Of a stretch of DNA of 64,000 nt, positions 1-64,000 are shown piece after piece; the stretch's first letter is position 1; each line of letters opens with the position of its first letter. Made by a program: the position numbers and the translations under genes. The stretch lies in NCBI RefSeq assembly GCF_000024765.1, contig NC_013422.1, positions 1,693,501 to 1,757,500 on the forward strand. The letters run 5' to 3'. The notes beneath the pieces are model-generated. The model saw nothing but the letters and a program-made list of their open reading frames with translations, made no database searches and was not told the origin of the DNA. This stretch comes from Halothiobacillus neapolitanus c2. Its GTDB lineage: Bacteria > Pseudomonadota > Gammaproteobacteria > Halothiobacillales > Halothiobacillaceae.

Positions 1-169
1 CCCTGAATCCCTGCGGATATTTTGTATCGATCATAATAACCAAGCCTGCTTTATACATAAATATTATTCATTATAAGTTTTTTATGAAATTGATTATTCT
101 ACTGACCCCATGTGCCAATAACGATCTCGTTTGACTTGAGACACCTTAACCGCCCAAGAGTGACCTATC

Positions 170-961
170 TTGATTGAATACAGCGTTTTTATTTTGCTTG
201 GTATTTTTTCTGGGCTGATTGCCGGGCTCCTCGGCATCGGAGGCGGGCTGATCGTGGTGCCCGTACTGCTTTTTTTGTTTCCTCTGATTGGTCTGGGCGA
301 CAGCCCGCATTTGGTGCATTTGGCGATTGGCACATCATTGGCGACCATCCTGTTCTCATCGATGGCTTCCATTTATACCCACCACAAAAATAAGGGCGTC
401 CTTTGGGATGTGTTTATCCGCATCGCGCCCGGCATTGTGATTGGTTCGATTTTGGGTTCCACCATCGCCCATCTTTTGCCCGGAGAAATTCTCAAGAAGG
501 TGTTTGGTGTTCTTGAAATTCTGATTGCCCTTCAGATGGCTTTTGGCCGAAATCCAGCGCCGACACGGACGCTACCCTCCGGTGTGCCCTTAAGTTTTTT
601 TGGGGTTTCTGTCGGTGCGGTTGGCACGATCATGGGTATGGGCGGCGGCGCACTGACGACGCCTTTTTTCATGTGGTGTAATGTTGCCGCGCGCAACGCA
701 ATGGCAACCAGTGCGGCCATTGGTTTGCCCAATGCGCTCGCAGGCGCTATCGGTTACATTGTAACGGGATGGGGCCAACCGGATTTACCGAGCTGGTCCA
801 TTGGTTATATTTATCTGCCTGCACTGTTGGGCATTGTGATTCCCAGCCTCTTTTTTGCACCGATTGGCGCCACTTTGACGCACCGGCTGCCCGCCAAATT
901 ACTCAAACGCTTTTTTGCCATTATGCTCGTCCTACTCGGTCTGAACATGTTGATACACTAA
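170..961 (+). CDS. TauE/SafE family sulfite/organosulfur exporter-like permease
   Basis: A 263-residue, strongly hydrophobic inner-membrane protein with about eight predicted membrane segments. It shows the two glycine-rich repeats typical of the TauE/SafE (DUF81) family: GLLGIGGGLIVVPVL near residues 19-33 and GTIMGMGGGALTTPFF near residues 150-165. The family exports or imports anions such as sulfite, sulfoacetate or taurine-derived compounds; the substrate cannot be read from sequence. The start is a TTG preceded by an AAGAG-like ribosome site; no better ATG exists before the first membrane segment. It lies 19 bases upstream of coaD and may be co-transcribed with it. The family assignment is firm, the substrate is not. 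Confidence 0.85.
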   Translation: MIEYSVFILLGIFSGLIAGLLGIGGGLIVVPVLLFLFPLIGLGDSPHLVHLAIGTSLATILFSSMASIYTHHKNKGVLWDVFIRIAPGIVIGSILGSTIAHLLPGEILKKVFGVLEILIALQMAFGRNPAPTRTLPSGVPLSFFGVSVGAVGTIMGMGGGALTTPFFMWCNVAARNAMATSAAIGLPNALAGAIGYIVTGWGQPDLPSWSIGYIYLPALLGIVIPSLFFAPIGATLTHRLPAKLLKRFFAIMLVLLGLNMLIH

Positions 962-980
962 GACGGGGACTCGATAGAAG

Positions 981-1505
981 ATGAAACGCGCCATTTACCC
1001 CGGTACCTTTGATCCCATTACCTTCGGCCACATTGATGTCGCAAGGCGGGCAGCCCACCTCTATGATGAGGTCATCGTGGCAGTCGCTGCCGCATCAACC
1101 AAAACACCTTTATTCAATCTTGATCAACGATGCGAGCTAGCCCTGAAGGCACTTGAATGCTATCCCAATATTCGTGTCGAGCCGTTTGGTGGCTTGCTCG
1201 TTGATTTTGCCCGTCAATCTCAATCCTGCTCGATTGTACGGGGATTGCGTGCCGTGTCTGATTTCGAGTCCGAGATCCAGATGGCGGCCGTCAACCGTCG
1301 ACTGGCGCCGGAAATCGAAACGGTTTTCCTTTCCCCCACCGAGGAACTGGGCTTCGTTTCGTCCAGTATCGTGCGTGAACTGGCCCGTCTGGGCGGAAAC
1401 GTCGCCAGTTTCGTGCCATTGCACGTGGTGGATGCGTTAAAAGAAATCATCACGCATGAACAGGCCACAAAAGCCGGGGCAAACATGCTAAATTCACCCC
1501 ACTGA
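981..1505 (+). CDS. coaD: Phosphopantetheine adenylyltransferase (CoA biosynthesis)
   Basis: This 174-residue enzyme transfers AMP from ATP to 4'-phosphopantetheine to make dephospho-CoA, the penultimate step of cytosolic CoA synthesis. The nucleotidyltransferase signature TFGH is at residues 14-17 after the N-terminal YPGTFDP, and the second ATP-binding motif VSSSIVREL is near residues 126-134. Length is close to the usual 160-170 with a short polar C-terminal tail. It is followed 31 bases later by a YfhL-type ferredoxin, a coaD-fdx pairing common in gammaproteobacteria. The last enzyme of the pathway, CoaE, is also in this window, near 26.7 kb. Confidence 0.97.
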   Translation: MKRAIYPGTFDPITFGHIDVARRAAHLYDEVIVAVAAASTKTPLFNLDQRCELALKALECYPNIRVEPFGGLLVDFARQSQSCSIVRGLRAVSDFESEIQMAAVNRRLAPEIETVFLSPTEELGFVSSSIVRELARLGGNVASFVPLHVVDALKEIITHEQATKAGANMLNSPH

Positions 1506-1533
1506 TTTTCGACATAGTGCCTGAGAGGAGTGA

Positions 1534-1782
<249 letters not shown>

Positions 1783-1815
1783 TCCATTCCCGGTTAAAAG
1801 CCGGGACAGAACGAC

Positions 1816-1852
1816 AAAACCCGCCCAGGAAATTCTTGGGCGGGTTTTTTTG
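1816..1852. terminator. Rho-independent terminator, probably bidirectional
   Basis: An AAAACCCGCCCA arm pairs with TGGGCGGGTTTTTTT across a short loop. It lies between the plus-strand ferredoxin and the minus-strand acyl carrier protein. A T-run follows the stem on the plus strand and an A-run precedes it, so it could stop transcription from both sides. Confidence 0.9.
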
Positions 1853-1880
1853 TTGCATTCCAATCAAGGAAATCGAGAAA

Positions 1881-3949
<2,069 letters not shown>

Positions 3950-3950
<1 letters not shown>

Positions 3951-6900
3951 TACACTTCACACTCTTTATGCAGGTCTTGCAGCCGATTGACGGAAATCGG
4001 CTGCTGCAGGTAAGCCAGCGCAAGGGCCATCGCCTCGGCACCCGCCATCGTCGTGAAATAAGGAACACGCTGATGCAAGGCTTCACGACGGATCTGAAAC
4101 GAGTCCGAACGTGACTGGTTGCTACTGGTCGTCGTGTTGATGATCAGGGTGATTTCCTTGTTCTTGATCATATCAACAATGTTAGGGCGGCCTTCGGTCA
4201 CTTTGTTCACCGACTCGACCGTCAATCCCTGTTCAGTCAAATGGCGCGCGGTACCGCGCGTGGCGCAGAGCGTGAAACCTTGCGCAGACAGGGCACGAGC
4301 CACGGCGGCTGCCGCAAAATAATCCTGCTTTCGCACAGATACGAAGGCCAGACCGGAAGTCGGCAATGAATTGCCAGCACCCGCCTGAGCCTTGGCAAAG
4401 GCTTCGCCGAATTCACGACCGATGCCCATCACCTCACCGGTTGATTTCATCTCGGGGCCGAGCAGCGGATCGACACCGGCAAACTTGATAAACGGGAACA
4501 CCGCCTCTTTCACCGCATAGTACGGCGGTACGCACTCACGCGTGACTGACTGTTTGGCGAGCGATATGCCTGCCATGGCGCGCGCTGCAATCTTGGCGAG
4601 CGGTATGCCCACCGCCTTGGATACGAACGGTACCGTCCGGGACGCGCGCGGGTTGACTTCGATGATGAAGATTTCATTGCCTTGAATCGCAACCTGAGTG
4701 TTCATCAGACCAACAACATTCAGCGCCTTGGCCATGGCGGTAACCTGAGCACGCACCTCGGCCAGGACCGGCGCGGCAACCGTGTAAGGAGGCAGTGAGC
4801 AGGCGGAGTCACCGGAGTGCACCCCGGCCATCTCGATGTGCTCCATCAGGCCGCCGATGACGACGGTTTCGCCGTCGCACACCGCGTCGATGTCCATTTC
4901 CGTGGCATCGTCGAGGAAGCGATCCAACAGCACCGGTGAATCATTGGATGCCTTTACTGCATCGCGCATGTACCGTTTCAGTCCTTCTTCGTTATGAACG
5001 ATTTCCATCGCCCGGCCACCCAGCACGTAGGATGGACGCACAACCAGCGGATAGCCGATTTGTGCGGCGAGGTTGATGGCCTCGTCCGTCGAGCGGGCCG
5101 TACGGTTGGGCGGCTGCTTGAGCCCCAGTTCGGAAATCATGGCCTGGAAACGTTCGCGATCCTCTGCCCGGTCGATGGCATCGGGCGTGGTGCCGATGAT
5201 GGGCGCGCCTGCTTTTTCGAGATCGCGCGCCAGTTTCAGCGGTGTCTGACCGCCGAACTGCACGATGACGCCCTTCGGTTTTTCAACGTCGATGATTTCG
5301 AGCACATCTTCGAGCGTCAGTGATTCAAAATAGAGTCGATCGGAAATGTCGTAATCGGTCGAGACGGTTTCCGGATTGCAGTTGACCATGATGGTCTCGA
5401 AGCCATCTTCCCGCAGCGCGAGAGCAGCATGGACACAGCAATAGTCAAACTCGATACCCTGCCCGATCCGATTCGGCCCGCCGCCCAGGATCATGATCTT
5501 GTCGCGTTGGCTCGGTTCCGCCTCGCAGAACTGCTCGTAGGTGGAATAAAGGTAGGCCGTATCGGTGGGGAATTCTGCCGCGCAGGTATCTACGCGTTTG
5601 AACACGGGGCGAACACCCAAGCCATGCCGATGCGCGCGCACGGTGCTTTCGGTTTCATCCAGTAATCGTGCTAGGCGACGATCGGAGAAGCCCATGCGCT
5701 TGATGCGCCACAGGGCGTCGCGATCCAGATTCAGCAGGGACTGGCCACGCAATTCCTGTTCTTTACGGATGATCTGCTCGATCTGAACCAAGAACCACGG
5801 GTCGATTTTCGAATGCTCGTGAACGTCTTCCAATGTAAAGCCATGACGGAACGCATCGGCCACATACCAGAGTCGGTCGTGACGCGGTTCGCGCAACTGA
5901 CGAATCAGCTCGTCTTCGGCATCCTCGGCATCGAGATTGCGGTCGAGAATTTCATCGAAGCCATCCACGCCAATTTCCAGACCGCGAAGCGCTTTTTGCA
6001 GCGATTCCTGGAAGGTACGACCAATCGCCATAACCTCGCCGACAGATTTCATCTGAGTCGTCAAGCGGCTATCGGCCTGTGGGAATTTTTCGAAGGTGAA
6101 GCGCGGAACTTTGGTGACCACGTAGTCGATGGTCGGTTCGAACGAAGCGGGCGTCGCGCCCTGCGTGATTTCGTTGCGCAGTTCATCCAGTGTGTAACCC
6201 ACGGCCAGTTTCGCGGCCACCTTGGCAATCGGGAACCCCGTCGCCTTTGACGCCAATGCGGAAGAACGGGACACACGGGGATTCATCTCGATCACGATCA
6301 TGGCGCCGTTTTCGGGATTGACCGCAAACTGGACGTTCGAACCGCCGGTTTCAACACCGATCTTGCGCAGAACCGCCAGCGAGGCATTGCGCATGATCTG
6401 ATATTCCTTGTCGGTGAGCGTCTGCGCCGGAGCCACAGTGATCGAATCACCGGTATGCACGCCCATCGGATCGAAGTTTTCGATGGAACAGATGATGATG
6501 CAGTTGTCGTTACGATCACGCACAACCTCCATCTCATACTCTTTCCAGCCGAGTACGGATTGCTCGATCAGCAGTTCGCTCGTGGGCGACAGATCCAGCC
6601 CGCGGCGAACGATTTCTTCATATTCTTCACGGTTATAGGCAATCCCCCCGCCGGAACCACCCATGGTAAACGAGGGGCGGATAATGACTGGAAAACCAAG
6701 GTCGGATAATGCGTCAAAGGCCTCTTCAAGCGAATGGACAACAACTGAAGATGGCGTCGAAAGGCCGATATCAGCCATCGCTTCACGAAAACGCTCTCGG
6801 TCTTCGGCCATGTCAATCGCATCTTCGCTGGCACCGATCAATTCGCAGTTGAATTTTTCGAGCACACCGTTGCGCGCCAGATCAAGCGCGCAGTTAAGCG

Positions 6901-7183
6901 CCGTTTGCCCGCCCATGGTGGGCAATATGGCGTCGGGACGCTCTTTCTCGATGATCGCAGCAACCGTCTCCCAGTTGATCGGCTCAACATAGGTGGCATC
7001 GGCCATGCCGGGGTCCGTCATGATCGTAGCCGGGTTGGAGTTGATCAGAATGACCCGATAGCCCTCTTCTTTCAACGCCTTGCAAGCCTGCGCGCCGGAA
7101 TAATCGAATTCGCAGGCCTGGCCGATCACGATGGGACCGGCGCCGATAATCAGGATACTTTTTAGGTCGGTACGTTTTGGCAT
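3950..7183 (-). CDS. carB: Carbamoyl-phosphate synthase large subunit
   Basis: A 1077-residue subunit that makes carbamoyl phosphate from bicarbonate, ammonia and two ATP for pyrimidine and arginine synthesis. It is built as two homologous ATP-grasp halves. The first opens with [17 protein letters not shown] and the second, near residue 560, with [17 protein letters not shown]. The last ~140 residues form the MGS-like allosteric domain. Length agrees with E. coli CarB (1073). It sits 90 bases downstream of carA, which supplies ammonia from glutamine, and is coupled to greA. Confidence 0.98.
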
Positions 7184-7273
7184 GGCAAATTCACACAGTT
7201 AACAACGAGAACAGGCGTCGATTTTTTCAAGCAGATTCTTAGGCAGGCTTTCGGGCTAAAAAACAGGACTCAA

Positions 7274-8407
7274 TTACGCCGTGCGAACACCCATGGAGGC
7301 GACGAACTGATCAAACAACAAACCCAAATCATGTGGGCCGGGGCTAGCTTCGGGGTGCCCCTGGAAACTGAATGCGGCGCGGTCGGTGCGGGCGATACCC
7401 TGCAAACTGCCGTCGAAAAGCGAACGATGAGTTGCCTTGAGATTCGAAGGCAGCGTGTCTTCATCCACCGCAAACCCGTGATTCTGGCTGGAAATAAAGA
7501 CTCTACCGGATTCGATGTCCTGCACGGGATGGTTCGCGCCATGATGACCGAACTTCATCTTGATGGTTTTGGCGCCACTGGCCAGCGCCAGCAACTGGTG
7601 CCCCAGACAGATACCGAAAACAGGCACATCATGCTTCAGCACTTCAGTTATTGCTTCGATGGCGTAGTGACAGGCGGCAGGATCACCCGGACCATTACCG
7701 AGCAGGATACCATCCGGATTCATTGCCAGCACGTCGCTCGCTGGCGTGGTGGCAGGCAACATCGTCACACGACATCCGCGATCGACCAGCATCCGCAGGA
7801 TATTGTGTTTCATGCCGTAGTCCCAGGTCACCACGTGGCGCGTCAATTCGGGGCGCGGCGCTGGATTCTCGGGATCGAGATCCCAGGTTCCCTGTGTCCA
7901 TTCAATGGTGCGATCGGTTGTCACTTCCGGCACGAGATCCATGCCGTCAAGACCGGCAAAACCGCGCGCCTGCGCCAAAGCGGTTTCAGGATCGAGGTTT
8001 TCGCCGGTCTGAATGCAGCCGTTTTGTGCGCCTTTGTCGCGGAGTACACGCGTCAGGGCGCGGGTATCAATATCGGCAATTGCTTGCAGACCATGCCGCT
8101 CGCAATAAGCTTGCAGCGATTCTTCCGAGCGCCAGTTGCTGACGATGGCGGATGCGTCACGAATAACAAGACCCGCCGCATGCACGCCCGTGGATTCGGC
8201 ATCTTCGGCATTTACACCAACATTGCCGATATGCGGATAAGTCAAGGTAACAATCTGCCGACGGTAGGAAGGATCGGTCAGAATCTCTTGATAACCCGTC
8301 ATCGCCGTATTGAAAACCACTTCGCCAACCGTCGAACCTTCAGCGCCAACCGATGTGCCGTAAAAAAGACTACCGTCGGCCAGAGCCAATAGCGCTGTGT
8401 GTTTCAA
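7274..8407 (-). CDS. carA: Carbamoyl-phosphate synthase small (glutamine amidotransferase) subunit
   Basis: A 377-residue class I glutamine amidotransferase that hydrolyses glutamine and channels ammonia to CarB. The nucleophile is Cys267 in [14 protein letters not shown], and the His/Glu pair is in [13 protein letters not shown] near the C-terminus. The start codon is TTG, supported by a GGGAG ribosome site six bases upstream and by the conserved beginning [17 protein letters not shown] gap of about 190 bases separates it from dapB upstream, and dapB-carA-carB is a frequent order in Pseudomonas and relatives. Confidence 0.97.
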
Positions 8408-8598
8408 GAGACTCTCCCATCCAAACCGATATGCGAACAGGTTTATTGCAACCCGTTATTTTTGAAGCGTTTCATTGCACAGAATCCTTCCGGCGCGCAC
8501 TGGCACCCGACGATTCAAGGCAGAATATTGGCAGGGATTATGCCCGACAAGCGGCCATTTTGTCCATGTGCGCGCCCGAATCTTGTGCCCTGTCGAGC

Positions 8599-9534
<936 letters not shown>

Positions 9535-9587
9535 TCAGGGCGATATAAACACAAAACCATAACGAATATTAATCTACTGATAAAATT

Positions 9588-10415
9588 ATGAAATTCATTG
9601 CCGCCAGCGAGTTTAAAGCCCGGTTTGAACACGCACAAAACCCCGTTCTGATCGATCTATCCCAATCCAGTCAGCTATTTCTGGCCGATGCACATTGGAT
9701 CGACTTCAATCAAATCGTCCGCAATGAAGGCGAACGAGCCGGATTGCTCCCCGACAACGCCGAGTTCAACCGTGCCTTGGCACAGACTGGCATCACACCA
9801 GATTCAACCGTTTTTCTGTTTGACGACAGCCAGGGTCTGGCGGCTTCGCGCCTTGCCTGGTCATTGGCGCTGTGCGGTCTTCAGGAGATTTATCTTATCG
9901 ATGGTGGGCGCGAAGCCTTGCTGACTGCTGGCTGGCCAGTGGTGACCAAACCCGCCGCGCCCAAGCCCGCAAGCAATCTGACGTTCGACTTTTCAGCCCA
10001 TCATTGCCACGCAGATGCCATCGCGGCGCAACTGGGCAAACCGGATGGGTGGCTCATCATTGATGCGCGAAGTGAAGAGGAATATCGCGGTACGGACAAA
10101 CGATCCCGCAACGCCGGACACATCCCGGGGGCCGTTCATTTTGATTGGCAATGGTTCTTCGACCCCGAAAAGCCGGGATATCTACTGCCGGATGATGTCA
10201 TTCGGGCGAAACTGAGCGAGAAGGGAATCAATGCGAAACCCAATGAAAAAAAGGGGCAGACTGTAGCGGTGTATTGCCAGAGTCACCGCCGTTCGAGCCT
10301 CATGTTCTGCGTGTTGAAGCATTTGGGTTTTCAAGATGTGCGCGGCTATCCCGGCGCGTGGTCTGATTGGGGCAACCGCGACGACCTGCCCGCAGAATTG
10401 GCGACAACAGAATGA
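9588..10415 (+). CDS. Two-domain rhodanese-type sulfurtransferase
   Basis: A 275-residue protein made of two rhodanese domains. The inactive first domain covers residues 1-120, and the second ends in the active-site loop YCQSHRRSS with the persulfide-carrying cysteine at residue 230. The CQSHRRS loop differs from the CGSGVTA of 3-mercaptopyruvate sulfurtransferases and from the CRKGVTA of classic thiosulfate sulfurtransferases, so the donor is uncertain. It stands alone, divergent from dapB. Such enzymes move sulfane sulfur in thiosulfate or cysteine metabolism; in a sulfur-oxidising host it could serve sulfur transfer, but that is inference. Confidence 0.85.
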   Translation: MKFIAASEFKARFEHAQNPVLIDLSQSSQLFLADAHWIDFNQIVRNEGERAGLLPDNAEFNRALAQTGITPDSTVFLFDDSQGLAASRLAWSLALCGLQEIYLIDGGREALLTAGWPVVTKPAAPKPASNLTFDFSAHHCHADAIAAQLGKPDGWLIIDARSEEEYRGTDKRSRNAGHIPGAVHFDWQWFFDPEKPGYLLPDDVIRAKLSEKGINAKPNEKKGQTVAVYCQSHRRSSLMFCVLKHLGFQDVRGYPGAWSDWGNRDDLPAELATTE

Positions 10416-10445
10416 TTAAAACAATCCTAAAGCGCCCTGTGTCGA

Positions 10446-10997
10446 TCAGATCCTGAAAAAATGTGAGCGGTAGTACACCAACTCGGCGATTGAGCCACGA
10501 ATATCATCCAGCGCCTGATGGCTGGCGTTTTTCCTGAAGCCCTGCATCATTTCTGGATTCCAGCGTCGAGCCAACTCCTTGACGGTCGACACATCCAGAT
10601 TCCGATAATGGAAAAACTGCTCCAGTTGCGGCATCAAGCGCACCATGAACCGCCGATCCTGACAGATGCTGTTGCCGGCCATGGGCGATTTGCCCGGCAC
10701 AACCCACGCCTGCAAGAATTCCAGCGTTTGCAATTCCGCCTGGCGCATGGAGGTCGTGCTCGCCAGCACGCGTGCGATCAGGCCGCTTTCACCGTGCGTG
10801 CGGCGATTCCACTCGTCCATTTTGTCGAGCGTACTTTTCGGGTGGTGAATGGCAATCACCGGCCCTTCCGCCAGAATATTCAGGTGCTTGTCCGTGACCA
10901 ACGTCGCCATTTCAATAATGGTATCCGTCATCGGATCAAGGCCGGTCATTTCAAGGTCGATCCAGATCAGGTTTTCGGTCGGCTCGGGCGTATTCAT
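10446..10997 (-). CDS. orn: Oligoribonuclease
   Basis: A 183-residue DEDDh 3'-to-5' exoribonuclease that degrades 2- to 5-nucleotide RNAs, including pGpG from cyclic-di-GMP breakdown, in the cytoplasm. ExoI is [11 protein letters not shown] at the N-terminus with Asp and Glu metal ligands, and the catalytic His is in [10 protein letters not shown] near the C-terminus. The ATG before [16 protein letters not shown] is preferred over one ten codons upstream because it matches the family start. It converges with the sulfurtransferase gene. rsgA, a frequent orn neighbour in E. coli, lies 1.6 kb away on the other strand. Confidence 0.97.
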
Positions 10998-11186
10998 GGG
11001 TGTACTCGTGTCATCAATAAACCGCAACAGCCTAACACGAAACGAAGGTTTCTCTGCGCGCTCTAGGGCGTTCCTTTATAATCGCTGCGATTATTTACTT
11101 CCCACTTTTCTACCTCGGCATGGCTGTCACTTCTCATTAAATTTTGAGTAGTTACTCCTCTTTGCTCAACAACACGGAAGCTCTTG

Positions 11187-12632
11187 ATGACGGATGTGCA
11201 GGACCTGGACAAACCGGATGAAATTGCCACGCTGATTCGCGATATCCGCGAAATCATGGCGCGCAATCGGTTGGTTGAGGGTCTGGTTGTTCGTTCAGAT
11301 GAGCCGAATCATGCGCTGGTCGAGCGCATTGTGCACAAGCAGAATCTGACACGTCTGGCCCAGAAGCTGGAAAAGCTTCACCCAGCCGACATCGCCATGA
11401 TTCTCGAAGCCTTGCCGCACGAGGATCGGCTGGCGATCTGGGAACTCGTCCGCTCTGACCACGACGGCGACGTACTGCTCGAAGTCTCGGACTCGGTGCG
11501 GGCCAGCCTGCTGGCAACCATGGACCGGGAGGAACTGCTCAATGCGGCCAATTCGCTGGAAGCCGACGAACTGGCCGATCTGGCGCCCGACCTGCCCGAA
11601 TATGTTATGCAGGACGTGTTCACCGCCCTACCGCTTGAAGAGCGAGAACAACTTAAATTCGCCCTGTCTTACGCTGAGGATACCGTCGGTGCACTGATGG
11701 ATTTCGACCTCGTGACTCTGCGCGCCGATGTGCGTATCGAGGTCATTTTGCGCTATCTGCGCCGCATGGAAGATTTACCCGATCATACCGACAAGCTTTT
11801 TGTTGTCGATCGTATCGGTCAGTTTCAGGGCGTCCTTTTTCTCAAGACCTTGCTTCTGAGCGACCCGGAGCAAGAAGTTGCGCAGGTCATGGCGCGTGAG
11901 GTGGTACGTTTCCACCCTGAGGACAAGGCACGGGAGACGGCTGATGCGTTCGAACGTTACGACCTGATCAGTGCGCCGGTCATCGATGAACAGAACCGGC
12001 TGATTGGCCGGGTAACGGTGGACGCTGTGGTCGATTTCATTCGGGAAGCCAGCGACGAGGAACGACTCGCTCAGGTGGGCCTGCGTGAAGAGGAAGATAT
12101 CTTCGCCCCCATCCTCAGAAGCGTAAAAAACCGCGCACCCTGGCTGGCCATCAATCTCGTTACTGCCATGATCGCCTCGCGGGTGATTGGTTTGTTCGAT
12201 GGCGCCATCGAGCAGCTGGTTGCATTGGCCGCGCTCATGCCCATCGTCGCCGGGATGGGGGGGAACGTCGGCAACCAGACCATCACCATGATCGTTCGTG
12301 AACTGGCCTTCCGCAAACTCGACAACGACGACATCCGCCTGCTCTACAGCAAAGAACTGCGCGTCGCCCTGATCAACGGACTGGTGTGGGGCGGCGTATT
12401 GGCCGTAATTACGCTGTTGCTCTACCACGAACCTGCGCTCTCGATCGTGATGATGTCTGCTGTCAGTCTTAACTTCCTCGCCGCTGCCTTTTTTGGCGTC
12501 ACCATCCCTGTTGTCCGCATGAAACTCGGCCGCGATCCTGCTTTGGGGAGTTCTGTGTTGATTACCGCAATCACTGACTCGGGCGGTTTCTTTATCTTTC
12601 TGGGATTGGCCACAATGTTTCTGCTCAAATGA
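11187..12632 (+). CDS. mgtE: Magnesium transporter MgtE
   Basis: A 481-residue protein of the MgtE family. The N-terminal MgtE_N superhelix (residues about 35-135, with HPADIAMILEALPHEDR) is followed by a pair of CBS domains (about 140-270) that sense cytosolic magnesium. The C-terminal five-helix channel domain includes PIVAGMGGNVGNQTITMIVRE, the signature of the pore. The ATG at 11187 is preceded by CGGAAG; a TTG one codon earlier is less likely. Its stop overlaps the rsgA start (ATGA), so the two are translationally coupled. Confidence 0.96.
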   Translation: MTDVQDLDKPDEIATLIRDIREIMARNRLVEGLVVRSDEPNHALVERIVHKQNLTRLAQKLEKLHPADIAMILEALPHEDRLAIWELVRSDHDGDVLLEVSDSVRASLLATMDREELLNAANSLEADELADLAPDLPEYVMQDVFTALPLEEREQLKFALSYAEDTVGALMDFDLVTLRADVRIEVILRYLRRMEDLPDHTDKLFVVDRIGQFQGVLFLKTLLLSDPEQEVAQVMAREVVRFHPEDKARETADAFERYDLISAPVIDEQNRLIGRVTVDAVVDFIREASDEERLAQVGLREEEDIFAPILRSVKNRAPWLAINLVTAMIASRVIGLFDGAIEQLVALAALMPIVAGMGGNVGNQTITMIVRELAFRKLDNDDIRLLYSKELRVALINGLVWGGVLAVITLLLYHEPALSIVMMSAVSLNFLAAAFFGVTIPVVRMKLGRDPALGSSVLITAITDSGGFFIFLGLATMFLLK

Positions 12633-13594
12633 AAATCAGACTGACCGACCGCCAAAAAAACCAGATCGCCAACCGTCAATCCGCACCGGACGAATCGCTT
12701 GAGCGCGCCACCGTGATCACCCATCACGGCACCGAACTCATCATCGAAAACGCGGAAGGCAAGCTGCTACGCGCAAATGCACGCCGCACGCTGGGCGTGC
12801 TCACAACGGGCGACCGCGTGGGTTGGCGCACGGGGGAAGATGCCAGGGAAATCATCGAATTCGTCTACCCCCGCAGCAACACGCTCATTCGACCGGACAC
12901 CCACGGCAAAACACGATTGATGGCGGCGAATATCGATCAGGTACTGATTATCCTGGCGCCTACCCCCTGGATGAACCCGAACGTGGTTGAACGCACACTG
13001 GTAGCCGCCCTCGACCTGCCCGCCACACCCATTATCGTATTGAACAAGGTCGATCTTCTCACGACAACGCAACCCGAGCACCGAGCGCTGATCGAGCAGA
13101 CATTAGCCCTTTGGGCCGCACAAGATATAGACATCGTGCGCATCAGTACGAGAACCGGCGAAGGGATCGACGCCCTGCGTAACGTGCTGAACGACAAGAT
13201 TTCGATGATGATTGGCTTGTCGGGCGTCGGCAAAACGTCTTTAGCTCGAAGCATTACCGCTCAGGCAGCCACCGCCGCCATCAACGAACTGTCGGCACAC
13301 AGTCAGGAAGGCCAGCACACCACGCGACACAGCACCCTGTTTCGACTGGATCACATGCCCGGCGGCCTGATTGATGCACCCGGCGTACGAGATTTCGCCG
13401 TGGCAGCTCAAGACGCCCAAGCCATCGACCGTGCCTTTCCGGATATTCTGAGACTTGCCGGAGGCTGCCGGTTTTACAACTGCACCCACAGCCAAGAACC
13501 GAATTGTGCCGTTCGGGCGGCAGTTGCGAATAGCCAACTAGACAGCAGGCGGTTTGAAAATTACCAATCGCTCAAGCGCGAGTGCCCCCATTAA
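12629..13594 (+). CDS. rsgA: Small ribosomal subunit biogenesis GTPase RsgA
   Basis: A 321-residue circularly permuted GTPase that checks late 30S assembly. An N-terminal OB domain is followed by the GTPase motifs in permuted order: G4 NKVDL near residue 136, G1 GLSGVGKTSL near 195, and G3 DAPGV near 252. The C-terminal zinc knuckle is CRFYNCTHSQEPNC. Its ATG lies within the end of mgtE, so expression is coupled to the magnesium transporter. This is a plausible link, since ribosome assembly depends on magnesium, but the link is inference. Confidence 0.97.
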   Translation: MKIRLTDRQKNQIANRQSAPDESLERATVITHHGTELIIENAEGKLLRANARRTLGVLTTGDRVGWRTGEDAREIIEFVYPRSNTLIRPDTHGKTRLMAANIDQVLIILAPTPWMNPNVVERTLVAALDLPATPIIVLNKVDLLTTTQPEHRALIEQTLALWAAQDIDIVRISTRTGEGIDALRNVLNDKISMMIGLSGVGKTSLARSITAQAATAAINELSAHSQEGQHTTRHSTLFRLDHMPGGLIDAPGVRDFAVAAQDAQAIDRAFPDILRLAGGCRFYNCTHSQEPNCAVRAAVANSQLDSRRFENYQSLKRECPH

Positions 13595-13615
13595 TCAGCA
13601 GCTATTAGCCAGCAA

Positions 13616-13960
13616 TCAACCCGGCGGCCAAGTCATTTGTCGCCCGCCCAACAAGTGCAGGTGCAGGTGATAGACCTCCTGCCCGCCATGATCCCGGCAA
13701 TTGAACACCGTGCGATAACCCGCTTCTGCTATCCCCTCCTGTCCGGCCAGTTGCGCCGCGACGACAAACAACTCACCGATCAAAGGAGCGTCTTCCGCCT
13801 GAATATCATTCACGGTAGGAATAGGCTTTTTGGGAATAATCAGAATATGGACCGGCGCCTGGGGATTGATATCCCTGAACGCAAGAACACGATCATTTTC
13901 GAACACGATATCGGCTGGAATTTCGCGGCGGATAATTTTCGAGAAAATCGTGTCACTCAT
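13616..13960 (-). CDS. HIT family nucleotide hydrolase (HinT-like)
   Basis: A 114-residue histidine-triad protein. The triad is [10 protein letters not shown] near residues 99-108, which matches the H-x-H-x-H of HinT-type purine nucleoside phosphoramidases. The N-terminal [20 protein letters not shown] is typical of the group. The frame stays open 36 codons upstream, but the ATG at 13960 fits family length and start. It converges with rsgA. The physiological substrate of bacterial HinT proteins is poorly known. Confidence 0.93.
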
Positions 13961-14300
13961 GCAAAACACCTGATAACTAATGAATGGAATCGACAAATGT
14001 AGGCTGCAACTGTACATAGCGTCAACGCAGTTGTTTAAAGTTTCACGGCAAAGTTCATCGCCAGTCAACAGCGCATCTTGACGATCAGTACCGAAAGCGC
14101 AGACACTTTGTTACAATCCATCGCGGCATTTTGGCAACGACGACCTGAAGAATTAGAGTTTACTTATCCTCCAATTAATAATTTCATCCCAGAACAGGGT
14201 GATAAAAGGGAACCGTTTGGGGTCAGAATCATCTAAAATCGTCAGACGCTTAGAAAACTTGGCGTTCAGTTCGTGTGAAAAAAACAATTTAGGGGCATTC
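13961..14300. other. Gene-free spacer between HIT gene and exported protein gene
   Basis: About 340 bases containing the divergent upstream regions of the two flanking genes. I see TTGACG and TACAAT hexamers, but not at promoter spacing, and no convincing small gene or RNA. An AGGGG ribosome site for the following gene lies at its right end. Confidence 0.4.
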
Positions 14301-14723
14301 ATGAAAAAATTTATCCTTGTAGCCGCCGTGGCAAGCATGATGACAGGCATCGCGCATGCCGAAGACAAACCCAAGGCAGAAGTGATCGTCAACCCGAACG
14401 TTCAGTTTTTGGGACACACTGTGCCGATGAACGGTTCTGACATTTTCGGCAAAATCAACATCATTCCGGTTGCCGCCGACAAAACCAAATTCATTGCGAA
14501 CTTCAAGGGTAAAAATACTGCCGGCCCACTGACTTTCTCAATCAACCTGGGCCGTTGCCGCGATTCAGCAACCAACAAGGTTAAATTCCCACTGACCAAC
14601 GTGGTTAACGGCAAGTCCGAAACCGTGGTTGACGTGAAAACCGCTACTATCTTCGAAGGCGATGTACTCTCGTACACCCTGAAGTCAGGCGACAAAGTCG
14701 TATCCTGCGGCACTATCCAGTAA
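14301..14723 (+). CDS. Small exported protein of unknown function
   Basis: I do not recognise this 140-residue protein. It begins with a clear Sec signal peptide (MKKFILVAAVASMM..., cleavage after GIAHA), leaving a mature protein of about 120 residues. The mature part looks beta-rich and holds two cysteines, in GRCRDS and VVSCGTIQ, that could form a disulfide. It is likely periplasmic or outer-surface. An AGGGG site precedes the ATG and a strong terminator follows, so it is a single-gene transcript. Confidence 0.75.
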   Translation: MKKFILVAAVASMMTGIAHAEDKPKAEVIVNPNVQFLGHTVPMNGSDIFGKINIIPVAADKTKFIANFKGKNTAGPLTFSINLGRCRDSATNKVKFPLTNVVNGKSETVVDVKTATIFEGDVLSYTLKSGDKVVSCGTIQ

Positions 14724-14740
14724 TTCTGAATGTGCCAACA

Positions 14741-14771
14741 AAGAACCCCGCCATTAAGCGGGGTTTTTTAT
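14741..14771 (+). terminator. Rho-independent terminator after exported protein gene
   Basis: AACCCCGC and GCGGGGTT pair around a six-base loop and are followed by a run of T, 20 bases after the stop codon. Confidence 0.92.
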
Positions 14772-14830
14772 TGGCCATCTTTCGTTGATGTAGATTTTTC
14801 AGACGGCAGAAAGCCGCGAACACCTACCTT

Positions 14831-16378
14831 TTAGTTTCCAGCAATCATCAAAACCTGACCGGGCTTGAGTGGAGTTGACGAATCAAGTCGGTTGGAAGCA
14901 ATCAGGTGTTTCACGGTCGTCGAAAACCGCCGAGCCACATTCCACAAGGTATCTCCCTTCTGAACGACATAGTGCCCCGATGACTCGCCACTTCTTTTCA
15001 CCGGCATGTCGTCCGTACGCAGATGTTCTTGTTTCGCAGCCACGATCAATTTCTGGCCCGGATGAATTGGATCTGTGGCCTTTAGGCCATTGATGCGCTT
15101 CAAGTCGGCAAGATCCATATCAAACCGGTGGGCCAAGCCCCACAATGAATCCCCACTTTGCACCGTATAGAGCTGATCTGCGCCACTGGCCAACAGCTTC
15201 TTGCCGCGGCCGAACGGAACAATGATCGTTTCTCCGGGACGGGCATAGGCCGAACTCAAACGATTAACCTTGAGCAGTTCATCCACGTCACAGCCGTAAC
15301 GGTAAGCCAGCTTATGAAAATTATCGCCTCGGCGAAGGGTATAACGCCCCCAGTTCATGGCCGATTTCTCGGCTTCTTCAAGTGCCGTCGTTGTAAATTG
15401 TGATACCAAACTCTTGGGCACCAGAAGGTTGGTCGTTTCCGGTCCGGTAATCGATTTATCGAAGCCGGGGTTCAGATTAAAAAGCTCGTCATGCGACACC
15501 CCTGTCAGCGAAGCCAGCTTGTTCAGGTTGACCGACTTATTCAACGTGATTTCAGTCACAACAGACTGATTCGGAATGGGATAGGGGTGGAAACCGTATT
15601 TCTGCGGATTGCTGAAAATAATCACCAACGCATAGAGCCGTGCGGGGTAATCAGCCGTCTCTTTGCTGATTCGGGTTAAATCCCAGAAATCGGTTGGCAG
15701 CCCCTTGGATTGGTTGTACGTAATCGCATTTTGTAACGTGCCCTCACCACCGTTGTAGGAGGCGATAACAACGGGCCAATTGTCATTAAACATGACCCGC
15801 AGACGCGTAAAATATTGCATTGCGGCATCAGTCGAAGCCTTGATATCTCGCCTGCCGTCATACCAAACCGTACGCCGCAGACCAAAATGATCCCCCGTGC
15901 TCCGAACAAACTGCCAGATACCCGCTGCGTTGCTAGTTGATACGGCGTCAGGTCGGTACGCACTCTCCACAATGGGCAACAAGGCCAATTCCAGCGGGAG
16001 ATTATTGGCCTGCAAATCCGCCACGATCATATGCAAATAAGGCTTTGCACGTTCAGTGACACGCTCAAGGTAATCAATATGGCTGGAATAAAAGGCCAGT
16101 TGTTGCTGAACACGAGGGTTATTGGGAATCGGCAGGGTGAATCGAGCCGCGATATAGTGCCAGAGGTTGCCATCATTCATCCAGGCCGCCTTTCGCGCAC
16201 TTTGCGCTGGCGTGTTAATGGCGGGCAGAATGCTGTAATCCACATTGTCCGAAGAAGAGCCATCGTCAAAGGCACTGGACGCCACCGGCGCATTACCTGC
16301 TGTTTGCGGTAAATTGGCACAACCACTCAAAGCGAGAAAAGCGGGTAGAACAAGGAGGATGAGAAAACGGAGCAACAT
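14831..16378 (-). CDS. mltD: Membrane-bound lytic murein transglycosylase D with three LysM repeats
   Basis: An outer-membrane lipoprotein that cleaves peptidoglycan glycan strands to 1,6-anhydro products. The start used here gives a short lipoprotein signal ending in LSGC with the lipidated Cys at residue 20. The frame is open to 16450 and none of the alternative ATGs has a clear ribosome site, so the start is uncertain. The transglycosylase domain holds the catalytic Glu in LPIVESAYRP and the AAGIWQF motif. Three LysM domains follow, each starting Y-T-L/V-x-x-G-D. It lies 75 bases downstream of gloB, and the gloB-mltD pair is widely conserved in gammaproteobacteria. Confidence 0.95.
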   Translation of the reverse strand: MLLRFLILLVLPAFLALSGCANLPQTAGNAPVASSAFDDGSSSDNVDYSILPAINTPAQSARKAAWMNDGNLWHYIAARFTLPIPNNPRVQQQLAFYSSHIDYLERVTERAKPYLHMIVADLQANNLPLELALLPIVESAYRPDAVSTSNAAGIWQFVRSTGDHFGLRRTVWYDGRRDIKASTDAAMQYFTRLRVMFNDNWPVVIASYNGGEGTLQNAITYNQSKGLPTDFWDLTRISKETADYPARLYALVIIFSNPQKYGFHPYPIPNQSVVTEITLNKSVNLNKLASLTGVSHDELFNLNPGFDKSITGPETTNLLVPKSLVSQFTTTALEEAEKSAMNWGRYTLRRGDNFHKLAYRYGCDVDELLKVNRLSSAYARPGETIIVPFGRGKKLLASGADQLYTVQSGDSLWGLAHRFDMDLADLKRINGLKATDPIHPGQKLIVAAKQEHLRTDDMPVKRSGESSGHYVVQKGDTLWNVARRFSTTVKHLIASNRLDSSTPLKPGQVLMIAGN

Positions 16379-16453
16379 GCTTCGCTGCGGCCGTTCGGCG
16401 CGATAACCCGCCAACCATTTGCCCATGAAAATCATAGCGGGATGGATCATTAT

Positions 16454-17254
16454 TCAGTGATTCTGTGCGTGACGGGGAAGAAGCGGCAAATCATCAAACT
16501 CATCCTTCCAGCAACGTAGCGTCCAAAAGGCATCTGCATCGCTGAGCGATTCGCTTCGGGCATGTTTCAGAATCGCAGCCCGCAAGGATGGTTCACGAAT
16601 CCGCAGGAACGGGTTGATTTGTTTCTCCAGAGACATCGAGGTTGGCACGCTCGGCAAGCCCGCCGCACGGGCTTCGTTCACTTCGCGAATTCGTTGGATG
16701 ATCGATTCATTGTTTGGTTCGGCGAAGTGCGCAAATCGCAGGCTATCAGCGGTATATTCATGCCCACAATAGATCATCGTAGCGTCCGGCAAGCTCGAAA
16801 GACGATCCAGACTCGCCAACATCTGTTCGGGAGAACCCTCGAACAAACGCCCGCAGCCCGCTGAAAAAAGGGTATCGCCCACAAAGGCGGCCCCGTTAGA
16901 GATCAGGCTGATGTGCCCCAAGGTATGACCGGGTGTATGCCAAGCCTGGAATCGACCAATGTGTGGCAAATCAAAGGTTTCAAGATTGGCCAATGGATGT
17001 GTCACCCAGGTTTTGGCTTCGAGAGCGGGGCCGTAAACCGGCACGGGGAAACGAGCACGCAATCCGGCGACGCCCTGGCAATGATCGGCATGATGATGCG
17101 TCAGCAGAATAGCCTTAAGCGTGAGGTCACGCCGTTCGATTTCTGCCAGAACCGGTGCGGCTTCGCCCGGATCGACCACGGCACACTGCCCTTGATCCCC
17201 TTCGATCAGCCAGACATAGTTATCGGATAGGACGGGAATTGCGTGAATCCGCAC
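16454..17254 (-). CDS. gloB: Hydroxyacylglutathione hydrolase (glyoxalase II)
   Basis: A 266-residue metallo-beta-lactamase-fold enzyme that hydrolyses S-lactoylglutathione to lactate and glutathione in methylglyoxal detoxification. The metal motif is THHHADHCQG near residues 53-62, with further ligand His residues in HTPGHTLGH and CGHEYT. The start is GTG, supported by GGAGG nine bases upstream. It is upstream of mltD in the same direction. Confidence 0.95.
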   Translation of the reverse strand: MRIHAIPVLSDNYVWLIEGDQGQCAVVDPGEAAPVLAEIERRDLTLKAILLTHHHADHCQGVAGLRARFPVPVYGPALEAKTWVTHPLANLETFDLPHIGRFQAWHTPGHTLGHISLISNGAAFVGDTLFSAGCGRLFEGSPEQMLASLDRLSSLPDATMIYCGHEYTADSLRFAHFAEPNNESIIQRIREVNEARAAGLPSVPTSMSLEKQINPFLRIREPSLRAAILKHARSESLSDADAFWTLRCWKDEFDDLPLLPRHAQNH

Positions 17255-17433
17255 AGTATCGTTCCTCCAACGTGCCCCGAAGCCTACAGCGAACGGTCAC
17301 ATCATCGTCATAAAAAACTGGTGACAGTGTACGAATATGACAACGGAGGTCAATCACCGAAACTACGAGTGACGCCATTAAAAGGCATTACTTATCGCTA
17401 GAGGCCATACAGAGGTGAACAAAGAATTGAAAC

Positions 17434-18108
17434 TTAGCGACTCAACCCCTGGAGAATACCCTGAACATCGATCGATTGCGTTGGCAATGCAAGCAAGCTT
17501 GGTTCCGGGGGCTTCTCACTAATAGACTCAAGCCGATAAGCCTGACCGTAGCGCAACACACCCCAACCTTTGCGCACAAATTCGATCATTCGGGCATCCT
17601 GCCCCTTGTTTGCAGCCAGAGCCATATTTTGCAACGCACGCGTCAACTCAACCACTACCGGCGCATGGGATAGCACGACGACATCAGTATGTGATTTTCC
17701 TTGCTGATCGACCCATACCACCCGATATTGCTCGCCTCGAATACCGGCGATGGTTTCCTGATGCCCCATTGCCTCGAATTGGCTGACTGAACTGGCCATT
17801 TTGTTATTGAGCTGGTCGAGAACGCCAGCCCCCTGCCCCAAGGCTTGGGCGAGTTGGTCGGCACTCGCAACCGTGGCGACAACCGACAGGCCGCCGATCT
17901 GAGAGATCGCATACAGTGATCCCTGATGAAGCAGAATTTCTGCAGGTGGATGTGTCAGGTCCATGCGCAGGGCGCGATCATTCAGCCAGACCAGCGGTGT
18001 TTGCTCGACTCGACCATTTTGCTCTGACTGAAGCATGGCTTGGCCCGCTGCCTGAACGGGCGCGGCCAATAAAAAATACAGGCTCAATATGCCAAAAATG
18101 ATTCGCAT
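17434..18108 (-). CDS. Exported protein of unknown function
   Basis: I do not recognise this 224-residue protein. It has a Sec signal peptide (MRIIFGILSLYFLLA..., predicted cleavage after VQA) and an AGGAG ribosome site before the ATG. The mature part is about 205 residues with no cysteines worth noting and no membrane segment. The repeated mention of bound groups (AGIRGEQYRVVWVDQQGKSHT) recalls outer-membrane carrier or DUF4412-like beta folds, but this is weak. It stands 116 bases downstream of rimI on the same strand. Confidence 0.7.
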   Translation of the reverse strand: MRIIFGILSLYFLLAAPVQAAGQAMLQSEQNGRVEQTPLVWLNDRALRMDLTHPPAEILLHQGSLYAISQIGGLSVVATVASADQLAQALGQGAGVLDQLNNKMASSVSQFEAMGHQETIAGIRGEQYRVVWVDQQGKSHTDVVVLSHAPVVVELTRALQNMALAANKGQDARMIEFVRKGWGVLRYGQAYRLESISEKPPEPSLLALPTQSIDVQGILQGLSR

Positions 18109-18224
18109 GACGACTCCTGTTGTAGCCCCTGAGTCCACGCAGAGGCGATGAGATGACATGACTGCACCATGACGCAGTTCACGAAAAAAAGATGTCGCAC
18201 CGAAAGTCCGCAGAAAAATGAGTG

Positions 18225-18719
18225 CTAATCCAGAGTGCGCATCAGTACAAGCGCATCCTCGCGCCCGTCTTTGGCTGGGTAATAGGCTTTTCTGAGACCA
18301 ACCTGCTTAAATCCGTAGGCCGCGTACAACTGCCGCGCCGCAGCATTCTCCTCTCGCACTTCGAGCCAGAGGCTACTGACTTCAGCCTTTCTTGCTTGTT
18401 CGATCATATATTCCAGCAGCAATCGACCAATGCCTCGGCGTTGCCTTTTCGGGTCGACGCACAGATTCAACAGGTGCCATTCATTGAGAATGGGCATCAC
18501 CACACTGAAACCCAGTAATTTTGCCCCATCATACGCGCCATCAAGGTAATAACCCGAGCGAATGCAGTCCTTAAAAACCCGCTCGGACCAAGGGAAGATA
18601 TGCGCCGCCTGCTCAATCCGTTGCACGGCGGGCAGATCTTCTTCATCTAGTGAGAGTATGTGTGCGATGGGTGGGTGCACAGGTGAAACTGCAGGACTCT
18701 GATCGGTTTGCGCATTCAT
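18225..18719 (-). CDS. rimI: Ribosomal protein bS18 alanine N-acetyltransferase RimI
   Basis: A 164-residue GNAT-fold enzyme that acetylates the N-terminal alanine of ribosomal protein S18. The acetyl-CoA loop is RQRRGIGRLL, followed by the conserved NAAARQLYAAYGF and the C-terminal YY region. An N-terminal extension of about 25 residues is longer than in E. coli RimI (148). Its ATG overlaps the stop of holD (ATGA), the same holD-rimI order found in E. coli. Confidence 0.92.
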   Translation of the reverse strand: MNAQTDQSPAVSPVHPPIAHILSLDEEDLPAVQRIEQAAHIFPWSERVFKDCIRSGYYLDGAYDGAKLLGFSVVMPILNEWHLLNLCVDPKRQRRGIGRLLLEYMIEQARKAEVSSLWLEVREENAAARQLYAAYGFKQVGLRKAYYPAKDGREDALVLMRTLD

Positions 18720-19147
18720 GCCTGCGAGCCTACCAGCCAACGCCACAGTGCACGCTTGGCCTGTCCGCTTCGCCTGAGTTCTGCAAGCGACCAGGTCTGC
18801 CCATTCCAATAAACCGAGGGTGGCTGCTCATCCGATGCCGATTGATGGATTTCTGGCTTTCCCGGGGGAAGACAGCGCGAAATGGCCGAAACCAATGCTG
18901 AGAATTCAGCACCGTTTGCAGCGATGAAGCACAACCCTGTGTTCTGGTTTGGCTCACCTACGAACCCTTCCTTATGGGCAATTTCAGGTGAGTACACCAG
19001 AGCAGCCCGCTGTTCCGCGGCTGGCGCATCAGATGGCGCCGTATCCGTTTCTAATAAAGTAACCGATCCGGACAAATGGCCTGGCATTGGCACGCGCAAC
19101 ACCCACTGGTCGATACCCAACCAGTGAAGTGCCGGGATGCTATCCAT
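18716..19147 (-). CDS. holD: DNA polymerase III psi subunit-like protein
   Basis: A 143-residue protein. The N-terminal LHWLGIDQWVLR closely resembles the E. coli HolD start (LQQLGITQWSLR), and the C-terminal RALWRWL resembles its RAALWQQI. Length (137 in E. coli) and position directly before rimI agree. HolD (psi) joins chi to the clamp-loader complex and contacts single-strand binding protein through chi. The middle is divergent, as is normal for this family. It overlaps rimI by four bases and lies 24 bases after leuA. Without the context I would have called it hypothetical; with it the assignment is good but not certain. Confidence 0.78.
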   Translation of the reverse strand: MDSIPALHWLGIDQWVLRVPMPGHLSGSVTLLETDTAPSDAPAAEQRAALVYSPEIAHKEGFVGEPNQNTGLCFIAANGAEFSALVSAISRCLPPGKPEIHQSASDEQPPSVYWNGQTWSLAELRRSGQAKRALWRWLVGSQA

Positions 19148-19171
19148 GCACGCGCCACCGGGACAAAACGT

Positions 19172-20755
19172 TCACACGTCGCCCATTTGAGGGTGCGCGC
19201 GTTCAGCAGGCTTTTGCAGGCGATCAAGCGCATTGAGATAGGCCTTGGCAGATGCAACCACGATATCGGTATCGGCACCTTGCCCCGTTACAATTCGGCC
19301 CGCGCGTTCAAGACGCACATTTACCTCGCCCTGTGCATCGGTACCGCTGGTGATGTTGTTCACGGAGTAAAGTTGCAGATTAGCGCCCGACTGCATCATA
19401 TTCTCGATACAAACAAATGCCGCATCGACTGGCCCCGCACCCTGTGCCGTGGCCGATTTCTCTTCGCCCGCCACAGAAATCACCAAGTTGGCCATTGGCA
19501 CTTCGCCGGTTTCCGAACACACTTTCAGCGAAACAAGTTTGAGCTGCTCGACCTGCTCTTCGTGCACTTCAGAAACAAGCGCCTGAATATCCTCGTCGAA
19601 AATTTCACGCTTCTTGTCGGCCAGATCCTTGAATCGCCGGAAGGCATCGTTCAAGGCTTCTTCGCTGGCCAGATCGATACCGAGCTCGGTCAAACGACTC
19701 CGGAAGGCGTTGCGCCCGGACAACTTGCCCAACGATAGTTTGTTGGTCGTCCAGCCCACGTCTTCTGCACGCATGATTTCATAGGTTTCACGATGCTTGA
19801 GCACACCATCCTGATGAATGCCGGATTCATGGGCAAAAGCGTTCGCGCCCACAATGGCCTTGTTCGGCTGCACGGGATAGCCCGTGATGGTGGAAACCAG
19901 TTTGGAGATTGGCACAATCTGGGTCGCATCAATTCGGGTGTCGAGACCGAACACATCTTGACGTGTACGAACGGCCATCACCACTTCTTCAAGTGCGGCG
20001 TTACCCGCCCGCTCGCCCAAGCCATTGATGGTGCATTCAACCTGACGCGCGCCTGCCAATACGGCAGAAAGCGAGTTGGCGACCGCCATGCCGAGATCGT
20101 TGTGGCAATGCGTGGACCAGATCACGCGATCCGACCCGCGTGTGCGGCGAATCAACTCAGCCATGCGCGCGCCCCATTCGGCTGGCGTGGAGTAACCGAC
20201 AGTATCGGGTACATTCAATGTGGTTGCGCCTGCGTCAATGGCCGCCTCGAAGATACGCACCAGAAAATCGATCTCAGAACGAACCGCATCCTCAGCGGAA
20301 AATTCCACATCGTCGGTGTACGTACGGGCCAGCTTGACCGCTTTAACTGCATGATCGACGACCTCATCCGGCGTCATGCGCAGCTTTTTCTCCATGTGGA
20401 TGGGGCTGGTCGCAATAAAGGTATGAATCCGCTTGCGGGCCGCCGGTGCGATAGCCTCGCCAGCGCGACGCACATCACGCTCGTTGGCACGCGCAAGCGA
20501 ACACACCGTTGAGTTTTCGATGGTTTCGGCGATCGCGCGGATAGCCGCAAAATCACCTTCACTTGCGGCGGCAAAGCCGGCCTCGATGACGTCGACGCCC
20601 AATCGCTCCAGTTGGCGAGCGATACGAAGTTTGTCCTCACGGGTCATTGCGGCGCCAGGGCTCTGCTCCCCATCACGCAAGGTCGTGTCAAAAATAATTA
20701 AAGAGGAATTTTGATTGTTAACCACAGGGGGATTTTCTTTTGGCTGAGTCATCAT
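19172..20755 (-). CDS. leuA: 2-isopropylmalate synthase
   Basis: A 527-residue enzyme that condenses acetyl-CoA with 2-ketoisovalerate in the first committed step of leucine synthesis. The HMGL-like TIM barrel begins with [16 protein letters not shown]. The metal site [12 protein letters not shown] lies in the middle, and the C-terminal regulatory domain (about residues 395-520) binds leucine for feedback inhibition. Two adjacent ATGs begin the protein; the first has GAGGCG eight bases upstream and is used. Upstream, a leucine-rich open frame could act as an attenuation leader. Confidence 0.96.
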
Positions 20756-20845
20756 GCTATGCGCCTCGATCGTGAACGACTGCACGTTCTGATAGGTATT
20801 AATTTATTGGTTAGATCACGTTTGGCCACGTCTGGCTTGGAAGCG

Positions 20846-20971
20846 TTATTTACTGCCGAACGGCAGTCGCAGATCCAATAGCTTGAGCAGCAGGGCGCCA
20901 GACGCACAAAAACTCCCAGCAGATAAACCGCGAGAAGTCGAAGCGTGTGCAGAAATAGAAACGTTCACCAT
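20846..20971 (-). CDS. Possible leucine-rich leader peptide upstream of leuA
   Basis: On the leuA strand, 90 bases upstream of leuA, an open frame ends in GALLLKLLDLRLPFGSK: seven leucines within ten residues next to the stop. The last codons overlap a GC hairpin (20852-20867, ACTGCCG/CGGCAGT). This is the layout of leucine-operon leader peptides, in which ribosome stalling at leucine codons sets an RNA fold. The start is uncertain (ATG at 20971 or 20974 assumed), and I cannot see a U-rich terminator before leuA, so the mechanism would have to be translational or the call is wrong. Confidence 0.35.
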   Translation of the reverse strand: MVNVSISAHASTSRGLSAGSFCASGALLLKLLDLRLPFGSK

Positions 20972-21170
20972 CATGGCGCAAAAATAGCCCGCAGAAGACA
21001 TAAGGTCAAGCAAGCTGTGTATGTCCACAACCACTCGTTCACGGCCCAGCTTATCTGCACACGTCCCAAGCGCTAGACCACATGGCTCACCCGAGGTGCA
21101 GCGGAACGCAAAAATCCTGCTACAATTTTTCGATGCAAAACTTATACATCAAAGCCATGGTGAGCGTGAC

Positions 21171-22202
21171 ATGAGCAATCCCGATCAACAGCAGCCGGCC
21201 GAGGCGCTTCCAACCGCAAGCACATCGACCGTTGCTATCGATAAAACGTGCCCAGCACCGGATGATCCGGCTTGCCAGGACGGGCTGTTCCCTATTCGAG
21301 CCGTCGCGAACATTACGGGTGTGAACCCTATTACCCTGCGCGCATGGGAGCGTCGTTACAATCTCATTCGCCCCACACGAACGGCAACAGGTCATCGCCT
21401 TTACAGCGCATCCGATATTCAGGAAATTCAGCGGATCATGGCATTGTCCGCACAGGGCATTGGCTTTACGCAGATCGCCCAGATTCTGGCACGCGAATCC
21501 CGCTTGGCCGAAAACTATCAGGCGCCAGCCGATCATTCATTATCGGCAGTACCGGAATCTCGTCCAGAAACCCCTACCGCATCGCCCGGACAGGGCGTAA
21601 GTCTGATCGAAAGCCTGAAGCAAGCCATCATTCATATGGATCCGCTGGCTCTGAGACGAGTCGAGCAACAGGCGATGATGTGGCTACCCCCTGAACAGGT
21701 CATGAACTCGATCCTTATTGAAGCGTACCGACAGCTCGAAGAACGCGACTCTTGGCCGGATCGCGATATGGGCCTGCACTGGTTCGGCCACCATGTCCGT
21801 CAACGTCTTGAGTGGTGGCTACTGCAACACGCAAGGAAACCGTCACCATCCCACCCATTGGTTCTAGTAGACACCACAACAGACCATCGACCACTTGATT
21901 CAAACGAATGCCAACTGATTATGTCCCTAGCGGGGAAATGCACCGTCCAGCTTATCACCGACACTTTATCGGAAACACAGCGCGTCCGACTGGTCAATCG
22001 ATGGCAAGCGCAGCACTGGGTTCGACTACTCAAACCCTCCGAACCTCAGCAGGACTGCACAGGAGACCTACTCTCAGGCTCGACCCGGTTACACTGGTGT
22101 CAAATAATTTCAGATGAGCAGGCTTTCTCCATCGCACCCAATGGCGTATGCCAAGGCGGTATTATTCGTTGCAAGCGGTATCTTCTGGATCAGATCGCTT
22201 AG
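21171..22202 (+). CDS. MerR-type regulator, LitR/PplR-like (light-response class lacking obvious B12 motif)
   Basis: A 343-residue regulator. After a 35-residue polar leader comes a MerR DNA-binding domain: IRAVANITGVNPITLRAWER then YNLIRPTRTATGHRLYSASD. A helical middle domain (about residues 140-220, with WLPPEQVMNSILIEAYRQLE and HWFGHHVRQRLEWW) aligns in layout with the cobalamin-binding half of CarH/LitR. A degenerate Rossmann-like C-terminal part follows; I see no DxHxxG B12 motif. The next gene is a short LOV photoreceptor 60 bases away. In Pseudomonas putida, class II LitR (PplR) proteins are paired with PpSB-LOV proteins to control light-inducible genes, so a similar role is inferred here. 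Confidence 0.8.
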   Translation: MSNPDQQQPAEALPTASTSTVAIDKTCPAPDDPACQDGLFPIRAVANITGVNPITLRAWERRYNLIRPTRTATGHRLYSASDIQEIQRIMALSAQGIGFTQIAQILARESRLAENYQAPADHSLSAVPESRPETPTASPGQGVSLIESLKQAIIHMDPLALRRVEQQAMMWLPPEQVMNSILIEAYRQLEERDSWPDRDMGLHWFGHHVRQRLEWWLLQHARKPSPSHPLVLVDTTTDHRPLDSNECQLIMSLAGKCTVQLITDTLSETQRVRLVNRWQAQHWVRLLKPSEPQQDCTGDLLSGSTRLHWCQIISDEQAFSIAPNGVCQGGIIRCKRYLLDQIA

Positions 22203-22261
22203 TGCCTGTTATGATCAGGTCCGATCGAATCAAATGTTCGCGCGCGAGGTCGCCTCAAGTC

Positions 22262-22717
22262 ATGCTGGATTCAGAGTTACTGCGAAAAGCAGTGGATGCA
22301 TCAAACGACGGAATTGTTATTGCGGAGCAGGAAGGCGACGACAATATTCTGATTTATGCCAACGCTGCCTTCGAACACCTCACCGGCTATTGTCTGGACG
22401 AAATCCTGTATCAAGATTGTCGATTTCTCCAGAGTGATGATCGGGATCAATCAGCACTCTCAGAAATAAAAAAAGCCATCAAGGAAGGTCGATCAGCCCG
22501 CGTCGTGGTTCGCAATTACCGCAAAGATGGCGTCTTATTCTGGAACGAACTCTCAATTACACCGGTTTTCAACGACAAAGATCAGTTGACCTACTTCATT
22601 GGAGTACAACGCGATGTGTCTGAACTGGTTCGGTTGAAAGAAGAAAACATCGCGCTGAAAAGGGAGCTGGCGAAAATCGGCGCCAAATTGTCACAAAATA
22701 GTGTGCCCACAGTTTGA
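22262..22717 (+). CDS. Short LOV blue-light photoreceptor (PpSB1-LOV-like)
   Basis: A 151-residue protein consisting of a single LOV (PAS) domain with short N- and C-terminal helices and no effector domain. The flavin-adduct cysteine is kept in ILYQDCRFLQ (Cys53 with the start chosen here, the same number as in PpSB1-LOV). NYRKDG, FWNELSITPV and the flavin-contacting Gln in YFIGVQRDVSE are also present. The C-terminal stretch LVRLKEENIALKREL is a likely coiled coil for dimerisation. An in-frame ATG at 22211 is an alternative start. It follows the MerR/LitR-like gene by 60 bases and precedes pilB by 57, so light may influence either transcription or pilus genes; the latter is speculation. Confidence 0.92.
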   Translation: MLDSELLRKAVDASNDGIVIAEQEGDDNILIYANAAFEHLTGYCLDEILYQDCRFLQSDDRDQSALSEIKKAIKEGRSARVVVRNYRKDGVLFWNELSITPVFNDKDQLTYFIGVQRDVSELVRLKEENIALKRELAKIGAKLSQNSVPTV

Positions 22718-22774
22718 TTTTGAATATAGTATGTTTCGCTTGCCCTTAAACGGAATTATCGGTCACATCACGTT

Positions 22775-24472
22775 ATGAATCCTCCCGCCATCACTGGCCT
22801 ATTGGCTGCACTCGTAAAAACCTCCGTCATTGAGCCGCGACAAGCGACCGAGATTCTCGAGAAGTCACGAGCCAGCAAAGAATCCATTATTCAGACGCTG
22901 ATCAACAGCGGGATTTCTTCTGCCAAGATCGCCCAATCGGCATCAAAAAATTTCGGTATCCCGCAGATCGACCTGGATGCATTCGACACCACCGATTTGC
23001 CCACATCCATCGTTCCCGCAAAACTGCTTGAAAATGGCAATGCCCTCCCCCTGCGCAAGCGAGGGCGCCGTCTTACGGTCGCCATGGCCGATCCATCGGA
23101 TCTCGGCATTCTTGAGAATTACCGATTCAGTACCAACCTCACCATTGACGTCGTCGTGGCCGAGGCGCAAAAAATCACCCGATTGCTTGAAGAAGCCAGC
23201 AGCAACTCCATGGCTGATCTTGCCAATCTTGACGATGATCTGGCTAATATCCAGATCGACGAGGGTGATATTGCGGGCGGGGACGGTTCAAGCGAGGATA
23301 ATCTTCAGGACGATATTGTCGTCAAGTTCGTAACCAAGGCATTAACCGATGCGATCCGACGCAAGGCTTCCGACATTCACATCGAACCCTACGAAAAGAT
23401 CTTTCGTATTCGAGTGCGTATCGATGGCATTCTGACTGAAATCCCACCGCCCCCGCGACAACTGGCCGATCGTATTGTTTCCCGCGTTAAGGTTATGAGT
23501 CGCATGGATATTTCCGAACGACGCGTGCCACAGGATGGTCGAATCAAGCTCAAGATTTCCGCAGGACGCTCAATCGATTTCCGGGTCAACTCGCTGCCGA
23601 CCTTGTTCGGCGAAAAAATCGTGCTGCGAATTCTCGATCCCACCAGCGCGCAACTCGGTATTGATTCGCTCGGATACGAAGAAGACCAGAAAAAGCTTTA
23701 CATGAAAGCGCTAGAACGTCCCTATGGCATGATTCTGGTTACCGGTCCTACCGGCTCCGGTAAGACCGTGTCGCTGTATACGGGCTTGAATATCCTCAAC
23801 ACCATGGATCGGAATATATCGACCGCGGAGGATCCTGCTGAAATCGTGGTTCCCGGCATCAATCAGGTCAATGTCAACGCCCGCGTCGGCCTCACCTTCG
23901 CCAGCGCACTACGTGCCTTCCTGCGTCAGGATCCCGATGTCATCATGGTCGGCGAAATCCGGGATCTCGAGACAGCCGAAATCGCCATCAAAGCCGCTCA
24001 GACTGGTCACTTGGTGTTATCGACGCTGCACACGAACGATGCACCCCAAACGCTGACCCGCTTATTGAACATGGGTGTGCCGGGATATAACATCGCCTCA
24101 TCAGTCAATCTGATCATTGCCCAACGACTGGCCAGGCGACTTTGCAACAACTGCAAAAAAGTAGATCATGTGCCGGACGAGGAGCTTGTGCGCGAGGGCT
24201 TCAAGCCCACCGATGTACAGGAGGGCTTCAAAATTTTCAAAGCAGTAGGTTGTGATCAGTGCACTAATGGATACAAAGGCCGCGTCGGTATTTATCAGGT
24301 GATGCCTGTCTCTGAGGAAATGGGACGAATTATCATGCGTGGTGGTAATTCAATGGAACTGGCGGAGCAGTCTGTCAAAGAAGGAATTAACGATTTACGG
24401 CAATCCGGCTTACGCAAAGTAAAAGCCGGTGTCACCAGCCTCGAAGAACTCAATCGGGTGACCAAGGATTAA
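22775..24472 (+). CDS. pilB: Type IV pilus assembly ATPase PilB
   Basis: A 565-residue hexameric motor that powers pilin polymerisation at the inner membrane. An N-terminal MshE/T2SSE domain (residues 1-150) precedes the catalytic core. The core has Walker A GPTGSGKT near residues 323-330, the Asp and His boxes, and Walker B with VIMVGEIRDLETAEIA near 388-403. A zinc-binding tetracysteine follows (CNNCKK and CDQC). Length matches P. aeruginosa PilB (566). It is followed within 12 bases by pilC, then pilD and coaE, the standard pilBCD-coaE set. No pilA pilin gene is in view. Confidence 0.97.
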   Translation: MNPPAITGLLAALVKTSVIEPRQATEILEKSRASKESIIQTLINSGISSAKIAQSASKNFGIPQIDLDAFDTTDLPTSIVPAKLLENGNALPLRKRGRRLTVAMADPSDLGILENYRFSTNLTIDVVVAEAQKITRLLEEASSNSMADLANLDDDLANIQIDEGDIAGGDGSSEDNLQDDIVVKFVTKALTDAIRRKASDIHIEPYEKIFRIRVRIDGILTEIPPPPRQLADRIVSRVKVMSRMDISERRVPQDGRIKLKISAGRSIDFRVNSLPTLFGEKIVLRILDPTSAQLGIDSLGYEEDQKKLYMKALERPYGMILVTGPTGSGKTVSLYTGLNILNTMDRNISTAEDPAEIVVPGINQVNVNARVGLTFASALRAFLRQDPDVIMVGEIRDLETAEIAIKAAQTGHLVLSTLHTNDAPQTLTRLLNMGVPGYNIASSVNLIIAQRLARRLCNNCKKVDHVPDEELVREGFKPTDVQEGFKIFKAVGCDQCTNGYKGRVGIYQVMPVSEEMGRIIMRGGNSMELAEQSVKEGINDLRQSGLRKVKAGVTSLEELNRVTKD

Positions 24473-24483
24473 GGGAGAGCACC

Positions 24484-25722
24484 ATGGCCATTACAGCGAC
24501 GGCAAAAAAGAAACCAAAGGACGATAAAATCATCTTCGTTTACGATGCAAAAAACAAAGATGGCAAGATAGTTAAGGGTGAAATGAGCGCCCATAACGAA
24601 ATGATTGTTCGCGCAGAAGTTCGACGACTGGGCCTGACAGTCATCAAAGTCAGGAAAAAGCCCAAACCTCTGTTCAGCAACACAGCATCAATCAATGCCA
24701 AAGACATCGCCGTTTTGGCACGTCAGCTCGCCACGATGATGCAAGCTGGCCTGCCCATCGTGCAGGCATTGGACATCATGGCGCAAAGTGCCGAAAAAGT
24801 ACCCATGAAGGAGCTGATTTCCACCGTTAAAAATGACGTGGAAAGCGGTTTGACACTGGCAGATGCCATGGACAAACACCGCAAATATTTCGATGAACTG
24901 TTCGTGAACTTGGTCCGCGCGGGTGAAGATTCAGGCTCACTGGAGCTCGTCCTCGACCGCATTGCCGTCTATAAAGAGAAAAGTGAAAGCCTGAAAGGCA
25001 AAATCAAGAAAGCATTGTTTTATCCCATTGCCGTGGTGGTAGTTGCCTTTATCGTTACCTCGATTCTGCTGATCTTCGTTATTCCACAATTCCAAGAGCT
25101 GTTTCAAGGATTCGGGGCCACATTGCCCGCGTTCACCCTGTTTGTTATCGGCATTTCCAATGCATTCAAGACAAATTGGTATTGGATTTTTGGCGGAATC
25201 GGTTTCGCTATTTTTCTATTTGTTTACGTCAAGCGTCGATCGGATCGTTTCAACCATTTCCTCGACCAAATCATCCTGAAAGTTCCAATTTTCGGTCCAT
25301 TAACCGAAAAAGCTGCCATTGCGCGTTTTGCGCGGACACTGGGCACGATGTTCTCCGCCGGTGTACCGCTGGTTGAAGCAATGGAACCGACGGCAGGATC
25401 GACCGGAAACGCCTTGTTCAAAGATGCCGTCATGAACATGCGCGACATCATTGCGGCCGGTTCACCACTCAAAGTGGCGATGCAACAATCCAAGCTGTTC
25501 CCGGTCATGGTCGTACAAATGGTGGCCATTGGCGAAGAAACCGGTGCTTTGGATACCATGCTCGGCAAGGTTGCCGATATGTATGAGGAAGAAGTCGACA
25601 ATATGGTCGACGCCATGTCCAGCTTGCTCGAACCCATGATCATGGCGTTCCTCGGCGTCGTGGTCGGTGGTCTTGTTATTGCTATGTACCTGCCGATCTT
25701 CAAACTGGGTTCTGTGGTTTAA
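24484..25722 (+). CDS. pilC: Type IV pilus inner-membrane platform protein PilC
   Basis: A 412-residue polytopic protein that anchors the PilB motor to the growing pilus. It has a cytosolic N-terminal domain (residues 1-175, with LARQLATMMQAGLPIVQAL), a membrane segment near 180-205, a second repeat of the GspF domain (IARFARTLGTMFSAGVPLVEAM) and a C-terminal membrane pair ending in MYLPIFKLGSVV. This is the canonical GspF/PilC ending. It lies between pilB and pilD in one operon. Confidence 0.97.
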   Translation: MAITATAKKKPKDDKIIFVYDAKNKDGKIVKGEMSAHNEMIVRAEVRRLGLTVIKVRKKPKPLFSNTASINAKDIAVLARQLATMMQAGLPIVQALDIMAQSAEKVPMKELISTVKNDVESGLTLADAMDKHRKYFDELFVNLVRAGEDSGSLELVLDRIAVYKEKSESLKGKIKKALFYPIAVVVVAFIVTSILLIFVIPQFQELFQGFGATLPAFTLFVIGISNAFKTNWYWIFGGIGFAIFLFVYVKRRSDRFNHFLDQIILKVPIFGPLTEKAAIARFARTLGTMFSAGVPLVEAMEPTAGSTGNALFKDAVMNMRDIIAAGSPLKVAMQQSKLFPVMVVQMVAIGEETGALDTMLGKVADMYEEEVDNMVDAMSSLLEPMIMAFLGVVVGGLVIAMYLPIFKLGSVV

Positions 25723-25755
25723 ATCACTCAACACCACTTCTGGAAAGGCACGATA

Positions 25756-26640
25756 ATGATCAGCACATGGGTCGGTCTATTTAATGAGTCACCGATCCTG
25801 TGGCTGTCTGTTGCTTTAATACTGGGCTTGCTGGTCGGCAGCTTCCTCAATGTCGTTATTCATCGCCTCCCCATCATGCTGGAGCAAGGTTGGCGGCGCG
25901 ACTGCCAGGAATTGCTGGAAATTGCTCCGTCCACGAGCCCACTAGTCTATAACCTGATCACGCCGCGCTCGACTTGTCCTCACTGCCAAGCGCCAATCAA
26001 GGCGTGGCAGAACATCCCGATCATCAGTTGGCTATGGCTGCGCGGCAAGTGTGAGCATTGCCAACATGCAATCAGCATCCAATACCCCCTGATTGAGCTG
26101 ACGAGCGGCTTGCTTACCCTGTTGGCTGCGTGGCATTTCGGCGTATCTGAGACGGCGATTGCAGTTTGGGTTTTCAGTTGGATTTTGCTTGCCGCTGCCA
26201 TTATCGACCTGAAAACAACCCTGCTACCGGATAACCTAACCCTACCTCTGATGTGGCTGGGCCTACTGCTGGCTCTTACAGGATTTGGCACGACAGTGAC
26301 CCTGGAGAACGCAGTGATCGGCGCAATGGCCGGTTACCTCTCGCTCTGGAGCATTTACTGGTTGTTCAAGTTACTGACCGGGCGCGAAGGCATGGGCTAT
26401 GGTGATTTCAAGCTACTCGCCGCTCTCGGCGCATGGCTCGGTTGGCAACAACTGCCGATGGTCCTTCTGCTATCTGCCGGCGTCGGCGCTGTTGTCGGCA
26501 TCGGCATGATTCTGTTCCTCAAGCACGACAAGCGGATACCCATTCCCTTTGGCCCTTACTTGGCAAGCGCCGGATTACTTTCCTACTATTTTGGCAACAC
26601 GATGTTCAAAGTTGTTTTTGGCATGCCCGGTACTTACTAG
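25756..26640 (+). CDS. pilD: Type IV prepilin peptidase / N-methyltransferase PilD
   Basis: A 294-residue integral membrane aspartyl protease that removes the leader of type IV pilins and pseudopilins and methylates the new N-terminus. The cytosolic zinc loop has CPHCQAP and CEHCQ. The two catalytic aspartates are in AAIIDLKTTLLPD and GYGDFKLLAALG. About eight membrane segments are present. It follows pilC and precedes coaE, as in Pseudomonas. Confidence 0.97.
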   Translation: MISTWVGLFNESPILWLSVALILGLLVGSFLNVVIHRLPIMLEQGWRRDCQELLEIAPSTSPLVYNLITPRSTCPHCQAPIKAWQNIPIISWLWLRGKCEHCQHAISIQYPLIELTSGLLTLLAAWHFGVSETAIAVWVFSWILLAAAIIDLKTTLLPDNLTLPLMWLGLLLALTGFGTTVTLENAVIGAMAGYLSLWSIYWLFKLLTGREGMGYGDFKLLAALGAWLGWQQLPMVLLLSAGVGAVVGIGMILFLKHDKRIPIPFGPYLASAGLLSYYFGNTMFKVVFGMPGTY

Positions 26641-26681
26641 TCGACAGGCTGCTAGGCGGGAATTAATAGGTATTGCGTTTC

Positions 26682-27311
26682 ATGGCCTTGTTTGTAGGAT
26701 TAACCGGCGGCATTGCGAGCGGCAAATCAACCGTGGCCCGGTTGCTGTCTGCCCGAAATATTCCTGTAATTGATACCGACCTCATCAGCCGGGAGTTGGT
26801 TGAACCCGGTCAGCCCTGCCTCAATGAGCTATGCCAGCATTTTGGTCCGGAAATTCTTAACGAAGATGGCCATCTCAATCGCAAGACACTTCGGGAAAAG
26901 ATCTTTACAGATTCGTCGGCTCGCGCTGTTCTAGAAACCATTTTGCATCCGCAAATCCGCCGAATAGCCAAAGAGCGTGCAGAGCAATCGGCCACACAAG
27001 CGCCTTACGTTCTGGTTGTCGTTCCCCTGTTGGCCGATCCCAAGGTCCAGCCCCACTATCAGTGGTTGGACTATGTCGTGGGTGTGCGGGCCACACCAGC
27101 CATTCAGAAAGCTCGTTTGCTCGAACGGCCGGGTATCGACCCGCCATTGGCCGACCAGATGATCTCGGCACAAAGCTCGGATCGTGAACGGGACGCCATC
27201 GTGAACGAATGGATCGTAAACACAGGAGACTTAACTACATTGGCTCGTCAAGTAGACCAATGTCATCACAAGCTACTCATGCTGACAGCAGAACGAACTT
27301 CTTCCGAGTAG
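26682..27311 (+). CDS. coaE: Dephospho-CoA kinase
   Basis: A 209-residue P-loop kinase that phosphorylates the 3'-hydroxyl of dephospho-CoA, the last step of CoA synthesis. The P-loop is GLTGGIASGKST at residues 6-17, and DTDLISRELV follows as the substrate-binding segment. The ATG at 26682 is used; a TTG three codons upstream is the alternative, but it leaves almost no space after the nearest AGG. Location directly after pilD is conserved in gammaproteobacteria. The C-terminal 25 residues are more polar than usual. Confidence 0.95.
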   Translation: MALFVGLTGGIASGKSTVARLLSARNIPVIDTDLISRELVEPGQPCLNELCQHFGPEILNEDGHLNRKTLREKIFTDSSARAVLETILHPQIRRIAKERAEQSATQAPYVLVVVPLLADPKVQPHYQWLDYVVGVRATPAIQKARLLERPGIDPPLADQMISAQSSDRERDAIVNEWIVNTGDLTTLARQVDQCHHKLLMLTAERTSSE

Positions 27312-27313
27312 AC

Positions 27314-27754
27314 TCAAGCCGACCCCGACCGAACCTGCTCGAAACGCAACCAGCGTTGCATCTGCCACCAAGCCGTATCCCCTACTCGGCGACAGGTTAT
27401 CCAGATCGGGAAATATCCTTCGCGGTGTTTAAGCACCAGACCAACAAGCCGAGGCCCCGTCCACAACCAAGTGACATCCCCTTCAAGCAGGCGGCCCGTT
27501 CCATCAAGCCAACGGGCGCTCTGCCCGCTCAACACCAAATGACCAGTATCAAAAAAGGCAGAAGGCTTTCGGTTGGCCAAACGGTACAACAAAAGTCCTG
27601 AAGCCAAAACCAGATCAAGTGACACAAGCAGCGGCAAATGCGCAGCGACACCGCACAGCCCTACTGCTGCGGCAGCCAGTCCATGCATTCCCCACCAGCA
27701 ACACGCGAGCCATGAATCATGCCGCAACTCCGCCGACCAGGTTTGATGAAACAT
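27314..27754 (-). CDS. YgfX/CptA-like membrane protein
   Basis: A 146-residue protein with two close hydrophobic helices (about residues 16-58) and a hydrophilic C-terminal half. The N-terminal WSAELRHDSWLACCWWGMHGLAA, the tandem helices, and the later Trp-rich LSGQSARWLDG and WWQMQRWLRFEQ follow the layout of E. coli YgfX. YgfX was described as the toxin partner of YgfY/SdhE and is an inner-membrane protein. No sdhE is next to it; its upstream neighbour is an unrelated acidic gene 22 bases away. It converges with coaE, stop to stop with only two bases between. Function here is uncertain. Confidence 0.6.
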   Translation of the reverse strand: MFHQTWSAELRHDSWLACCWWGMHGLAAAAVGLCGVAAHLPLLVSLDLVLASGLLLYRLANRKPSAFFDTGHLVLSGQSARWLDGTGRLLEGDVTWLWTGPRLVGLVLKHREGYFPIWITCRRVGDTAWWQMQRWLRFEQVRSGSA

Positions 27755-27776
27755 CCTGTGTCAACCGTATTAGGAT

Positions 27777-28073
27777 TTACCGTGGATAAACCGTGTCTGC
27801 ACTTTGATATTTCTGCAGAAAGGACTCTAAAAATCCTACAACTGCCTGCTCATTCTCAAGGAATGTCATCAGATCCTCGTCATCACGATCTTCGGACTCT
27901 AGGTCGTCCATTCCGTGCTGCAAAATCAGCATCCACATCACATCCTCTTCGTCGGTGATGCCGTAATTGGCCAGCAGCCAATCGTATTCCTGAGCTTCAC
28001 CGTCGAATCCTTCTTCGCCCCAAACCACATCCATTCGTTCAAATATGGCATTGATCAACTCTATTCTAGTCAC
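27777..28073 (-). CDS. Acidic hypothetical protein
   Basis: I do not recognise this 98-residue, strongly acidic protein (many Asp and Glu, including DDLESEDRDDEDLM). A GTG start with GAGG eight bases upstream is preferred; an ATG 20 codons earlier is possible but lacks a good ribosome site. No signal peptide or membrane segment. It is 22 bases upstream of the YgfX-like gene and probably co-transcribed with it. It takes the place usually held by sdhE, but neither size nor sequence matches SdhE. Confidence 0.65.
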   Translation of the reverse strand: MTRIELINAIFERMDVVWGEEGFDGEAQEYDWLLANYGITDEEDVMWMLILQHGMDDLESEDRDDEDLMTFLENEQAVVGFLESFLQKYQSADTVYPR

Positions 28074-28143
28074 TAACAAATCCTCGTCCGAAGGGTGTGG
28101 AGGATCATTATGCAACAGACATGAGCACCACAAGACGAAACCG

Positions 28144-29805
28144 TTATGGTTGACTAACTTCAGATCCCAATTTGGCTAGGCGATAACGGAATTGACGTGC
28201 AGTCATACCCAGTATTCGCGCAGCTTGAGCTTGGTTACCCGAAGACTTGCTCATGGCGTCACGGATATTTTCGCTTTCATGTTCGCAGACTCTCATGTAG
28301 CTGCGTTTACCACGACTCACCCGGTTTGACGATGTCCCTGAAAACTTAACCTCCTGTGGAGAATCGTACTCGCGCGCTGAAGTCGTAGGTTCAAGGAATG
28401 GAGCGATATCCAACTTGGTAACGCCTAACTGATCCGTTTGATACATGCTCCGCTCAGTATCCAAAATGTGTTTGATCTGTTCGACATTGATCAATTGTCC
28501 ACTCGCCTTGAGTACAGCTCGCTCGACGACATTCTGAAGTTGGCGGATATTGCCCGGCCAACCGTAGGACTGGAGTTCCTCATGGATACCCTGGGTAAAG
28601 CTGACACTACGGTCATAAAGCTGGGCATAGTGATTGAGGTAATGCTGAGCCAGACGGGTAATATCCTCTTGTCGCTTCCTGAGCGGAGGTAGATATACGG
28701 GAATGACGTTGATCCGATAATACAGATCCAGTCTGAAGCGCCCTTCCTGCAGAGCAACCGCCAGATTGACATGGGTAGCCGTGATCAGTCTGAAATTGAC
28801 ATGTTGCGGCTGATCACTACCGATCGGTTGAACCTGCTTATCCTGAAGCACCCGTAACAATTTCGCCTGAAGATCCAGCGGCATGTCCCCGATTTCGTCC
28901 AGAAATAGCGTGCCTTCGTGTGCCTGCTCAATTTTTCCCTTCTGCCGACGATAAGCACCGGTGAAACTTCCCTTTTCATGGCCGAAAAGCTCCGATTCCA
29001 GCAAAGCTTCCGGGATTGATGCGCAGTTGATGCAGATAAACGGTTTATCTCGACGCTGACTTTCCCGGTGAGCCATTCGTGCAAACATCTCTTTGCCCGT
29101 TCCGGACTCCCCAAGAAGCATGATCGGTGCTTCGCTGTTCTTGACCTGATCAATTTCTTTAACCGCAGACAACAAGGCATGGCTTGAACCGATAATGTTA
29201 TTCGACTCACACATGCGGATGTAACGACCACCATCATGGTCAAGTTGAGATGGTAGGAAACTTACCTGCTGGACCCGTTGCCGCATATTTACTAACACTG
29301 GCCCAGTCATGCTGGAAATGATTCTCAGCAAATCGACATCCTCCGAATAGGACCGCCTTGGATTAGCGCGGCGCTGAACGGATAACACACCGACTACCAG
29401 TCCATCAACATTGATCGGTACGCAAATAAAACCAATCCGGCTCAAGCTACCCTCAATCGGTTCAGCGATCCGCTGAATGAAGATCGATTCATCCAACACG
29501 TCGGTTACCAGCGATACTTGACCTGTTCGCCAGGCAAAACCGGTGAGTCCCTGATCAAATGGTACGGTATATTTACCCAACGCAATCTGCTCTTCAGGAA
29601 GCCCATAACTGTAGGCGACCTCAAGCACTCGAAGGGAGTAATTCGGCAACATGATCCGGCCGTAGTGAAGACTGGACCAACGAGAGAGCAAACTCAGCAA
29701 ACTCATGAGTTTATAACCAGACGATGCTGTTGATTTACTCATGAGTCTGGAAACCTCAAGCAATAGTGCAGAATTGATTTCCCGCGTACCTGTGATTTCT
29801 TTCAT
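28144..29805 (-). CDS. NifA-like sigma-54-dependent activator (GAF-AAA-Fis)
   Basis: A 553-residue enhancer-binding protein. A GAF domain fills residues about 20-180. The AAA+ domain follows with Walker A GESGTGKE and a sigma-54 contact loop reading GSFTGA in place of the more common GAFTGA. Its Walker B is GTLFLDEIGDMP. A Fis-type helix-turn-helix closes the protein (GNQAQAARILGMTARQFRYRLAKLG, close to NifA C-termini). No receiver domain is present, so it is controlled through GAF rather than by phosphorylation. ATG at 29805 has GAGGA five bases upstream. No nif genes are nearby; two sigma-54 promoters lie between urtA and fmdA 17 kb away, which it may serve. Confidence 0.88.
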   Translation of the reverse strand: MKEITGTREINSALLLEVSRLMSKSTASSGYKLMSLLSLLSRWSSLHYGRIMLPNYSLRVLEVAYSYGLPEEQIALGKYTVPFDQGLTGFAWRTGQVSLVTDVLDESIFIQRIAEPIEGSLSRIGFICVPINVDGLVVGVLSVQRRANPRRSYSEDVDLLRIISSMTGPVLVNMRQRVQQVSFLPSQLDHDGGRYIRMCESNNIIGSSHALLSAVKEIDQVKNSEAPIMLLGESGTGKEMFARMAHRESQRRDKPFICINCASIPEALLESELFGHEKGSFTGAYRRQKGKIEQAHEGTLFLDEIGDMPLDLQAKLLRVLQDKQVQPIGSDQPQHVNFRLITATHVNLAVALQEGRFRLDLYYRINVIPVYLPPLRKRQEDITRLAQHYLNHYAQLYDRSVSFTQGIHEELQSYGWPGNIRQLQNVVERAVLKASGQLINVEQIKHILDTERSMYQTDQLGVTKLDIAPFLEPTTSAREYDSPQEVKFSGTSSNRVSRGKRSYMRVCEHESENIRDAMSKSSGNQAQAARILGMTARQFRYRLAKLGSEVSQP

Positions 29806-30514
29806 AGCATCCTCAACTAATTGCAATACATCCGGAAATTTTTCAGTGGTTATCTAGTTTTCTTGACTGGTGATGAAAATCAGGACGAAACTGACTGCGT
29901 TAATTAAGTGTTAATAAACAAACTCAACAATGAGTAGGTATTTAACTAATTAAACTAAACAGCGAAAATACGCCGCAACTAGAAACCTCTGAAAAATGAT
30001 CCCGTGGCATGACAGCAGTGTCATTTAGCCTCTGGGATAAGACTACATGCCACACCCGTCCACTGATATACGTCATACAACGGATGCGGCATCACATCGT
30101 TTTCTGCACGCCCCTAGTTTTGTTTAATTGGGTTTATTTCAAGCGAAACATTAGATACGCGAACTACGTCAAATTACGTATAGTGGAAGCTATCTATCAT
30201 TCGCATTATAGTAGACCCACCTCAAAGGCACTGTCTGCTTGGACGCTCAACCATCCAGATAGTTATGTCCAATTACATGGCATCGGGAAAAATCCAGATA
30301 ATTTGATTATCGACATAAAGGCGGGCACCTCGAAAAATGTCTAGAGCATGTTCGAGTTCATGGAGCCGCGGGCTTACGCCAACTGAACGTATACGAGCAC
30401 GCGACACCGCAATCGAACAGCGCAGTCTGTTATTCGGGGTGCAAAGGCAGTAGATCAACACTTTTCTGACAATGAAACATTCATGCACGCCTGTCAGCTC
30501 AACGCGAGAACTCC
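29806..30514. other. Long divergent intergenic region
   Basis: About 709 AT-rich bases between the NifA-like gene and the transporter-kinase gene. It holds the upstream regions of both. An inverted repeat ATGACA-GCAG-TGTCAT lies at 30008-30023; its TGTCA arm recalls the AATTGTCA boxes near fmdA. I see no -24/-12 sigma-54 promoter, tRNA or convincing gene; an open frame at 30009-30344 has no ribosome site or recognisable product. Confidence 0.45.
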
Positions 30515-33500
30515 ATGAAAAAGCTGCGCCGGATTCCGAGCCTAGATGCCGTCCCGCCTCGACAGGTCAAGAAAATCCGGCGGGACTATAAATCCTGGGT
30601 TGCCAATGAAACACTCGAAGACTACGCGCTTAGGTACACTGCACGTGAATTTCGCAAGTGGTCGATCTTCCGCGTCGCCAACACCGCGCTCGGTGCCATT
30701 TCCTTTCTGGCACTGGAGGCCATCGGCGCAGCGCTGACCGTGGCATATGGATTTATCAATACATTCTGGGCCTGCCTTGCCGCCTCGATCCTGATTTTTC
30801 TGACCAGTCTGCCGATCGCGCACTATGGCGCGAAATACAACCTCGATATGGATCTGCTCACCCGTGGAGCGGGTTTCGGTTACATCGGCTCCACCATCAC
30901 GTCACTTATCTACGCGTCATTCACTTTCATATTCTTTGCTATTGAAGCCGCCATCATGGCGCAAGCGCTGAACCTGTATCTGGGCCTTCCGATGACACCC
31001 TCGTATCTGTTCAGCGCCCTGATTGTCCTGCCATTGGTCGGTTACGGCATCACATTGATCAGCCGACTGCAGCTGTGGACCCAACCCATTTGGCTAATCC
31101 TGTTGTTCCTGCCCTACATCAGCATCTTATGGAAAGATCCGACCATTTTCGACCGACTCTTATCTTTTGGCGGTAATCTCGGGATACCCGAGTTCAATCT
31201 TCTGGCATTCGGCGCTGCCACCAGCGTGGTTCTGGCCCTGATTGCACAAATCGGGGAACAGGTCGACTACCTCCGCTTCATGCCACAAAAAGATAAATCC
31301 AATAAACACGCTTGGAATTTCGGAGTACTCCTGGCTGGTCCCGGCTGGATTATTTTAGGCATGTTCAAACTTCTGGCCGGTGGTTTGCTGGCCTATCTCG
31401 CGCTCAGCAGCGGGATCAGTCTGGCTCAAGCCGTTCAACCCGCAGTTTTTTATGAGCTCGGATTCAGTTATGTCTTCAACTCACCAGCAGTCGTGTTGTT
31501 CGCGGCAACCCTCTTCGTGGTGATCTCCCAAATCAAGATCAATGTCACCAATGCGTATGCGGGTTCGCTTGCGTGGTCGAATTTCTTCGCCCGCCTGACG
31601 CATAGCCACCCGGGCCGAGTCGTCTGGCTTATATTCAACGTACTGATTGCCGTGATGCTGATGGAATTCGGAGTTTTCGAGGCGCTGGGGAATGTGCTTG
31701 GCATTTACTCGAATGTCGCGATCAGTTGGGTTGGTGCCATCGTTGCCGATCTGATCATCAACAAGCCCCTCGGCCTGAGCCCACCGGGAATCGAGTTCAA
31801 ACGTGCCTACCTTTACGATATCAATCCAGTTGGTATCGGCGCATTGCTGATCGCCTCTACGCTGTCCATCATTGCGTTCAGTGGCTGGTTTGGGCCTTGG
31901 GCCGAAGCTTTTTCTGCCTTCATTGCATTAGGCAGTGCCTTTATCACGGCACCGCTGATTGCCTGGCTGACCAAGGGCCGGTATTACATCGCCCGCACAG
32001 CCGATGAGTTGGGTGATAAGAAGATACTTCGGTGCGTTGTCTGCGAGAATGACTACGAAACGGAAGACATGGCCATGTGCCCGGCCTATCGGGGAACCAT
32101 CTGTTCGCTTTGCTGCACTCTGGACGCGCGTTGCCACGATATGTGTCGACCCAAGGCCGGCTTACTGGAACAGTTCACCGCCATGCTGAGTCGCCTTCTG
32201 CCCAAGACCCTCGCAAGGCATATCAACACACGCATTGGCTATTACCTGCTGCTGATTCTGATTTCAGGACTGGCTTTGGGTACAACACTGCTCTTTTTCT
32301 ACTTGCAGCAACTCAGCAGCATGCCCCCGGACGACCTGGCGATTTTCAGGATGCTGCTGATCAAGCTTTTTGTCGCCCTTTTCGCACTGACCGCTATTGG
32401 TGGCTGGTGGCTGGCGCTCACCCTGGAAAGCCGATACGTCGCTCAGGACGAGTCCAACCGACAGACCCATCTACTGATGAACGAAATCGAGGCGCACCTG
32501 AAAACCGATGTGCAACTGCAGAAGGCCATCAAGGCCGCCGAGAGCGCCAACCAGGCCAAAAGCCGCTATATGGCAGGGATCAGCCACGAACTTCGCACCC
32601 CGCTGAACTGTATTCTGGGTTACGCCCAGATCGTTGAACACGATCCCGCCGTACCGCGACAACGCCGCGAGGAGATGAAGGTTATCCGCCGCAGTGGAGA
32701 GCACCTGATTTCGCTGATCAATGGCCTGCTGGATATGGCAAAAATCGAAGCAGGAAAACTAACCATTGAACCCGAAGAGGTACATTTCCCACAGTTTGTC
32801 GCCCAATTGGCGGACATGTTTCGGCTACAGGCTCAGGAGAAGCGCATCCAGTTCAACTTCGAAGTGGTAGACGAACTTCCACCCGTGGTGCGCGTCGACA
32901 AGAAACGACTGGGGCAAATCCTCATCAATATTCTGGGCAACGCAATCAAGTTCACCGAACGAGGACACGTGACCTTCCGGATTTCTTACCGCAGCGAATT
33001 GGCGCGTTTTGAAATCGAGGACACGGGAATCGGCATTACAGAAAGTGATCGCAAGCGAATTTTCCTCCCCTTCGAACGCGGCAGTAATGCAACTGGCAAT
33101 GCCGCCAGCGCAGGCTTGGGCCTGACAATCGCCAGTATGTTGGCCACGCTGATGGGCGGTGAGTTGACTGTACATGAGCGCGAGGGTGGGGGCAGCCGAT
33201 TTCAGTTGCGTCTATTGTTGACCGCCGTTCGCAACCCGCGTCCCCAACCCATGGACACGCCGTCCAATATATTGGGTTACCGCGGGCCGAAAAGGCGCAT
33301 ACTCATCGTTGATGACCAACAAAGCGATCGGGAATTTCTGCACAGCGTGCTTTCGGCTCTTGGATTTTTTGTAATTCAAGCAGAATCGGGCATTACCGGC
33401 CTGCGTCAGGCCGCGGCACATCCACCGGACTTGATCATCTTGGATATCAACATGACGGATATCGATGGCTGGGAAACTGCACGACTGCTACGCGCCAACG

Positions 33501-34051
33501 GCATTTCCATGGCACCGATCCTGATCGTCTCCGCCGACGTCCTCGACCGGGGCAAACCAAACATGGAAGACATCGGCATTGATGACTTCATTGCCAAACC
33601 AGTCGAGATCCCTTTATTGCTACAGCGTATCCACGACAAACTGCACCTCAACTGGATCACGAGTGGCCAGGAACAATTAACCGCTCAGGCCACGGCAACC
33701 CAGCAACAATTGGCGGAACCTGCCCCGAAAATTGCGCCCACGGCCCCCGCACCGACTTCGACGGACCCAGCAGATACGGCACCCGACGCAAACGTTGAGG
33801 GAGAGACGCTGGGCGGCAGTAATCAACCAAACGTGGACGCCCTGCCCGATGCAGCCGCACTCAACGCTCTGCGCGAGCTGGGCACAATGGGGTACGTTCA
33901 GGGCATTCTTGAACAGCTCGACGAGTTGGAACAATTGCGCCCTGATCTGGCGGAGATGGTCCGCCCACTGCGAACCTCCATTCAACAATTCCACCTCGGT
34001 GAGTACATGCGACTACTCAATCAAATAGAAGCCAAGCATGAACCTACATAA
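30515..34051 (+). CDS. NCS1 permease-like sensor: transporter-histidine kinase-receiver hybrid
   Basis: A 1178-residue fusion. Residues about 1-490 form a 12-helix NCS1 (cytosine/purine permease-like) domain. Eight cysteines then lie between 507 and 544 (CVVC ... CSLCC ... CHDMC), a likely metal or redox site. Two more membrane helices sit near 555-640. The kinase core has the phospho-accepting His691 in SHELRTPLN, with HATPase boxes NILGNAIKF and DTGIGI. A receiver has Asp933 and phospho-acceptor Asp977. An Ala/Pro-rich linker and a short helical tail end the protein. The last bases overlap a LuxR-type regulator gene. Known relatives of this design fuse solute-transporter folds to kinases (CbrA-type). 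The substrate is probably an amide, urea or nucleobase-like compound, from context only. Confidence 0.88.
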   Translation: MKKLRRIPSLDAVPPRQVKKIRRDYKSWVANETLEDYALRYTAREFRKWSIFRVANTALGAISFLALEAIGAALTVAYGFINTFWACLAASILIFLTSLPIAHYGAKYNLDMDLLTRGAGFGYIGSTITSLIYASFTFIFFAIEAAIMAQALNLYLGLPMTPSYLFSALIVLPLVGYGITLISRLQLWTQPIWLILLFLPYISILWKDPTIFDRLLSFGGNLGIPEFNLLAFGAATSVVLALIAQIGEQVDYLRFMPQKDKSNKHAWNFGVLLAGPGWIILGMFKLLAGGLLAYLALSSGISLAQAVQPAVFYELGFSYVFNSPAVVLFAATLFVVISQIKINVTNAYAGSLAWSNFFARLTHSHPGRVVWLIFNVLIAVMLMEFGVFEALGNVLGIYSNVAISWVGAIVADLIINKPLGLSPPGIEFKRAYLYDINPVGIGALLIASTLSIIAFSGWFGPWAEAFSAFIALGSAFITAPLIAWLTKGRYYIARTADELGDKKILRCVVCENDYETEDMAMCPAYRGTICSLCCTLDARCHDMCRPKAGLLEQFTAMLSRLLPKTLARHINTRIGYYLLLILISGLALGTTLLFFYLQQLSSMPPDDLAIFRMLLIKLFVALFALTAIGGWWLALTLESRYVAQDESNRQTHLLMNEIEAHLKTDVQLQKAIKAAESANQAKSRYMAGISHELRTPLNCILGYAQIVEHDPAVPRQRREEMKVIRRSGEHLISLINGLLDMAKIEAGKLTIEPEEVHFPQFVAQLADMFRLQAQEKRIQFNFEVVDELPPVVRVDKKRLGQILINILGNAIKFTERGHVTFRISYRSELARFEIEDTGIGITESDRKRIFLPFERGSNATGNAASAGLGLTIASMLATLMGGELTVHEREGGGSRFQLRLLLTAVRNPRPQPMDTPSNILGYRGPKRRILIVDDQQSDREFLHSVLSALGFFVIQAESGITGLRQAAAHPPDLIILDINMTDIDGWETARLLRANGISMAPILIVSADVLDRGKPNMEDIGIDDFIAKPVEIPLLLQRIHDKLHLNWITSGQEQLTAQATATQQQLAEPAPKIAPTAPAPTSTDPADTAPDANVEGETLGGSNQPNVDALPDAAALNALRELGTMGYVQGILEQLDELEQLRPDLAEMVRPLRTSIQQFHLGEYMRLLNQIEAKHEPT

Positions 34052-34916
34052 GGATGAGCGCGGCACCATTCTGTTGGTAGACGATGCGCCGGACAATCTG
34101 CGCGTGCTTCACGATGCGCTGCAGCAGCAAGGCTATCGGGTGCTGGTTTCCACCGATGGACAAAGCGCACTGGATAGCGTGCAGCTCATGCCACCCGATG
34201 TCATCATTCTTGATGCACGCATGCCCGGCATCGACGGTTTTGAAACCTGCAAACGGCTAAAAAATGATCTGACCACTCGTGATATCCCGGTCATTTTTAT
34301 GACAGGCCTTAGTGACACCGAGTACATCGTTCAGGGTTTTCAGGCTGGTGGTGTCGATTACGTAACCAAACCGGTCGTGATAGAAGAGCTATTGGTGCGC
34401 ATCACCACCCATATGCAGCGGGCGCAGCTGGTCACGCACACCCGCTCTGCAATCGATTCAGCCGGTCGAGCTATTCTGGCCTTCGACTCGGGCTATGCGA
34501 TTACCTGGGCCACCCCTTTGGCTCAGCGGTTGGTTCAATCCGTGGTCGACGCGCGAGATCAGTTGCCACCCCCCGTTCGCCAATGGCTTAAAGACAAGGA
34601 TGCCGATCCTTCTTTCCCGCTCTGGCATCAGGGTGAGCGCCTGTTGTTTACTCGGATCGAACCCGGTCTGTTGTCCATCCAACGCCATGCGGCACAGGCT
34701 GAACCGGAAGCACTAGCCAGGATATTCCAGCTGACGGCGCGCGAGGCGGAAAGCCTCTACTGGGTCGCCCTTGGAAAGACCAATAAGGAAATCGGTGAGA
34801 TCCTGCAGATCAGCCCACGCACGGTCAACAAACACTTGGAGCACGTGTTCGAAAAGCTGGGAGTCGAAACCCGGACGGCTGCAGCGGCTCTGGTGTTAAG
34901 CCGACCCTCTGGCTGA
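34038..34916 (+). CDS. LuxR/NarL-type response regulator
   Basis: A 292-residue regulator. The receiver (residues 9-125) has the acidic pair in LLVDDAPDN, the phospho-acceptor in ILDARMPGIDG, Thr in FMTGLS and Lys in VTKPV. A middle segment (130-220) resembles no domain I can name. A LuxR helix-turn-helix follows: LTAREAESLYWVALGKTNKEIG then ISPRTVNKHLEHVFEKLGV. Its ATG lies 14 bases inside the end of the transporter-kinase gene, so the two form a coupled sensor-regulator pair. It converges with the VWA gene across only eight bases. Confidence 0.92.
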   Translation: MNLHKDERGTILLVDDAPDNLRVLHDALQQQGYRVLVSTDGQSALDSVQLMPPDVIILDARMPGIDGFETCKRLKNDLTTRDIPVIFMTGLSDTEYIVQGFQAGGVDYVTKPVVIEELLVRITTHMQRAQLVTHTRSAIDSAGRAILAFDSGYAITWATPLAQRLVQSVVDARDQLPPPVRQWLKDKDADPSFPLWHQGERLLFTRIEPGLLSIQRHAAQAEPEALARIFQLTAREAESLYWVALGKTNKEIGEILQISPRTVNKHLEHVFEKLGVETRTAAAALVLSRPSG

Positions 34917-34924
34917 ATTCGAAC

Positions 34925-36733
34925 CTAGAATTTCTTGCTCACCAAACGCAGGAACAAGCGGGATAGCCGCTCGGGCAGGTGGCGCAGGTTATCCAGAACC
35001 AGAAAGTGCCCCTCGCCGAAAATGCGCTCGACATACCGATCCGCACCCGGGTCGAGACTGACACAGAAAACAGGCACGCCCCGCTGGCGCGCCTCGATCA
35101 CGGCCTGGCGCGTATCGAGCAGCAGATGCTCGGAGTCGAAGACATCGATATCCGATGGCTCCCCGTCGGTCATAATCAGTATTATCCGATTATGCGCACC
35201 CCGCGTGAGCAACACCTCGGTCGCATGCCGGATCGCCGCCCCCATCCGCGTGGAATACCGCCCGTCAAACGCAGCAAGGCGCGCCTTGGCCGCCGCATCG
35301 AAGGGCTCATCAAAGCGCTTGGCACTCTGATAATCCACCAGATGACGTCCTTGGGAGTGAAACCCGGCCAAAGACAGCTCCGAACCAAGATCCGTTGCGG
35401 TCTCGGCCAACAGAAGAACGGCTTCCCGGGCCAAATCCAGAATGGGGCGACCGCTGACGGGATCGGGATTGTTCACCGATTCGGAGAGATCGAGCAGTAG
35501 CGACAGCGCCAAAACCTGGTCGTCCTGCGGTTGGGTACGAATAAACACGCGCGCATCCGGCTCCCGACCGTTCCGAATATCCGCCATCGCTCTCAACGCC
35601 GCGTCAAGATCCAGCTCATCACCCGTTTCCTGTTTGCGGAGCAACACCCGGTGCCGACTACGCAAGGCACCGACGACTCGGCGCAAATGAGCCAATAATG
35701 GGCGATTAGCAGCGAGAACTGCCGGAGCCCAATCCTTATCACCCTCTTGCGCCTTTCGTTCATGCACGGCGCACCAGTTCTCCCGCTCGACACCGAAACG
35801 GGCGAACCACTCCGGGTAACGTGACGGATGCGTTTCCTCGTCTTCGCTGGTCTGGAAAAACGTCAACTGTGCGTCTTCCGTCACCTCCTCGATTCGATAG
35901 CCGGCCTCGGCACCACTCGACACCTGAGGAACGTCGGTGAAGGCCAATTGCCGTCCTTCGGTGGCTTCCTCGAACTGTAAGCCGGATTGCACGCCCTCGG
36001 TCGCCTGATCGGCGGCCTTCGTCTCTTCGGGCAACGGGTGCTCCTCATACCAGAGATGCTGATTGTCATCCCGGTAGATTGACATCGGCGGCACGCTGCC
36101 CTCGTCCATCGACAGCCGCATCTGGCCGATATCGTGAGCCAATCGCAATCCGATTTCACGGGCCGTCCTTGCGTCATCGATTTCGGAAATTCGTTCCTGA
36201 AACAGAGAGATGGCCTTACGAACCATGAAGTCGTCGTCCGTGGACTGTTCCAGTTCCAGCAAACCACGGGAAAGACGCCACATCAGTGTCGAAAAGGGCG
36301 TGGGGTCCGGCGATACAGGAGGATGCAGATCCAACCAGAGCCGACGCAATCCCGGGAAGTGCGAAAAGGCGAGGTACTCGACCCGAGCATCCTCGACCAG
36401 TTCAACCAGATGTCGCTGACGCGCATTCAGTGACTCGGGGTTCAACGGTTGGCTGTACATGTGATGGGCGGCCGCATGGACCGCTGCTGCAATATAGACT
36501 CGCCGCGCGGTCACCTCCCCTTGCTGGGACAGTGAAGACGGCAGTCGAATATGCGTCTGATCAATGCGGGGGCGAACGGCTGCCGATTCCGACGCGGCCG
36601 GAATGCCAGCCAGATCGAAAGGCTGCCCCCAGAGTGCGATCAGATACAAATTTAATAGATGCCGCACGTCCTCGAAGGACTGAGACGACACAACAGGTTC
36701 CGCTTCCAATTGTGGAGGTATGAGATTAGCCAT
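34925..36733 (-). CDS. NorD/CbbO-like von Willebrand factor A protein
   Basis: A cytosolic protein of 602 residues. The C-terminal VWA domain (about 400-590) has the metal-ion-dependent adhesion motif DLSES and TDGEPSD. The N-terminal and middle parts match the general layout of NorD and CbbO, including YPEWFARFGVERENWC. These proteins work with a MoxR-type AAA+ ATPase (NorQ, CbbQ) to activate metal enzymes such as nitric oxide reductase or Rubisco. No MoxR gene or such target is nearby. It is the last gene of the leftward amidase series, 141 bases after the alpha/beta hydrolase gene. Start chosen at the ATG before ANLIPPQ; 24-32 codons further upstream are open. Confidence 0.8.
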   Translation of the reverse strand: MANLIPPQLEAEPVVSSQSFEDVRHLLNLYLIALWGQPFDLAGIPAASESAAVRPRIDQTHIRLPSSLSQQGEVTARRVYIAAAVHAAAHHMYSQPLNPESLNARQRHLVELVEDARVEYLAFSHFPGLRRLWLDLHPPVSPDPTPFSTLMWRLSRGLLELEQSTDDDFMVRKAISLFQERISEIDDARTAREIGLRLAHDIGQMRLSMDEGSVPPMSIYRDDNQHLWYEEHPLPEETKAADQATEGVQSGLQFEEATEGRQLAFTDVPQVSSGAEAGYRIEEVTEDAQLTFFQTSEDEETHPSRYPEWFARFGVERENWCAVHERKAQEGDKDWAPAVLAANRPLLAHLRRVVGALRSRHRVLLRKQETGDELDLDAALRAMADIRNGREPDARVFIRTQPQDDQVLALSLLLDLSESVNNPDPVSGRPILDLAREAVLLLAETATDLGSELSLAGFHSQGRHLVDYQSAKRFDEPFDAAAKARLAAFDGRYSTRMGAAIRHATEVLLTRGAHNRIILIMTDGEPSDIDVFDSEHLLLDTRQAVIEARQRGVPVFCVSLDPGADRYVERIFGEGHFLVLDNLRHLPERLSRLFLRLVSKKF

Positions 36734-36874
36734 ATGGGTCTTCATGGAAACGGACATAGGAATTTGTGGGCACCACAGTGATGCGGCAACCAAACATAGA
36801 GCCGCAAGGTCTTGATGACGATCGGACAATCCATCCGGGGCTGCACGCGACTCCGGACGGAGATACTGCCCGGA

Positions 36875-37888
36875 TTAACGGGCCAACAGTTCCTTCAGGG
36901 CATCGTCGATGAACTTCACGTCCACCTTGTTCATGCCCGGGCCGCCAGCAAAGTGCCCCCAAATGGACGGGATCGGACGGAACTCGGCATTCGGCATTTT
37001 GCTGGCTTCGTATTCGTTATCTTCCGGCGGGAAATACAAATCAGTTTGCCCCGGCATAATGATGGCCTTCGCCTTGATCGCACCCAGCGCCTTTTCAAAG
37101 TCGCCACCGTACATCGGGTTGTTACTGATGTCGCCCTGTTGCCAAGTCCACAGCATGGCCAACAGGTTATTGGCATCACGGGCCAAGAAGAATCCCTCCC
37201 AGAATGCGACCAAAAAGTCTTCCAGCGAAGAGTAACCATGTTGGAGGTACAGCTTCTCACGGTAGAACGCCTGGGAGAAACCCCAGCCGGCATACACACG
37301 TGCCATGGCACGCAAGCCCTTGGTCGGCGGCTTCTCGTACCAACCGTTGTTCCAGGCGGCATCGGCGGTCAGGGCTGCCTTGACGCTTTCGAGGAATACG
37401 AAGTTGTGTACGGAGGTCTTCGCCGAACCGCAGAAAGGCAGGATACGCTCGACCATATCCGGGTAGGACGCGCCCCACTGGAATGTCTGCTGCGCGCCCA
37501 TGGACCAGCCAGTCACAAGCGCGATTTTCTCGATGCCAAAGACCTCGGTCACCAAACGATGCTGAAAGTTGACGTTGTCAAACGAGGTAACGCCAGGGAA
37601 ACGTGACTGGTTATAGGGCTCCGGGGTATTGCTCGGCGACGAGGACAGGCCGTTGCCGAACATGTTTGGAATAATGATGAAGTACTTATCCGGATCCAAA
37701 GCCATGCCCGTGCCGACCAGCCACTCGTTATCGTAGTGCTGACCGGAATACCAGGTCGGATACACGATGACATTGTCTTTCGCCGCGTTCAGCGTACCGA
37801 AGGTCTTGTACGCCAGTTTGGCGTCGCGGATGGTGGCACCCGACTGGAGAACGACGTCACCCATTGCAAAAATCTTGTAATCACTCAT
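36875..37888 (-). CDS. Homoserine O-acetyltransferase-like alpha/beta hydrolase
   Basis: A 337-residue alpha/beta hydrolase fold protein resembling MetX (homoserine acetyltransferase). The nucleophile elbow is GWSMGAQQ, the catalytic Asp is probably in MPGQTDLYFPP, and His is in WGHFAGGPG. True MetX signatures for homoserine and CoA binding are not evident, and the gene sits among amidases, so a hydrolase acting on amides, esters or a related nitrogen compound is as likely. It is preceded by a 12-bp-stem hairpin and lies between amiF and the VWA gene. Confidence 0.78.
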   Translation of the reverse strand: MSDYKIFAMGDVVLQSGATIRDAKLAYKTFGTLNAAKDNVIVYPTWYSGQHYDNEWLVGTGMALDPDKYFIIIPNMFGNGLSSSPSNTPEPYNQSRFPGVTSFDNVNFQHRLVTEVFGIEKIALVTGWSMGAQQTFQWGASYPDMVERILPFCGSAKTSVHNFVFLESVKAALTADAAWNNGWYEKPPTKGLRAMARVYAGWGFSQAFYREKLYLQHGYSSLEDFLVAFWEGFFLARDANNLLAMLWTWQQGDISNNPMYGGDFEKALGAIKAKAIIMPGQTDLYFPPEDNEYEASKMPNAEFRPIPSIWGHFAGGPGMNKVDVKFIDDALKELLAR

Positions 37889-37985
37889 TTCATATTCCTC
37901 AAGGTTTAATAAATATCGCTCGATGCGAACGATTGAATGACCGTATCCGTGCAGCGCATTGCCGCCGCGCGATCACCGAGCAGCA

Positions 37986-38022
37986 CCTTCAGGACGTCCG
38001 CATGGTATGTACGTCCTGAAGG
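37986..38022. promoter_or_regulatory. 12-bp perfect stem-loop between amiF and hydrolase genes
   Basis: CCTTCAGGACGT at 37986-37997 pairs perfectly with ACGTCCTGAAGG at 38011-38022 around a 13-base loop. No T-run follows on the coding strand, so it is more likely an RNA processing or stability element than a rho-independent terminator. Confidence 0.6.
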
Positions 38023-38060
38023 CCGAGGCGCAGAGCGCATAGGTACTGGTGGATAAACAC

Positions 38061-39056
38061 TCATGCCGCGCCATACTTTCGTGCGGGTTTGGGAAAGCCG
38101 CAGGACGTGCCGTCCGTAATGGCAACCTCGTCTTCCCAAGGCAATCGGTATTTACCAGCTACCAGGTCCTGCATGAAGGTGTATGGACAATCCCGCGCCC
38201 CGCCGGCCACGGCGACATAACCGCGATGCCCGAGCTGGTAGATGTTGTTCTCTACCCCCCACAGTCGCCGTGCTTCACGCGCCAGGGCCGGACGGACCTC
38301 CGCCGTGATGATCTCGTCCGGCACACCGCTGCCTTCGACCAGAGTTGTGCCGTCGAAATTGACCACCATCCCCTCGCCCATTGAGTTGAATGTCCCATCC
38401 GTGCCCGCCATGCACACGCTCGCGGTGTACATGAGGTTGCAGAAGGCGTTCGCCTGATTGGTGATCTTCCAGGAATGACGGATCGGTGCGGTGTAGCCAG
38501 CCGTGCGCAACATGATATCGGCACCGCGATAGGCGCATTCCCGCGCCATTTCGGGGAACATCCCGTCGTGACAGATAATCAAAGCCAGGGTGCTGCCGTT
38601 CGGCCCCTCGCACACGGGAATGCCCATGTCACCCGGCTCCCAGGGTTCAACCGGCACCCACGGATGAAGCTTGCGATACTTCAGGCGGATCACGCCTTCG
38701 GCGTCGATGATCAGCCCCGTGTTGTAGGGGTAGCCATCTGGGTTGTATTCCATGATGGAGAAACAACCCCATACCGCGTGCTCCACACAAGCAACGCGCA
38801 GCGCAGCAACCTCGGGCCCATCCATGCGCACCATGATTTCGGGGTTGGTATCCATCGACAGTCCATGGAGCACATACTCCGGGAACACCACAAGATCAAG
38901 GGTGGGCATCCCGTTCTTTGCCTTGGCCACCATGGCACAGACTTTCTCCGTCTGGCGAGTCAGATCCGCTGGCGTTTTCACGACAGGAAGTTGCAATTGC
39001 ACCAGCCCCAGAACAACGCCATCCGGAGATTTGTTCAAACCACCAAGACCACTCAT
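38061..39056 (-). CDS. amiF: Formamidase AmiF (nitrilase superfamily)
   Basis: A 331-residue Cys-Glu-Lys hydrolase that turns formamide into formate and ammonia. The triad is Glu in VFPEYVLHG, Lys in KYRKLHPW and Cys in IICHDGMFPE. It runs end to end with Helicobacter pylori AmiF, including the start GxxNKxxDG, YTASV, and the end AAGKYRLPWED. A GGGGAGGTCTC ribosome site precedes the ATG. It lies downstream of the NCS1 permease and upstream of the hydrolase gene. This is the second formamide-hydrolysing enzyme in the window, the other being FmdA of an unrelated fold. Confidence 0.93.
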   Translation of the reverse strand: MSGLGGLNKSPDGVVLGLVQLQLPVVKTPADLTRQTEKVCAMVAKAKNGMPTLDLVVFPEYVLHGLSMDTNPEIMVRMDGPEVAALRVACVEHAVWGCFSIMEYNPDGYPYNTGLIIDAEGVIRLKYRKLHPWVPVEPWEPGDMGIPVCEGPNGSTLALIICHDGMFPEMARECAYRGADIMLRTAGYTAPIRHSWKITNQANAFCNLMYTASVCMAGTDGTFNSMGEGMVVNFDGTTLVEGSGVPDEIITAEVRPALAREARRLWGVENNIYQLGHRGYVAVAGGARDCPYTFMQDLVAGKYRLPWEDEVAITDGTSCGFPKPARKYGAA

Positions 39057-39176
39057 GAGACCTCCCCGATCACGCCAAAGCCATCGAGGCTTCGGCCAAT
39101 CTCATCAATCTGATCAAACATCCGGAACATCCGTCGATTCGAGATTTCAGCTGACGATTTCTGTACACCAGCCACG

Positions 39177-40547
39177 TCAGGCCACCACGCTTTTCTTGGC
39201 GACAGAACTCATCAGAATCCAGTAAACCAAACCTCCAACGAGCGCGGAGGAAATGGCGGTAGAAAGTCCAGGGAATACCTTCTCGACAATAAAGGCGACC
39301 ACAGACCCTGCCGCCCATGCGATGAAGGCTAGCGGACGCCAATCAGCATCGACCTGCGAGTTGGGACGCTTTAAGTACTGGTCGATGATGATGATGGCAC
39401 CGATTGGCGGCACGATGATGCCCAGCAGGCTCAGCCACTGGATGAAGAAGGCCCAGACGTTGGTCGCCGCGATCAGGATGCCGATGGCACCCAGCACAAC
39501 CGCCATCAGTCGCATTTCGCTGCCCAGAATTCGTGACCAGCCGGTAGATGCGTTGTACAGGCAGTGCGAACACACGGAACCGAGGTTAGCCAGCAGGAAG
39601 ATGAAGGCGATCACCATCAGGACGCCGGAACCGCTGGCCATCATGTAGCCGAACATGTTGTCCTGGCCGAATGGGTTGGCATTCGGTACGGCGAGCGCTG
39701 CAGTCATGATTCCGCCCACCAGCATCGCGATCATGTTTGCGAACGGGAAGGCGCTGAAGGTCGCCACGAGGGAGTTCTTCTTGTCCTTGGCCCAGCGGTT
39801 GAAGTCTGGCGTTACGGTACCTGCATCAACGAACAGGGCAATCACCATGGTCAAACCGACGCCGAACGGCAGCAGATTTGTCGGATCGTTCCCGTGGTAG
39901 GACATGATTGCATCGAAGGTTGTCTTGCTGGACGCATCGATCACCACCCACAACCCGAGCACGACAAACAATGGCGCGGAAATAATACCGATCCAATGAA
40001 GACCGCGAACACCAACAAAGGTGATGCCGATGAACAGCAGCCCCGCGATGATGGTCATGACGACGTAGTTGATGTGATAGGCACTGCTGATCAGGGAACC
40101 GGCAATACCTGTTTGCACGGCAAACCAACCCAGCAGCAGGGTCGAAAGCAGTCCTGACGCCAAAGCGTAACCCTTTCGACCGAACACGATGCTGGCGAGC
40201 AGCGCGAAATTGAATCCTTTCTTGGTACCCAGCAGGCCCAGCAGACCAACATATCCGAACATGATCAGATTACCGATCAGCATGGCCCACAAGGCACTGG
40301 TGAAGCCCATGCCGAGCACAAGGAGCGAACCGGTCATCGCCCCGGTAATGATCATCGGAAAACCCATCCAGACCATGCTCACTGAGAACATGCTGCGACG
40401 GGCAGACATGGGTACGGCGGTATGCTCGTATTCCTTGCCGAGGGTATGCTCAAGTTCTTCTTCGATGTGCTTGATCTCTTCGACCAGATACTCACCCTTG
40501 CTATGTTCGCCGCTTTTTTTCAGGCTGGCATCGTGTTCTTGGCTCAT
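39177..40547 (-). CDS. NCS1 family (CodB-like) permease
   Basis: A 456-residue inner-membrane transporter with about 12 helices. The N-terminal 50 residues are charged (KKSGEHSKGEYLVEEIKHIEEELEHT split over the region) and cytosolic. The first helix region MVWMGFPMIITGAMTGSLL fits the cytosine permease branch of NCS1. The ATG at 40547 has AAGGA upstream; an open frame extends further but has no better start. It sits between amiE and amiF, so amides or urea-like compounds are likely substrates. It is in the same superfamily as the sensor half of the transporter-kinase. Confidence 0.88.
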   Translation of the reverse strand: MSQEHDASLKKSGEHSKGEYLVEEIKHIEEELEHTLGKEYEHTAVPMSARRSMFSVSMVWMGFPMIITGAMTGSLLVLGMGFTSALWAMLIGNLIMFGYVGLLGLLGTKKGFNFALLASIVFGRKGYALASGLLSTLLLGWFAVQTGIAGSLISSAYHINYVVMTIIAGLLFIGITFVGVRGLHWIGIISAPLFVVLGLWVVIDASSKTTFDAIMSYHGNDPTNLLPFGVGLTMVIALFVDAGTVTPDFNRWAKDKKNSLVATFSAFPFANMIAMLVGGIMTAALAVPNANPFGQDNMFGYMMASGSGVLMVIAFIFLLANLGSVCSHCLYNASTGWSRILGSEMRLMAVVLGAIGILIAATNVWAFFIQWLSLLGIIVPPIGAIIIIDQYLKRPNSQVDADWRPLAFIAWAAGSVVAFIVEKVFPGLSTAISSALVGGLVYWILMSSVAKKSVVA

Positions 40548-40641
40548 TGGATTATTCCTTGACTTAATTCTTGTTCGATTCAGGATGCTTGGTAACAGCA
40601 ACTTCGCACCCGCCATTGTTCAAGTGTCGGAGTGGATTGCC

Positions 40642-41685
40642 CTATTTGTGGCCGCCCATATCCTGCTCGTTCGGAATGCCCTGGATCGGGCATTCGGCCG
40701 TGCCGGGCGTCGAGCGCGTGATCTTCTCGACGTTTTCACGCGCCTTGGCTGGATCGGTAATCCAGGTCTTGTAGAACTCATAGGGGCATTCGCCCGCGCC
40801 GTTCATGTCGTCGCCAGAATTGATCATGCCGGTGTAGCCACGGTGCAGCAGCTTGTAGAGGTGGTTCTGGCTCTGCCAGTTTTTGCGGGCGTCGCGAATC
40901 TGGGAAACGGACAATTCGGCGTACTGGATGCCGTATTCCTCCTCGCCGCACTCACCGAGTGTGCGACCGTCGAAGCCGACGATGGCCGAGTGGCCGAAGT
41001 AGGAATACACACCATCGAAGCCTGCCGCATTGGCGACGGCAACATAGGTGTTGTTCATCCAGGCCATGGCTTTTGCGACCATGACCTGCTGGTCCTTGGC
41101 CGGGTACATGTAGCCCTGGCAACGGACGATCAGCTCGGCGCCTTTCATGGCACAATCACGCCAGATTTCAGGATAGTTGCCGTCGTCGCAGATGATCAGG
41201 CTGACCATCATGCCCTTGGGGCCTTCGCTCACGTAGGTCTTGCCGCCGGGATACCAGCCTTCGATCGGGCACCAGGGCATGATCTTGCGGTACTTCTGCA
41301 CAATTTCACCCTGATCGTTGATCAGGATCAGCGTGTTGTACGGCGCCTTGTTCGGGTGCTCTTCATGACGCTCGCCCGTCAGGGAGAACACGCCCCAGGT
41401 CTTCGCCTTACGGCAGGCGGCAGAAAAGATTTCGGTCTCTTCGCCCGGAACGGTTGAGGCTGTTTCGTACATTTCTTTCGGGTCGTACATGATCCCGTGG
41501 GTGCTGTACTCGGGGAAAATCACAAGGTCCATGCCCGGCAGGCCCTGCTTCATGCCCACGACCATGTCCGCGATCTTGCGGGCATTGTCCAGAACCTCGG
41601 CCTTGGTATGCAGGCGTGGCATCTTGTAGTTGACGACAGCGACGCCGACGGTATCTGCACTGGATGAAATATCACCATGACGCAT
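40642..41685 (-). CDS. amiE: Aliphatic amidase AmiE
   Basis: A 347-residue nitrilase-superfamily enzyme that hydrolyses short aliphatic amides (acetamide, propionamide) to the acid and ammonia. The protein starts [20 protein letters not shown], as do the Pseudomonas and Helicobacter AmiE proteins. The triad is Glu in FPEYSTHG, Lys in QKYRKIMPW and Cys in [16 protein letters not shown] lies nine bases before the ATG. It follows urtE by 140 bases and is followed by the permease and amiF. Confidence 0.96.
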
Positions 41686-41825
41686 AAGTTGTATCCTCTG
41701 TAAAATTGAAAACAAAAACGGTTAACGACCCCACTCAACCGTGTGGGATCAAACAAACCATCCTTGGAGAATCGGGTAACGCCACAGACGCGGGTAGCGA
41801 TCTGCGGCCTGTCATTTACAACGGG

Positions 41826-42515
41826 TTAAACCGACAGATACTTGCTGATCTGAGCCGTATCGACGTTCTCCCGCAGGTCCTCATGAATGAATGAACCCTT
41901 GTCGATCACGATGATCCGGTCGGCCACCGCCATCGTGAAACTGAGCACCTGCTCGGAGACGATGATGGTGATCTCCCGCATCTTGCGGATCTCGTTCAGG
42001 ACATTGGCAATGTCCTTGATGATGGATGGCTGAATACCCTCAGTGGGTTCATCCAGCAGCAGCACTTTCGGGTTTGAAACCAGTGCCCGCGCGATGGCCA
42101 GCTGTTGCTGCTGACCGCCGGACAGGTTGCCGCCCTTGCGCTGGCGCATGTCGAACAGCACAGGGAACAGCGCGAAAATTTCGTCTGGGATCGTTTTGTC
42201 CTTGACGGTTTCAAGACCGGTCTGGATGTTTTCCAGTACGGTCATGCTGGGGAAAATCATCCGTCCCTGGGGCACGTAGGCAATGCCGTTTGCAACCCGC
42301 TGATAGGAGGTCATCTTCGTCACATCGACGCCATCGACCTTGATCGAGCCGCCGCCTACAGGCAACACACCAATCAGAGATTTGAACAAGGTGGTTTTAC
42401 CCATCCCGTTGCGTCCCATCACGGCAATGGTCTCGTTCTTCGAGGCGATCAGATCCACACCATGGATGGCTTCACTTTCGCCGTAACTCACGGAGAGTTT
42501 GGATACTTCAAGCAT
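41826..42515 (-). CDS. urtE: Urea/short-chain amide ABC transporter ATPase UrtE
   Basis: A 229-residue ATP-binding subunit of the hydrophobic amino acid/urea-type ABC family (LivF-like). Walker A is GRNGMGKTTLF, the signature is NLSGGQQQQLAIARAL, and Walker B is VLLLDEPTEGIQPSI. It is the last of the five urt genes and lies 15 bases downstream of urtD. With UrtD it powers import by UrtB and UrtC. Confidence 0.95.
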   Translation of the reverse strand: MLEVSKLSVSYGESEAIHGVDLIASKNETIAVMGRNGMGKTTLFKSLIGVLPVGGGSIKVDGVDVTKMTSYQRVANGIAYVPQGRMIFPSMTVLENIQTGLETVKDKTIPDEIFALFPVLFDMRQRKGGNLSGGQQQQLAIARALVSNPKVLLLDEPTEGIQPSIIKDIANVLNEIRKMREITIIVSEQVLSFTMAVADRIIVIDKGSFIHEDLRENVDTAQISKYLSV

Positions 42516-42530
42516 GTCATGTCTCCCCGA

Positions 42531-43274
42531 TTAATGGCCTAGATAAACTTCGATAACGCGCTCATCCGACTGCACCTGTTCCATGGTTCCCTGTGACAAG
42601 ATCTTGCCTTGGTGAAGTACGGTGACCTTATGCGCAATGCGTTTGACGAATTCCATGTCGTGTTCGATCACGATGACCGAGCGGTCCTGGCAGATCCGGT
42701 TCAGCAAATCGGCGGTTTGTTCGCGCTCCCGCACGCTCATGCCGGCGACGGGTTCGTCCAGCATCAGGAGTTCAGGGTCCTGAATGAGCAACATGCCGAT
42801 CTCCAGCCATTGCTTTTGGCCATGGCTCAGAAGGCCAGCCTCCTTATCCAGCAGGTCCGAGAGATAAATCATGTCCGCCACTTCGTGGATGCGTTGATCC
42901 ACATCGGCCGTGCGCTTGAACATCAGAGCGCCGAAGACAGTTCGGCCTCTTGGAAACGAAATTTCCAGATTCTCGAAAACGGACAGGTTTTCATAAATGG
43001 AAGGGGTCTGGAATTTACGACCGACACCAGCCCGAACAATCTGGTGTTCGGCCATTTTGGTCAGTTCCATGCCCTTGAACTTGATGGAACCGGAGGTAGC
43101 TTTGGTCTTGCCGCAGATCATGTCCAGAACGGTGGTCTTCCCTGCCCCGTTGGGGCCGATCACGACCCGCAACTCGTTCTTGTCCACGTACAGATTCAAG
43201 CCGTCGACCGCCTTGAATCCATCGAAAGATACCGTCAGGTCTTCGATAGCCAGCACGAAATCGGTGTTGCTCAT
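42531..43274 (-). CDS. urtD: Urea/short-chain amide ABC transporter ATPase UrtD
   Basis: A 247-residue LivG-like ATPase. Walker A is GPNGAGKTTVLD, the signature region is LLSHGQKQWLEIGMLL (SHGQK instead of SGGQ, usual for UrtD), and Walker B is LLMLDEPVAGMS. Its ATG overlaps the end of urtC (ATGA). It pairs with UrtE as a heterodimer. Confidence 0.95.
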   Translation of the reverse strand: MSNTDFVLAIEDLTVSFDGFKAVDGLNLYVDKNELRVVIGPNGAGKTTVLDMICGKTKATSGSIKFKGMELTKMAEHQIVRAGVGRKFQTPSIYENLSVFENLEISFPRGRTVFGALMFKRTADVDQRIHEVADMIYLSDLLDKEAGLLSHGQKQWLEIGMLLIQDPELLMLDEPVAGMSVREREQTADLLNRICQDRSVIVIEHDMEFVKRIAHKVTVLHQGKILSQGTMEQVQSDERVIEVYLGH

Positions 43275-44425
43275 TCCACTGCCTCCTTCTTATCACTCAA
43301 CGCAGCCGGCTTAACAGCACTCGACTTGCGGGTGAGCTTGTCGAGGAAACGATCCACACTCGGTTTCAGGTAGGTCTGATACAGACCGGCCAAACCGTTG
43401 GGGAAAAACATCACCACTCCGATGAACAGGCCGCCCATCAGAAAGAGCCACAATGCAGGGAATGTTTCCGAGAACGCCGACTTGCCGTAGTTGACCAGCA
43501 AAGCGCCGTACACGGCACCGATCAGAGATAGACGACCACCGACGGCGGCAAGAATGACCATTTCGATGGAAGGCACGATGCCGACGAAGGTGGGTGACAT
43601 GAAACCGACCTGAAGCGTGAACATGGCACCACCGATGGCCGAAATGATCGCCGAGAGACTGAAGACGAAAATCTTGAAGTTCGACACGTCGTAGCCGGAG
43701 AATCGGACCCGATCCTCCTTATCCCGCATTGCGAGCAACAGCCGCCCGAGTTTCGACGACAAAACATAGCGGCAGAGCAAAATCACACCGACGAGCAACA
43801 CCCCATTGATGTAATAGAGTATGTACTTCGCCGAATCGGTATTGATGTTCCAGCCATGCAGTGTCTTCAAATCGGTAATGCCATTGATACCGCCGGTATA
43901 GCCTTGCTGACCGACAACCAGAATCGTCAGGATGGCCGCAATCGCCTGGGTGATGATCGCGAAATACACCCCGCCCACGCGCCGCTTGAACATGGCCGCG
44001 CCAACAATATAGGCAAGCACCGCAGGCACGACGAAAATCGCCAGGATCGTGAACGGCAGGCTATGGAAGGGTTCCCAGAAAAGGGGCAACTGGGTGATCT
44101 GGTTCCAGTCCATGAAATCTGGGATACCCGGTGTCGTTTGTCTTGCGGTACTTGCCGGATCGGAAGCTTCCAGCTTCAGATACATAGCCATGCAATAACC
44201 ACCCACACCGAAGAAAATACCCTGACCCAGGCTGAGAATGCCCGCGTGCCCCCAGAGCATGACCAAACTGACCGCAGCAAAAGCATAGGTCAGGTACTTG
44301 CCCACGTTGTTGAGGCGGTAAATATCCAAAAATAGCGGCAAAATGATAAAAATCAGCAAGGCGAGCAACAGGAGCCCGATCGCGCCTTGCCGTCCACCCA
44401 ACCATCTGTCATAGAAAGTATTCAT
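43271..44425 (-). CDS. urtC: Urea/short-chain amide ABC transporter permease UrtC
   Basis: A 384-residue LivM-like permease with about ten membrane segments. The region MLWGHAGILSLGQGIFFGVGGY is the family signature. A loop of about 40 residues near 95-130 (ASDPASTARQTTPGIPDFMD) is typical of UrtC. It lies ten bases downstream of urtB and overlaps urtD by four bases. Confidence 0.95.
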   Translation of the reverse strand: MNTFYDRWLGGRQGAIGLLLLALLIFIILPLFLDIYRLNNVGKYLTYAFAAVSLVMLWGHAGILSLGQGIFFGVGGYCMAMYLKLEASDPASTARQTTPGIPDFMDWNQITQLPLFWEPFHSLPFTILAIFVVPAVLAYIVGAAMFKRRVGGVYFAIITQAIAAILTILVVGQQGYTGGINGITDLKTLHGWNINTDSAKYILYYINGVLLVGVILLCRYVLSSKLGRLLLAMRDKEDRVRFSGYDVSNFKIFVFSLSAIISAIGGAMFTLQVGFMSPTFVGIVPSIEMVILAAVGGRLSLIGAVYGALLVNYGKSAFSETFPALWLFLMGGLFIGVVMFFPNGLAGLYQTYLKPSVDRFLDKLTRKSSAVKPAALSDKKEAVE

Positions 44426-44435
44426 GTACGTGTCC

Positions 44436-45362
44436 TTATTTTCTGACCTTGCTTGAGAACAGACCTTCGGGCCGAAGCATGAGAATGACGATGATCGCCA
44501 ACAGGGTGACCACTTTGCCCATGGCGTTCGTCATGAAGAAAGTAAGAATGGACTGGGCCTGCGAAATGGTGAACGCGGAAGCGACCGTACCCAGCAGACT
44601 GGCTGCCCCACCGAAGACAACCACCAGGAACGTATCGACGATATAAGTCGATCCGCTGGTCGGGCCAGTTGACGCAATCGTCGTGAATGCCGCACCGGCA
44701 ATTCCCGCAACACCACATCCAACGGCAAAGGTCATGCGGTCAACCTTTTGAGTGTTGATCCCCACTGCACCGGCCATCATGCGGTTCTGTGTAGTGGCGC
44801 GGACCTTCAATCCCCAGCGTGATTTATAAAGCGCGAGAATGACGATTGCCGTAACCACGAGCGTGATGAGCATCACAAAGAGGCCATTGATGGGAATATC
44901 AATGTTTGGCGTCGGTGCCCAGGACCCCATCAACCAGTCGGGCAGTGTCGGGCTAACCTCACGGCCACCAAACACCGAACGGAAGATCTGCTGCATGATC
45001 AGGCTGAGACCCCACGTGGCTAACAGCGTATCAAGCGGTCGCCTATATAAATGACGGATGAGCAGGAATTCGACGAAATACCCCACCGTAAAGGCAATGA
45101 CAAAGGCAGCGATGATCGCCACCACGAAGTAATAAGCCATGAATCCAGGAAAGTACTGTTCGGTAATTTTAGAGATGACATAGATTGAGTAGGCCCCAAT
45201 CGTCATGAACTCTCCGTGAGCCATATTGATGACGCCCATCTGGCCGAAGATGATCGCCAGACCCAAGGCCATCAACAGCAGTACGCTGAAGAGGCTTAAG
45301 CCGGAGAACCCCTGCATCACCAGGATGGACCCTAAATCAGAGAATGAGTATCCAAACAACAT
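44436..45362 (-). CDS. urtB: Urea/short-chain amide ABC transporter permease UrtB
   Basis: A 308-residue LivH-like permease with about eight membrane segments. MALGLAIIFGQMGVINMAHGEFM is the diagnostic stretch. The start at 45362 is chosen because AGGAG lies eight bases before it; an ATG nine codons upstream has none. Unlike many UrtB proteins, it lacks a large N-terminal periplasmic extension. It is the second gene of the urt set. Confidence 0.94.
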   Translation of the reverse strand: MLFGYSFSDLGSILVMQGFSGLSLFSVLLLMALGLAIIFGQMGVINMAHGEFMTIGAYSIYVISKITEQYFPGFMAYYFVVAIIAAFVIAFTVGYFVEFLLIRHLYRRPLDTLLATWGLSLIMQQIFRSVFGGREVSPTLPDWLMGSWAPTPNIDIPINGLFVMLITLVVTAIVILALYKSRWGLKVRATTQNRMMAGAVGINTQKVDRMTFAVGCGVAGIAGAAFTTIASTGPTSGSTYIVDTFLVVVFGGAASLLGTVASAFTISQAQSILTFFMTNAMGKVVTLLAIIVILMLRPEGLFSSKVRK

Positions 45363-45454
45363 GGAAGTTGCTCCTGTCCAAAATTGCATAGGGAGTGGGA
45401 AGCGCCCTGATCAGATGAAGCTAACCAGAACGCCACTCACCCGGCCGCCTTTGC

Positions 45455-46699
45455 TCAGTAACCTTTCGGGAACGGATTCGGCATGATGTACGGTGAGGTG
45501 TAGACAATGTCTGCCTGACCATCGTCACGCCATTCGCCGATTCGCAGACGCGTCTTCAGGTGATGGTTTGGCTCGAGGTAAACCATGCCTTCAGGAGCGT
45601 TGAAGGTTATCGTGCCGCTTTCTTCAGCCTTCACAACCTTGTCCGTATCGAAGCTACCCGCTTTCTCGACAGCAGCCTTCCATAACCACGGGCCCTCATA
45701 CGCAGCCTGAGTTACATCACCGATCGGCGCATCAGCACCCCAGCGTTTCTTGAACGCAGCAACGAAAGCCTTGTTTTCCGGTGTATCCAGAGACTGGAAG
45801 TACTTCATCGCAGAGTAGAAGCCTTTGAGGTTTTCGCCACCGATGCCCTGGGCTTCGTCTTCAGTGACAGACAAGGTCAGCAATGTCTGCTTGCTACCGT
45901 TAATACCGGCCGCTTTGAGTTGCTTGAACCAGGCAACGTTTGAACCGCCAACCACAGCGGCGTAGATGACATCCGGCTTTTTCAGACGGATCTTGTTGAT
46001 GGTTGAACCGAACTGGGTGCTGCCCAACGCGGCGTATTCCTCACCCACCACCTTGCCGTGCAATACAGTTTCAATGTACTTGCGCGCCAGTTTCATCGTC
46101 GTACGTGGCCAGATGTAGTCAGAACCGATCAGATAGAAGGTCTTGGCGTTCTTGTTCTTGGCTACCCAATCCAAGCCAGCAAATACCTGTTGAGTCGCCT
46201 CCTGGCCCGTATAGACCACATTCTTGGACTGCTCCAGACCTTCGTAGAAAGTCGGGTAATACAACAGGCCGTTATCACGCTCCAGCACGGGAAGAACTGC
46301 CTTACGGGATGCTGATGTCCAGCAACCAAAAATGGCGGCCACATGGTTTTCTTCCAACAACTTCTTGGCTTTCTCGGCGAAGGTAGGCCAGTCACTGGCG
46401 CCATCTTCCTGGATAAATTTGATCTGGCGCCCTAGGACGCCGCCTTGCGCATTGATCTGCTCAATGGCCAGTTTCTCGGCTTCCTGAGCACCGGTTTCAC
46501 TAATTGCCATGGTGCCTGTCAGTGAATGGAGGATACCTACGGTCACCGTATCGTCAGTCACTGCAAGACCTGTTGTGTTGACTTCAGCGGTCGGGGGCCC
46601 GGCATAAACGGCAGATGCAATTAATACTGACGAAAGTGTCAGACCCTGAATCGCAGCTCTCACACTGCGCCAAACTTTAGAATCGGTCTTATTAATCAT
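45455..46699 (-). CDS. urtA: Urea/short-chain amide-binding protein UrtA
   Basis: A 414-residue periplasmic type I binding protein. A signal peptide (positively charged start, then GLTLSSVLIASAVYA) is followed by the Leu/Ile/Val-binding-protein fold. VTVGILHSLTGTMAISET and FGCWTSASRKAVLPV are typical of UrtA/FmdD. AAGGAG sits five bases before the ATG. The gene is headed by a sigma-54 promoter at 46777-46793. The same family serves as FmdD, an amide-binding protein, in Methylophilus, and there is no urease nearby, so amide or urea specificity is open. Confidence 0.95.
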   Translation of the reverse strand: MINKTDSKVWRSVRAAIQGLTLSSVLIASAVYAGPPTAEVNTTGLAVTDDTVTVGILHSLTGTMAISETGAQEAEKLAIEQINAQGGVLGRQIKFIQEDGASDWPTFAEKAKKLLEENHVAAIFGCWTSASRKAVLPVLERDNGLLYYPTFYEGLEQSKNVVYTGQEATQQVFAGLDWVAKNKNAKTFYLIGSDYIWPRTTMKLARKYIETVLHGKVVGEEYAALGSTQFGSTINKIRLKKPDVIYAAVVGGSNVAWFKQLKAAGINGSKQTLLTLSVTEDEAQGIGGENLKGFYSAMKYFQSLDTPENKAFVAAFKKRWGADAPIGDVTQAAYEGPWLWKAAVEKAGSFDTDKVVKAEESGTITFNAPEGMVYLEPNHHLKTRLRIGEWRDDGQADIVYTSPYIMPNPFPKGY

Positions 46700-46776
46700 G
46701 GTTGCTCCTTAAAATCTCATCTGGACGTTTTTCCTTGCAACAAGGACTAAAGGGAAAATCCCTCGCATGAACACAA

Positions 46777-46793
46777 CTGCAGGAAGCGTGCCA
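46777..46793 (-). promoter_or_regulatory. Sigma-54 (-24/-12) promoter of urtA
   Basis: Read on the minus strand, CTGGCACGCTTCCTGCAG has GG at -24 and GC at -12 with exactly ten bases between, close to the TGGCACG-N4-TTGCW consensus. Transcription would start near 46767, giving a leader of about 68 bases before the urtA ATG. Confidence 0.85.
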
Positions 46794-47027
46794 GAAAAAA
46801 TCAGCAATTAATTCGCATGAAAATAAATACATGAACCATATAAATCCGGACGATAAACCCCCATATGAATTATTAACAAAACAGAAATAAAACAATCGGA
46901 CATTCAATGGGTTGCACCGAGATATTCGATTAAATGATCACCAGTCCCGAACAGGATTCAGCCGCTTGACGCCCGAATCACCGGGCCAAAAATCTGCACC
47001 GAAAATGCAATATATATATATTTTTCA

Positions 47028-47058
47028 GTATGTTATAAAAAGTAATGGCGTAACATGC
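47028..47058. repeat. Imperfect inverted repeat in urtA-fmdA region
   Basis: GTATGTTA (47028-47035) faces TAACATGC (47051-47058) across 15 bases, next to a short AT run. It may be a regulator site; nothing more can be said. Confidence 0.35.
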
Positions 47059-47080
47059 GTCTAGGGCAATGGCAACGATC

Positions 47081-47131
47081 AATTGTCACGTTACATTTCA
47101 TGACAATTTGAATTGTCACAATAAATTGTCA
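47081..47131. promoter_or_regulatory. Cluster of four AATTGTCA half-sites (candidate upstream activating sequence)
   Basis: AATTGTCA occurs at 47081-47088, inverted at 47101-47108, and again at 47111-47118 and 47124-47131. The middle two form a perfect 18-bp palindrome, TGACAATTTGAATTGTCA. The cluster lies about 80-130 bases upstream of the fmdA sigma-54 promoter and about 290-340 from that of urtA, the usual range for enhancer-binding proteins. The bound protein is unproven; the NifA-like activator of this window is the obvious candidate. Confidence 0.7.
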
Positions 47132-47208
47132 TGGCAAAAACGTTACATTCGCAAACAAATGGAATGCAATCACCTGTAAATAACACCAAAACAAAGGTAA
47201 AACATAAG

Positions 47209-47226
47209 TTGGCACACGTAATGCAT
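47209..47226 (+). promoter_or_regulatory. Sigma-54 (-24/-12) promoter of fmdA
   Basis: GTTGGCACACGTAATGCA has GG and GC separated by exactly ten bases and a TTGGCAC -24 element. It diverges from the urtA promoter. Transcription would start near 47236, about 137 bases before the fmdA ATG. Confidence 0.85.
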
Positions 47227-47372
47227 TAGGCCAGTAAGCCCAAAATGCATTATTCCAAATTTAAATAGGAACCAGGCAACAGAAGGCAATCATTTCAATA
47301 CGTCAATTAACGTAATTGGCTTATTGATCTACCGGCGGGCCATGCCCAAATAAGATCAAGGGGATTAGTACA

Positions 47373-48608
47373 ATGGCAAAAAAACTGATAGAAATTGATT
47401 TTTCGCAACCACCAGAAGCGCACGATTGCATTCATAATCGTTGGCACCCGGACATCCCCATGTACGCATGGGTAAAGCCGGGTGACGACTTCGTTCTTGA
47501 GTGCATGGACTGGACCGGCGGCCAGATCAACAACAATAACTCTGCCGACGATGTCCGTGACGTGGATTTGACTAAGGTCCACTATTTAAGTGGACCCATC
47601 GGTGTGGATGGAGCCGAACCGGGGGACTTGTTGGTCGTTGATATCCTCGACATCGGCACACTGGAACAATTCCAGTGGGGGTTCAATGGCATATTCGCCA
47701 GAGAAAACGGTGGTGGCTTCCTGACCGAACATTACCCGGATGCGCGAAAATCAATCTGGGATTTCAACGGCATTTATACATCCTCTCGCCACGTACCCGG
47801 TGTGAACTTCGCGGGAATCATGCATCCGGGTCTGATCGGTTGCCTTCCCTCCAGAGAATTGCTGAACGAATGGAACAAGCGAGAAGGTGCCCTGATCGCG
47901 ACCGATCCTGAACGTGTTCCTCCGCTCGCAGCACCGCCCTGTGCTGGCACCGCTCACATGGGCCAACTCAAAGGGGATAAGGCGAAAGCAGCCGCGCTCG
48001 AAGGTGCGCGCACGGTTCCGCCCCGTGAACACGGCGGCAACTGCGACATCAAGGATCTCACCAAAGGCTCTCGTGTCTTTTTCCCTGTTTATGTGAAGGG
48101 TGCCGGTCTTTCGATGGGCGATCTACACTTCTCGCAGGGCGATGGAGAAATCACCTTTTGTGGTGCCATCGAGATGGCCGGCTGGATTCATATCCGAGTC
48201 AGCATCATCAAGGACGGTGTTGCCAAATACGCTGTCAAGAACCCAATTTTCAAGCCGAGCCCACTACAGCCAAACTACCAGAATCACCTGATTTTCGAAG
48301 GGATTTCCGTAGATGAATCAGGCAAGCAGCATTACCTGGATGCGCATGTTTCATACCGCCAGGCCTGCCTGAACGCGATCGAATACCTCAAGAAATTCGG
48401 CTACACCGGAGCCCAGGCCTATTCGATCCTCGGTACGGCTCCTGTCCAAGGTCACATCAGCGGCATCGTCGACATTCCGAACGTGTGCGCAACACTCTTC
48501 CTGCCAACAGAAATCTTCAATTTCAACATTGATCCTTGCGCCGAAGGCCCGACCAAGTACATCAAGGATAACGACGATGTGCCGGTTTCCTACTGGGCTG
48601 ATAAATAA
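47373..48608 (+). CDS. fmdA: Formamidase FmdA (acetamidase/formamidase family)
   Basis: A 411-residue zinc-dependent amidase of the FmdA_AmdA family, which hydrolyses formamide to formate and ammonia in the cytoplasm. Family stretches include HNRWHPDIPMYAWVKPGDDF near the N-terminus, GINHPG-type GIMHPGLIGCLPS, PPREHGGNCDIKDL and LHFSQGDGEITFCGAIE. Length matches Methylophilus FmdA (407). AAGGGGATT precedes the ATG. It is divergent from urtA and followed by fmdB and an outer-membrane protein gene, as in the fmd cluster of Methylophilus methylotrophus. Confidence 0.96.
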   Translation: MAKKLIEIDFSQPPEAHDCIHNRWHPDIPMYAWVKPGDDFVLECMDWTGGQINNNNSADDVRDVDLTKVHYLSGPIGVDGAEPGDLLVVDILDIGTLEQFQWGFNGIFARENGGGFLTEHYPDARKSIWDFNGIYTSSRHVPGVNFAGIMHPGLIGCLPSRELLNEWNKREGALIATDPERVPPLAAPPCAGTAHMGQLKGDKAKAAALEGARTVPPREHGGNCDIKDLTKGSRVFFPVYVKGAGLSMGDLHFSQGDGEITFCGAIEMAGWIHIRVSIIKDGVAKYAVKNPIFKPSPLQPNYQNHLIFEGISVDESGKQHYLDAHVSYRQACLNAIEYLKKFGYTGAQAYSILGTAPVQGHISGIVDIPNVCATLFLPTEIFNFNIDPCAEGPTKYIKDNDDVPVSYWADK

Positions 48609-48680
48609 ACGGCCGATCTTCAGGTCTACTCAAAGTCGATCTGAAGAGTCATGCAACCCATTGTTTTCACGGAGGGTGAA

Positions 48681-49013
48681 ATGCCAATTTACGAGTATCA
48701 CTGCAAAAACTGTGACCACGTGTTCGAGGAAATGCGCCCCATGGACCAGTACCTAGAGCCATGCGCCTGCCCCGAGTGCAATCACGATGCGGGAAGGGCT
48801 GTCCTGTCCGCTCCGAGACTGAACGACATGAAGGCCAGCGTTCGTAAGGCCCACCAAGTTAATGAACGAAGTGCCCACGAACCAAGATCGACTAAGCGGC
48901 ACCAGTGCGGACCGGGCTGCAGCCATTCCAGCACACCCAAGACCACGACAACCAAAGGAGGTCCCCACCTGAAGATGCAACAGGGCAAACGCCCGTGGAT
49001 GATCGGACATTGA
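48681..49013 (+). CDS. fmdB: FmdB family zinc-ribbon protein
   Basis: A 110-residue protein that starts MPIYEYHCKNCDHVFE, the FmdB signature, with a second CPEC pair forming a zinc ribbon in the first 45 residues. The rest is basic and low in complexity, and it holds another cysteine set (HQCGPGCSH). FmdB was described as a regulator of formamidase in Methylophilus; its mode of action is not clear. GGAGGG lies directly upstream of the ATG, 72 bases after fmdA. Confidence 0.92.
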   Translation: MPIYEYHCKNCDHVFEEMRPMDQYLEPCACPECNHDAGRAVLSAPRLNDMKASVRKAHQVNERSAHEPRSTKRHQCGPGCSHSSTPKTTTTKGGPHLKMQQGKRPWMIGH

Positions 49014-49107
49014 TGATTTTTGAGGCTTATTACCCAAAACCACAGATTTAAAAACCATTTTTTTGACGAACCTAAAAAAACTATCGTCCTTAAGGAGCTT
49101 TTGTAAC

Positions 49108-49833
49108 ATGAAGAAGAAAATCTTAACGCTGCTCACAGTAGCAACCGCTCTGAACCTGCCGGTAATCAGTGCAGCGGTCCAAGCCGATACGTTTACCGGC
49201 AATATCAACGTGGCCTCTAAATATATTCTTCGAGGTATTACCAATTCACCAGAAGATGACAATGCTGCATTGCAAGGTGGATTTGACTATTCCCTAGACA
49301 ATGGCCTTTACGTTGGCTACTGGGGTTCGTCACTTGGATATTCTGATCCGGGTAAATCCAACGGTTTCGAAAATGACTTCTATGGTGGTTACAACGGTAG
49401 TATTGGTGACTTTCATTACGGAGTCGGCGTCGTTCAATACGCCTACGTCAACATTTCCAACTCTAATGGCATAGAAGGCTACGGCAGCGTCGGTTACGGC
49501 CCAGTCACTTTTGGCGCCAAGACGCTGTTGAAAGACGTGGCATGGGGCAACAAGGGGGACACCTTCTGGACCCTAGACTACAGCACGGCTTTGCCCAAAG
49601 ACTTTAAATTTGGGACAACGATCGGTTACTACACCTACAAGAATAGTGGCACGTACATAGCATCAACCCCCGAGAAAAACGCCTTCCGCTACGCTGATAT
49701 CAACCTGTCACATCCAATCGGAAAAACAGGGGCAAACGTTAGCATGCACTACATTATTGGCGGCAAAGATCGCAATGGTACTAAGCAAAAGAACGCCATT
49801 TTCTTCAACCTTGGCTACAACTTCGACCTATAA
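49108..49833 (+). CDS. TorF/TIGR02001-type outer membrane protein
   Basis: A 241-residue outer-membrane beta-barrel protein. A signal peptide (MKKKILTLLTVATALNL..., cleavage after AAVQA) precedes the family opening TFTGNINVASKYILRGIT. Repeated amphipathic aromatic strands follow, and the protein ends in GYNFDL, an aromatic-x-hydrophobic end. AAGGAG stands ten bases before the ATG. It is the last gene of the fmdA-fmdB set and ends at a strong terminator, so a porin role for amides or urea (as proposed for FmdC) fits the context but is inference. Confidence 0.88.
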   Translation: MKKKILTLLTVATALNLPVISAAVQADTFTGNINVASKYILRGITNSPEDDNAALQGGFDYSLDNGLYVGYWGSSLGYSDPGKSNGFENDFYGGYNGSIGDFHYGVGVVQYAYVNISNSNGIEGYGSVGYGPVTFGAKTLLKDVAWGNKGDTFWTLDYSTALPKDFKFGTTIGYYTYKNSGTYIASTPEKNAFRYADINLSHPIGKTGANVSMHYIIGGKDRNGTKQKNAIFFNLGYNFDL

Positions 49834-49850
49834 TTTCTCAACAAGGTCAT

Positions 49851-49881
49851 CACAGGATGTGGTGCGACACATCCTGTTTTC
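49851..49881 (+). terminator. Rho-independent terminator after outer membrane protein gene
   Basis: ACAGGATGTG and CACATCCTGT form a perfect ten-pair stem around a six-base loop and are followed by TTTT. This ends the fmdAB-porin transcript and marks the end of the ordered chromosomal region. Confidence 0.88.
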
Positions 49882-50312
49882 GTGCCCTTTGATCAACCAT
49901 GACCCAAGCCAGCGAAGATGGCGGTAGCACTTAAATAAATCGCTTTGGCGACTGAAATTTATTAGTTTTTTCGTGGTAAACGCAAGGTTTTCCCACAGCC
50001 CACATTCTCGAAATAATCCTATTCTTGATAATTTATCACATGCTCTTCTTGACTGATTCGATCACATAAGTCGTGAAAATCTATTAGCGAGTCAGGAGCA
50101 GACAATTGGAAAACGGAAAGATCCGAGAGGAATCCCATCACCAGGAAAGGCTAATGAGCAGAGAGATCTCGATCCATTTGGCCTTGAACTCTGTAAGGTG
50201 ATGCTCGACTTCAGCAAGGGTAAAGCTGGGGTAGGTGCCCATGAGGTAAAAGTGCATTAGCCCTCGTCTAATTCGTCAGACAAAACGGAGGGCACCTCGA
50301 AATAACCGTGAT

Positions 50313-50384
50313 TCGTCGTTCTCGCGAAAGCGGGAACCCAGAAAAACCAAGGCGCTGGATTCCCGCCTACGCGGGGATGACGAG
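50313..50384. repeat. dRS3-like inverted repeat pair
   Basis: TTCGTCGTTCTCGCGAAAGC... at 50313-50342 is mirrored at 50355-50384 by ...CCTACGCGGGGATGACGAG. Each arm also holds its own hairpin (TTCTCGCGAAAGCGGGAA). The core ATTCCCGCNNNNGCGGGAAT type is a dispersed repeat in Neisseria (dRS3) and many other proteobacteria. Confidence 0.7.
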
Positions 50385-50457
50385 TTTTTCGAGCTTCCCC
50401 GGAATGATTTCATTAAAATAACACCATGATTTTTCGAACCGAAATCAGGGTGATGTT

Positions 50458-50508
50458 ATGTCTGAAAGTGAAAAAGTCTCCGTTCTTTTTGTCTGCGATG
50501 GGCAATAA
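50458..50508 (+). pseudogene. 5' stub of a low-molecular-weight protein tyrosine phosphatase gene
   Basis: A start codon with a GGTGAT-like site begins MSESEKVSVLFVCDGQ and then stops. VLFVCDGN is the P-loop beginning of LMW phosphatases and arsenate reductases, so this is the first 15 codons of such a gene cut after the glycine. The break suggests that DNA to the right was inserted into the gene. Confidence 0.55.
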
Positions 50509-50520
50509 ACGACAAGAAAA

Positions 50521-50550
50521 ATAAATCAATATAAATCAATATAAATCAAT
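50521..50550. repeat. Three tandem copies of ATAAATCAAT
   Basis: The decamer ATAAATCAAT is repeated three times without change, 15 bases before the 73-bp direct repeat. It could be an iteron-like or integration-host binding stretch, or simply slippage. Confidence 0.7.
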
Positions 50551-50564
50551 TAGTTATAAATGTC

Positions 50565-50637
50565 GTTCAAAATTCGTTCAATACTCATTTTCATTGAATG
50601 GTGACCAAACCACTACGGTCTTGGCAAGCATGGCTGA
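50565..50637. repeat. 73-bp direct repeat, left copy (remnant of transglycosylase gene end)
   Basis: Matches 55087-55159 at 65 of 73 positions, the first 26 without change. On the minus strand it encodes SAMLAKTVVVWSPFNENEY and a stop, that is, the C-terminus of the VirB1/TrbN-like transglycosylase (SAMLAKTLVVWSPLNGNEY) with three substitutions. It is therefore the end of a related second copy of that gene. The two copies flank 4.4 kb in direct orientation. Confidence 0.85.
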
Positions 50638-50792
50638 TCACCAGTGACGCCACGGTTTCCGAGACGGGCGGGTCCACTTTGGTTGAATTCCTCACATTTA
50701 CGGTTACGGATATCACTGTCTGCTTCTCGGTGCCTAAGTGGACGATGAGTGGCGGAAAGTGACTAGAGTATTGATGGCGACTCAAAGTGTCG

Positions 50793-51776
50793 TTACCGAT
50801 TTACATCAACGACGACTCTACCTCGAATCTTTCCATCTAGCAGACATGAAGCGAGAGGCAAGGCCTCCTCAAGTCCAACTTCTCGAGTGATTGCCCTCAA
50901 TATGTCGACGTCCAGGTCTAGTCCGAGACGGTGCCAAGCATCCACCCTATCTATACGTGGACACATCACGCTATCGATACCGACGAGTGTTACCCCCCGA
51001 AGAATAAATGGGGCTACAGATGAAGGAAAATCCATTCCACCAACCAGGCCACAGGAAGTAACCACACCACGATACTTGGTGGAAGCGCATATGTTCGCCA
51101 GAACATGATTGCCGACTACATCTACTGCGCCGGCCCATCGCGCCTTGCCCAGTGGTTTGCCTGGTGAAGAAAATACCGATCTATCAATTACCTCTATTGC
51201 GCCGAGGCTCTTGACGTAAGTTGTCTCCTCCGGACGCCCTGTCACAGCTACAACCCCATAACCCAGTTTGCTTAGGACTGCTGTAGCTACGCTTCCTACG
51301 CCGCCTGCGGCACCCGTCACAAGAATCTCGCCATCATCTGGTTTTACGCCATGTTTCTCTAGGGCTATTACGCAGAGCATGGCTGTGTATCCTGCCGTAC
51401 CAATTCCCATTGCCTGCTGGGGCTTAAACTGGGATGGGAGCGGTACTAACCAATCTCCATTTAGACGCGCCTTCTGAGCCAATCCTCCCCAATGAACTTC
51501 ACCGACTCCCCATCCATTTAACAGGACTGTATCACCCACTTTGTGCTCTGGGTTCATGGAGCACTCAACAACTCCAACCAAGTCAACACCAGGCACCATC
51601 GGGAACTTGCGCACAATAGGCGCGCGCCCAGTGATCGCCAGTCCATCCTTGTAATTGAGTGTGGAATGACTAACACGAACCAAGACATCGCCTTCAGGCA
51701 ATGATGTTTCATCAATATCACGGACGGTGGCTCGATAACCTGCATCGTCATTCTCAATCAAGATACCTTTAAACAT
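50793..51776 (-). CDS. acuI: AcuI/YhdH family acrylyl-CoA reductase (NADPH)
   Basis: A 327-residue medium-chain dehydrogenase/reductase without structural zinc. HSTLNYKDGLAITG is the YhdH/AcuI signature, the cofactor site is VTGAAGGVGSVA near residues 150-161, and VTGRPEE follows for NADPH phosphate binding. AcuI reduces toxic acryloyl-CoA to propionyl-CoA, for example after DMSP or acrylate breakdown. It is divergent in control from, and downstream of, a TetR regulator on the same strand. A TAGACCGA box lies directly before it and another before the regulator. Confidence 0.93.
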   Translation of the reverse strand: MFKGILIENDDAGYRATVRDIDETSLPEGDVLVRVSHSTLNYKDGLAITGRAPIVRKFPMVPGVDLVGVVECSMNPEHKVGDTVLLNGWGVGEVHWGGLAQKARLNGDWLVPLPSQFKPQQAMGIGTAGYTAMLCVIALEKHGVKPDDGEILVTGAAGGVGSVATAVLSKLGYGVVAVTGRPEETTYVKSLGAIEVIDRSVFSSPGKPLGKARWAGAVDVVGNHVLANICASTKYRGVVTSCGLVGGMDFPSSVAPFILRGVTLVGIDSVMCPRIDRVDAWHRLGLDLDVDILRAITREVGLEEALPLASCLLDGKIRGRVVVDVNR

Positions 51777-51793
51777 TTGACCCTTCTCTATAA

Positions 51794-51806
51794 ATTAGAC
51801 CGATCG
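51794..51806. promoter_or_regulatory. Candidate TetR operator upstream of acuI
   Basis: ATTAGACCGATCG lies between the TetR gene and acuI. The same ATTAGACCGAYCG is found upstream of the TetR gene (52478-52490), as expected for an autoregulated repressor. Confidence 0.6.
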
Positions 51807-51826
51807 CCTTATAAATGGCGAAAAAA

Positions 51827-52468
51827 TTAAGTGGCAGGGGTTAGCACTGCAAAAAAACCTTGAGAAAAGATTCTGAGGGGCTCGCCACACCGTTCCAGCT
51901 TTGCTCGAAGCACAGCTCCCTCCCATCCTATCCAGAAGAAGGACGCTAGCTGAGTGGTGTCCGCAGATACAGATATCTGACCATCAGCTTTCGCCTCGTC
52001 CAAACAACGCAACAGTCTGACTTCCCAGTCCGAAAAGACATCCTTTATCTGGGTTCGAAGGCGTTGTGGGAGCACTCCCGCCTCTTGACCTAAATTCCCA
52101 ACAAGGCAACCCCGACGATATGCATACCTCTCCATCGAGAGGCTGGCGTCCTCTATGAAGGCCTTCAACCGATCTAGTGGACTGAGCATTTCATTTCGCA
52201 AATGACGTTCTATTTTTGTCGCGAAATATTGTGCATAACGCTCAATAAGTTCCGAGCCAAATGCTTCCTTGTTGTCGAAGTAATGATAAAAGGATCCCTT
52301 CGGAACACCCACTCTGCTAAGTATTTCGTCGATACCGCTTGTTGAAAACCCTTTTTCGGTGAGTACTTCAAGGCCTGCTCTTAATAACAGCTCACGGGTT
52401 TCTATCAGAGTGTCACGAGCCTTCGGGGGGCGGCCTCGTCGCTTTTGATGAGATTGGTCGACTTTCAT
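51827..52468 (-). CDS. TetR family repressor of acuI (AcuR-like)
   Basis: A 213-residue regulator with an arginine-rich start (KRRGRPPKARDTL) and a TetR helix-turn-helix (GFSTSGIDEILSRVGVPKGSFYHYFDNKE). The ligand domain contains RRGCLVGNLGQEAG, common in AcuR/YcdC-like repressors that respond to acrylate or related acids. It lies 50 bases upstream of acuI on the same strand and shares an operator-like box with it. Confidence 0.88.
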   Translation of the reverse strand: MKVDQSHQKRRGRPPKARDTLIETRELLLRAGLEVLTEKGFSTSGIDEILSRVGVPKGSFYHYFDNKEAFGSELIERYAQYFATKIERHLRNEMLSPLDRLKAFIEDASLSMERYAYRRGCLVGNLGQEAGVLPQRLRTQIKDVFSDWEVRLLRCLDEAKADGQISVSADTTQLASFFWIGWEGAVLRAKLERCGEPLRIFSQGFFAVLTPAT

Positions 52469-52477
52469 GGTTGCGAT

Positions 52478-52490
52478 ATTAGACCGACCG
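52478..52490. promoter_or_regulatory. Candidate TetR operator upstream of the TetR gene
   Basis: ATTAGACCGACCG, ten bases before the TetR start codon, matches the box before acuI at 12 of 13 positions. Binding here would give autoregulation. Confidence 0.6.
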
Positions 52491-52590
52491 TATCATTAAC
52501 TCAACTATCTGAATAGTCACCAATTCTCTAGATACATTCCAGCCTAAATCAAAGGCAGGAAGTGTTTACAGAACCCAGGGCAGCCCACCG

Positions 52591-53337
52591 TCATATGAGA
52601 TTAAGGCCTCCATCTGCAACGATGATCTCACCTGTTAGATAGTCTGAGCGTACGATCATGGCGACAAGGTCGGCTATGTCTTCTGGTTTCGCGGGGCGGC
52701 GCATGGGAGAGCGATTACGCCAAAGTTTCTGAGCTTCTTCCCATGCTTCCGTCATGGAAGTATCGACAAGGCCAGGGGCTATTGCATTCACTCGAACGAC
52801 AGGCCCCAAGGAAACTGCAAGCAGCTTTGTCATGTGGTTCAAGGCGGCCTTGCTAACCGCATAGGGAATGGATGCCCCTTTGGGTCTCACGCCCGCATGA
52901 GAGCTAATATTCACAATGCAACTGGATCGCCCTGCTGTGGCGCTTTGTCGTAATGCAGCTTCCGCTTCTCCAATAAGCAGCCATGGAGCGACGACATTAA
53001 CTTCGTACAGTTTTCGCCAAATATCAGCCGTAGCCTCCTTGAGCGCAGCGTGTGGAATGACTTCAGTGATTCCGGCATTGTTAATCAACACATCGAGCCG
53101 TCCATGCTTTTCAACCACCGTGTCGATTAAGCGACAAATATCTTCTTTCTCAGCCAGGTTGGCTTGCGTGTAACTGGCGCAACCGAGTTCATTGGCAAGC
53201 GCAATGCCTGCGCTGACAGAGGACTTTGAATGAAGTGCCACCGTCAGCCCTTCTTGTGCCAAACGCCTAGCGATGGCGGCTCCGATGCCTGTTGTCGATC
53301 CTGTAACAAGGGCAACACGATGCTCTTGGGTCGTCAT
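52591..53337 (-). CDS. SDR family oxidoreductase
   Basis: A 248-residue classical short-chain dehydrogenase. Cofactor motif TGSTTGIG near the N-terminus, NNAG in the middle, and the catalytic Ser (NISSHAG), Tyr and Lys (YAVSK) are all present. The C-terminal LTGEIIVADGGLNLI is typical of FabG-like enzymes. The ATG at 53337 has GGGG eight bases upstream; a TTG two codons earlier is possible. No neighbour gives a substrate. It belongs to the repeat-flanked module. Confidence 0.88.
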   Translation of the reverse strand: MTTQEHRVALVTGSTTGIGAAIARRLAQEGLTVALHSKSSVSAGIALANELGCASYTQANLAEKEDICRLIDTVVEKHGRLDVLINNAGITEVIPHAALKEATADIWRKLYEVNVVAPWLLIGEAEAALRQSATAGRSSCIVNISSHAGVRPKGASIPYAVSKAALNHMTKLLAVSLGPVVRVNAIAPGLVDTSMTEAWEEAQKLWRNRSPMRRPAKPEDIADLVAMIVRSDYLTGEIIVADGGLNLI

Positions 53338-53503
53338 GGGCAATTCCCCACCGAATGAAGTGAAACGTAACTGATCAACTCGAAACAGACAGACAACTAA
53401 GGTTTGCCTTAATCCCCGATGACGAAGTCATCCCATAAGTCATGTGCGGCTTTGCAGTTAGCCCCTTCAAAGCTTTCCTGAGATCAAGACGTCTTTTAAA
53501 CCA

Positions 53504-54067
53504 TCACGTCCTGGCGAACAATGCCCTAACGATCCGCTCAAGTGCCGCTAAAGCAGTATCCGGGGTTTGATCATATTGGGCCCGGATGATTGCTCCATCT
53601 ACTGCCATGGCTAGTGTTTGGGCAATCTCTTGGCGCTCAACCGTATTCGGGAGCAGATTTGCAATCACCTGAGTCATGTCCTGCTTATGTCGACGAGCGA
53701 TCTCGACGACTTCTGGTAAGTCGCCGGACAACTCTCCTACCGTGTTGATGAAGGCGCACCCGCGATATCCCCGCTCACCGAACCATTCAGTCATTACCGG
53801 CACGAGGGCATACACATTTCCGCCGTGACGCTGTAGAGCCGAGGAAAACCAATCCATCCAAATCTGATGCCGGCGTTCCAGGAATGCGCCCACCAAATCG
53901 TTCTTGCTTGGGAATTGGCGGTAGAAAGTCAACTTGGCCACGCCCGATTCTGCGATCACCTTGTCCACACCAGTGGCGCGGATACCCTGCTGGTAAAAGA
54001 GATCATATGCGGTCAGCAGAATGCGTTCTCGCGTACTGGATGTTTTGGTAGGGGTAGGTTTGATCAT
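53504..54067 (-). CDS. TetR family regulator
   Basis: A 187-residue repressor with the helix-turn-helix GIRATGVDKVIAESGVAKLTFYRQFPSKN. It is divergent from the DUF1348 gene; the 83 bases between them hold two perfect palindromes (54078-54093 and 54114-54130), one near each start. It is very likely the repressor of both genes. The inducer is unknown. Confidence 0.9.
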   Translation of the reverse strand: MIKPTPTKTSSTRERILLTAYDLFYQQGIRATGVDKVIAESGVAKLTFYRQFPSKNDLVGAFLERRHQIWMDWFSSALQRHGGNVYALVPVMTEWFGERGYRGCAFINTVGELSGDLPEVVEIARRHKQDMTQVIANLLPNTVERQEIAQTLAMAVDGAIIRAQYDQTPDTALAALERIVRALFART

Positions 54068-54077
54068 CAGTCGATTG

Positions 54078-54093
54078 TAGACAGATCTGTCTA
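54078..54093. promoter_or_regulatory. TetR operator O1
   Basis: TAGACAGATCTGTCTA is a perfect 16-bp palindrome, ten bases upstream of the TetR gene start. Confidence 0.85.
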
Positions 54094-54113
54094 TTTTGAG
54101 TAGTCTTCCGATG

Positions 54114-54130
54114 TATACAGATCTGTCTAC
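54114..54130. promoter_or_regulatory. TetR operator O2
   Basis: TATACAGATCTGTCTAC repeats the core of O1 (ACAGATCTGT) 21 bases before the DUF1348 start, where it would cover its promoter. Confidence 0.82.
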
Positions 54131-54150
54131 ATAACCATTAGGAGACTAAC

Positions 54151-54618
54151 ATGGAGACTAAACCACCCGTGCCGCCATTTGATGTCGAAAGCGCCACACA
54201 GAAGGTTCGACTTGCCGAGGATGCCTGGAACTCGCGCGACCCCGAACGGGTTGCTCTTGTTTATACGCTAGATACCCATTGGCGCAATCGATCTGAGTTC
54301 TTGATCGGGCGTGAGCAAGTCCGTCTGTTTCTGCAACGGAAATGGGCACGCGAACTCGATTACCGCCTGATCAAGGAGCTATGGGCGTACACAGATAACC
54401 GCATCGCGGTTCGTTTTGCCTATGAATGGCATGATGATTCCGGTCAGTGGTATCGATCCTACGGGAATGAGAATTGGGCGTTTGATGCCGATGGCTACAT
54501 GCAACGCCGAATCGCCAGTATCAACGACCTGACGATACATGAAGGTGAGCGTAAATTTCATTGGGTACTTGGGCGACGTCCAGATGAACACCCAACTCTG
54601 AGCGACTTAAATCTGTAA
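54151..54618 (+). CDS. DUF1348 (NTF2/SnoaL-like) family protein
   Basis: A 155-residue cone-fold protein. [26 protein letters not shown] and [17 protein letters not shown] (in parts) are the conserved DUF1348 stretches, and [21 protein letters not shown] follows. The family resembles SnoaL-like isomerases and hydrolases, but no reaction is known. AGGAG precedes the ATG by eight bases. It is controlled by the divergent TetR regulator through two operators. Confidence 0.88.
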
Positions 54619-54630
54619 ATTTTTGGATTT

Positions 54631-54747
54631 TTGGCAGAGCGAATCAGCTACCTGCATACAGACGCGATGGGTGCTCCACGATTGGCGACCAATGACAAAC
54701 AGCTGATCGTCTGGCGCTGGAATGCCGATGCTTTCGGTGTAGATTGA
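54631..54747 (+). pseudogene. RHS-repeat protein fragment
   Basis: In frame, the plus strand reads RISYLHTDAMGAPRLATN then WRWNADAFG, the conserved YxHTDxxGxPR-x-VWRW-DAFG core of RHS/YD-repeat toxins, and then stops. No start codon or remaining repeats are present, so it is a fragment of a large RHS gene. Confidence 0.75.
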
Positions 54748-55062
54748 CATGTAACAAGCCGCGGTCACAACGACTACTTGGCATTGGCGCTTTCGAAGCA
54801 AGAGGCCTGCACCCTACTTACGGGTGACGGCAATTTGCGGATTGTTGCCAACAAGGAGCAGGTCAACGTCATGGGCACCATCGGGCTGCTGTGCGCCATG
54901 ATCGAGAACCAGCTGCTGTAAGTCGACGACGCCTTCAAGGCACTTGACCGAATGAAGTCTGGCAAGCGACGGCTGCCCTGGCCGGATACCGAAAAAGTGC
55001 TGAACACGCTACGTTTATTAGGTTCTGCCATCGGCAAGCAAGCACTGCGAGCGTGGGTCTGA
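54748..55062 (+). pseudogene. Decayed PIN-domain (VapC-like) toxin fragment
   Basis: The plus frame reads NDYLALALSKQEACTLLTGD then ANKEQVNVMGTIGLLCAMIENQLL, an internal stop at 54919-54921, then a continuation DDAFKALDRMKSGKRRLPWP in the same frame. ALAxxxxxLLTGD and the VxGTxGLL segment are typical of PIN ribonucleases of the DUF3368/VapC group. The N-terminus and the antitoxin are missing, and the stop makes it inactive. Confidence 0.7.
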
Positions 55063-55086
55063 GTGGGTGAATCTTTCAATCGCCGT

Positions 55087-55159
55087 GTTCAAAATTCGTT
55101 CAATACTCATTTCCATTTAGTGGTGACCAAACCACCAAAGTCTTGGCCAACATGGCTGA
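55087..55159. repeat. 73-bp direct repeat, right copy
   Basis: Same orientation as 50565-50637. It spans the last 20 codons and stop of the transglycosylase gene and 13 bases beyond, so the element's functional gene end doubles as the right repeat. Confidence 0.85.
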
Positions 55160-55633
55160 AACCAGCTCATCAGATTGAGCGTGAACAGGCCGCTCTTTGG
55201 TGACCTTGGCTACATAGCCGTTCGTGAAACCATTGATGAAATTCCCAGTGTTGTATGCAGAAATAGCGCGGCGAAGTGCGTGTTGCCCCTGGCCAATGTC
55301 GCTTGCTGATTTTTGGTAGAAATTCTGCAATATCTGTGCACCTGCTTTGATGTTGGTGCAGGGATCAAACACCTGTTCGACACTCAGTTTCAGCGCATTC
55401 AAGTTCTTCAAATTGACTTGCATCAAGCCCATGTCGATGCTGTATCCCATCCCGATCAGCCGGTTCGCATCACGGATGGCCTCGGCCTGATTTGCAGGCT
55501 GTTGTGGCAATACATAATCACCATTGATGCCGATCCGCCACGGATTACCACCGGACTCAACCCGCACGATGGCGGCTAGGGTTTGTGGTGCCACACTGGG
55601 CGCACATTGAGCATACAGCGTTGGTAAGTCCAT
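55100..55633 (-). CDS. VirB1/TrbN-like lytic transglycosylase
   Basis: A 177-residue peptidoglycan hydrolase of the SLT family that opens the wall for a type IV secretion channel. The catalytic Glu is in VRVESGGNPWRIG, and MGLMQVN and ISAYNTGN are the other SLT motifs. No signal peptide is seen, in contrast to most periplasmic members. GGGAG sits before the ATG. It is the last gene of the leftward transfer series, ten bases after traB. Confidence 0.9.
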   Translation of the reverse strand: MDLPTLYAQCAPSVAPQTLAAIVRVESGGNPWRIGINGDYVLPQQPANQAEAIRDANRLIGMGYSIDMGLMQVNLKNLNALKLSVEQVFDPCTNIKAGAQILQNFYQKSASDIGQGQHALRRAISAYNTGNFINGFTNGYVAKVTKERPVHAQSDELVSAMLAKTLVVWSPLNGNEY

Positions 55634-55643
55634 GGTTTTCTCC

Positions 55644-56837
55644 CTAATAGTTCATAGCCGTGACAACGGGCACGCCAAAAAGGCGTCCCCAGGCATGCAC
55701 GGCTTTGATTTGAATTTGTGGCAGATGCGTTTGCCGTGACCACCACGAGTTGCCCGACGCCAAAATGAGATCGGGGTGGTGTAAAAATGATTGCAACACC
55801 GGCCAGACCAAAAGCTGTTCGTAGCAAATCAAGGGCGCGATGGTTTGGTTGCCCAGTTTGAATACGGGCTGGCTGAACCAATGCGGATGCGCGGAAGTCG
55901 CTTGATCCCAAGGCTGCCACATCGAAACCGGCACGGGTACGCGCTGGCAATACTTGATACCTTGATGCTGCCCAATGGCGGCTAAGCAGTTGTCATAGCC
56001 TTGGGGATAGGTTTGGCGCACACCCATCAAAACCGTGGAATGTTGGGCGTTCAATCGTGCCGATTCATTGCGCCATAACGGCAAGATGGCTTGCCATTCA
56101 CCGCCTACGGTTTCAGGTAGCAGGAGGTTGTGGTGGGGTGCAAGTGGCTGAATGTAGGTTTTAAGGGCTTGGGTGTGCTCATACATTTCCACCCAATACA
56201 AACTGCCTGAGCCCCAGCCCAGTTGGGTATCCTGCCCTTGCCATAACGGGGCGGGATCATGGCGCTGCACCAATGCCACCGGTAAAAATATCAGGAAGGA
56301 CAGCGCAGCCAAGAGCACACTCATGGCTTGCTTCGATGCGGGCATACTGGCCAGGAATACTAACCAGAATGCCATTAAGCCCAAACCAATCCAGCCGAAT
56401 CCGGGCAAAACCAAGCCCGTTGCGGTCAAGGGCCATGCCCAACCCACAATACCGATTGGGGGAAGCGCAACCAAGACCAGCGCAAGCAGCAAGCGCAGGC
56501 CGCGCCATTGACTCTGGCTTGTCCAAAGCGCCCACCAGGGCAGGCTTAATGCCAGCGATGCGCCTAGCCATAGGGCATAGCTTCCTGCTGTATTTAATAA
56601 ACCCGAGCCAAGGTTGTCGCCGAAAAAAACGGCGGCACCATGGGGTAAATCCCATGCTGAGCCAAGGTAGTAGGCCAAAGCGGTGAGCCCCGCCGTCGCG
56701 CGGCTGGGTGAGTTCATGACCAGTAAAGGCATAGCCAAGGCCAGCATCAGAATCGCCGGATGGGTGCCATTCCAAGCGAGATAACCCACCGCCAAACCGG
56801 CAGGAATGCGCCATAGGGATAGCAATCTCCGGTTCAT
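55644..56837 (-). CDS. traB: RP4 TraB-like conjugal transfer protein (nitrilase-fold)
   Basis: A 397-residue membrane protein with about eight N-terminal helices (residues 1-190) and a carbon-nitrogen-hydrolase domain like that of apolipoprotein N-acyltransferase (Lnt). The Glu in LLLPETVGGEW and the Cys in PLICYEQLLVWP are catalytic candidates. RP4 TraB has the same layout and is conserved in IncP-type transfer regions, though its role is not settled. Its ATG overlaps the stop of the 54-residue gene upstream (ATGA). Confidence 0.85.
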   Translation of the reverse strand: MNRRLLSLWRIPAGLAVGYLAWNGTHPAILMLALAMPLLVMNSPSRATAGLTALAYYLGSAWDLPHGAAVFFGDNLGSGLLNTAGSYALWLGASLALSLPWWALWTSQSQWRGLRLLLALVLVALPPIGIVGWAWPLTATGLVLPGFGWIGLGLMAFWLVFLASMPASKQAMSVLLAALSFLIFLPVALVQRHDPAPLWQGQDTQLGWGSGSLYWVEMYEHTQALKTYIQPLAPHHNLLLPETVGGEWQAILPLWRNESARLNAQHSTVLMGVRQTYPQGYDNCLAAIGQHQGIKYCQRVPVPVSMWQPWDQATSAHPHWFSQPVFKLGNQTIAPLICYEQLLVWPVLQSFLHHPDLILASGNSWWSRQTHLPQIQIKAVHAWGRLFGVPVVTAMNY

Positions 56838-56998
56838 TTGAACAGCCTCTTGAATCGTTGCGCATTTTTTTCGATTAAATCCTTTTCACAAAAACTTAGG
56901 ATTTCATCAACGAACGAATCATCGAAATTGCGCTCTTCGTTTAATTCACACTCACTCGGCAAGTACTCGCTGGAAAATTCCGCTTTCGAGTCGCTCAT
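56834..56998 (-). CDS. 54-residue acidic protein between topB and traB
   Basis: A short gene that overlaps topB upstream and traB downstream by four bases each (ATGA), so all three are translationally coupled and this frame is very likely translated. It encodes 54 residues, acidic at the front (SSEYLPSECELNEERNFDDS) and basic at the end. I do not recognise it. In RP4, traD and traC lie between traE and traB, so this is positional traD-like, but no similarity can be claimed. Confidence 0.7.
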   Translation of the reverse strand: MSDSKAEFSSEYLPSECELNEERNFDDSFVDEILSFCEKDLIEKNAQRFKRLFK

Positions 56999-59037
56999 TT
57001 TGCTTTTCTCGCCGTAGTTTTTTTGCGTGGTGCGGGCTTTGTTTTCGAGCTACTTGCCGCTGCTTTCGGCACGGGCTTTCCGGCGGCGTCATCAAACCAT
57101 TGGTTACAGGCTTTGCAGTGCCAGTAGTGGCATTGTTTTTTGATGGAATAGACTTTTTCAGCTTGGCCTTGCGCCTTGCAGGTCGGGCAATCCGCCGTCG
57201 GCCGCGTTGGTGCTGGTGCATCAGCGTGTTGCTTTTTGATCTGGTCGATAATCGCGGTGATGAATTTGACGACATCGGCCTCAAATCCCGCCAATTCACG
57301 CTTGCCCTCGGCAATTTCTTCAAGTGACTGCTCCCACAGGGCAGTGAGTGCAGGGCTTTTGACGGAATCGGGCAGTGCATCAATCAATTGTCTGCCGACA
57401 TCACTGCTGATGACCTGTTTGCCTTTTTTGGTGATGAAACCGCGTTCAATCAGGTTGGCAATAATGCCCGCGCGCGTGGCTTCGGTGCCGATGCCCGAGT
57501 TTTCTTTGAGAATGGCCTTCAGCCGTGGATCGGTGATGTTTTTCCCAATCGTTTGCATGGCATCAATCAAGGTGCCTTCGGTGTAGCGTGAGGGTGGTTT
57601 GGTTTGTTTGGCGGCAATTTCGGTGTGACTCAGCGGCAGCGTTTGGCCTTGCGTCAAGGCGGGCAAGGTTTGCACCTCGTCATCGGGCTCATCGTCACTG
57701 GCATCCGCTTTGCCGAACAGCACGCGCCAGCCGGTCACTTGGTCAATTTTGCCGGTGGTCTGAAATAACTCGCCCTCGATGCTGATGCCAATCTGGGTCC
57801 GGTCATATTCATAGTTGGGTAAGAATTGCGCGAGATATTGGCGACGAATCAGTTCATAGACTCTGCGCTCGTTGTCACTCATCGCATCCATATTTGGCGG
57901 CGTTTGCGTGGGGATGATGGCATGGTGCGCCGTGATTTTTTTGGTATTCCAGGCGGGGCTTTTCCGGCTGAAATCTAGCAAATCAACGATCCCTTGCACT
58001 TCGGTATCTGACTTGGCCAGTGCCGTTACGATGGAAGATGCCTCTTGGAATTGCTCCTCGGGAAGAAAATTGCAATCCGATCGGGGATAGGTGGTGGCCT
58101 TGTGGGTTTCGTACAGTGCCTGGGCAATATCCAGCACTTCTTGTGCACCTAAACCAAACTTGGCCGAGCAGGTTTTTTGCAGAGTAGATAGGCTGAATGG
58201 CAGCGGCGGATTTTCACTAATGCGCTTGGTTTCATACTGGCTTACCGTGCCCGTTTTGCCGGTGATTTTGCTGGCGACGGCATCCACGATTGATTGGTCG
58301 ACACAGCGCCCTGCGTCATCCCCAGCCCCTTCGGGCACTTTCCATTTGGTACTGAATGACTGCCCTGCTTCAAAGAACCCGAACAGTTCGAAATAAGGCA
58401 CGGGCTTGAAATGCTCAATCTGACGATCCCGCGCGACAACAAGGCTCAAGGTTGGAGTTTGTACTCGCCCCACGCTGCGCACACCCTCCCCGCCCTGGCT
58501 ACACCCCGCCAAGGTAAATGCCCGCGTGAGGTTCATCCCCACCAGCCAATCCGCCCGCGACCGACCAAGGGCCGATTGATACAAACCGGCGGTTTCAGCA
58601 CTCGGCTTCAAAGCTGCCAAGGCTTTTTTGACCGAAGCAGCATCGAGGGCAGATAACCACAATCGCTGAACTTTGCCCTTGAAGCCCACAAACGCCATCA
58701 GCTCGCGCGCAATCATTTCGCCTTCACGATCTGCATCGGTGGCAATCACCACCTCAGTGGCCCTTTTAAGCAAGGTGGCGATGGCTTTAAATTGATCCTT
58801 GGCGCTCGATTTCACCTCGACTTTCCACTGAGTCGGCGCGATCGGCAATGAAGCCAGCGCCCAGCGCTTGAGTGAGTCATCGTAGGCATCGGGCGGCGCT
58901 TGTTCGAGCAGATGGCCGAATGCCCAGGTCACCACGCCATCGGCGGTTGTGATTGAGCTTTTATCTTTGGACTGAATACCCAAAACAGCGGCAATATCCC
59001 GAGCCTGTGACGGCTTTTCACATAAATACACACGCAT
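56995..59037 (-). CDS. topB: DNA topoisomerase III (RP4 TraE-like)
   Basis: A 680-residue type IA topoisomerase. The Toprim domain starts MRVYLCEKPSQARDIAAVLG with the acidic triad in ATDADREGEMI, and the active-site tyrosine is in ATTYPRSDCNFL. The C-terminus carries a four-cysteine zinc ribbon (CPTC and CKAC) and a Lys-rich tail, usual for mobile-element copies. AGGGA lies before the ATG; the frame is open 42 codons further up but overlaps traF. TraE of RP4 is the same enzyme and traF-traE is its gene order. Confidence 0.96.
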   Translation of the reverse strand: MRVYLCEKPSQARDIAAVLGIQSKDKSSITTADGVVTWAFGHLLEQAPPDAYDDSLKRWALASLPIAPTQWKVEVKSSAKDQFKAIATLLKRATEVVIATDADREGEMIARELMAFVGFKGKVQRLWLSALDAASVKKALAALKPSAETAGLYQSALGRSRADWLVGMNLTRAFTLAGCSQGGEGVRSVGRVQTPTLSLVVARDRQIEHFKPVPYFELFGFFEAGQSFSTKWKVPEGAGDDAGRCVDQSIVDAVASKITGKTGTVSQYETKRISENPPLPFSLSTLQKTCSAKFGLGAQEVLDIAQALYETHKATTYPRSDCNFLPEEQFQEASSIVTALAKSDTEVQGIVDLLDFSRKSPAWNTKKITAHHAIIPTQTPPNMDAMSDNERRVYELIRRQYLAQFLPNYEYDRTQIGISIEGELFQTTGKIDQVTGWRVLFGKADASDDEPDDEVQTLPALTQGQTLPLSHTEIAAKQTKPPSRYTEGTLIDAMQTIGKNITDPRLKAILKENSGIGTEATRAGIIANLIERGFITKKGKQVISSDVGRQLIDALPDSVKSPALTALWEQSLEEIAEGKRELAGFEADVVKFITAIIDQIKKQHADAPAPTRPTADCPTCKAQGQAEKVYSIKKQCHYWHCKACNQWFDDAAGKPVPKAAASSSKTKPAPRKKTTARKAK

Positions 59038-59047
59038 GATTTTTTCC

Positions 59048-59581
59048 CTACCAGGTGAATAACGGTCGAATGACCGAGATGATGTTTTGGCGCTGAACCG
59101 CGCCGAAATAGCGGCTATCAAAACCAATCGGGCACGGGCTACCGAGCCAATACTGCGAAGCACTCAATACCCCGCCGAGAGCTTGGATCAGCGGTCGGCC
59201 TTCGGGATCAGTTTTGAGTACATTGATAGAGTGAGTGATGGCTGTTTCGCCATGTTGGATGAACAAGGTGCCACCCTTGATGCGCACCAGATCAAAGGGC
59301 GTGGCATACACCCGTTTTAATAACGGCACCGTGCCGCTCGGGCAGCGGCCAGCAGGCAAGTAATCGCGCTCAAGCGCAAGTTTCGCAGCAGGGATAGGCG
59401 GACAAGCCGCCACAAAATCACCCAGTTCAGGGCTTGGCTTACTGGTTGAATACCAGAACCCTTCAGGGATGGATGGGGTGTCGTTGTAAAACACTCCGAA
59501 CCCGCGCGCCAGCAAAATAACGGCGGCAAAAACCCCGATCACGGCAAAAACACCGAGCAAACTTTTTTTGTGAACGCGCAT
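59048..59581 (-). CDS. traF: TraF-type signal peptidase (S26), conjugal pilin maturation
   Basis: A 177-residue membrane protease. An N-terminal helix (LGVFAVIGVFAAVILLARGF) is followed by the catalytic Ser in TPSIPEGFW and the general-base Lys in PLLKRVYA; GFDSRYFG is the third conserved box. In RP4, TraF cleaves and cyclises TrbC pilin. The gene lies ten bases upstream of topB. The start codon directly follows a hairpin and T-run, so its ribosome site is inside a stem. Confidence 0.93.
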   Translation of the reverse strand: MRVHKKSLLGVFAVIGVFAAVILLARGFGVFYNDTPSIPEGFWYSTSKPSPELGDFVAACPPIPAAKLALERDYLPAGRCPSGTVPLLKRVYATPFDLVRIKGGTLFIQHGETAITHSINVLKTDPEGRPLIQALGGVLSASQYWLGSPCPIGFDSRYFGAVQRQNIISVIRPLFTW

Positions 59582-59630
59582 AAAAAACCGCCCCTTGATT
59601 GACTGATACCAAGGTATCGAGTCGGGGCGG
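59582..59630 (-). terminator. Hairpin and T-run abutting the traF start codon
   Basis: On the minus strand CCGCCCC (59588-59594) pairs with GGGGCGG, and inside it GATACC pairs with GGTATC. The stem is followed by six T and then the ATG of traF. It has the form of a rho-independent terminator. It also contains the only GGGG sequence available as a traF ribosome site. Confidence 0.75.
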
Positions 59631-59743
59631 AATTGAAGTTATGGGGTTAAAGCCAAACCAAACTTACGGTTCGTGATGATCCAATTTGGGCGCTGCGGCA
59701 GCCACGGCACCCTGATCTAGCGGTAAATGCTGCATGGCCTTAT

Positions 59744-61225
59744 TTAGATGCTGACTCGCATTGGGCGGGGCGGGCTGATTTGGGTTATTTCCATTGCCAG
59801 GCGCCTGACCGCCGGGCGATGGCGGCGGAACCGTGGCGGCGGAACCACCGCTTGGGGTATTCGCCCCCCCCCGCCCAATTGGCTCCCACTAGAAGTCTGC
59901 TTTCCAGATGCTTTCTCATTCAGGCTTGCAGCCAGTTTGCCGCCAGTGGAATTTGACACGGCTGTGTCGAATGTTTTTCCAGCGCTTTGCGTGGCCGCAT
60001 CAAGCGCTGATCCGGCCTTATTCGATAAGTTTTTCATGCCATTTGCAGCCATGCCGCCGAGTCCATTGATCATGTTGCCCGCAGTAGCCCCCATGTGAGC
60101 CGCTGATCCCGGTGTAAAGCCCGATGCCGTGGCAAGGTTTGATGCGGCGCCCACAGCCTGAGCCATGCCAGCACCGCCAACAGCAGCCGCCGCGATGCCT
60201 TTGGTGGCAGCACCTCCCGCAGCCCCGGCCATTCCAGCCAATTTTGCCCCACCAACCGCCATGCCCGCTACCCCGGCAGCGGCGCCCGCCGCCGCCCCAA
60301 CCGCAGCGGCACCGCCCAAAGAAGGCGCGCCGGAGAGCAAGGATGAGGCAAGGGAGGGGATTTTAATGGCGAGCAATGCCATCAGAATTGATGATCCGGC
60401 AATCATGAACATAGGCTGAATCCAAGCGAACATATCCTTGCCGGTGAAAGTGGCTCGTACATCGGCTGGCCAAGTGTTTGTGACAGTGATGATGGTTGCC
60501 AAAAGCAACATCAACACCATGAGCTTCACGCCAACAGAAAATGCGTACCCGATATATTTCTGGGAAAAGTCCCGTGTCCACTGGCTCCCTGAAAACCCCA
60601 TCAACACAAGCCCCATTCCCACCACGATGTAGGATTCAATAACGGTCATCACATATTCAATGGCAATGTAGATAAACGACAACATGATGGCGATAGACAC
60701 AGCTATCAGAAGGAACCCGATCACAATCGCAGTAGCCATGGCTTTCAGACTCCCCAAAGCGGAATTGGAAAAGGCTTTCCAGATGGCATTGATCACATTG
60801 ATTCCATGACCAACGATACTCATTGGAGTGACCGCGCCAACGGTAGTATCGCCAATCTGGGCTCCCGTATCCTGTAGGGAATTAATGATGGCCGGTATCC
60901 ATGACGGAGCCATAATCAGAAAGGTGTAGAAAAACCCCAGCACCATGAATTTTCTTACCAGAGCGACAATCAATGAGCTGGCACTATCCTTTTCCATTAC
61001 CCAAAGAGCGGCAGCCCACGTCAACTCAAGCACGGCCAAGGTATAGAAAATCCAATTCCCGATTTGCAGGGCACGAGTTGTCCAACTGACAGAAGCGGTG
61101 TGAAACTGATCCATGAGATCCATCATCATGCCGCCGGTTGACGTAGAGGCGGCGGATGCCGACGATGTTGCCAATAACAGGCAGATCGTCGTCAGAATCA
61201 AAATGTTTGTGGATTTTGTACTCAT
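59744..61225 (-). CDS. trbL: TrbL/VirB6-like conjugal transfer membrane protein (frame disturbed at C-terminus)
   Basis: A 493-residue polytopic protein with a signal-like start and about seven membrane segments, then a long Gly/Ala-rich tail. It is the VirB6-like inner-membrane channel part. The last 45 residues (after SQLGGGG) are Arg/Pro-rich and out of character. One more G in the run at 59864-59872 would lead into a frame that continues NTPSGGSAATVPPPSP to NASQHLNKAMQHLPL, ending at 59664-59666. This matches the style of TrbL tails. So the true C-terminus probably ends at 59664 and this copy is frameshifted, phase-variable or misread. Its ATG overlaps the upstream gene. Confidence 0.85.
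   Translation of the reverse strand: MSTKSTNILILTTICLLLATSSASAASTSTGGMMMDLMDQFHTASVSWTTRALQIGNWIFYTLAVLELTWAAALWVMEKDSASSLIVALVRKFMVLGFFYTFLIMAPSWIPAIINSLQDTGAQIGDTTVGAVTPMSIVGHGINVINAIWKAFSNSALGSLKAMATAIVIGFLLIAVSIAIMLSFIYIAIEYVMTVIESYIVVGMGLVLMGFSGSQWTRDFSQKYIGYAFSVGVKLMVLMLLLATIITVTNTWPADVRATFTGKDMFAWIQPMFMIAGSSILMALLAIKIPSLASSLLSGAPSLGGAAAVGAAAGAAAGVAGMAVGGAKLAGMAGAAGGAATKGIAAAAVGGAGMAQAVGAASNLATASGFTPGSAAHMGATAGNMINGLGGMAANGMKNLSNKAGSALDAATQSAGKTFDTAVSNSTGGKLAASLNEKASGKQTSSGSQLGGGGRIPQAVVPPPRFRRHRPAVRRLAMEITQISPPRPMRVSI
59864..59872. repeat. Homopolymer of nine C (nine G on coding strand) inside trbL
   Basis: A run of nine C on the plus strand, at the exact point where the trbL reading frame changes between a plausible and an implausible tail. 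Runs of this length are prone to slippage and sequencing error. Confidence 0.9.
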
Positions 61226-61515
61226 GGTTGAGCTGCCTGAGAAGACTGGCTTTTCGATGGGAAAACGCCAACTTGCGGAGCTGAGCGCGTGTCCATTGGT
61301 GTAACCGTGAATGCCTTGAACGTATTGGTGCCTGACTCTGGTTCACTTCCAGCCTGTGGGGCAGCCCGATTATCCATCGGCGTCACGTCAAATGCCTTGA
61401 ATGTATTGGCCGCGTTTTCTGGCTGAATGACGAAAAAATAATACCCTCCGGCAACGATGGCACCCAGTCCGAACAGGGCGATGACAATTACAGTGATTTT
61501 TTTTGACATGAGCAT
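61222..61515 (-). CDS. TrbK-position inner-membrane protein with duplicated VTPMD motif
   Basis: A 97-residue protein with one membrane helix (ITVIVIALFGLGAIVAGGYYF) and a periplasmic part made of two copies of NTFKAF-x-VTPMD-x-R-x-APQ-x-G. The gene lies between trbJ and trbL, where RP4-type systems have trbK (entry exclusion), but it has no lipobox. The same VTPMDTRSAPQVG ends TrbJ. AAGGA lies eight bases before the ATG, and the stop overlaps the trbL start. Function unknown; entry exclusion or an assembly contact to TrbJ are possibilities. Confidence 0.7.
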   Translation of the reverse strand: MLMSKKITVIVIALFGLGAIVAGGYYFFVIQPENAANTFKAFDVTPMDNRAAPQAGSEPESGTNTFKAFTVTPMDTRSAPQVGVFPSKSQSSQAAQP

Positions 61516-61545
61516 GGTGTTTTTCCTTGGCGGTCGGTGGTTAGG

Positions 61546-62298
61546 TTATTGACCCACTTGTGGAGCAGAACGTGTGTCCATTGGGGTCACGGTGAAATTA
61601 AGCGTTTGCTGTGTGATCATGTCATCGTTGGCCTTCTGCTGGGTTTGCGCGTCCATGTATGCAGCCTGCGCCTGCATCTGCGCCATCTGCAAGGCGCGCA
61701 TCTTGCGCATTTGCTGCACTTGGGCCATGGCAATCTGGTTGCCAGCCTGTATCGCCTGCATCCGCCCTTGGGCGGTTTGACTCTGCGCCTCGATGGCATT
61801 CAGAGCGCCCTGCTCCGAAGTAAACTCGTTTGACTGAAGATTGGCCGCATTCAATGCCCCTCGGATGCTGTCCAAGGTTGTTTCATTCAGTTGCTGATAA
61901 GAGGCAGCAAAGTCCTGCGGTGGCGTGTAACCAGGATATTTTTGCTGAAACAGGCTGTTGATGTTAGTGGCTGAAAAGGCCAGCGCCTGACCTTGATTGA
62001 TCACCCCAACCAGTTGTTGCAATAACCCGTCGGCGTTTTGCCAAATCTGGTTCGGGATATTCAAGGTATTGGTGACCATGTTCTGGTAAGCCTGAATTTG
62101 GTTCGCTATCTGCGTCAGCTGATTCGAGATTTGTTCAGCTTCTTTGACATTGCTCGCCACCAGTTCAATGTTGTTCATGATTTGGGTGGGCTCGGTCGCT
62201 CCGGCAACCACTCCACTGGCATTTGCCATAGATAGATTCAGTGCGACGATAGTGGCTGTTGCGATTGCAAAGGCAATGACACGGGGTTTTGGGTTCAT
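61546..62298 (-). CDS. trbJ: TrbJ/VirB5-like conjugal transfer protein
   Basis: A 250-residue periplasmic protein with a signal peptide (cleavage after MANA) and long Gln-rich helices (EQISNQLTQIANQIQAYQNM, and a MAQMQAQAAYMDAQTQQ region) typical of VirB5/TrbJ pilus-tip proteins. Its last 15 residues are FTVTPMDTRSAPQVG plus Q, a motif also found twice in the next gene. It lies between trbE and the trbK-position gene, the order of trbBCDEJKL clusters. Confidence 0.9.
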   Translation of the reverse strand: MNPKPRVIAFAIATATIVALNLSMANASGVVAGATEPTQIMNNIELVASNVKEAEQISNQLTQIANQIQAYQNMVTNTLNIPNQIWQNADGLLQQLVGVINQGQALAFSATNINSLFQQKYPGYTPPQDFAASYQQLNETTLDSIRGALNAANLQSNEFTSEQGALNAIEAQSQTAQGRMQAIQAGNQIAMAQVQQMRKMRALQMAQMQAQAAYMDAQTQQKANDDMITQQTLNFTVTPMDTRSAPQVGQ

Positions 62299-62374
62299 GG
62301 CGCGGTTCCTTGTTTGATCACAAGGAACACGCTATCAAGCGGTTTCGGAATTCGACTTTTACCAATGACGAGGG

Positions 62375-64000
62375 TTAAAGCGTTCGCCAATAATCCCCCC
62401 AGTCGCTCAATCCGTGTTGATCGAGCCAGTGTGCGGGCCATGAATCGCCGTATTGGGCGATCATGGCTCTGGCCTGTTTGATATGCTCCGGGCTCGATTT
62501 GGCAACAAAAGCCAGTGAAACGGCACCCAGTCCAAGATCGAATACCCGGCGGCCATTGGGTGACTTGTAGTAGTAGTGACGCTTGGGTGTTGCGGTGGCC
62601 AAAATTTCGATTTCCCGATCATTCAGGCCAATTTCGTAATACCAATCCCGTTGAGCGGGTTCTTGTGCCTCGGGGTTCGGTAACAAAATTTTCGTGGGGC
62701 AACTGGCAAGAATGGCATCCCGAATCGGGCTGTTCATGACATCGGCCAGTTCTTGCGTGGCCAACACGGCAGCGGCGTTTTTCTTACGCCATGTTTTCAG
62801 CCATTCCCGCACTTTTTCTCGGAACATCGGATGCGAGAGTGCAAGCCAAGCTTCATCGATGAACACTAAGGTGGGGCGGCCATCCAAGCGCCGCTCGACT
62901 TGACGGAACAAGTAAAGCAAAACGGGAATCACGGCCTTCTCGCCCATATTCATGAGATGTTCCATCTCAAACACTTGGTAGCGGTTGTTTTTCAGGCCGT
63001 CTTTTTCTGCATCCAGCAGATGGCCGAGTGGTCCGGCCACGGTGTAGTAGTTCAAGGCACTGCGCATCCCGACATCCTGAATTTGCGAGACAAATTCAGT
63101 CAGGGTGCGCACGCTGCTATGGCTTAACCGCTGCGCGGCGTCATAAATCAGGCTGCGATTATTGGGGGTGATCGTGACGCCCTGAAGGACAAGCAGGGTT
63201 TCAACCCATTCAACTGCCCACGATTGTTCTTCTTTTGTGTCGATTTGCGCCAGCGGGCAAAAGGCCAGTTCACTGTCTTCACCGGCAATGTCGTAATACT
63301 CGCCACCGGCGGCATTGCAGAGCACGAAGCACGAATAGCCCTTATCAAAAGAGAATACCTGAGCATCGGGGTAACGGAAATGCTGGGCGGCCAGGAAGGC
63401 CAGCGCGGTGGATTTCCCGCCGCCGGTTTTACCCAGCATGAGGGTATGGCCGACATCACCCACATGCAACGACAGGCGAAACGGGGTATGTCCCGTGGTG
63501 GCGGTGTAGGTTAAAGGGGGCGACTGCTCGGGATAAAAAGGGCATGGATTAAATTCATTGCCTGCCCAAACCGAGGTGATCGGCAGCATGTCAGATAAAT
63601 TCAGGGTGTGCAGCAGCGGGCGGCGCACATTGTATTGGCTGTGTCCGGGCAGGGAACCCAGCCAAGCCTCAACGGCGTTGATGGTTTCAATTCGAGCACC
63701 GAAGCCAAGCTCTAAAATGGCTTTTCGCACCTTTTGCGCTTGTTCTTTAAGCACAACCGGATCGTCGTGCATCACGATGATATTGGCGGTGTGATAACCA
63801 AATTTCAGTACGCCGGATTCTACTTCCGACATGGCCGATTCGACATCATTGGTTTGTTGCAAGGCATCGAGGTCAACCGCGCCGGATGAAGTTTTGAATA
63901 TTTGATCCTTCAAACCGCGCTGTTTTTGTTGCCACTTTTTGCGGTGTTTATTCATGATGGCTTTGGCCTCATGGCCGTCCAAAAAGATAAATCTTGTGTT
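62375..64000 (-). CDS. trbE: TrbE/VirB4-like conjugal transfer ATPase (5' end outside window)
   Basis: The C-terminal 541 residues of the VirB4-type ATPase that energises pilus assembly and transfer. The frame is open to the window edge; family members have about 820-850 residues, so roughly 300 are missing. Walker A is LGKTGGGKSTALAF and Walker B is TLVFIDEAWLALS. RKKNAAAVLATQELADV is the conserved sensor region. It is the first gene of the leftward trbE-J-K-L series visible here. Confidence 0.95.
   Translation of the reverse strand, partial: NTRFIFLDGHEAKAIMNKHRKKWQQKQRGLKDQIFKTSSGAVDLDALQQTNDVESAMSEVESGVLKFGYHTANIIVMHDDPVVLKEQAQKVRKAILELGFGARIETINAVEAWLGSLPGHSQYNVRRPLLHTLNLSDMLPITSVWAGNEFNPCPFYPEQSPPLTYTATTGHTPFRLSLHVGDVGHTLMLGKTGGGKSTALAFLAAQHFRYPDAQVFSFDKGYSCFVLCNAAGGEYYDIAGEDSELAFCPLAQIDTKEEQSWAVEWVETLLVLQGVTITPNNRSLIYDAAQRLSHSSVRTLTEFVSQIQDVGMRSALNYYTVAGPLGHLLDAEKDGLKNNRYQVFEMEHLMNMGEKAVIPVLLYLFRQVERRLDGRPTLVFIDEAWLALSHPMFREKVREWLKTWRKKNAAAVLATQELADVMNSPIRDAILASCPTKILLPNPEAQEPAQRDWYYEIGLNDREIEILATATPKRHYYYKSPNGRRVFDLGLGAVSLAFVAKSSPEHIKQARAMIAQYGDSWPAHWLDQHGLSDWGDYWRTL

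Follow-up and report, generated by a model that had tools for sequence, protein, structure and literature searches.

A candidate bidirectional sigma-54 control region for amide-nitrogen genes in Halothiobacillus neapolitanus and related gammaproteobacteria

The intergenic gap between urtA and fmdA very probably carries, judging from its sequence, two candidate sigma-54-dependent promoters (46778-46793 and 47210-47225), and we propose, with a probability of roughly 0.8, that the gap is a sigma-54 control region that works in both directions and serves amide-nitrogen acquisition, opened by the NifA-like activator encoded at 28144-29805 through a shared group of half-sites at 47081-47131. The window, that is, the whole 64-kb stretch analysed, is C1:1693501-1757500 of a complete genome of 2,582,886 bases, and the gap itself spans 673 bases (46700-47372) and holds both promoters and the boxes. 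The arrangement is real and conserved and seems so far undescribed, with the mechanism of each of its parts being a familiar one. The genes and control elements are as follows:

38061-39056, minus strand: CN_hydrolase/nitrilase-type amidase (profile matches), probably co-transcribed with the next gene
39177-40616, minus strand: NCS1-family permease (profile matches), probably co-transcribed with the amidase gene at 38061-39056
40642-41715, minus strand: amiE, aliphatic amidase (NF009802, 724.7 bits), probably in the urt operon
41826-45389, minus strand: urtB, urtC, urtD and urtE (TIGR03409, TIGR03408, TIGR03411 and TIGR03410, each above its cut-off)
45455-46699, minus strand: urtA, substrate-binding protein of a urea/amide ABC transporter (TIGR03407, 505.9 bits, above cut-off)
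46778-46793, minus strand: candidate sigma-54 promoter (-24/-12) of the urtABCDE-amiE operon, TGGCACGCTTCCTGCA, an exact TGGCACRN5TGCW, kept before urtA in relatives of the activator (bEBP) type
47081-47131, no strand assigned: shared putative enhancer of four AATTGTCA half-sites, apparently a drifted form of the relatives' TGACAWTGTCA dyad array
47210-47225, plus strand: candidate sigma-54 promoter (-24/-12) of fmdA, TGGCACACGTAATGCA, an exact TGGCACRN5TGCW, kept before fmdA in relatives
47373-48608, plus strand: fmdA, formamidase (NF045496, 760.7 bits, cut-off 500)

The first-pass annotation had assigned these genes to amide/urea uptake and formamidase, and of the two substrates amide is the better supported: no urease alpha gene was found in the genome, so that amides are the likelier cargo, and a urt-ure urea utilisation cluster was rejected as an identity for the locus. 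The same annotation had placed opposite-strand sigma-54 promoters with exact GG-N10-GC spacing before urtA and fmdA, and both were confirmed. They are the sole exact matches to TGGCACRN5TGCW within the window and make up two of the nine found in the whole 2.58-Mb genome, and two exact sites were never obtained in 5000 dinucleotide shuffles of the gap (mean 0.002). The genome also encodes rpoN (PF04552, 229.8 bits).

Between the promoters, AATTGTCA occurs exactly at 47081 (+), 47101 (-), 47111 (+), and 47124 (+), just as first reported, and four copies within 51 bp were found in 0 of 200 window shuffles, where the largest cluster held two; with one mismatch allowed, the box is not over-represented in the window, and what stands out is the clustering of the exact copies. 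Measured to the fmdA promoter the boxes lie at 83-126 bp, and to that of urtA at 293-336 bp, normal for enhancer sites and in line with the enhancer distance originally claimed. The “18-bp perfect palindrome” described there, TGACAATT-TG-AATTGTCA, has perfect 8-bp arms around a 2-bp centre (TG) that is not palindromic; this element occurs once in the genome, other matches carrying three mismatches.

The wider form of the site emerged when the inter-promoter DNA of relatives was read by eye, which gave the 11-bp dyad TGACAWTGTCA. Of 20 inter-promoter regions, 17 contain it exactly, in 24 copies altogether where about zero are expected. These regions usually hold one to three copies of TGACATTGTCA/TGACAATGTCA, near-matches included, together with TGACA/TGTCA half-sites. 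The first-pass annotation had pointed to related genomes for AATTGTCA pairs upstream of urtA/fmdA: the promoter pair is indeed kept there with TGACA/TGTCA sites in between, but the conserved site is TGACAWTGTCA, and exact AATTGTCA is almost absent. In the window the full 11-bp dyad is absent, its best match being 9/11, and the AATTGTCA boxes contain its half-sites; the other Halothiobacillus genome (G007) shows an intermediate state, having a single 10/11 dyad plus the conserved block TTGTCrCGTTACATTTCrTGACA. From this intermediate and the half-sites in the window boxes we infer that AATTGTCA is a local, lineage-specific degenerate form of the wider element, and activator binding to this form is an extrapolation, given that the window has no full dyad. 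In three Halopseudomonas genomes exact TGACAWTGTCA is scarce (3-8 copies) and forms tight groups at the amide cluster only. As for other known elements, NifA-type TGT-N10-ACA sites number zero in the window gap and one in 20 loci vs. 1.84 expected, the IHF consensus has no match in the window gap, and the NorR sites GGT-N7-ACC and GTCA-N3-TGAC number zero in 20 loci, so that membership of the gap in a NorR regulon is not supported.

The relatives were sampled as 80 named loci fetched with FmdA as the query. The promoter pair, one element before each gene, is found in the same urtA/fmdA gap across gammaproteobacteria from Halothiobacillus to Halopseudomonas, and the intergenic DNA of distant loci with the pair is otherwise unrelated by eye. 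Among loci with a visible regulator, the urtA promoter together with the TGACAWTGTCA dyad is present in all 17 that have a cluster-linked ortholog of the activator and in none of the 40 that have a kinase/LuxR-type regulator (Fisher 7e-15, a value that overstates independence because the loci share ancestry, the 17 being related by descent and some perhaps by transfer). The activator-type loci include Thiogranum, Ectothiorhodospiraceae MAGs, Halopseudomonas, Halovibrio, and a Verrucomicrobia-labelled MAG; where one contig ends early (L020), the activator ortholog lies elsewhere in the same genome, at 63% identity. The promoters, the sites, the protein domains, and their co-conservation can be read directly from the DNA. 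A contig labelled Verrucomicrobiaceae (L038) was observed to carry the full gammaproteobacterial arrangement, with an FmdA of 78% identity, by either transfer or misbinning.

The regulator that follows this promoter and dyad combination is the following:

28144-29805, minus strand: NifA-like, apparently dedicated sigma-54 activator (bEBP) of the order GAF, AAA+, Fis-type HTH_8, with cluster-linked orthologs

Its AAA+ domain matches Sigma54_activat (PF00158, 233.7 bits) ahead of the C-terminal HTH_8, and the Walker motifs GESGTGKE and GTLFLDEIGD and the loop GSFTGA are intact, the Walker and G[AS]FTGA motifs being kept as well in the orthologs of the amide-cluster clade. It shares with NifA the same domain order, sigma-54 promoters with upstream sites, and TIGR01817 as the best curated model, but its score of 397.3 bits is below the NifA cut-off of 528.85, its HTH reads GNQAQAARILGMTARQF vs. 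GWVQAKAARLLGITPRQ in NifA, and its predicted sites are TGACAWTGTCA. In a maximum-likelihood tree the amide-cluster activators group in a single supported clade (100/99), and the nif-linked NifA proteins branch elsewhere. An identity as NifA was rejected on the score, the separate clade, the lack of TGT-N10-ACA in the gap, and the genome's having no nifH above cut-off. It counts somewhat against the proposal that in Halothiobacillus the gene stands 17 kb from the promoters, although it belongs to the same gene block, at the opposite end. Thiogranum-type loci have the ortholog upstream of amiE/urtE and convergent with these genes, and in Halopseudomonas it follows fmdA and precedes amiE.

The direction of effect, activator binding, and the effector we infer as follows. 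Sigma-54 RNA polymerase would form closed complexes at the two promoters, and the GAF-AAA+-HTH activator would bind the TGACA/TGTCA half-sites at 47081-47131 and open both by looping and ATP hydrolysis, so raising the UrtABCDE transporter and the AmiE amidase from the urtA promoter and the FmdA formamidase from the opposite one, with its GAF domain probably sensing an amide or nitrogen-status signal.

The genome encodes nine clear bEBPs, and one might suppose that the promoters are real and are driven by NtrC or by a paralogous GAF activator encoded at 2.375 Mb, the NifA-like gene having other targets. Such a reading draws on the exceptions, where promoters are found without a complete cluster activator. 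In Guyparkeria sp. WRN-7 (G020) the cluster is rearranged, with sigma-54 elements before urtA, fmdA, and the permease gene, which has such a promoter of its own, and the regulator beside urtA (L164:6654-7574, minus strand) consists of GAF and HTH_8 with the entire AAA+ domain missing, its GAF part having 53% identity to the window activator; exact TGACAWTGTCA is found nowhere in that genome. In another genome (G062) the promoter pair is present, and both dyads and a close activator ortholog are missing. Because these two keep their promoters without a complete activator or dyads, a different activator can act on such promoters. In one further locus (L057) a sigma-54-like site precedes urtA with no bEBP in view, and another (L055) has no scoring sigma-54 site before fmdA. 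Taken together, these cases say that promoter and activator can come apart in evolution. For the window, we nevertheless consider control by another bEBP unlikely: the gap has no NtrC palindrome GCAC-N5-7-GTGC (one each in 3 of 20 relatives), the TGACA dyads track the cluster-borne bEBP, and the paralog belongs to a separate clade in the tree, one member of which is encoded beside a cyanase cluster.

Two side observations belong with these regulators. The permease and fmdA promoters of Guyparkeria (L164:15340-15458 and 19570-19683) have an identical 16-mer, TGGCACACAAGCTGCT, in common, and the blocks upstream of them, with ACAAAACGTG...CGTTTTGTGAA arms, resemble each other and are perhaps a replacement enhancer. 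The GAF-sigma-54 paralog (L006, genome 2375240-2376799) is about 41% identical to the window activator, and the cyanase-linked member of its clade is encoded beside an ABC transporter and cynS on the Marinobacter plasmid pMAD49a (L159).

The window also holds a second regulatory system, standing head to head with the NifA-like gene, and its predicted sites:

30165-30180, no strand assigned: predicted response-regulator dyad TACGTCAAATTACGTA, one mismatch to TACGTCANNTGACGTA, upstream of the kinase gene and between the kinase and bEBP genes
30515-34051, plus strand: hybrid sensor kinase with an NCS1-permease-like N-terminal part and HisKA-HATPase-receiver, an amide-cluster regulator in other genera
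34038-34916, plus strand: LuxR/NarL-type response regulator (Response_reg plus GerE), the kinase's partner, which accompanies it next to urtA in those relatives whose contig extends that far
47299-47314, no strand assigned: predicted response-regulator dyad TACGTCAATTAACGTA, one mismatch to TACGTCANNTGACGTA, between the fmdA sigma-54 promoter and fmdA

The N-terminal part of the kinase, which we take to be NCS1-like and which has no Pfam match, is 57% identical over residues 20-547 to a stand-alone ORF adjoining the kinase gene in G007. That ORF (L166:4490-6079) lies between the activator and kinase genes, a place where the window has none.

Could this pair control the region, with the AATTGTCA boxes as its sites? 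The 8-2-8 spacing of the boxes resembles that of NarL-family sites, a 7/8-2-7/8 dyad would suit a LuxR-type regulator, and relatives of this window-encoded pair adjoin urtA in the 40 other loci (Halomonas, Alcanivorax, Bordetella, Achromobacter, and others). A 7-2-7 dyad is the usual layout for NarL-family regulators, and most urtA upstream regions of the kinase-type loci do share one; this, though, is TACGTCANNTGACGTA and not TGACA-W-TGTCA, the TGACAWTGTCA dyad is absent from 40 of 40 such loci, and the TACGTCANNTGACGTA dyads of the window lie elsewhere, at exactly two places in 64 kb (30165 and 47299) vs. 0.07 expected at two mismatches. Once this motif of its own had emerged, the LuxR-type regulator was rejected as binder of the AATTGTCA boxes, and control of the region by the pair through them is now very improbable. 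That the promoter matches and boxes arose by chance and have no function is scarcely credible, for although one-mismatch sigma-54 matches in the window are at chance level, the shuffles of the gap, the box clustering, and the cross-genus conservation all speak against it.

The sigma-54 activator may still share its work with the pair. The kinase and response regulator may act also on fmdA through the predicted site at 47299 as a second input, and the position of this site suggests that dual control of fmdA in this species, by sigma-54 activator and response regulator, is plausible. The strength of the TACGTCANNTGACGTA dyads is their position, since genome-wide, at two mismatches, there is no enrichment over a reversed control; the dyad at 30165 is identical in G007, and that at 47299 has no conserved counterpart there. 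The description of the sigma-54 regulon as self-contained is therefore undercut, since this rival pair lies in the same window with its dyads at 30165 and 47299, the latter being its own predicted site beside fmdA. More tentatively, and at somewhat less than even odds, the amide cluster may be wired in two interchangeable ways across bacteria, either by sigma-54/bEBP with TGACAWTGTCA or by transporter-kinase/LuxR with TACGTCANNTGACGTA, with Halothiobacillus having both, head to head and converging on fmdA in the window's species, as a regulator-swap intermediate or an AND/OR gate, in which latter case the response regulator would act inside the sigma-54 transcript leader of fmdA.

Among known systems, the kinase-type clusters of Halomonas, Alcanivorax, and Bordetella have the same structural genes (urtABCDE, fmdA, and often amiE), but no sigma-54 promoter pair and no TGACA dyads, and mostly TACGTCANNTGACGTA before urtA. 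NitA, the Fis-family sigma-54 regulator of the nit1C cyanide/nitrile cluster (PMC11049912), likewise serves one neighbouring cluster that handles a small C-N compound, but with other enzymes and another layout. The fmdCABDEF genes of Methylophilus methylotrophus also join a formamidase to short-chain amide/urea uptake by an ABC transporter and are induced by formamide or urea and repressed by ammonia (PMC10781810); their regulator is merely “putative” in that review, where the word sigma is absent. In the literature searched, with subscription journals mostly outside its scope, no description of the regulon was found, which agrees with the original impression that a sigma-54 amide regulon of this form is undescribed.

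In summary, a clade of NifA-like activators, best matched among curated models by the nitrogen-fixation regulator, gains a DNA site and a regulon that it likely targets, and the comparison suggests that in a whole operon pair a transporter-kinase two-component system can take the place of a sigma-54 activator. The co-evolution of promoters and activators can be followed here in a natural series, with both regulators in Halothiobacillus, one of them in Halopseudomonas, the other in Halomonas, and an activator lacking its AAA+ domain in Guyparkeria.
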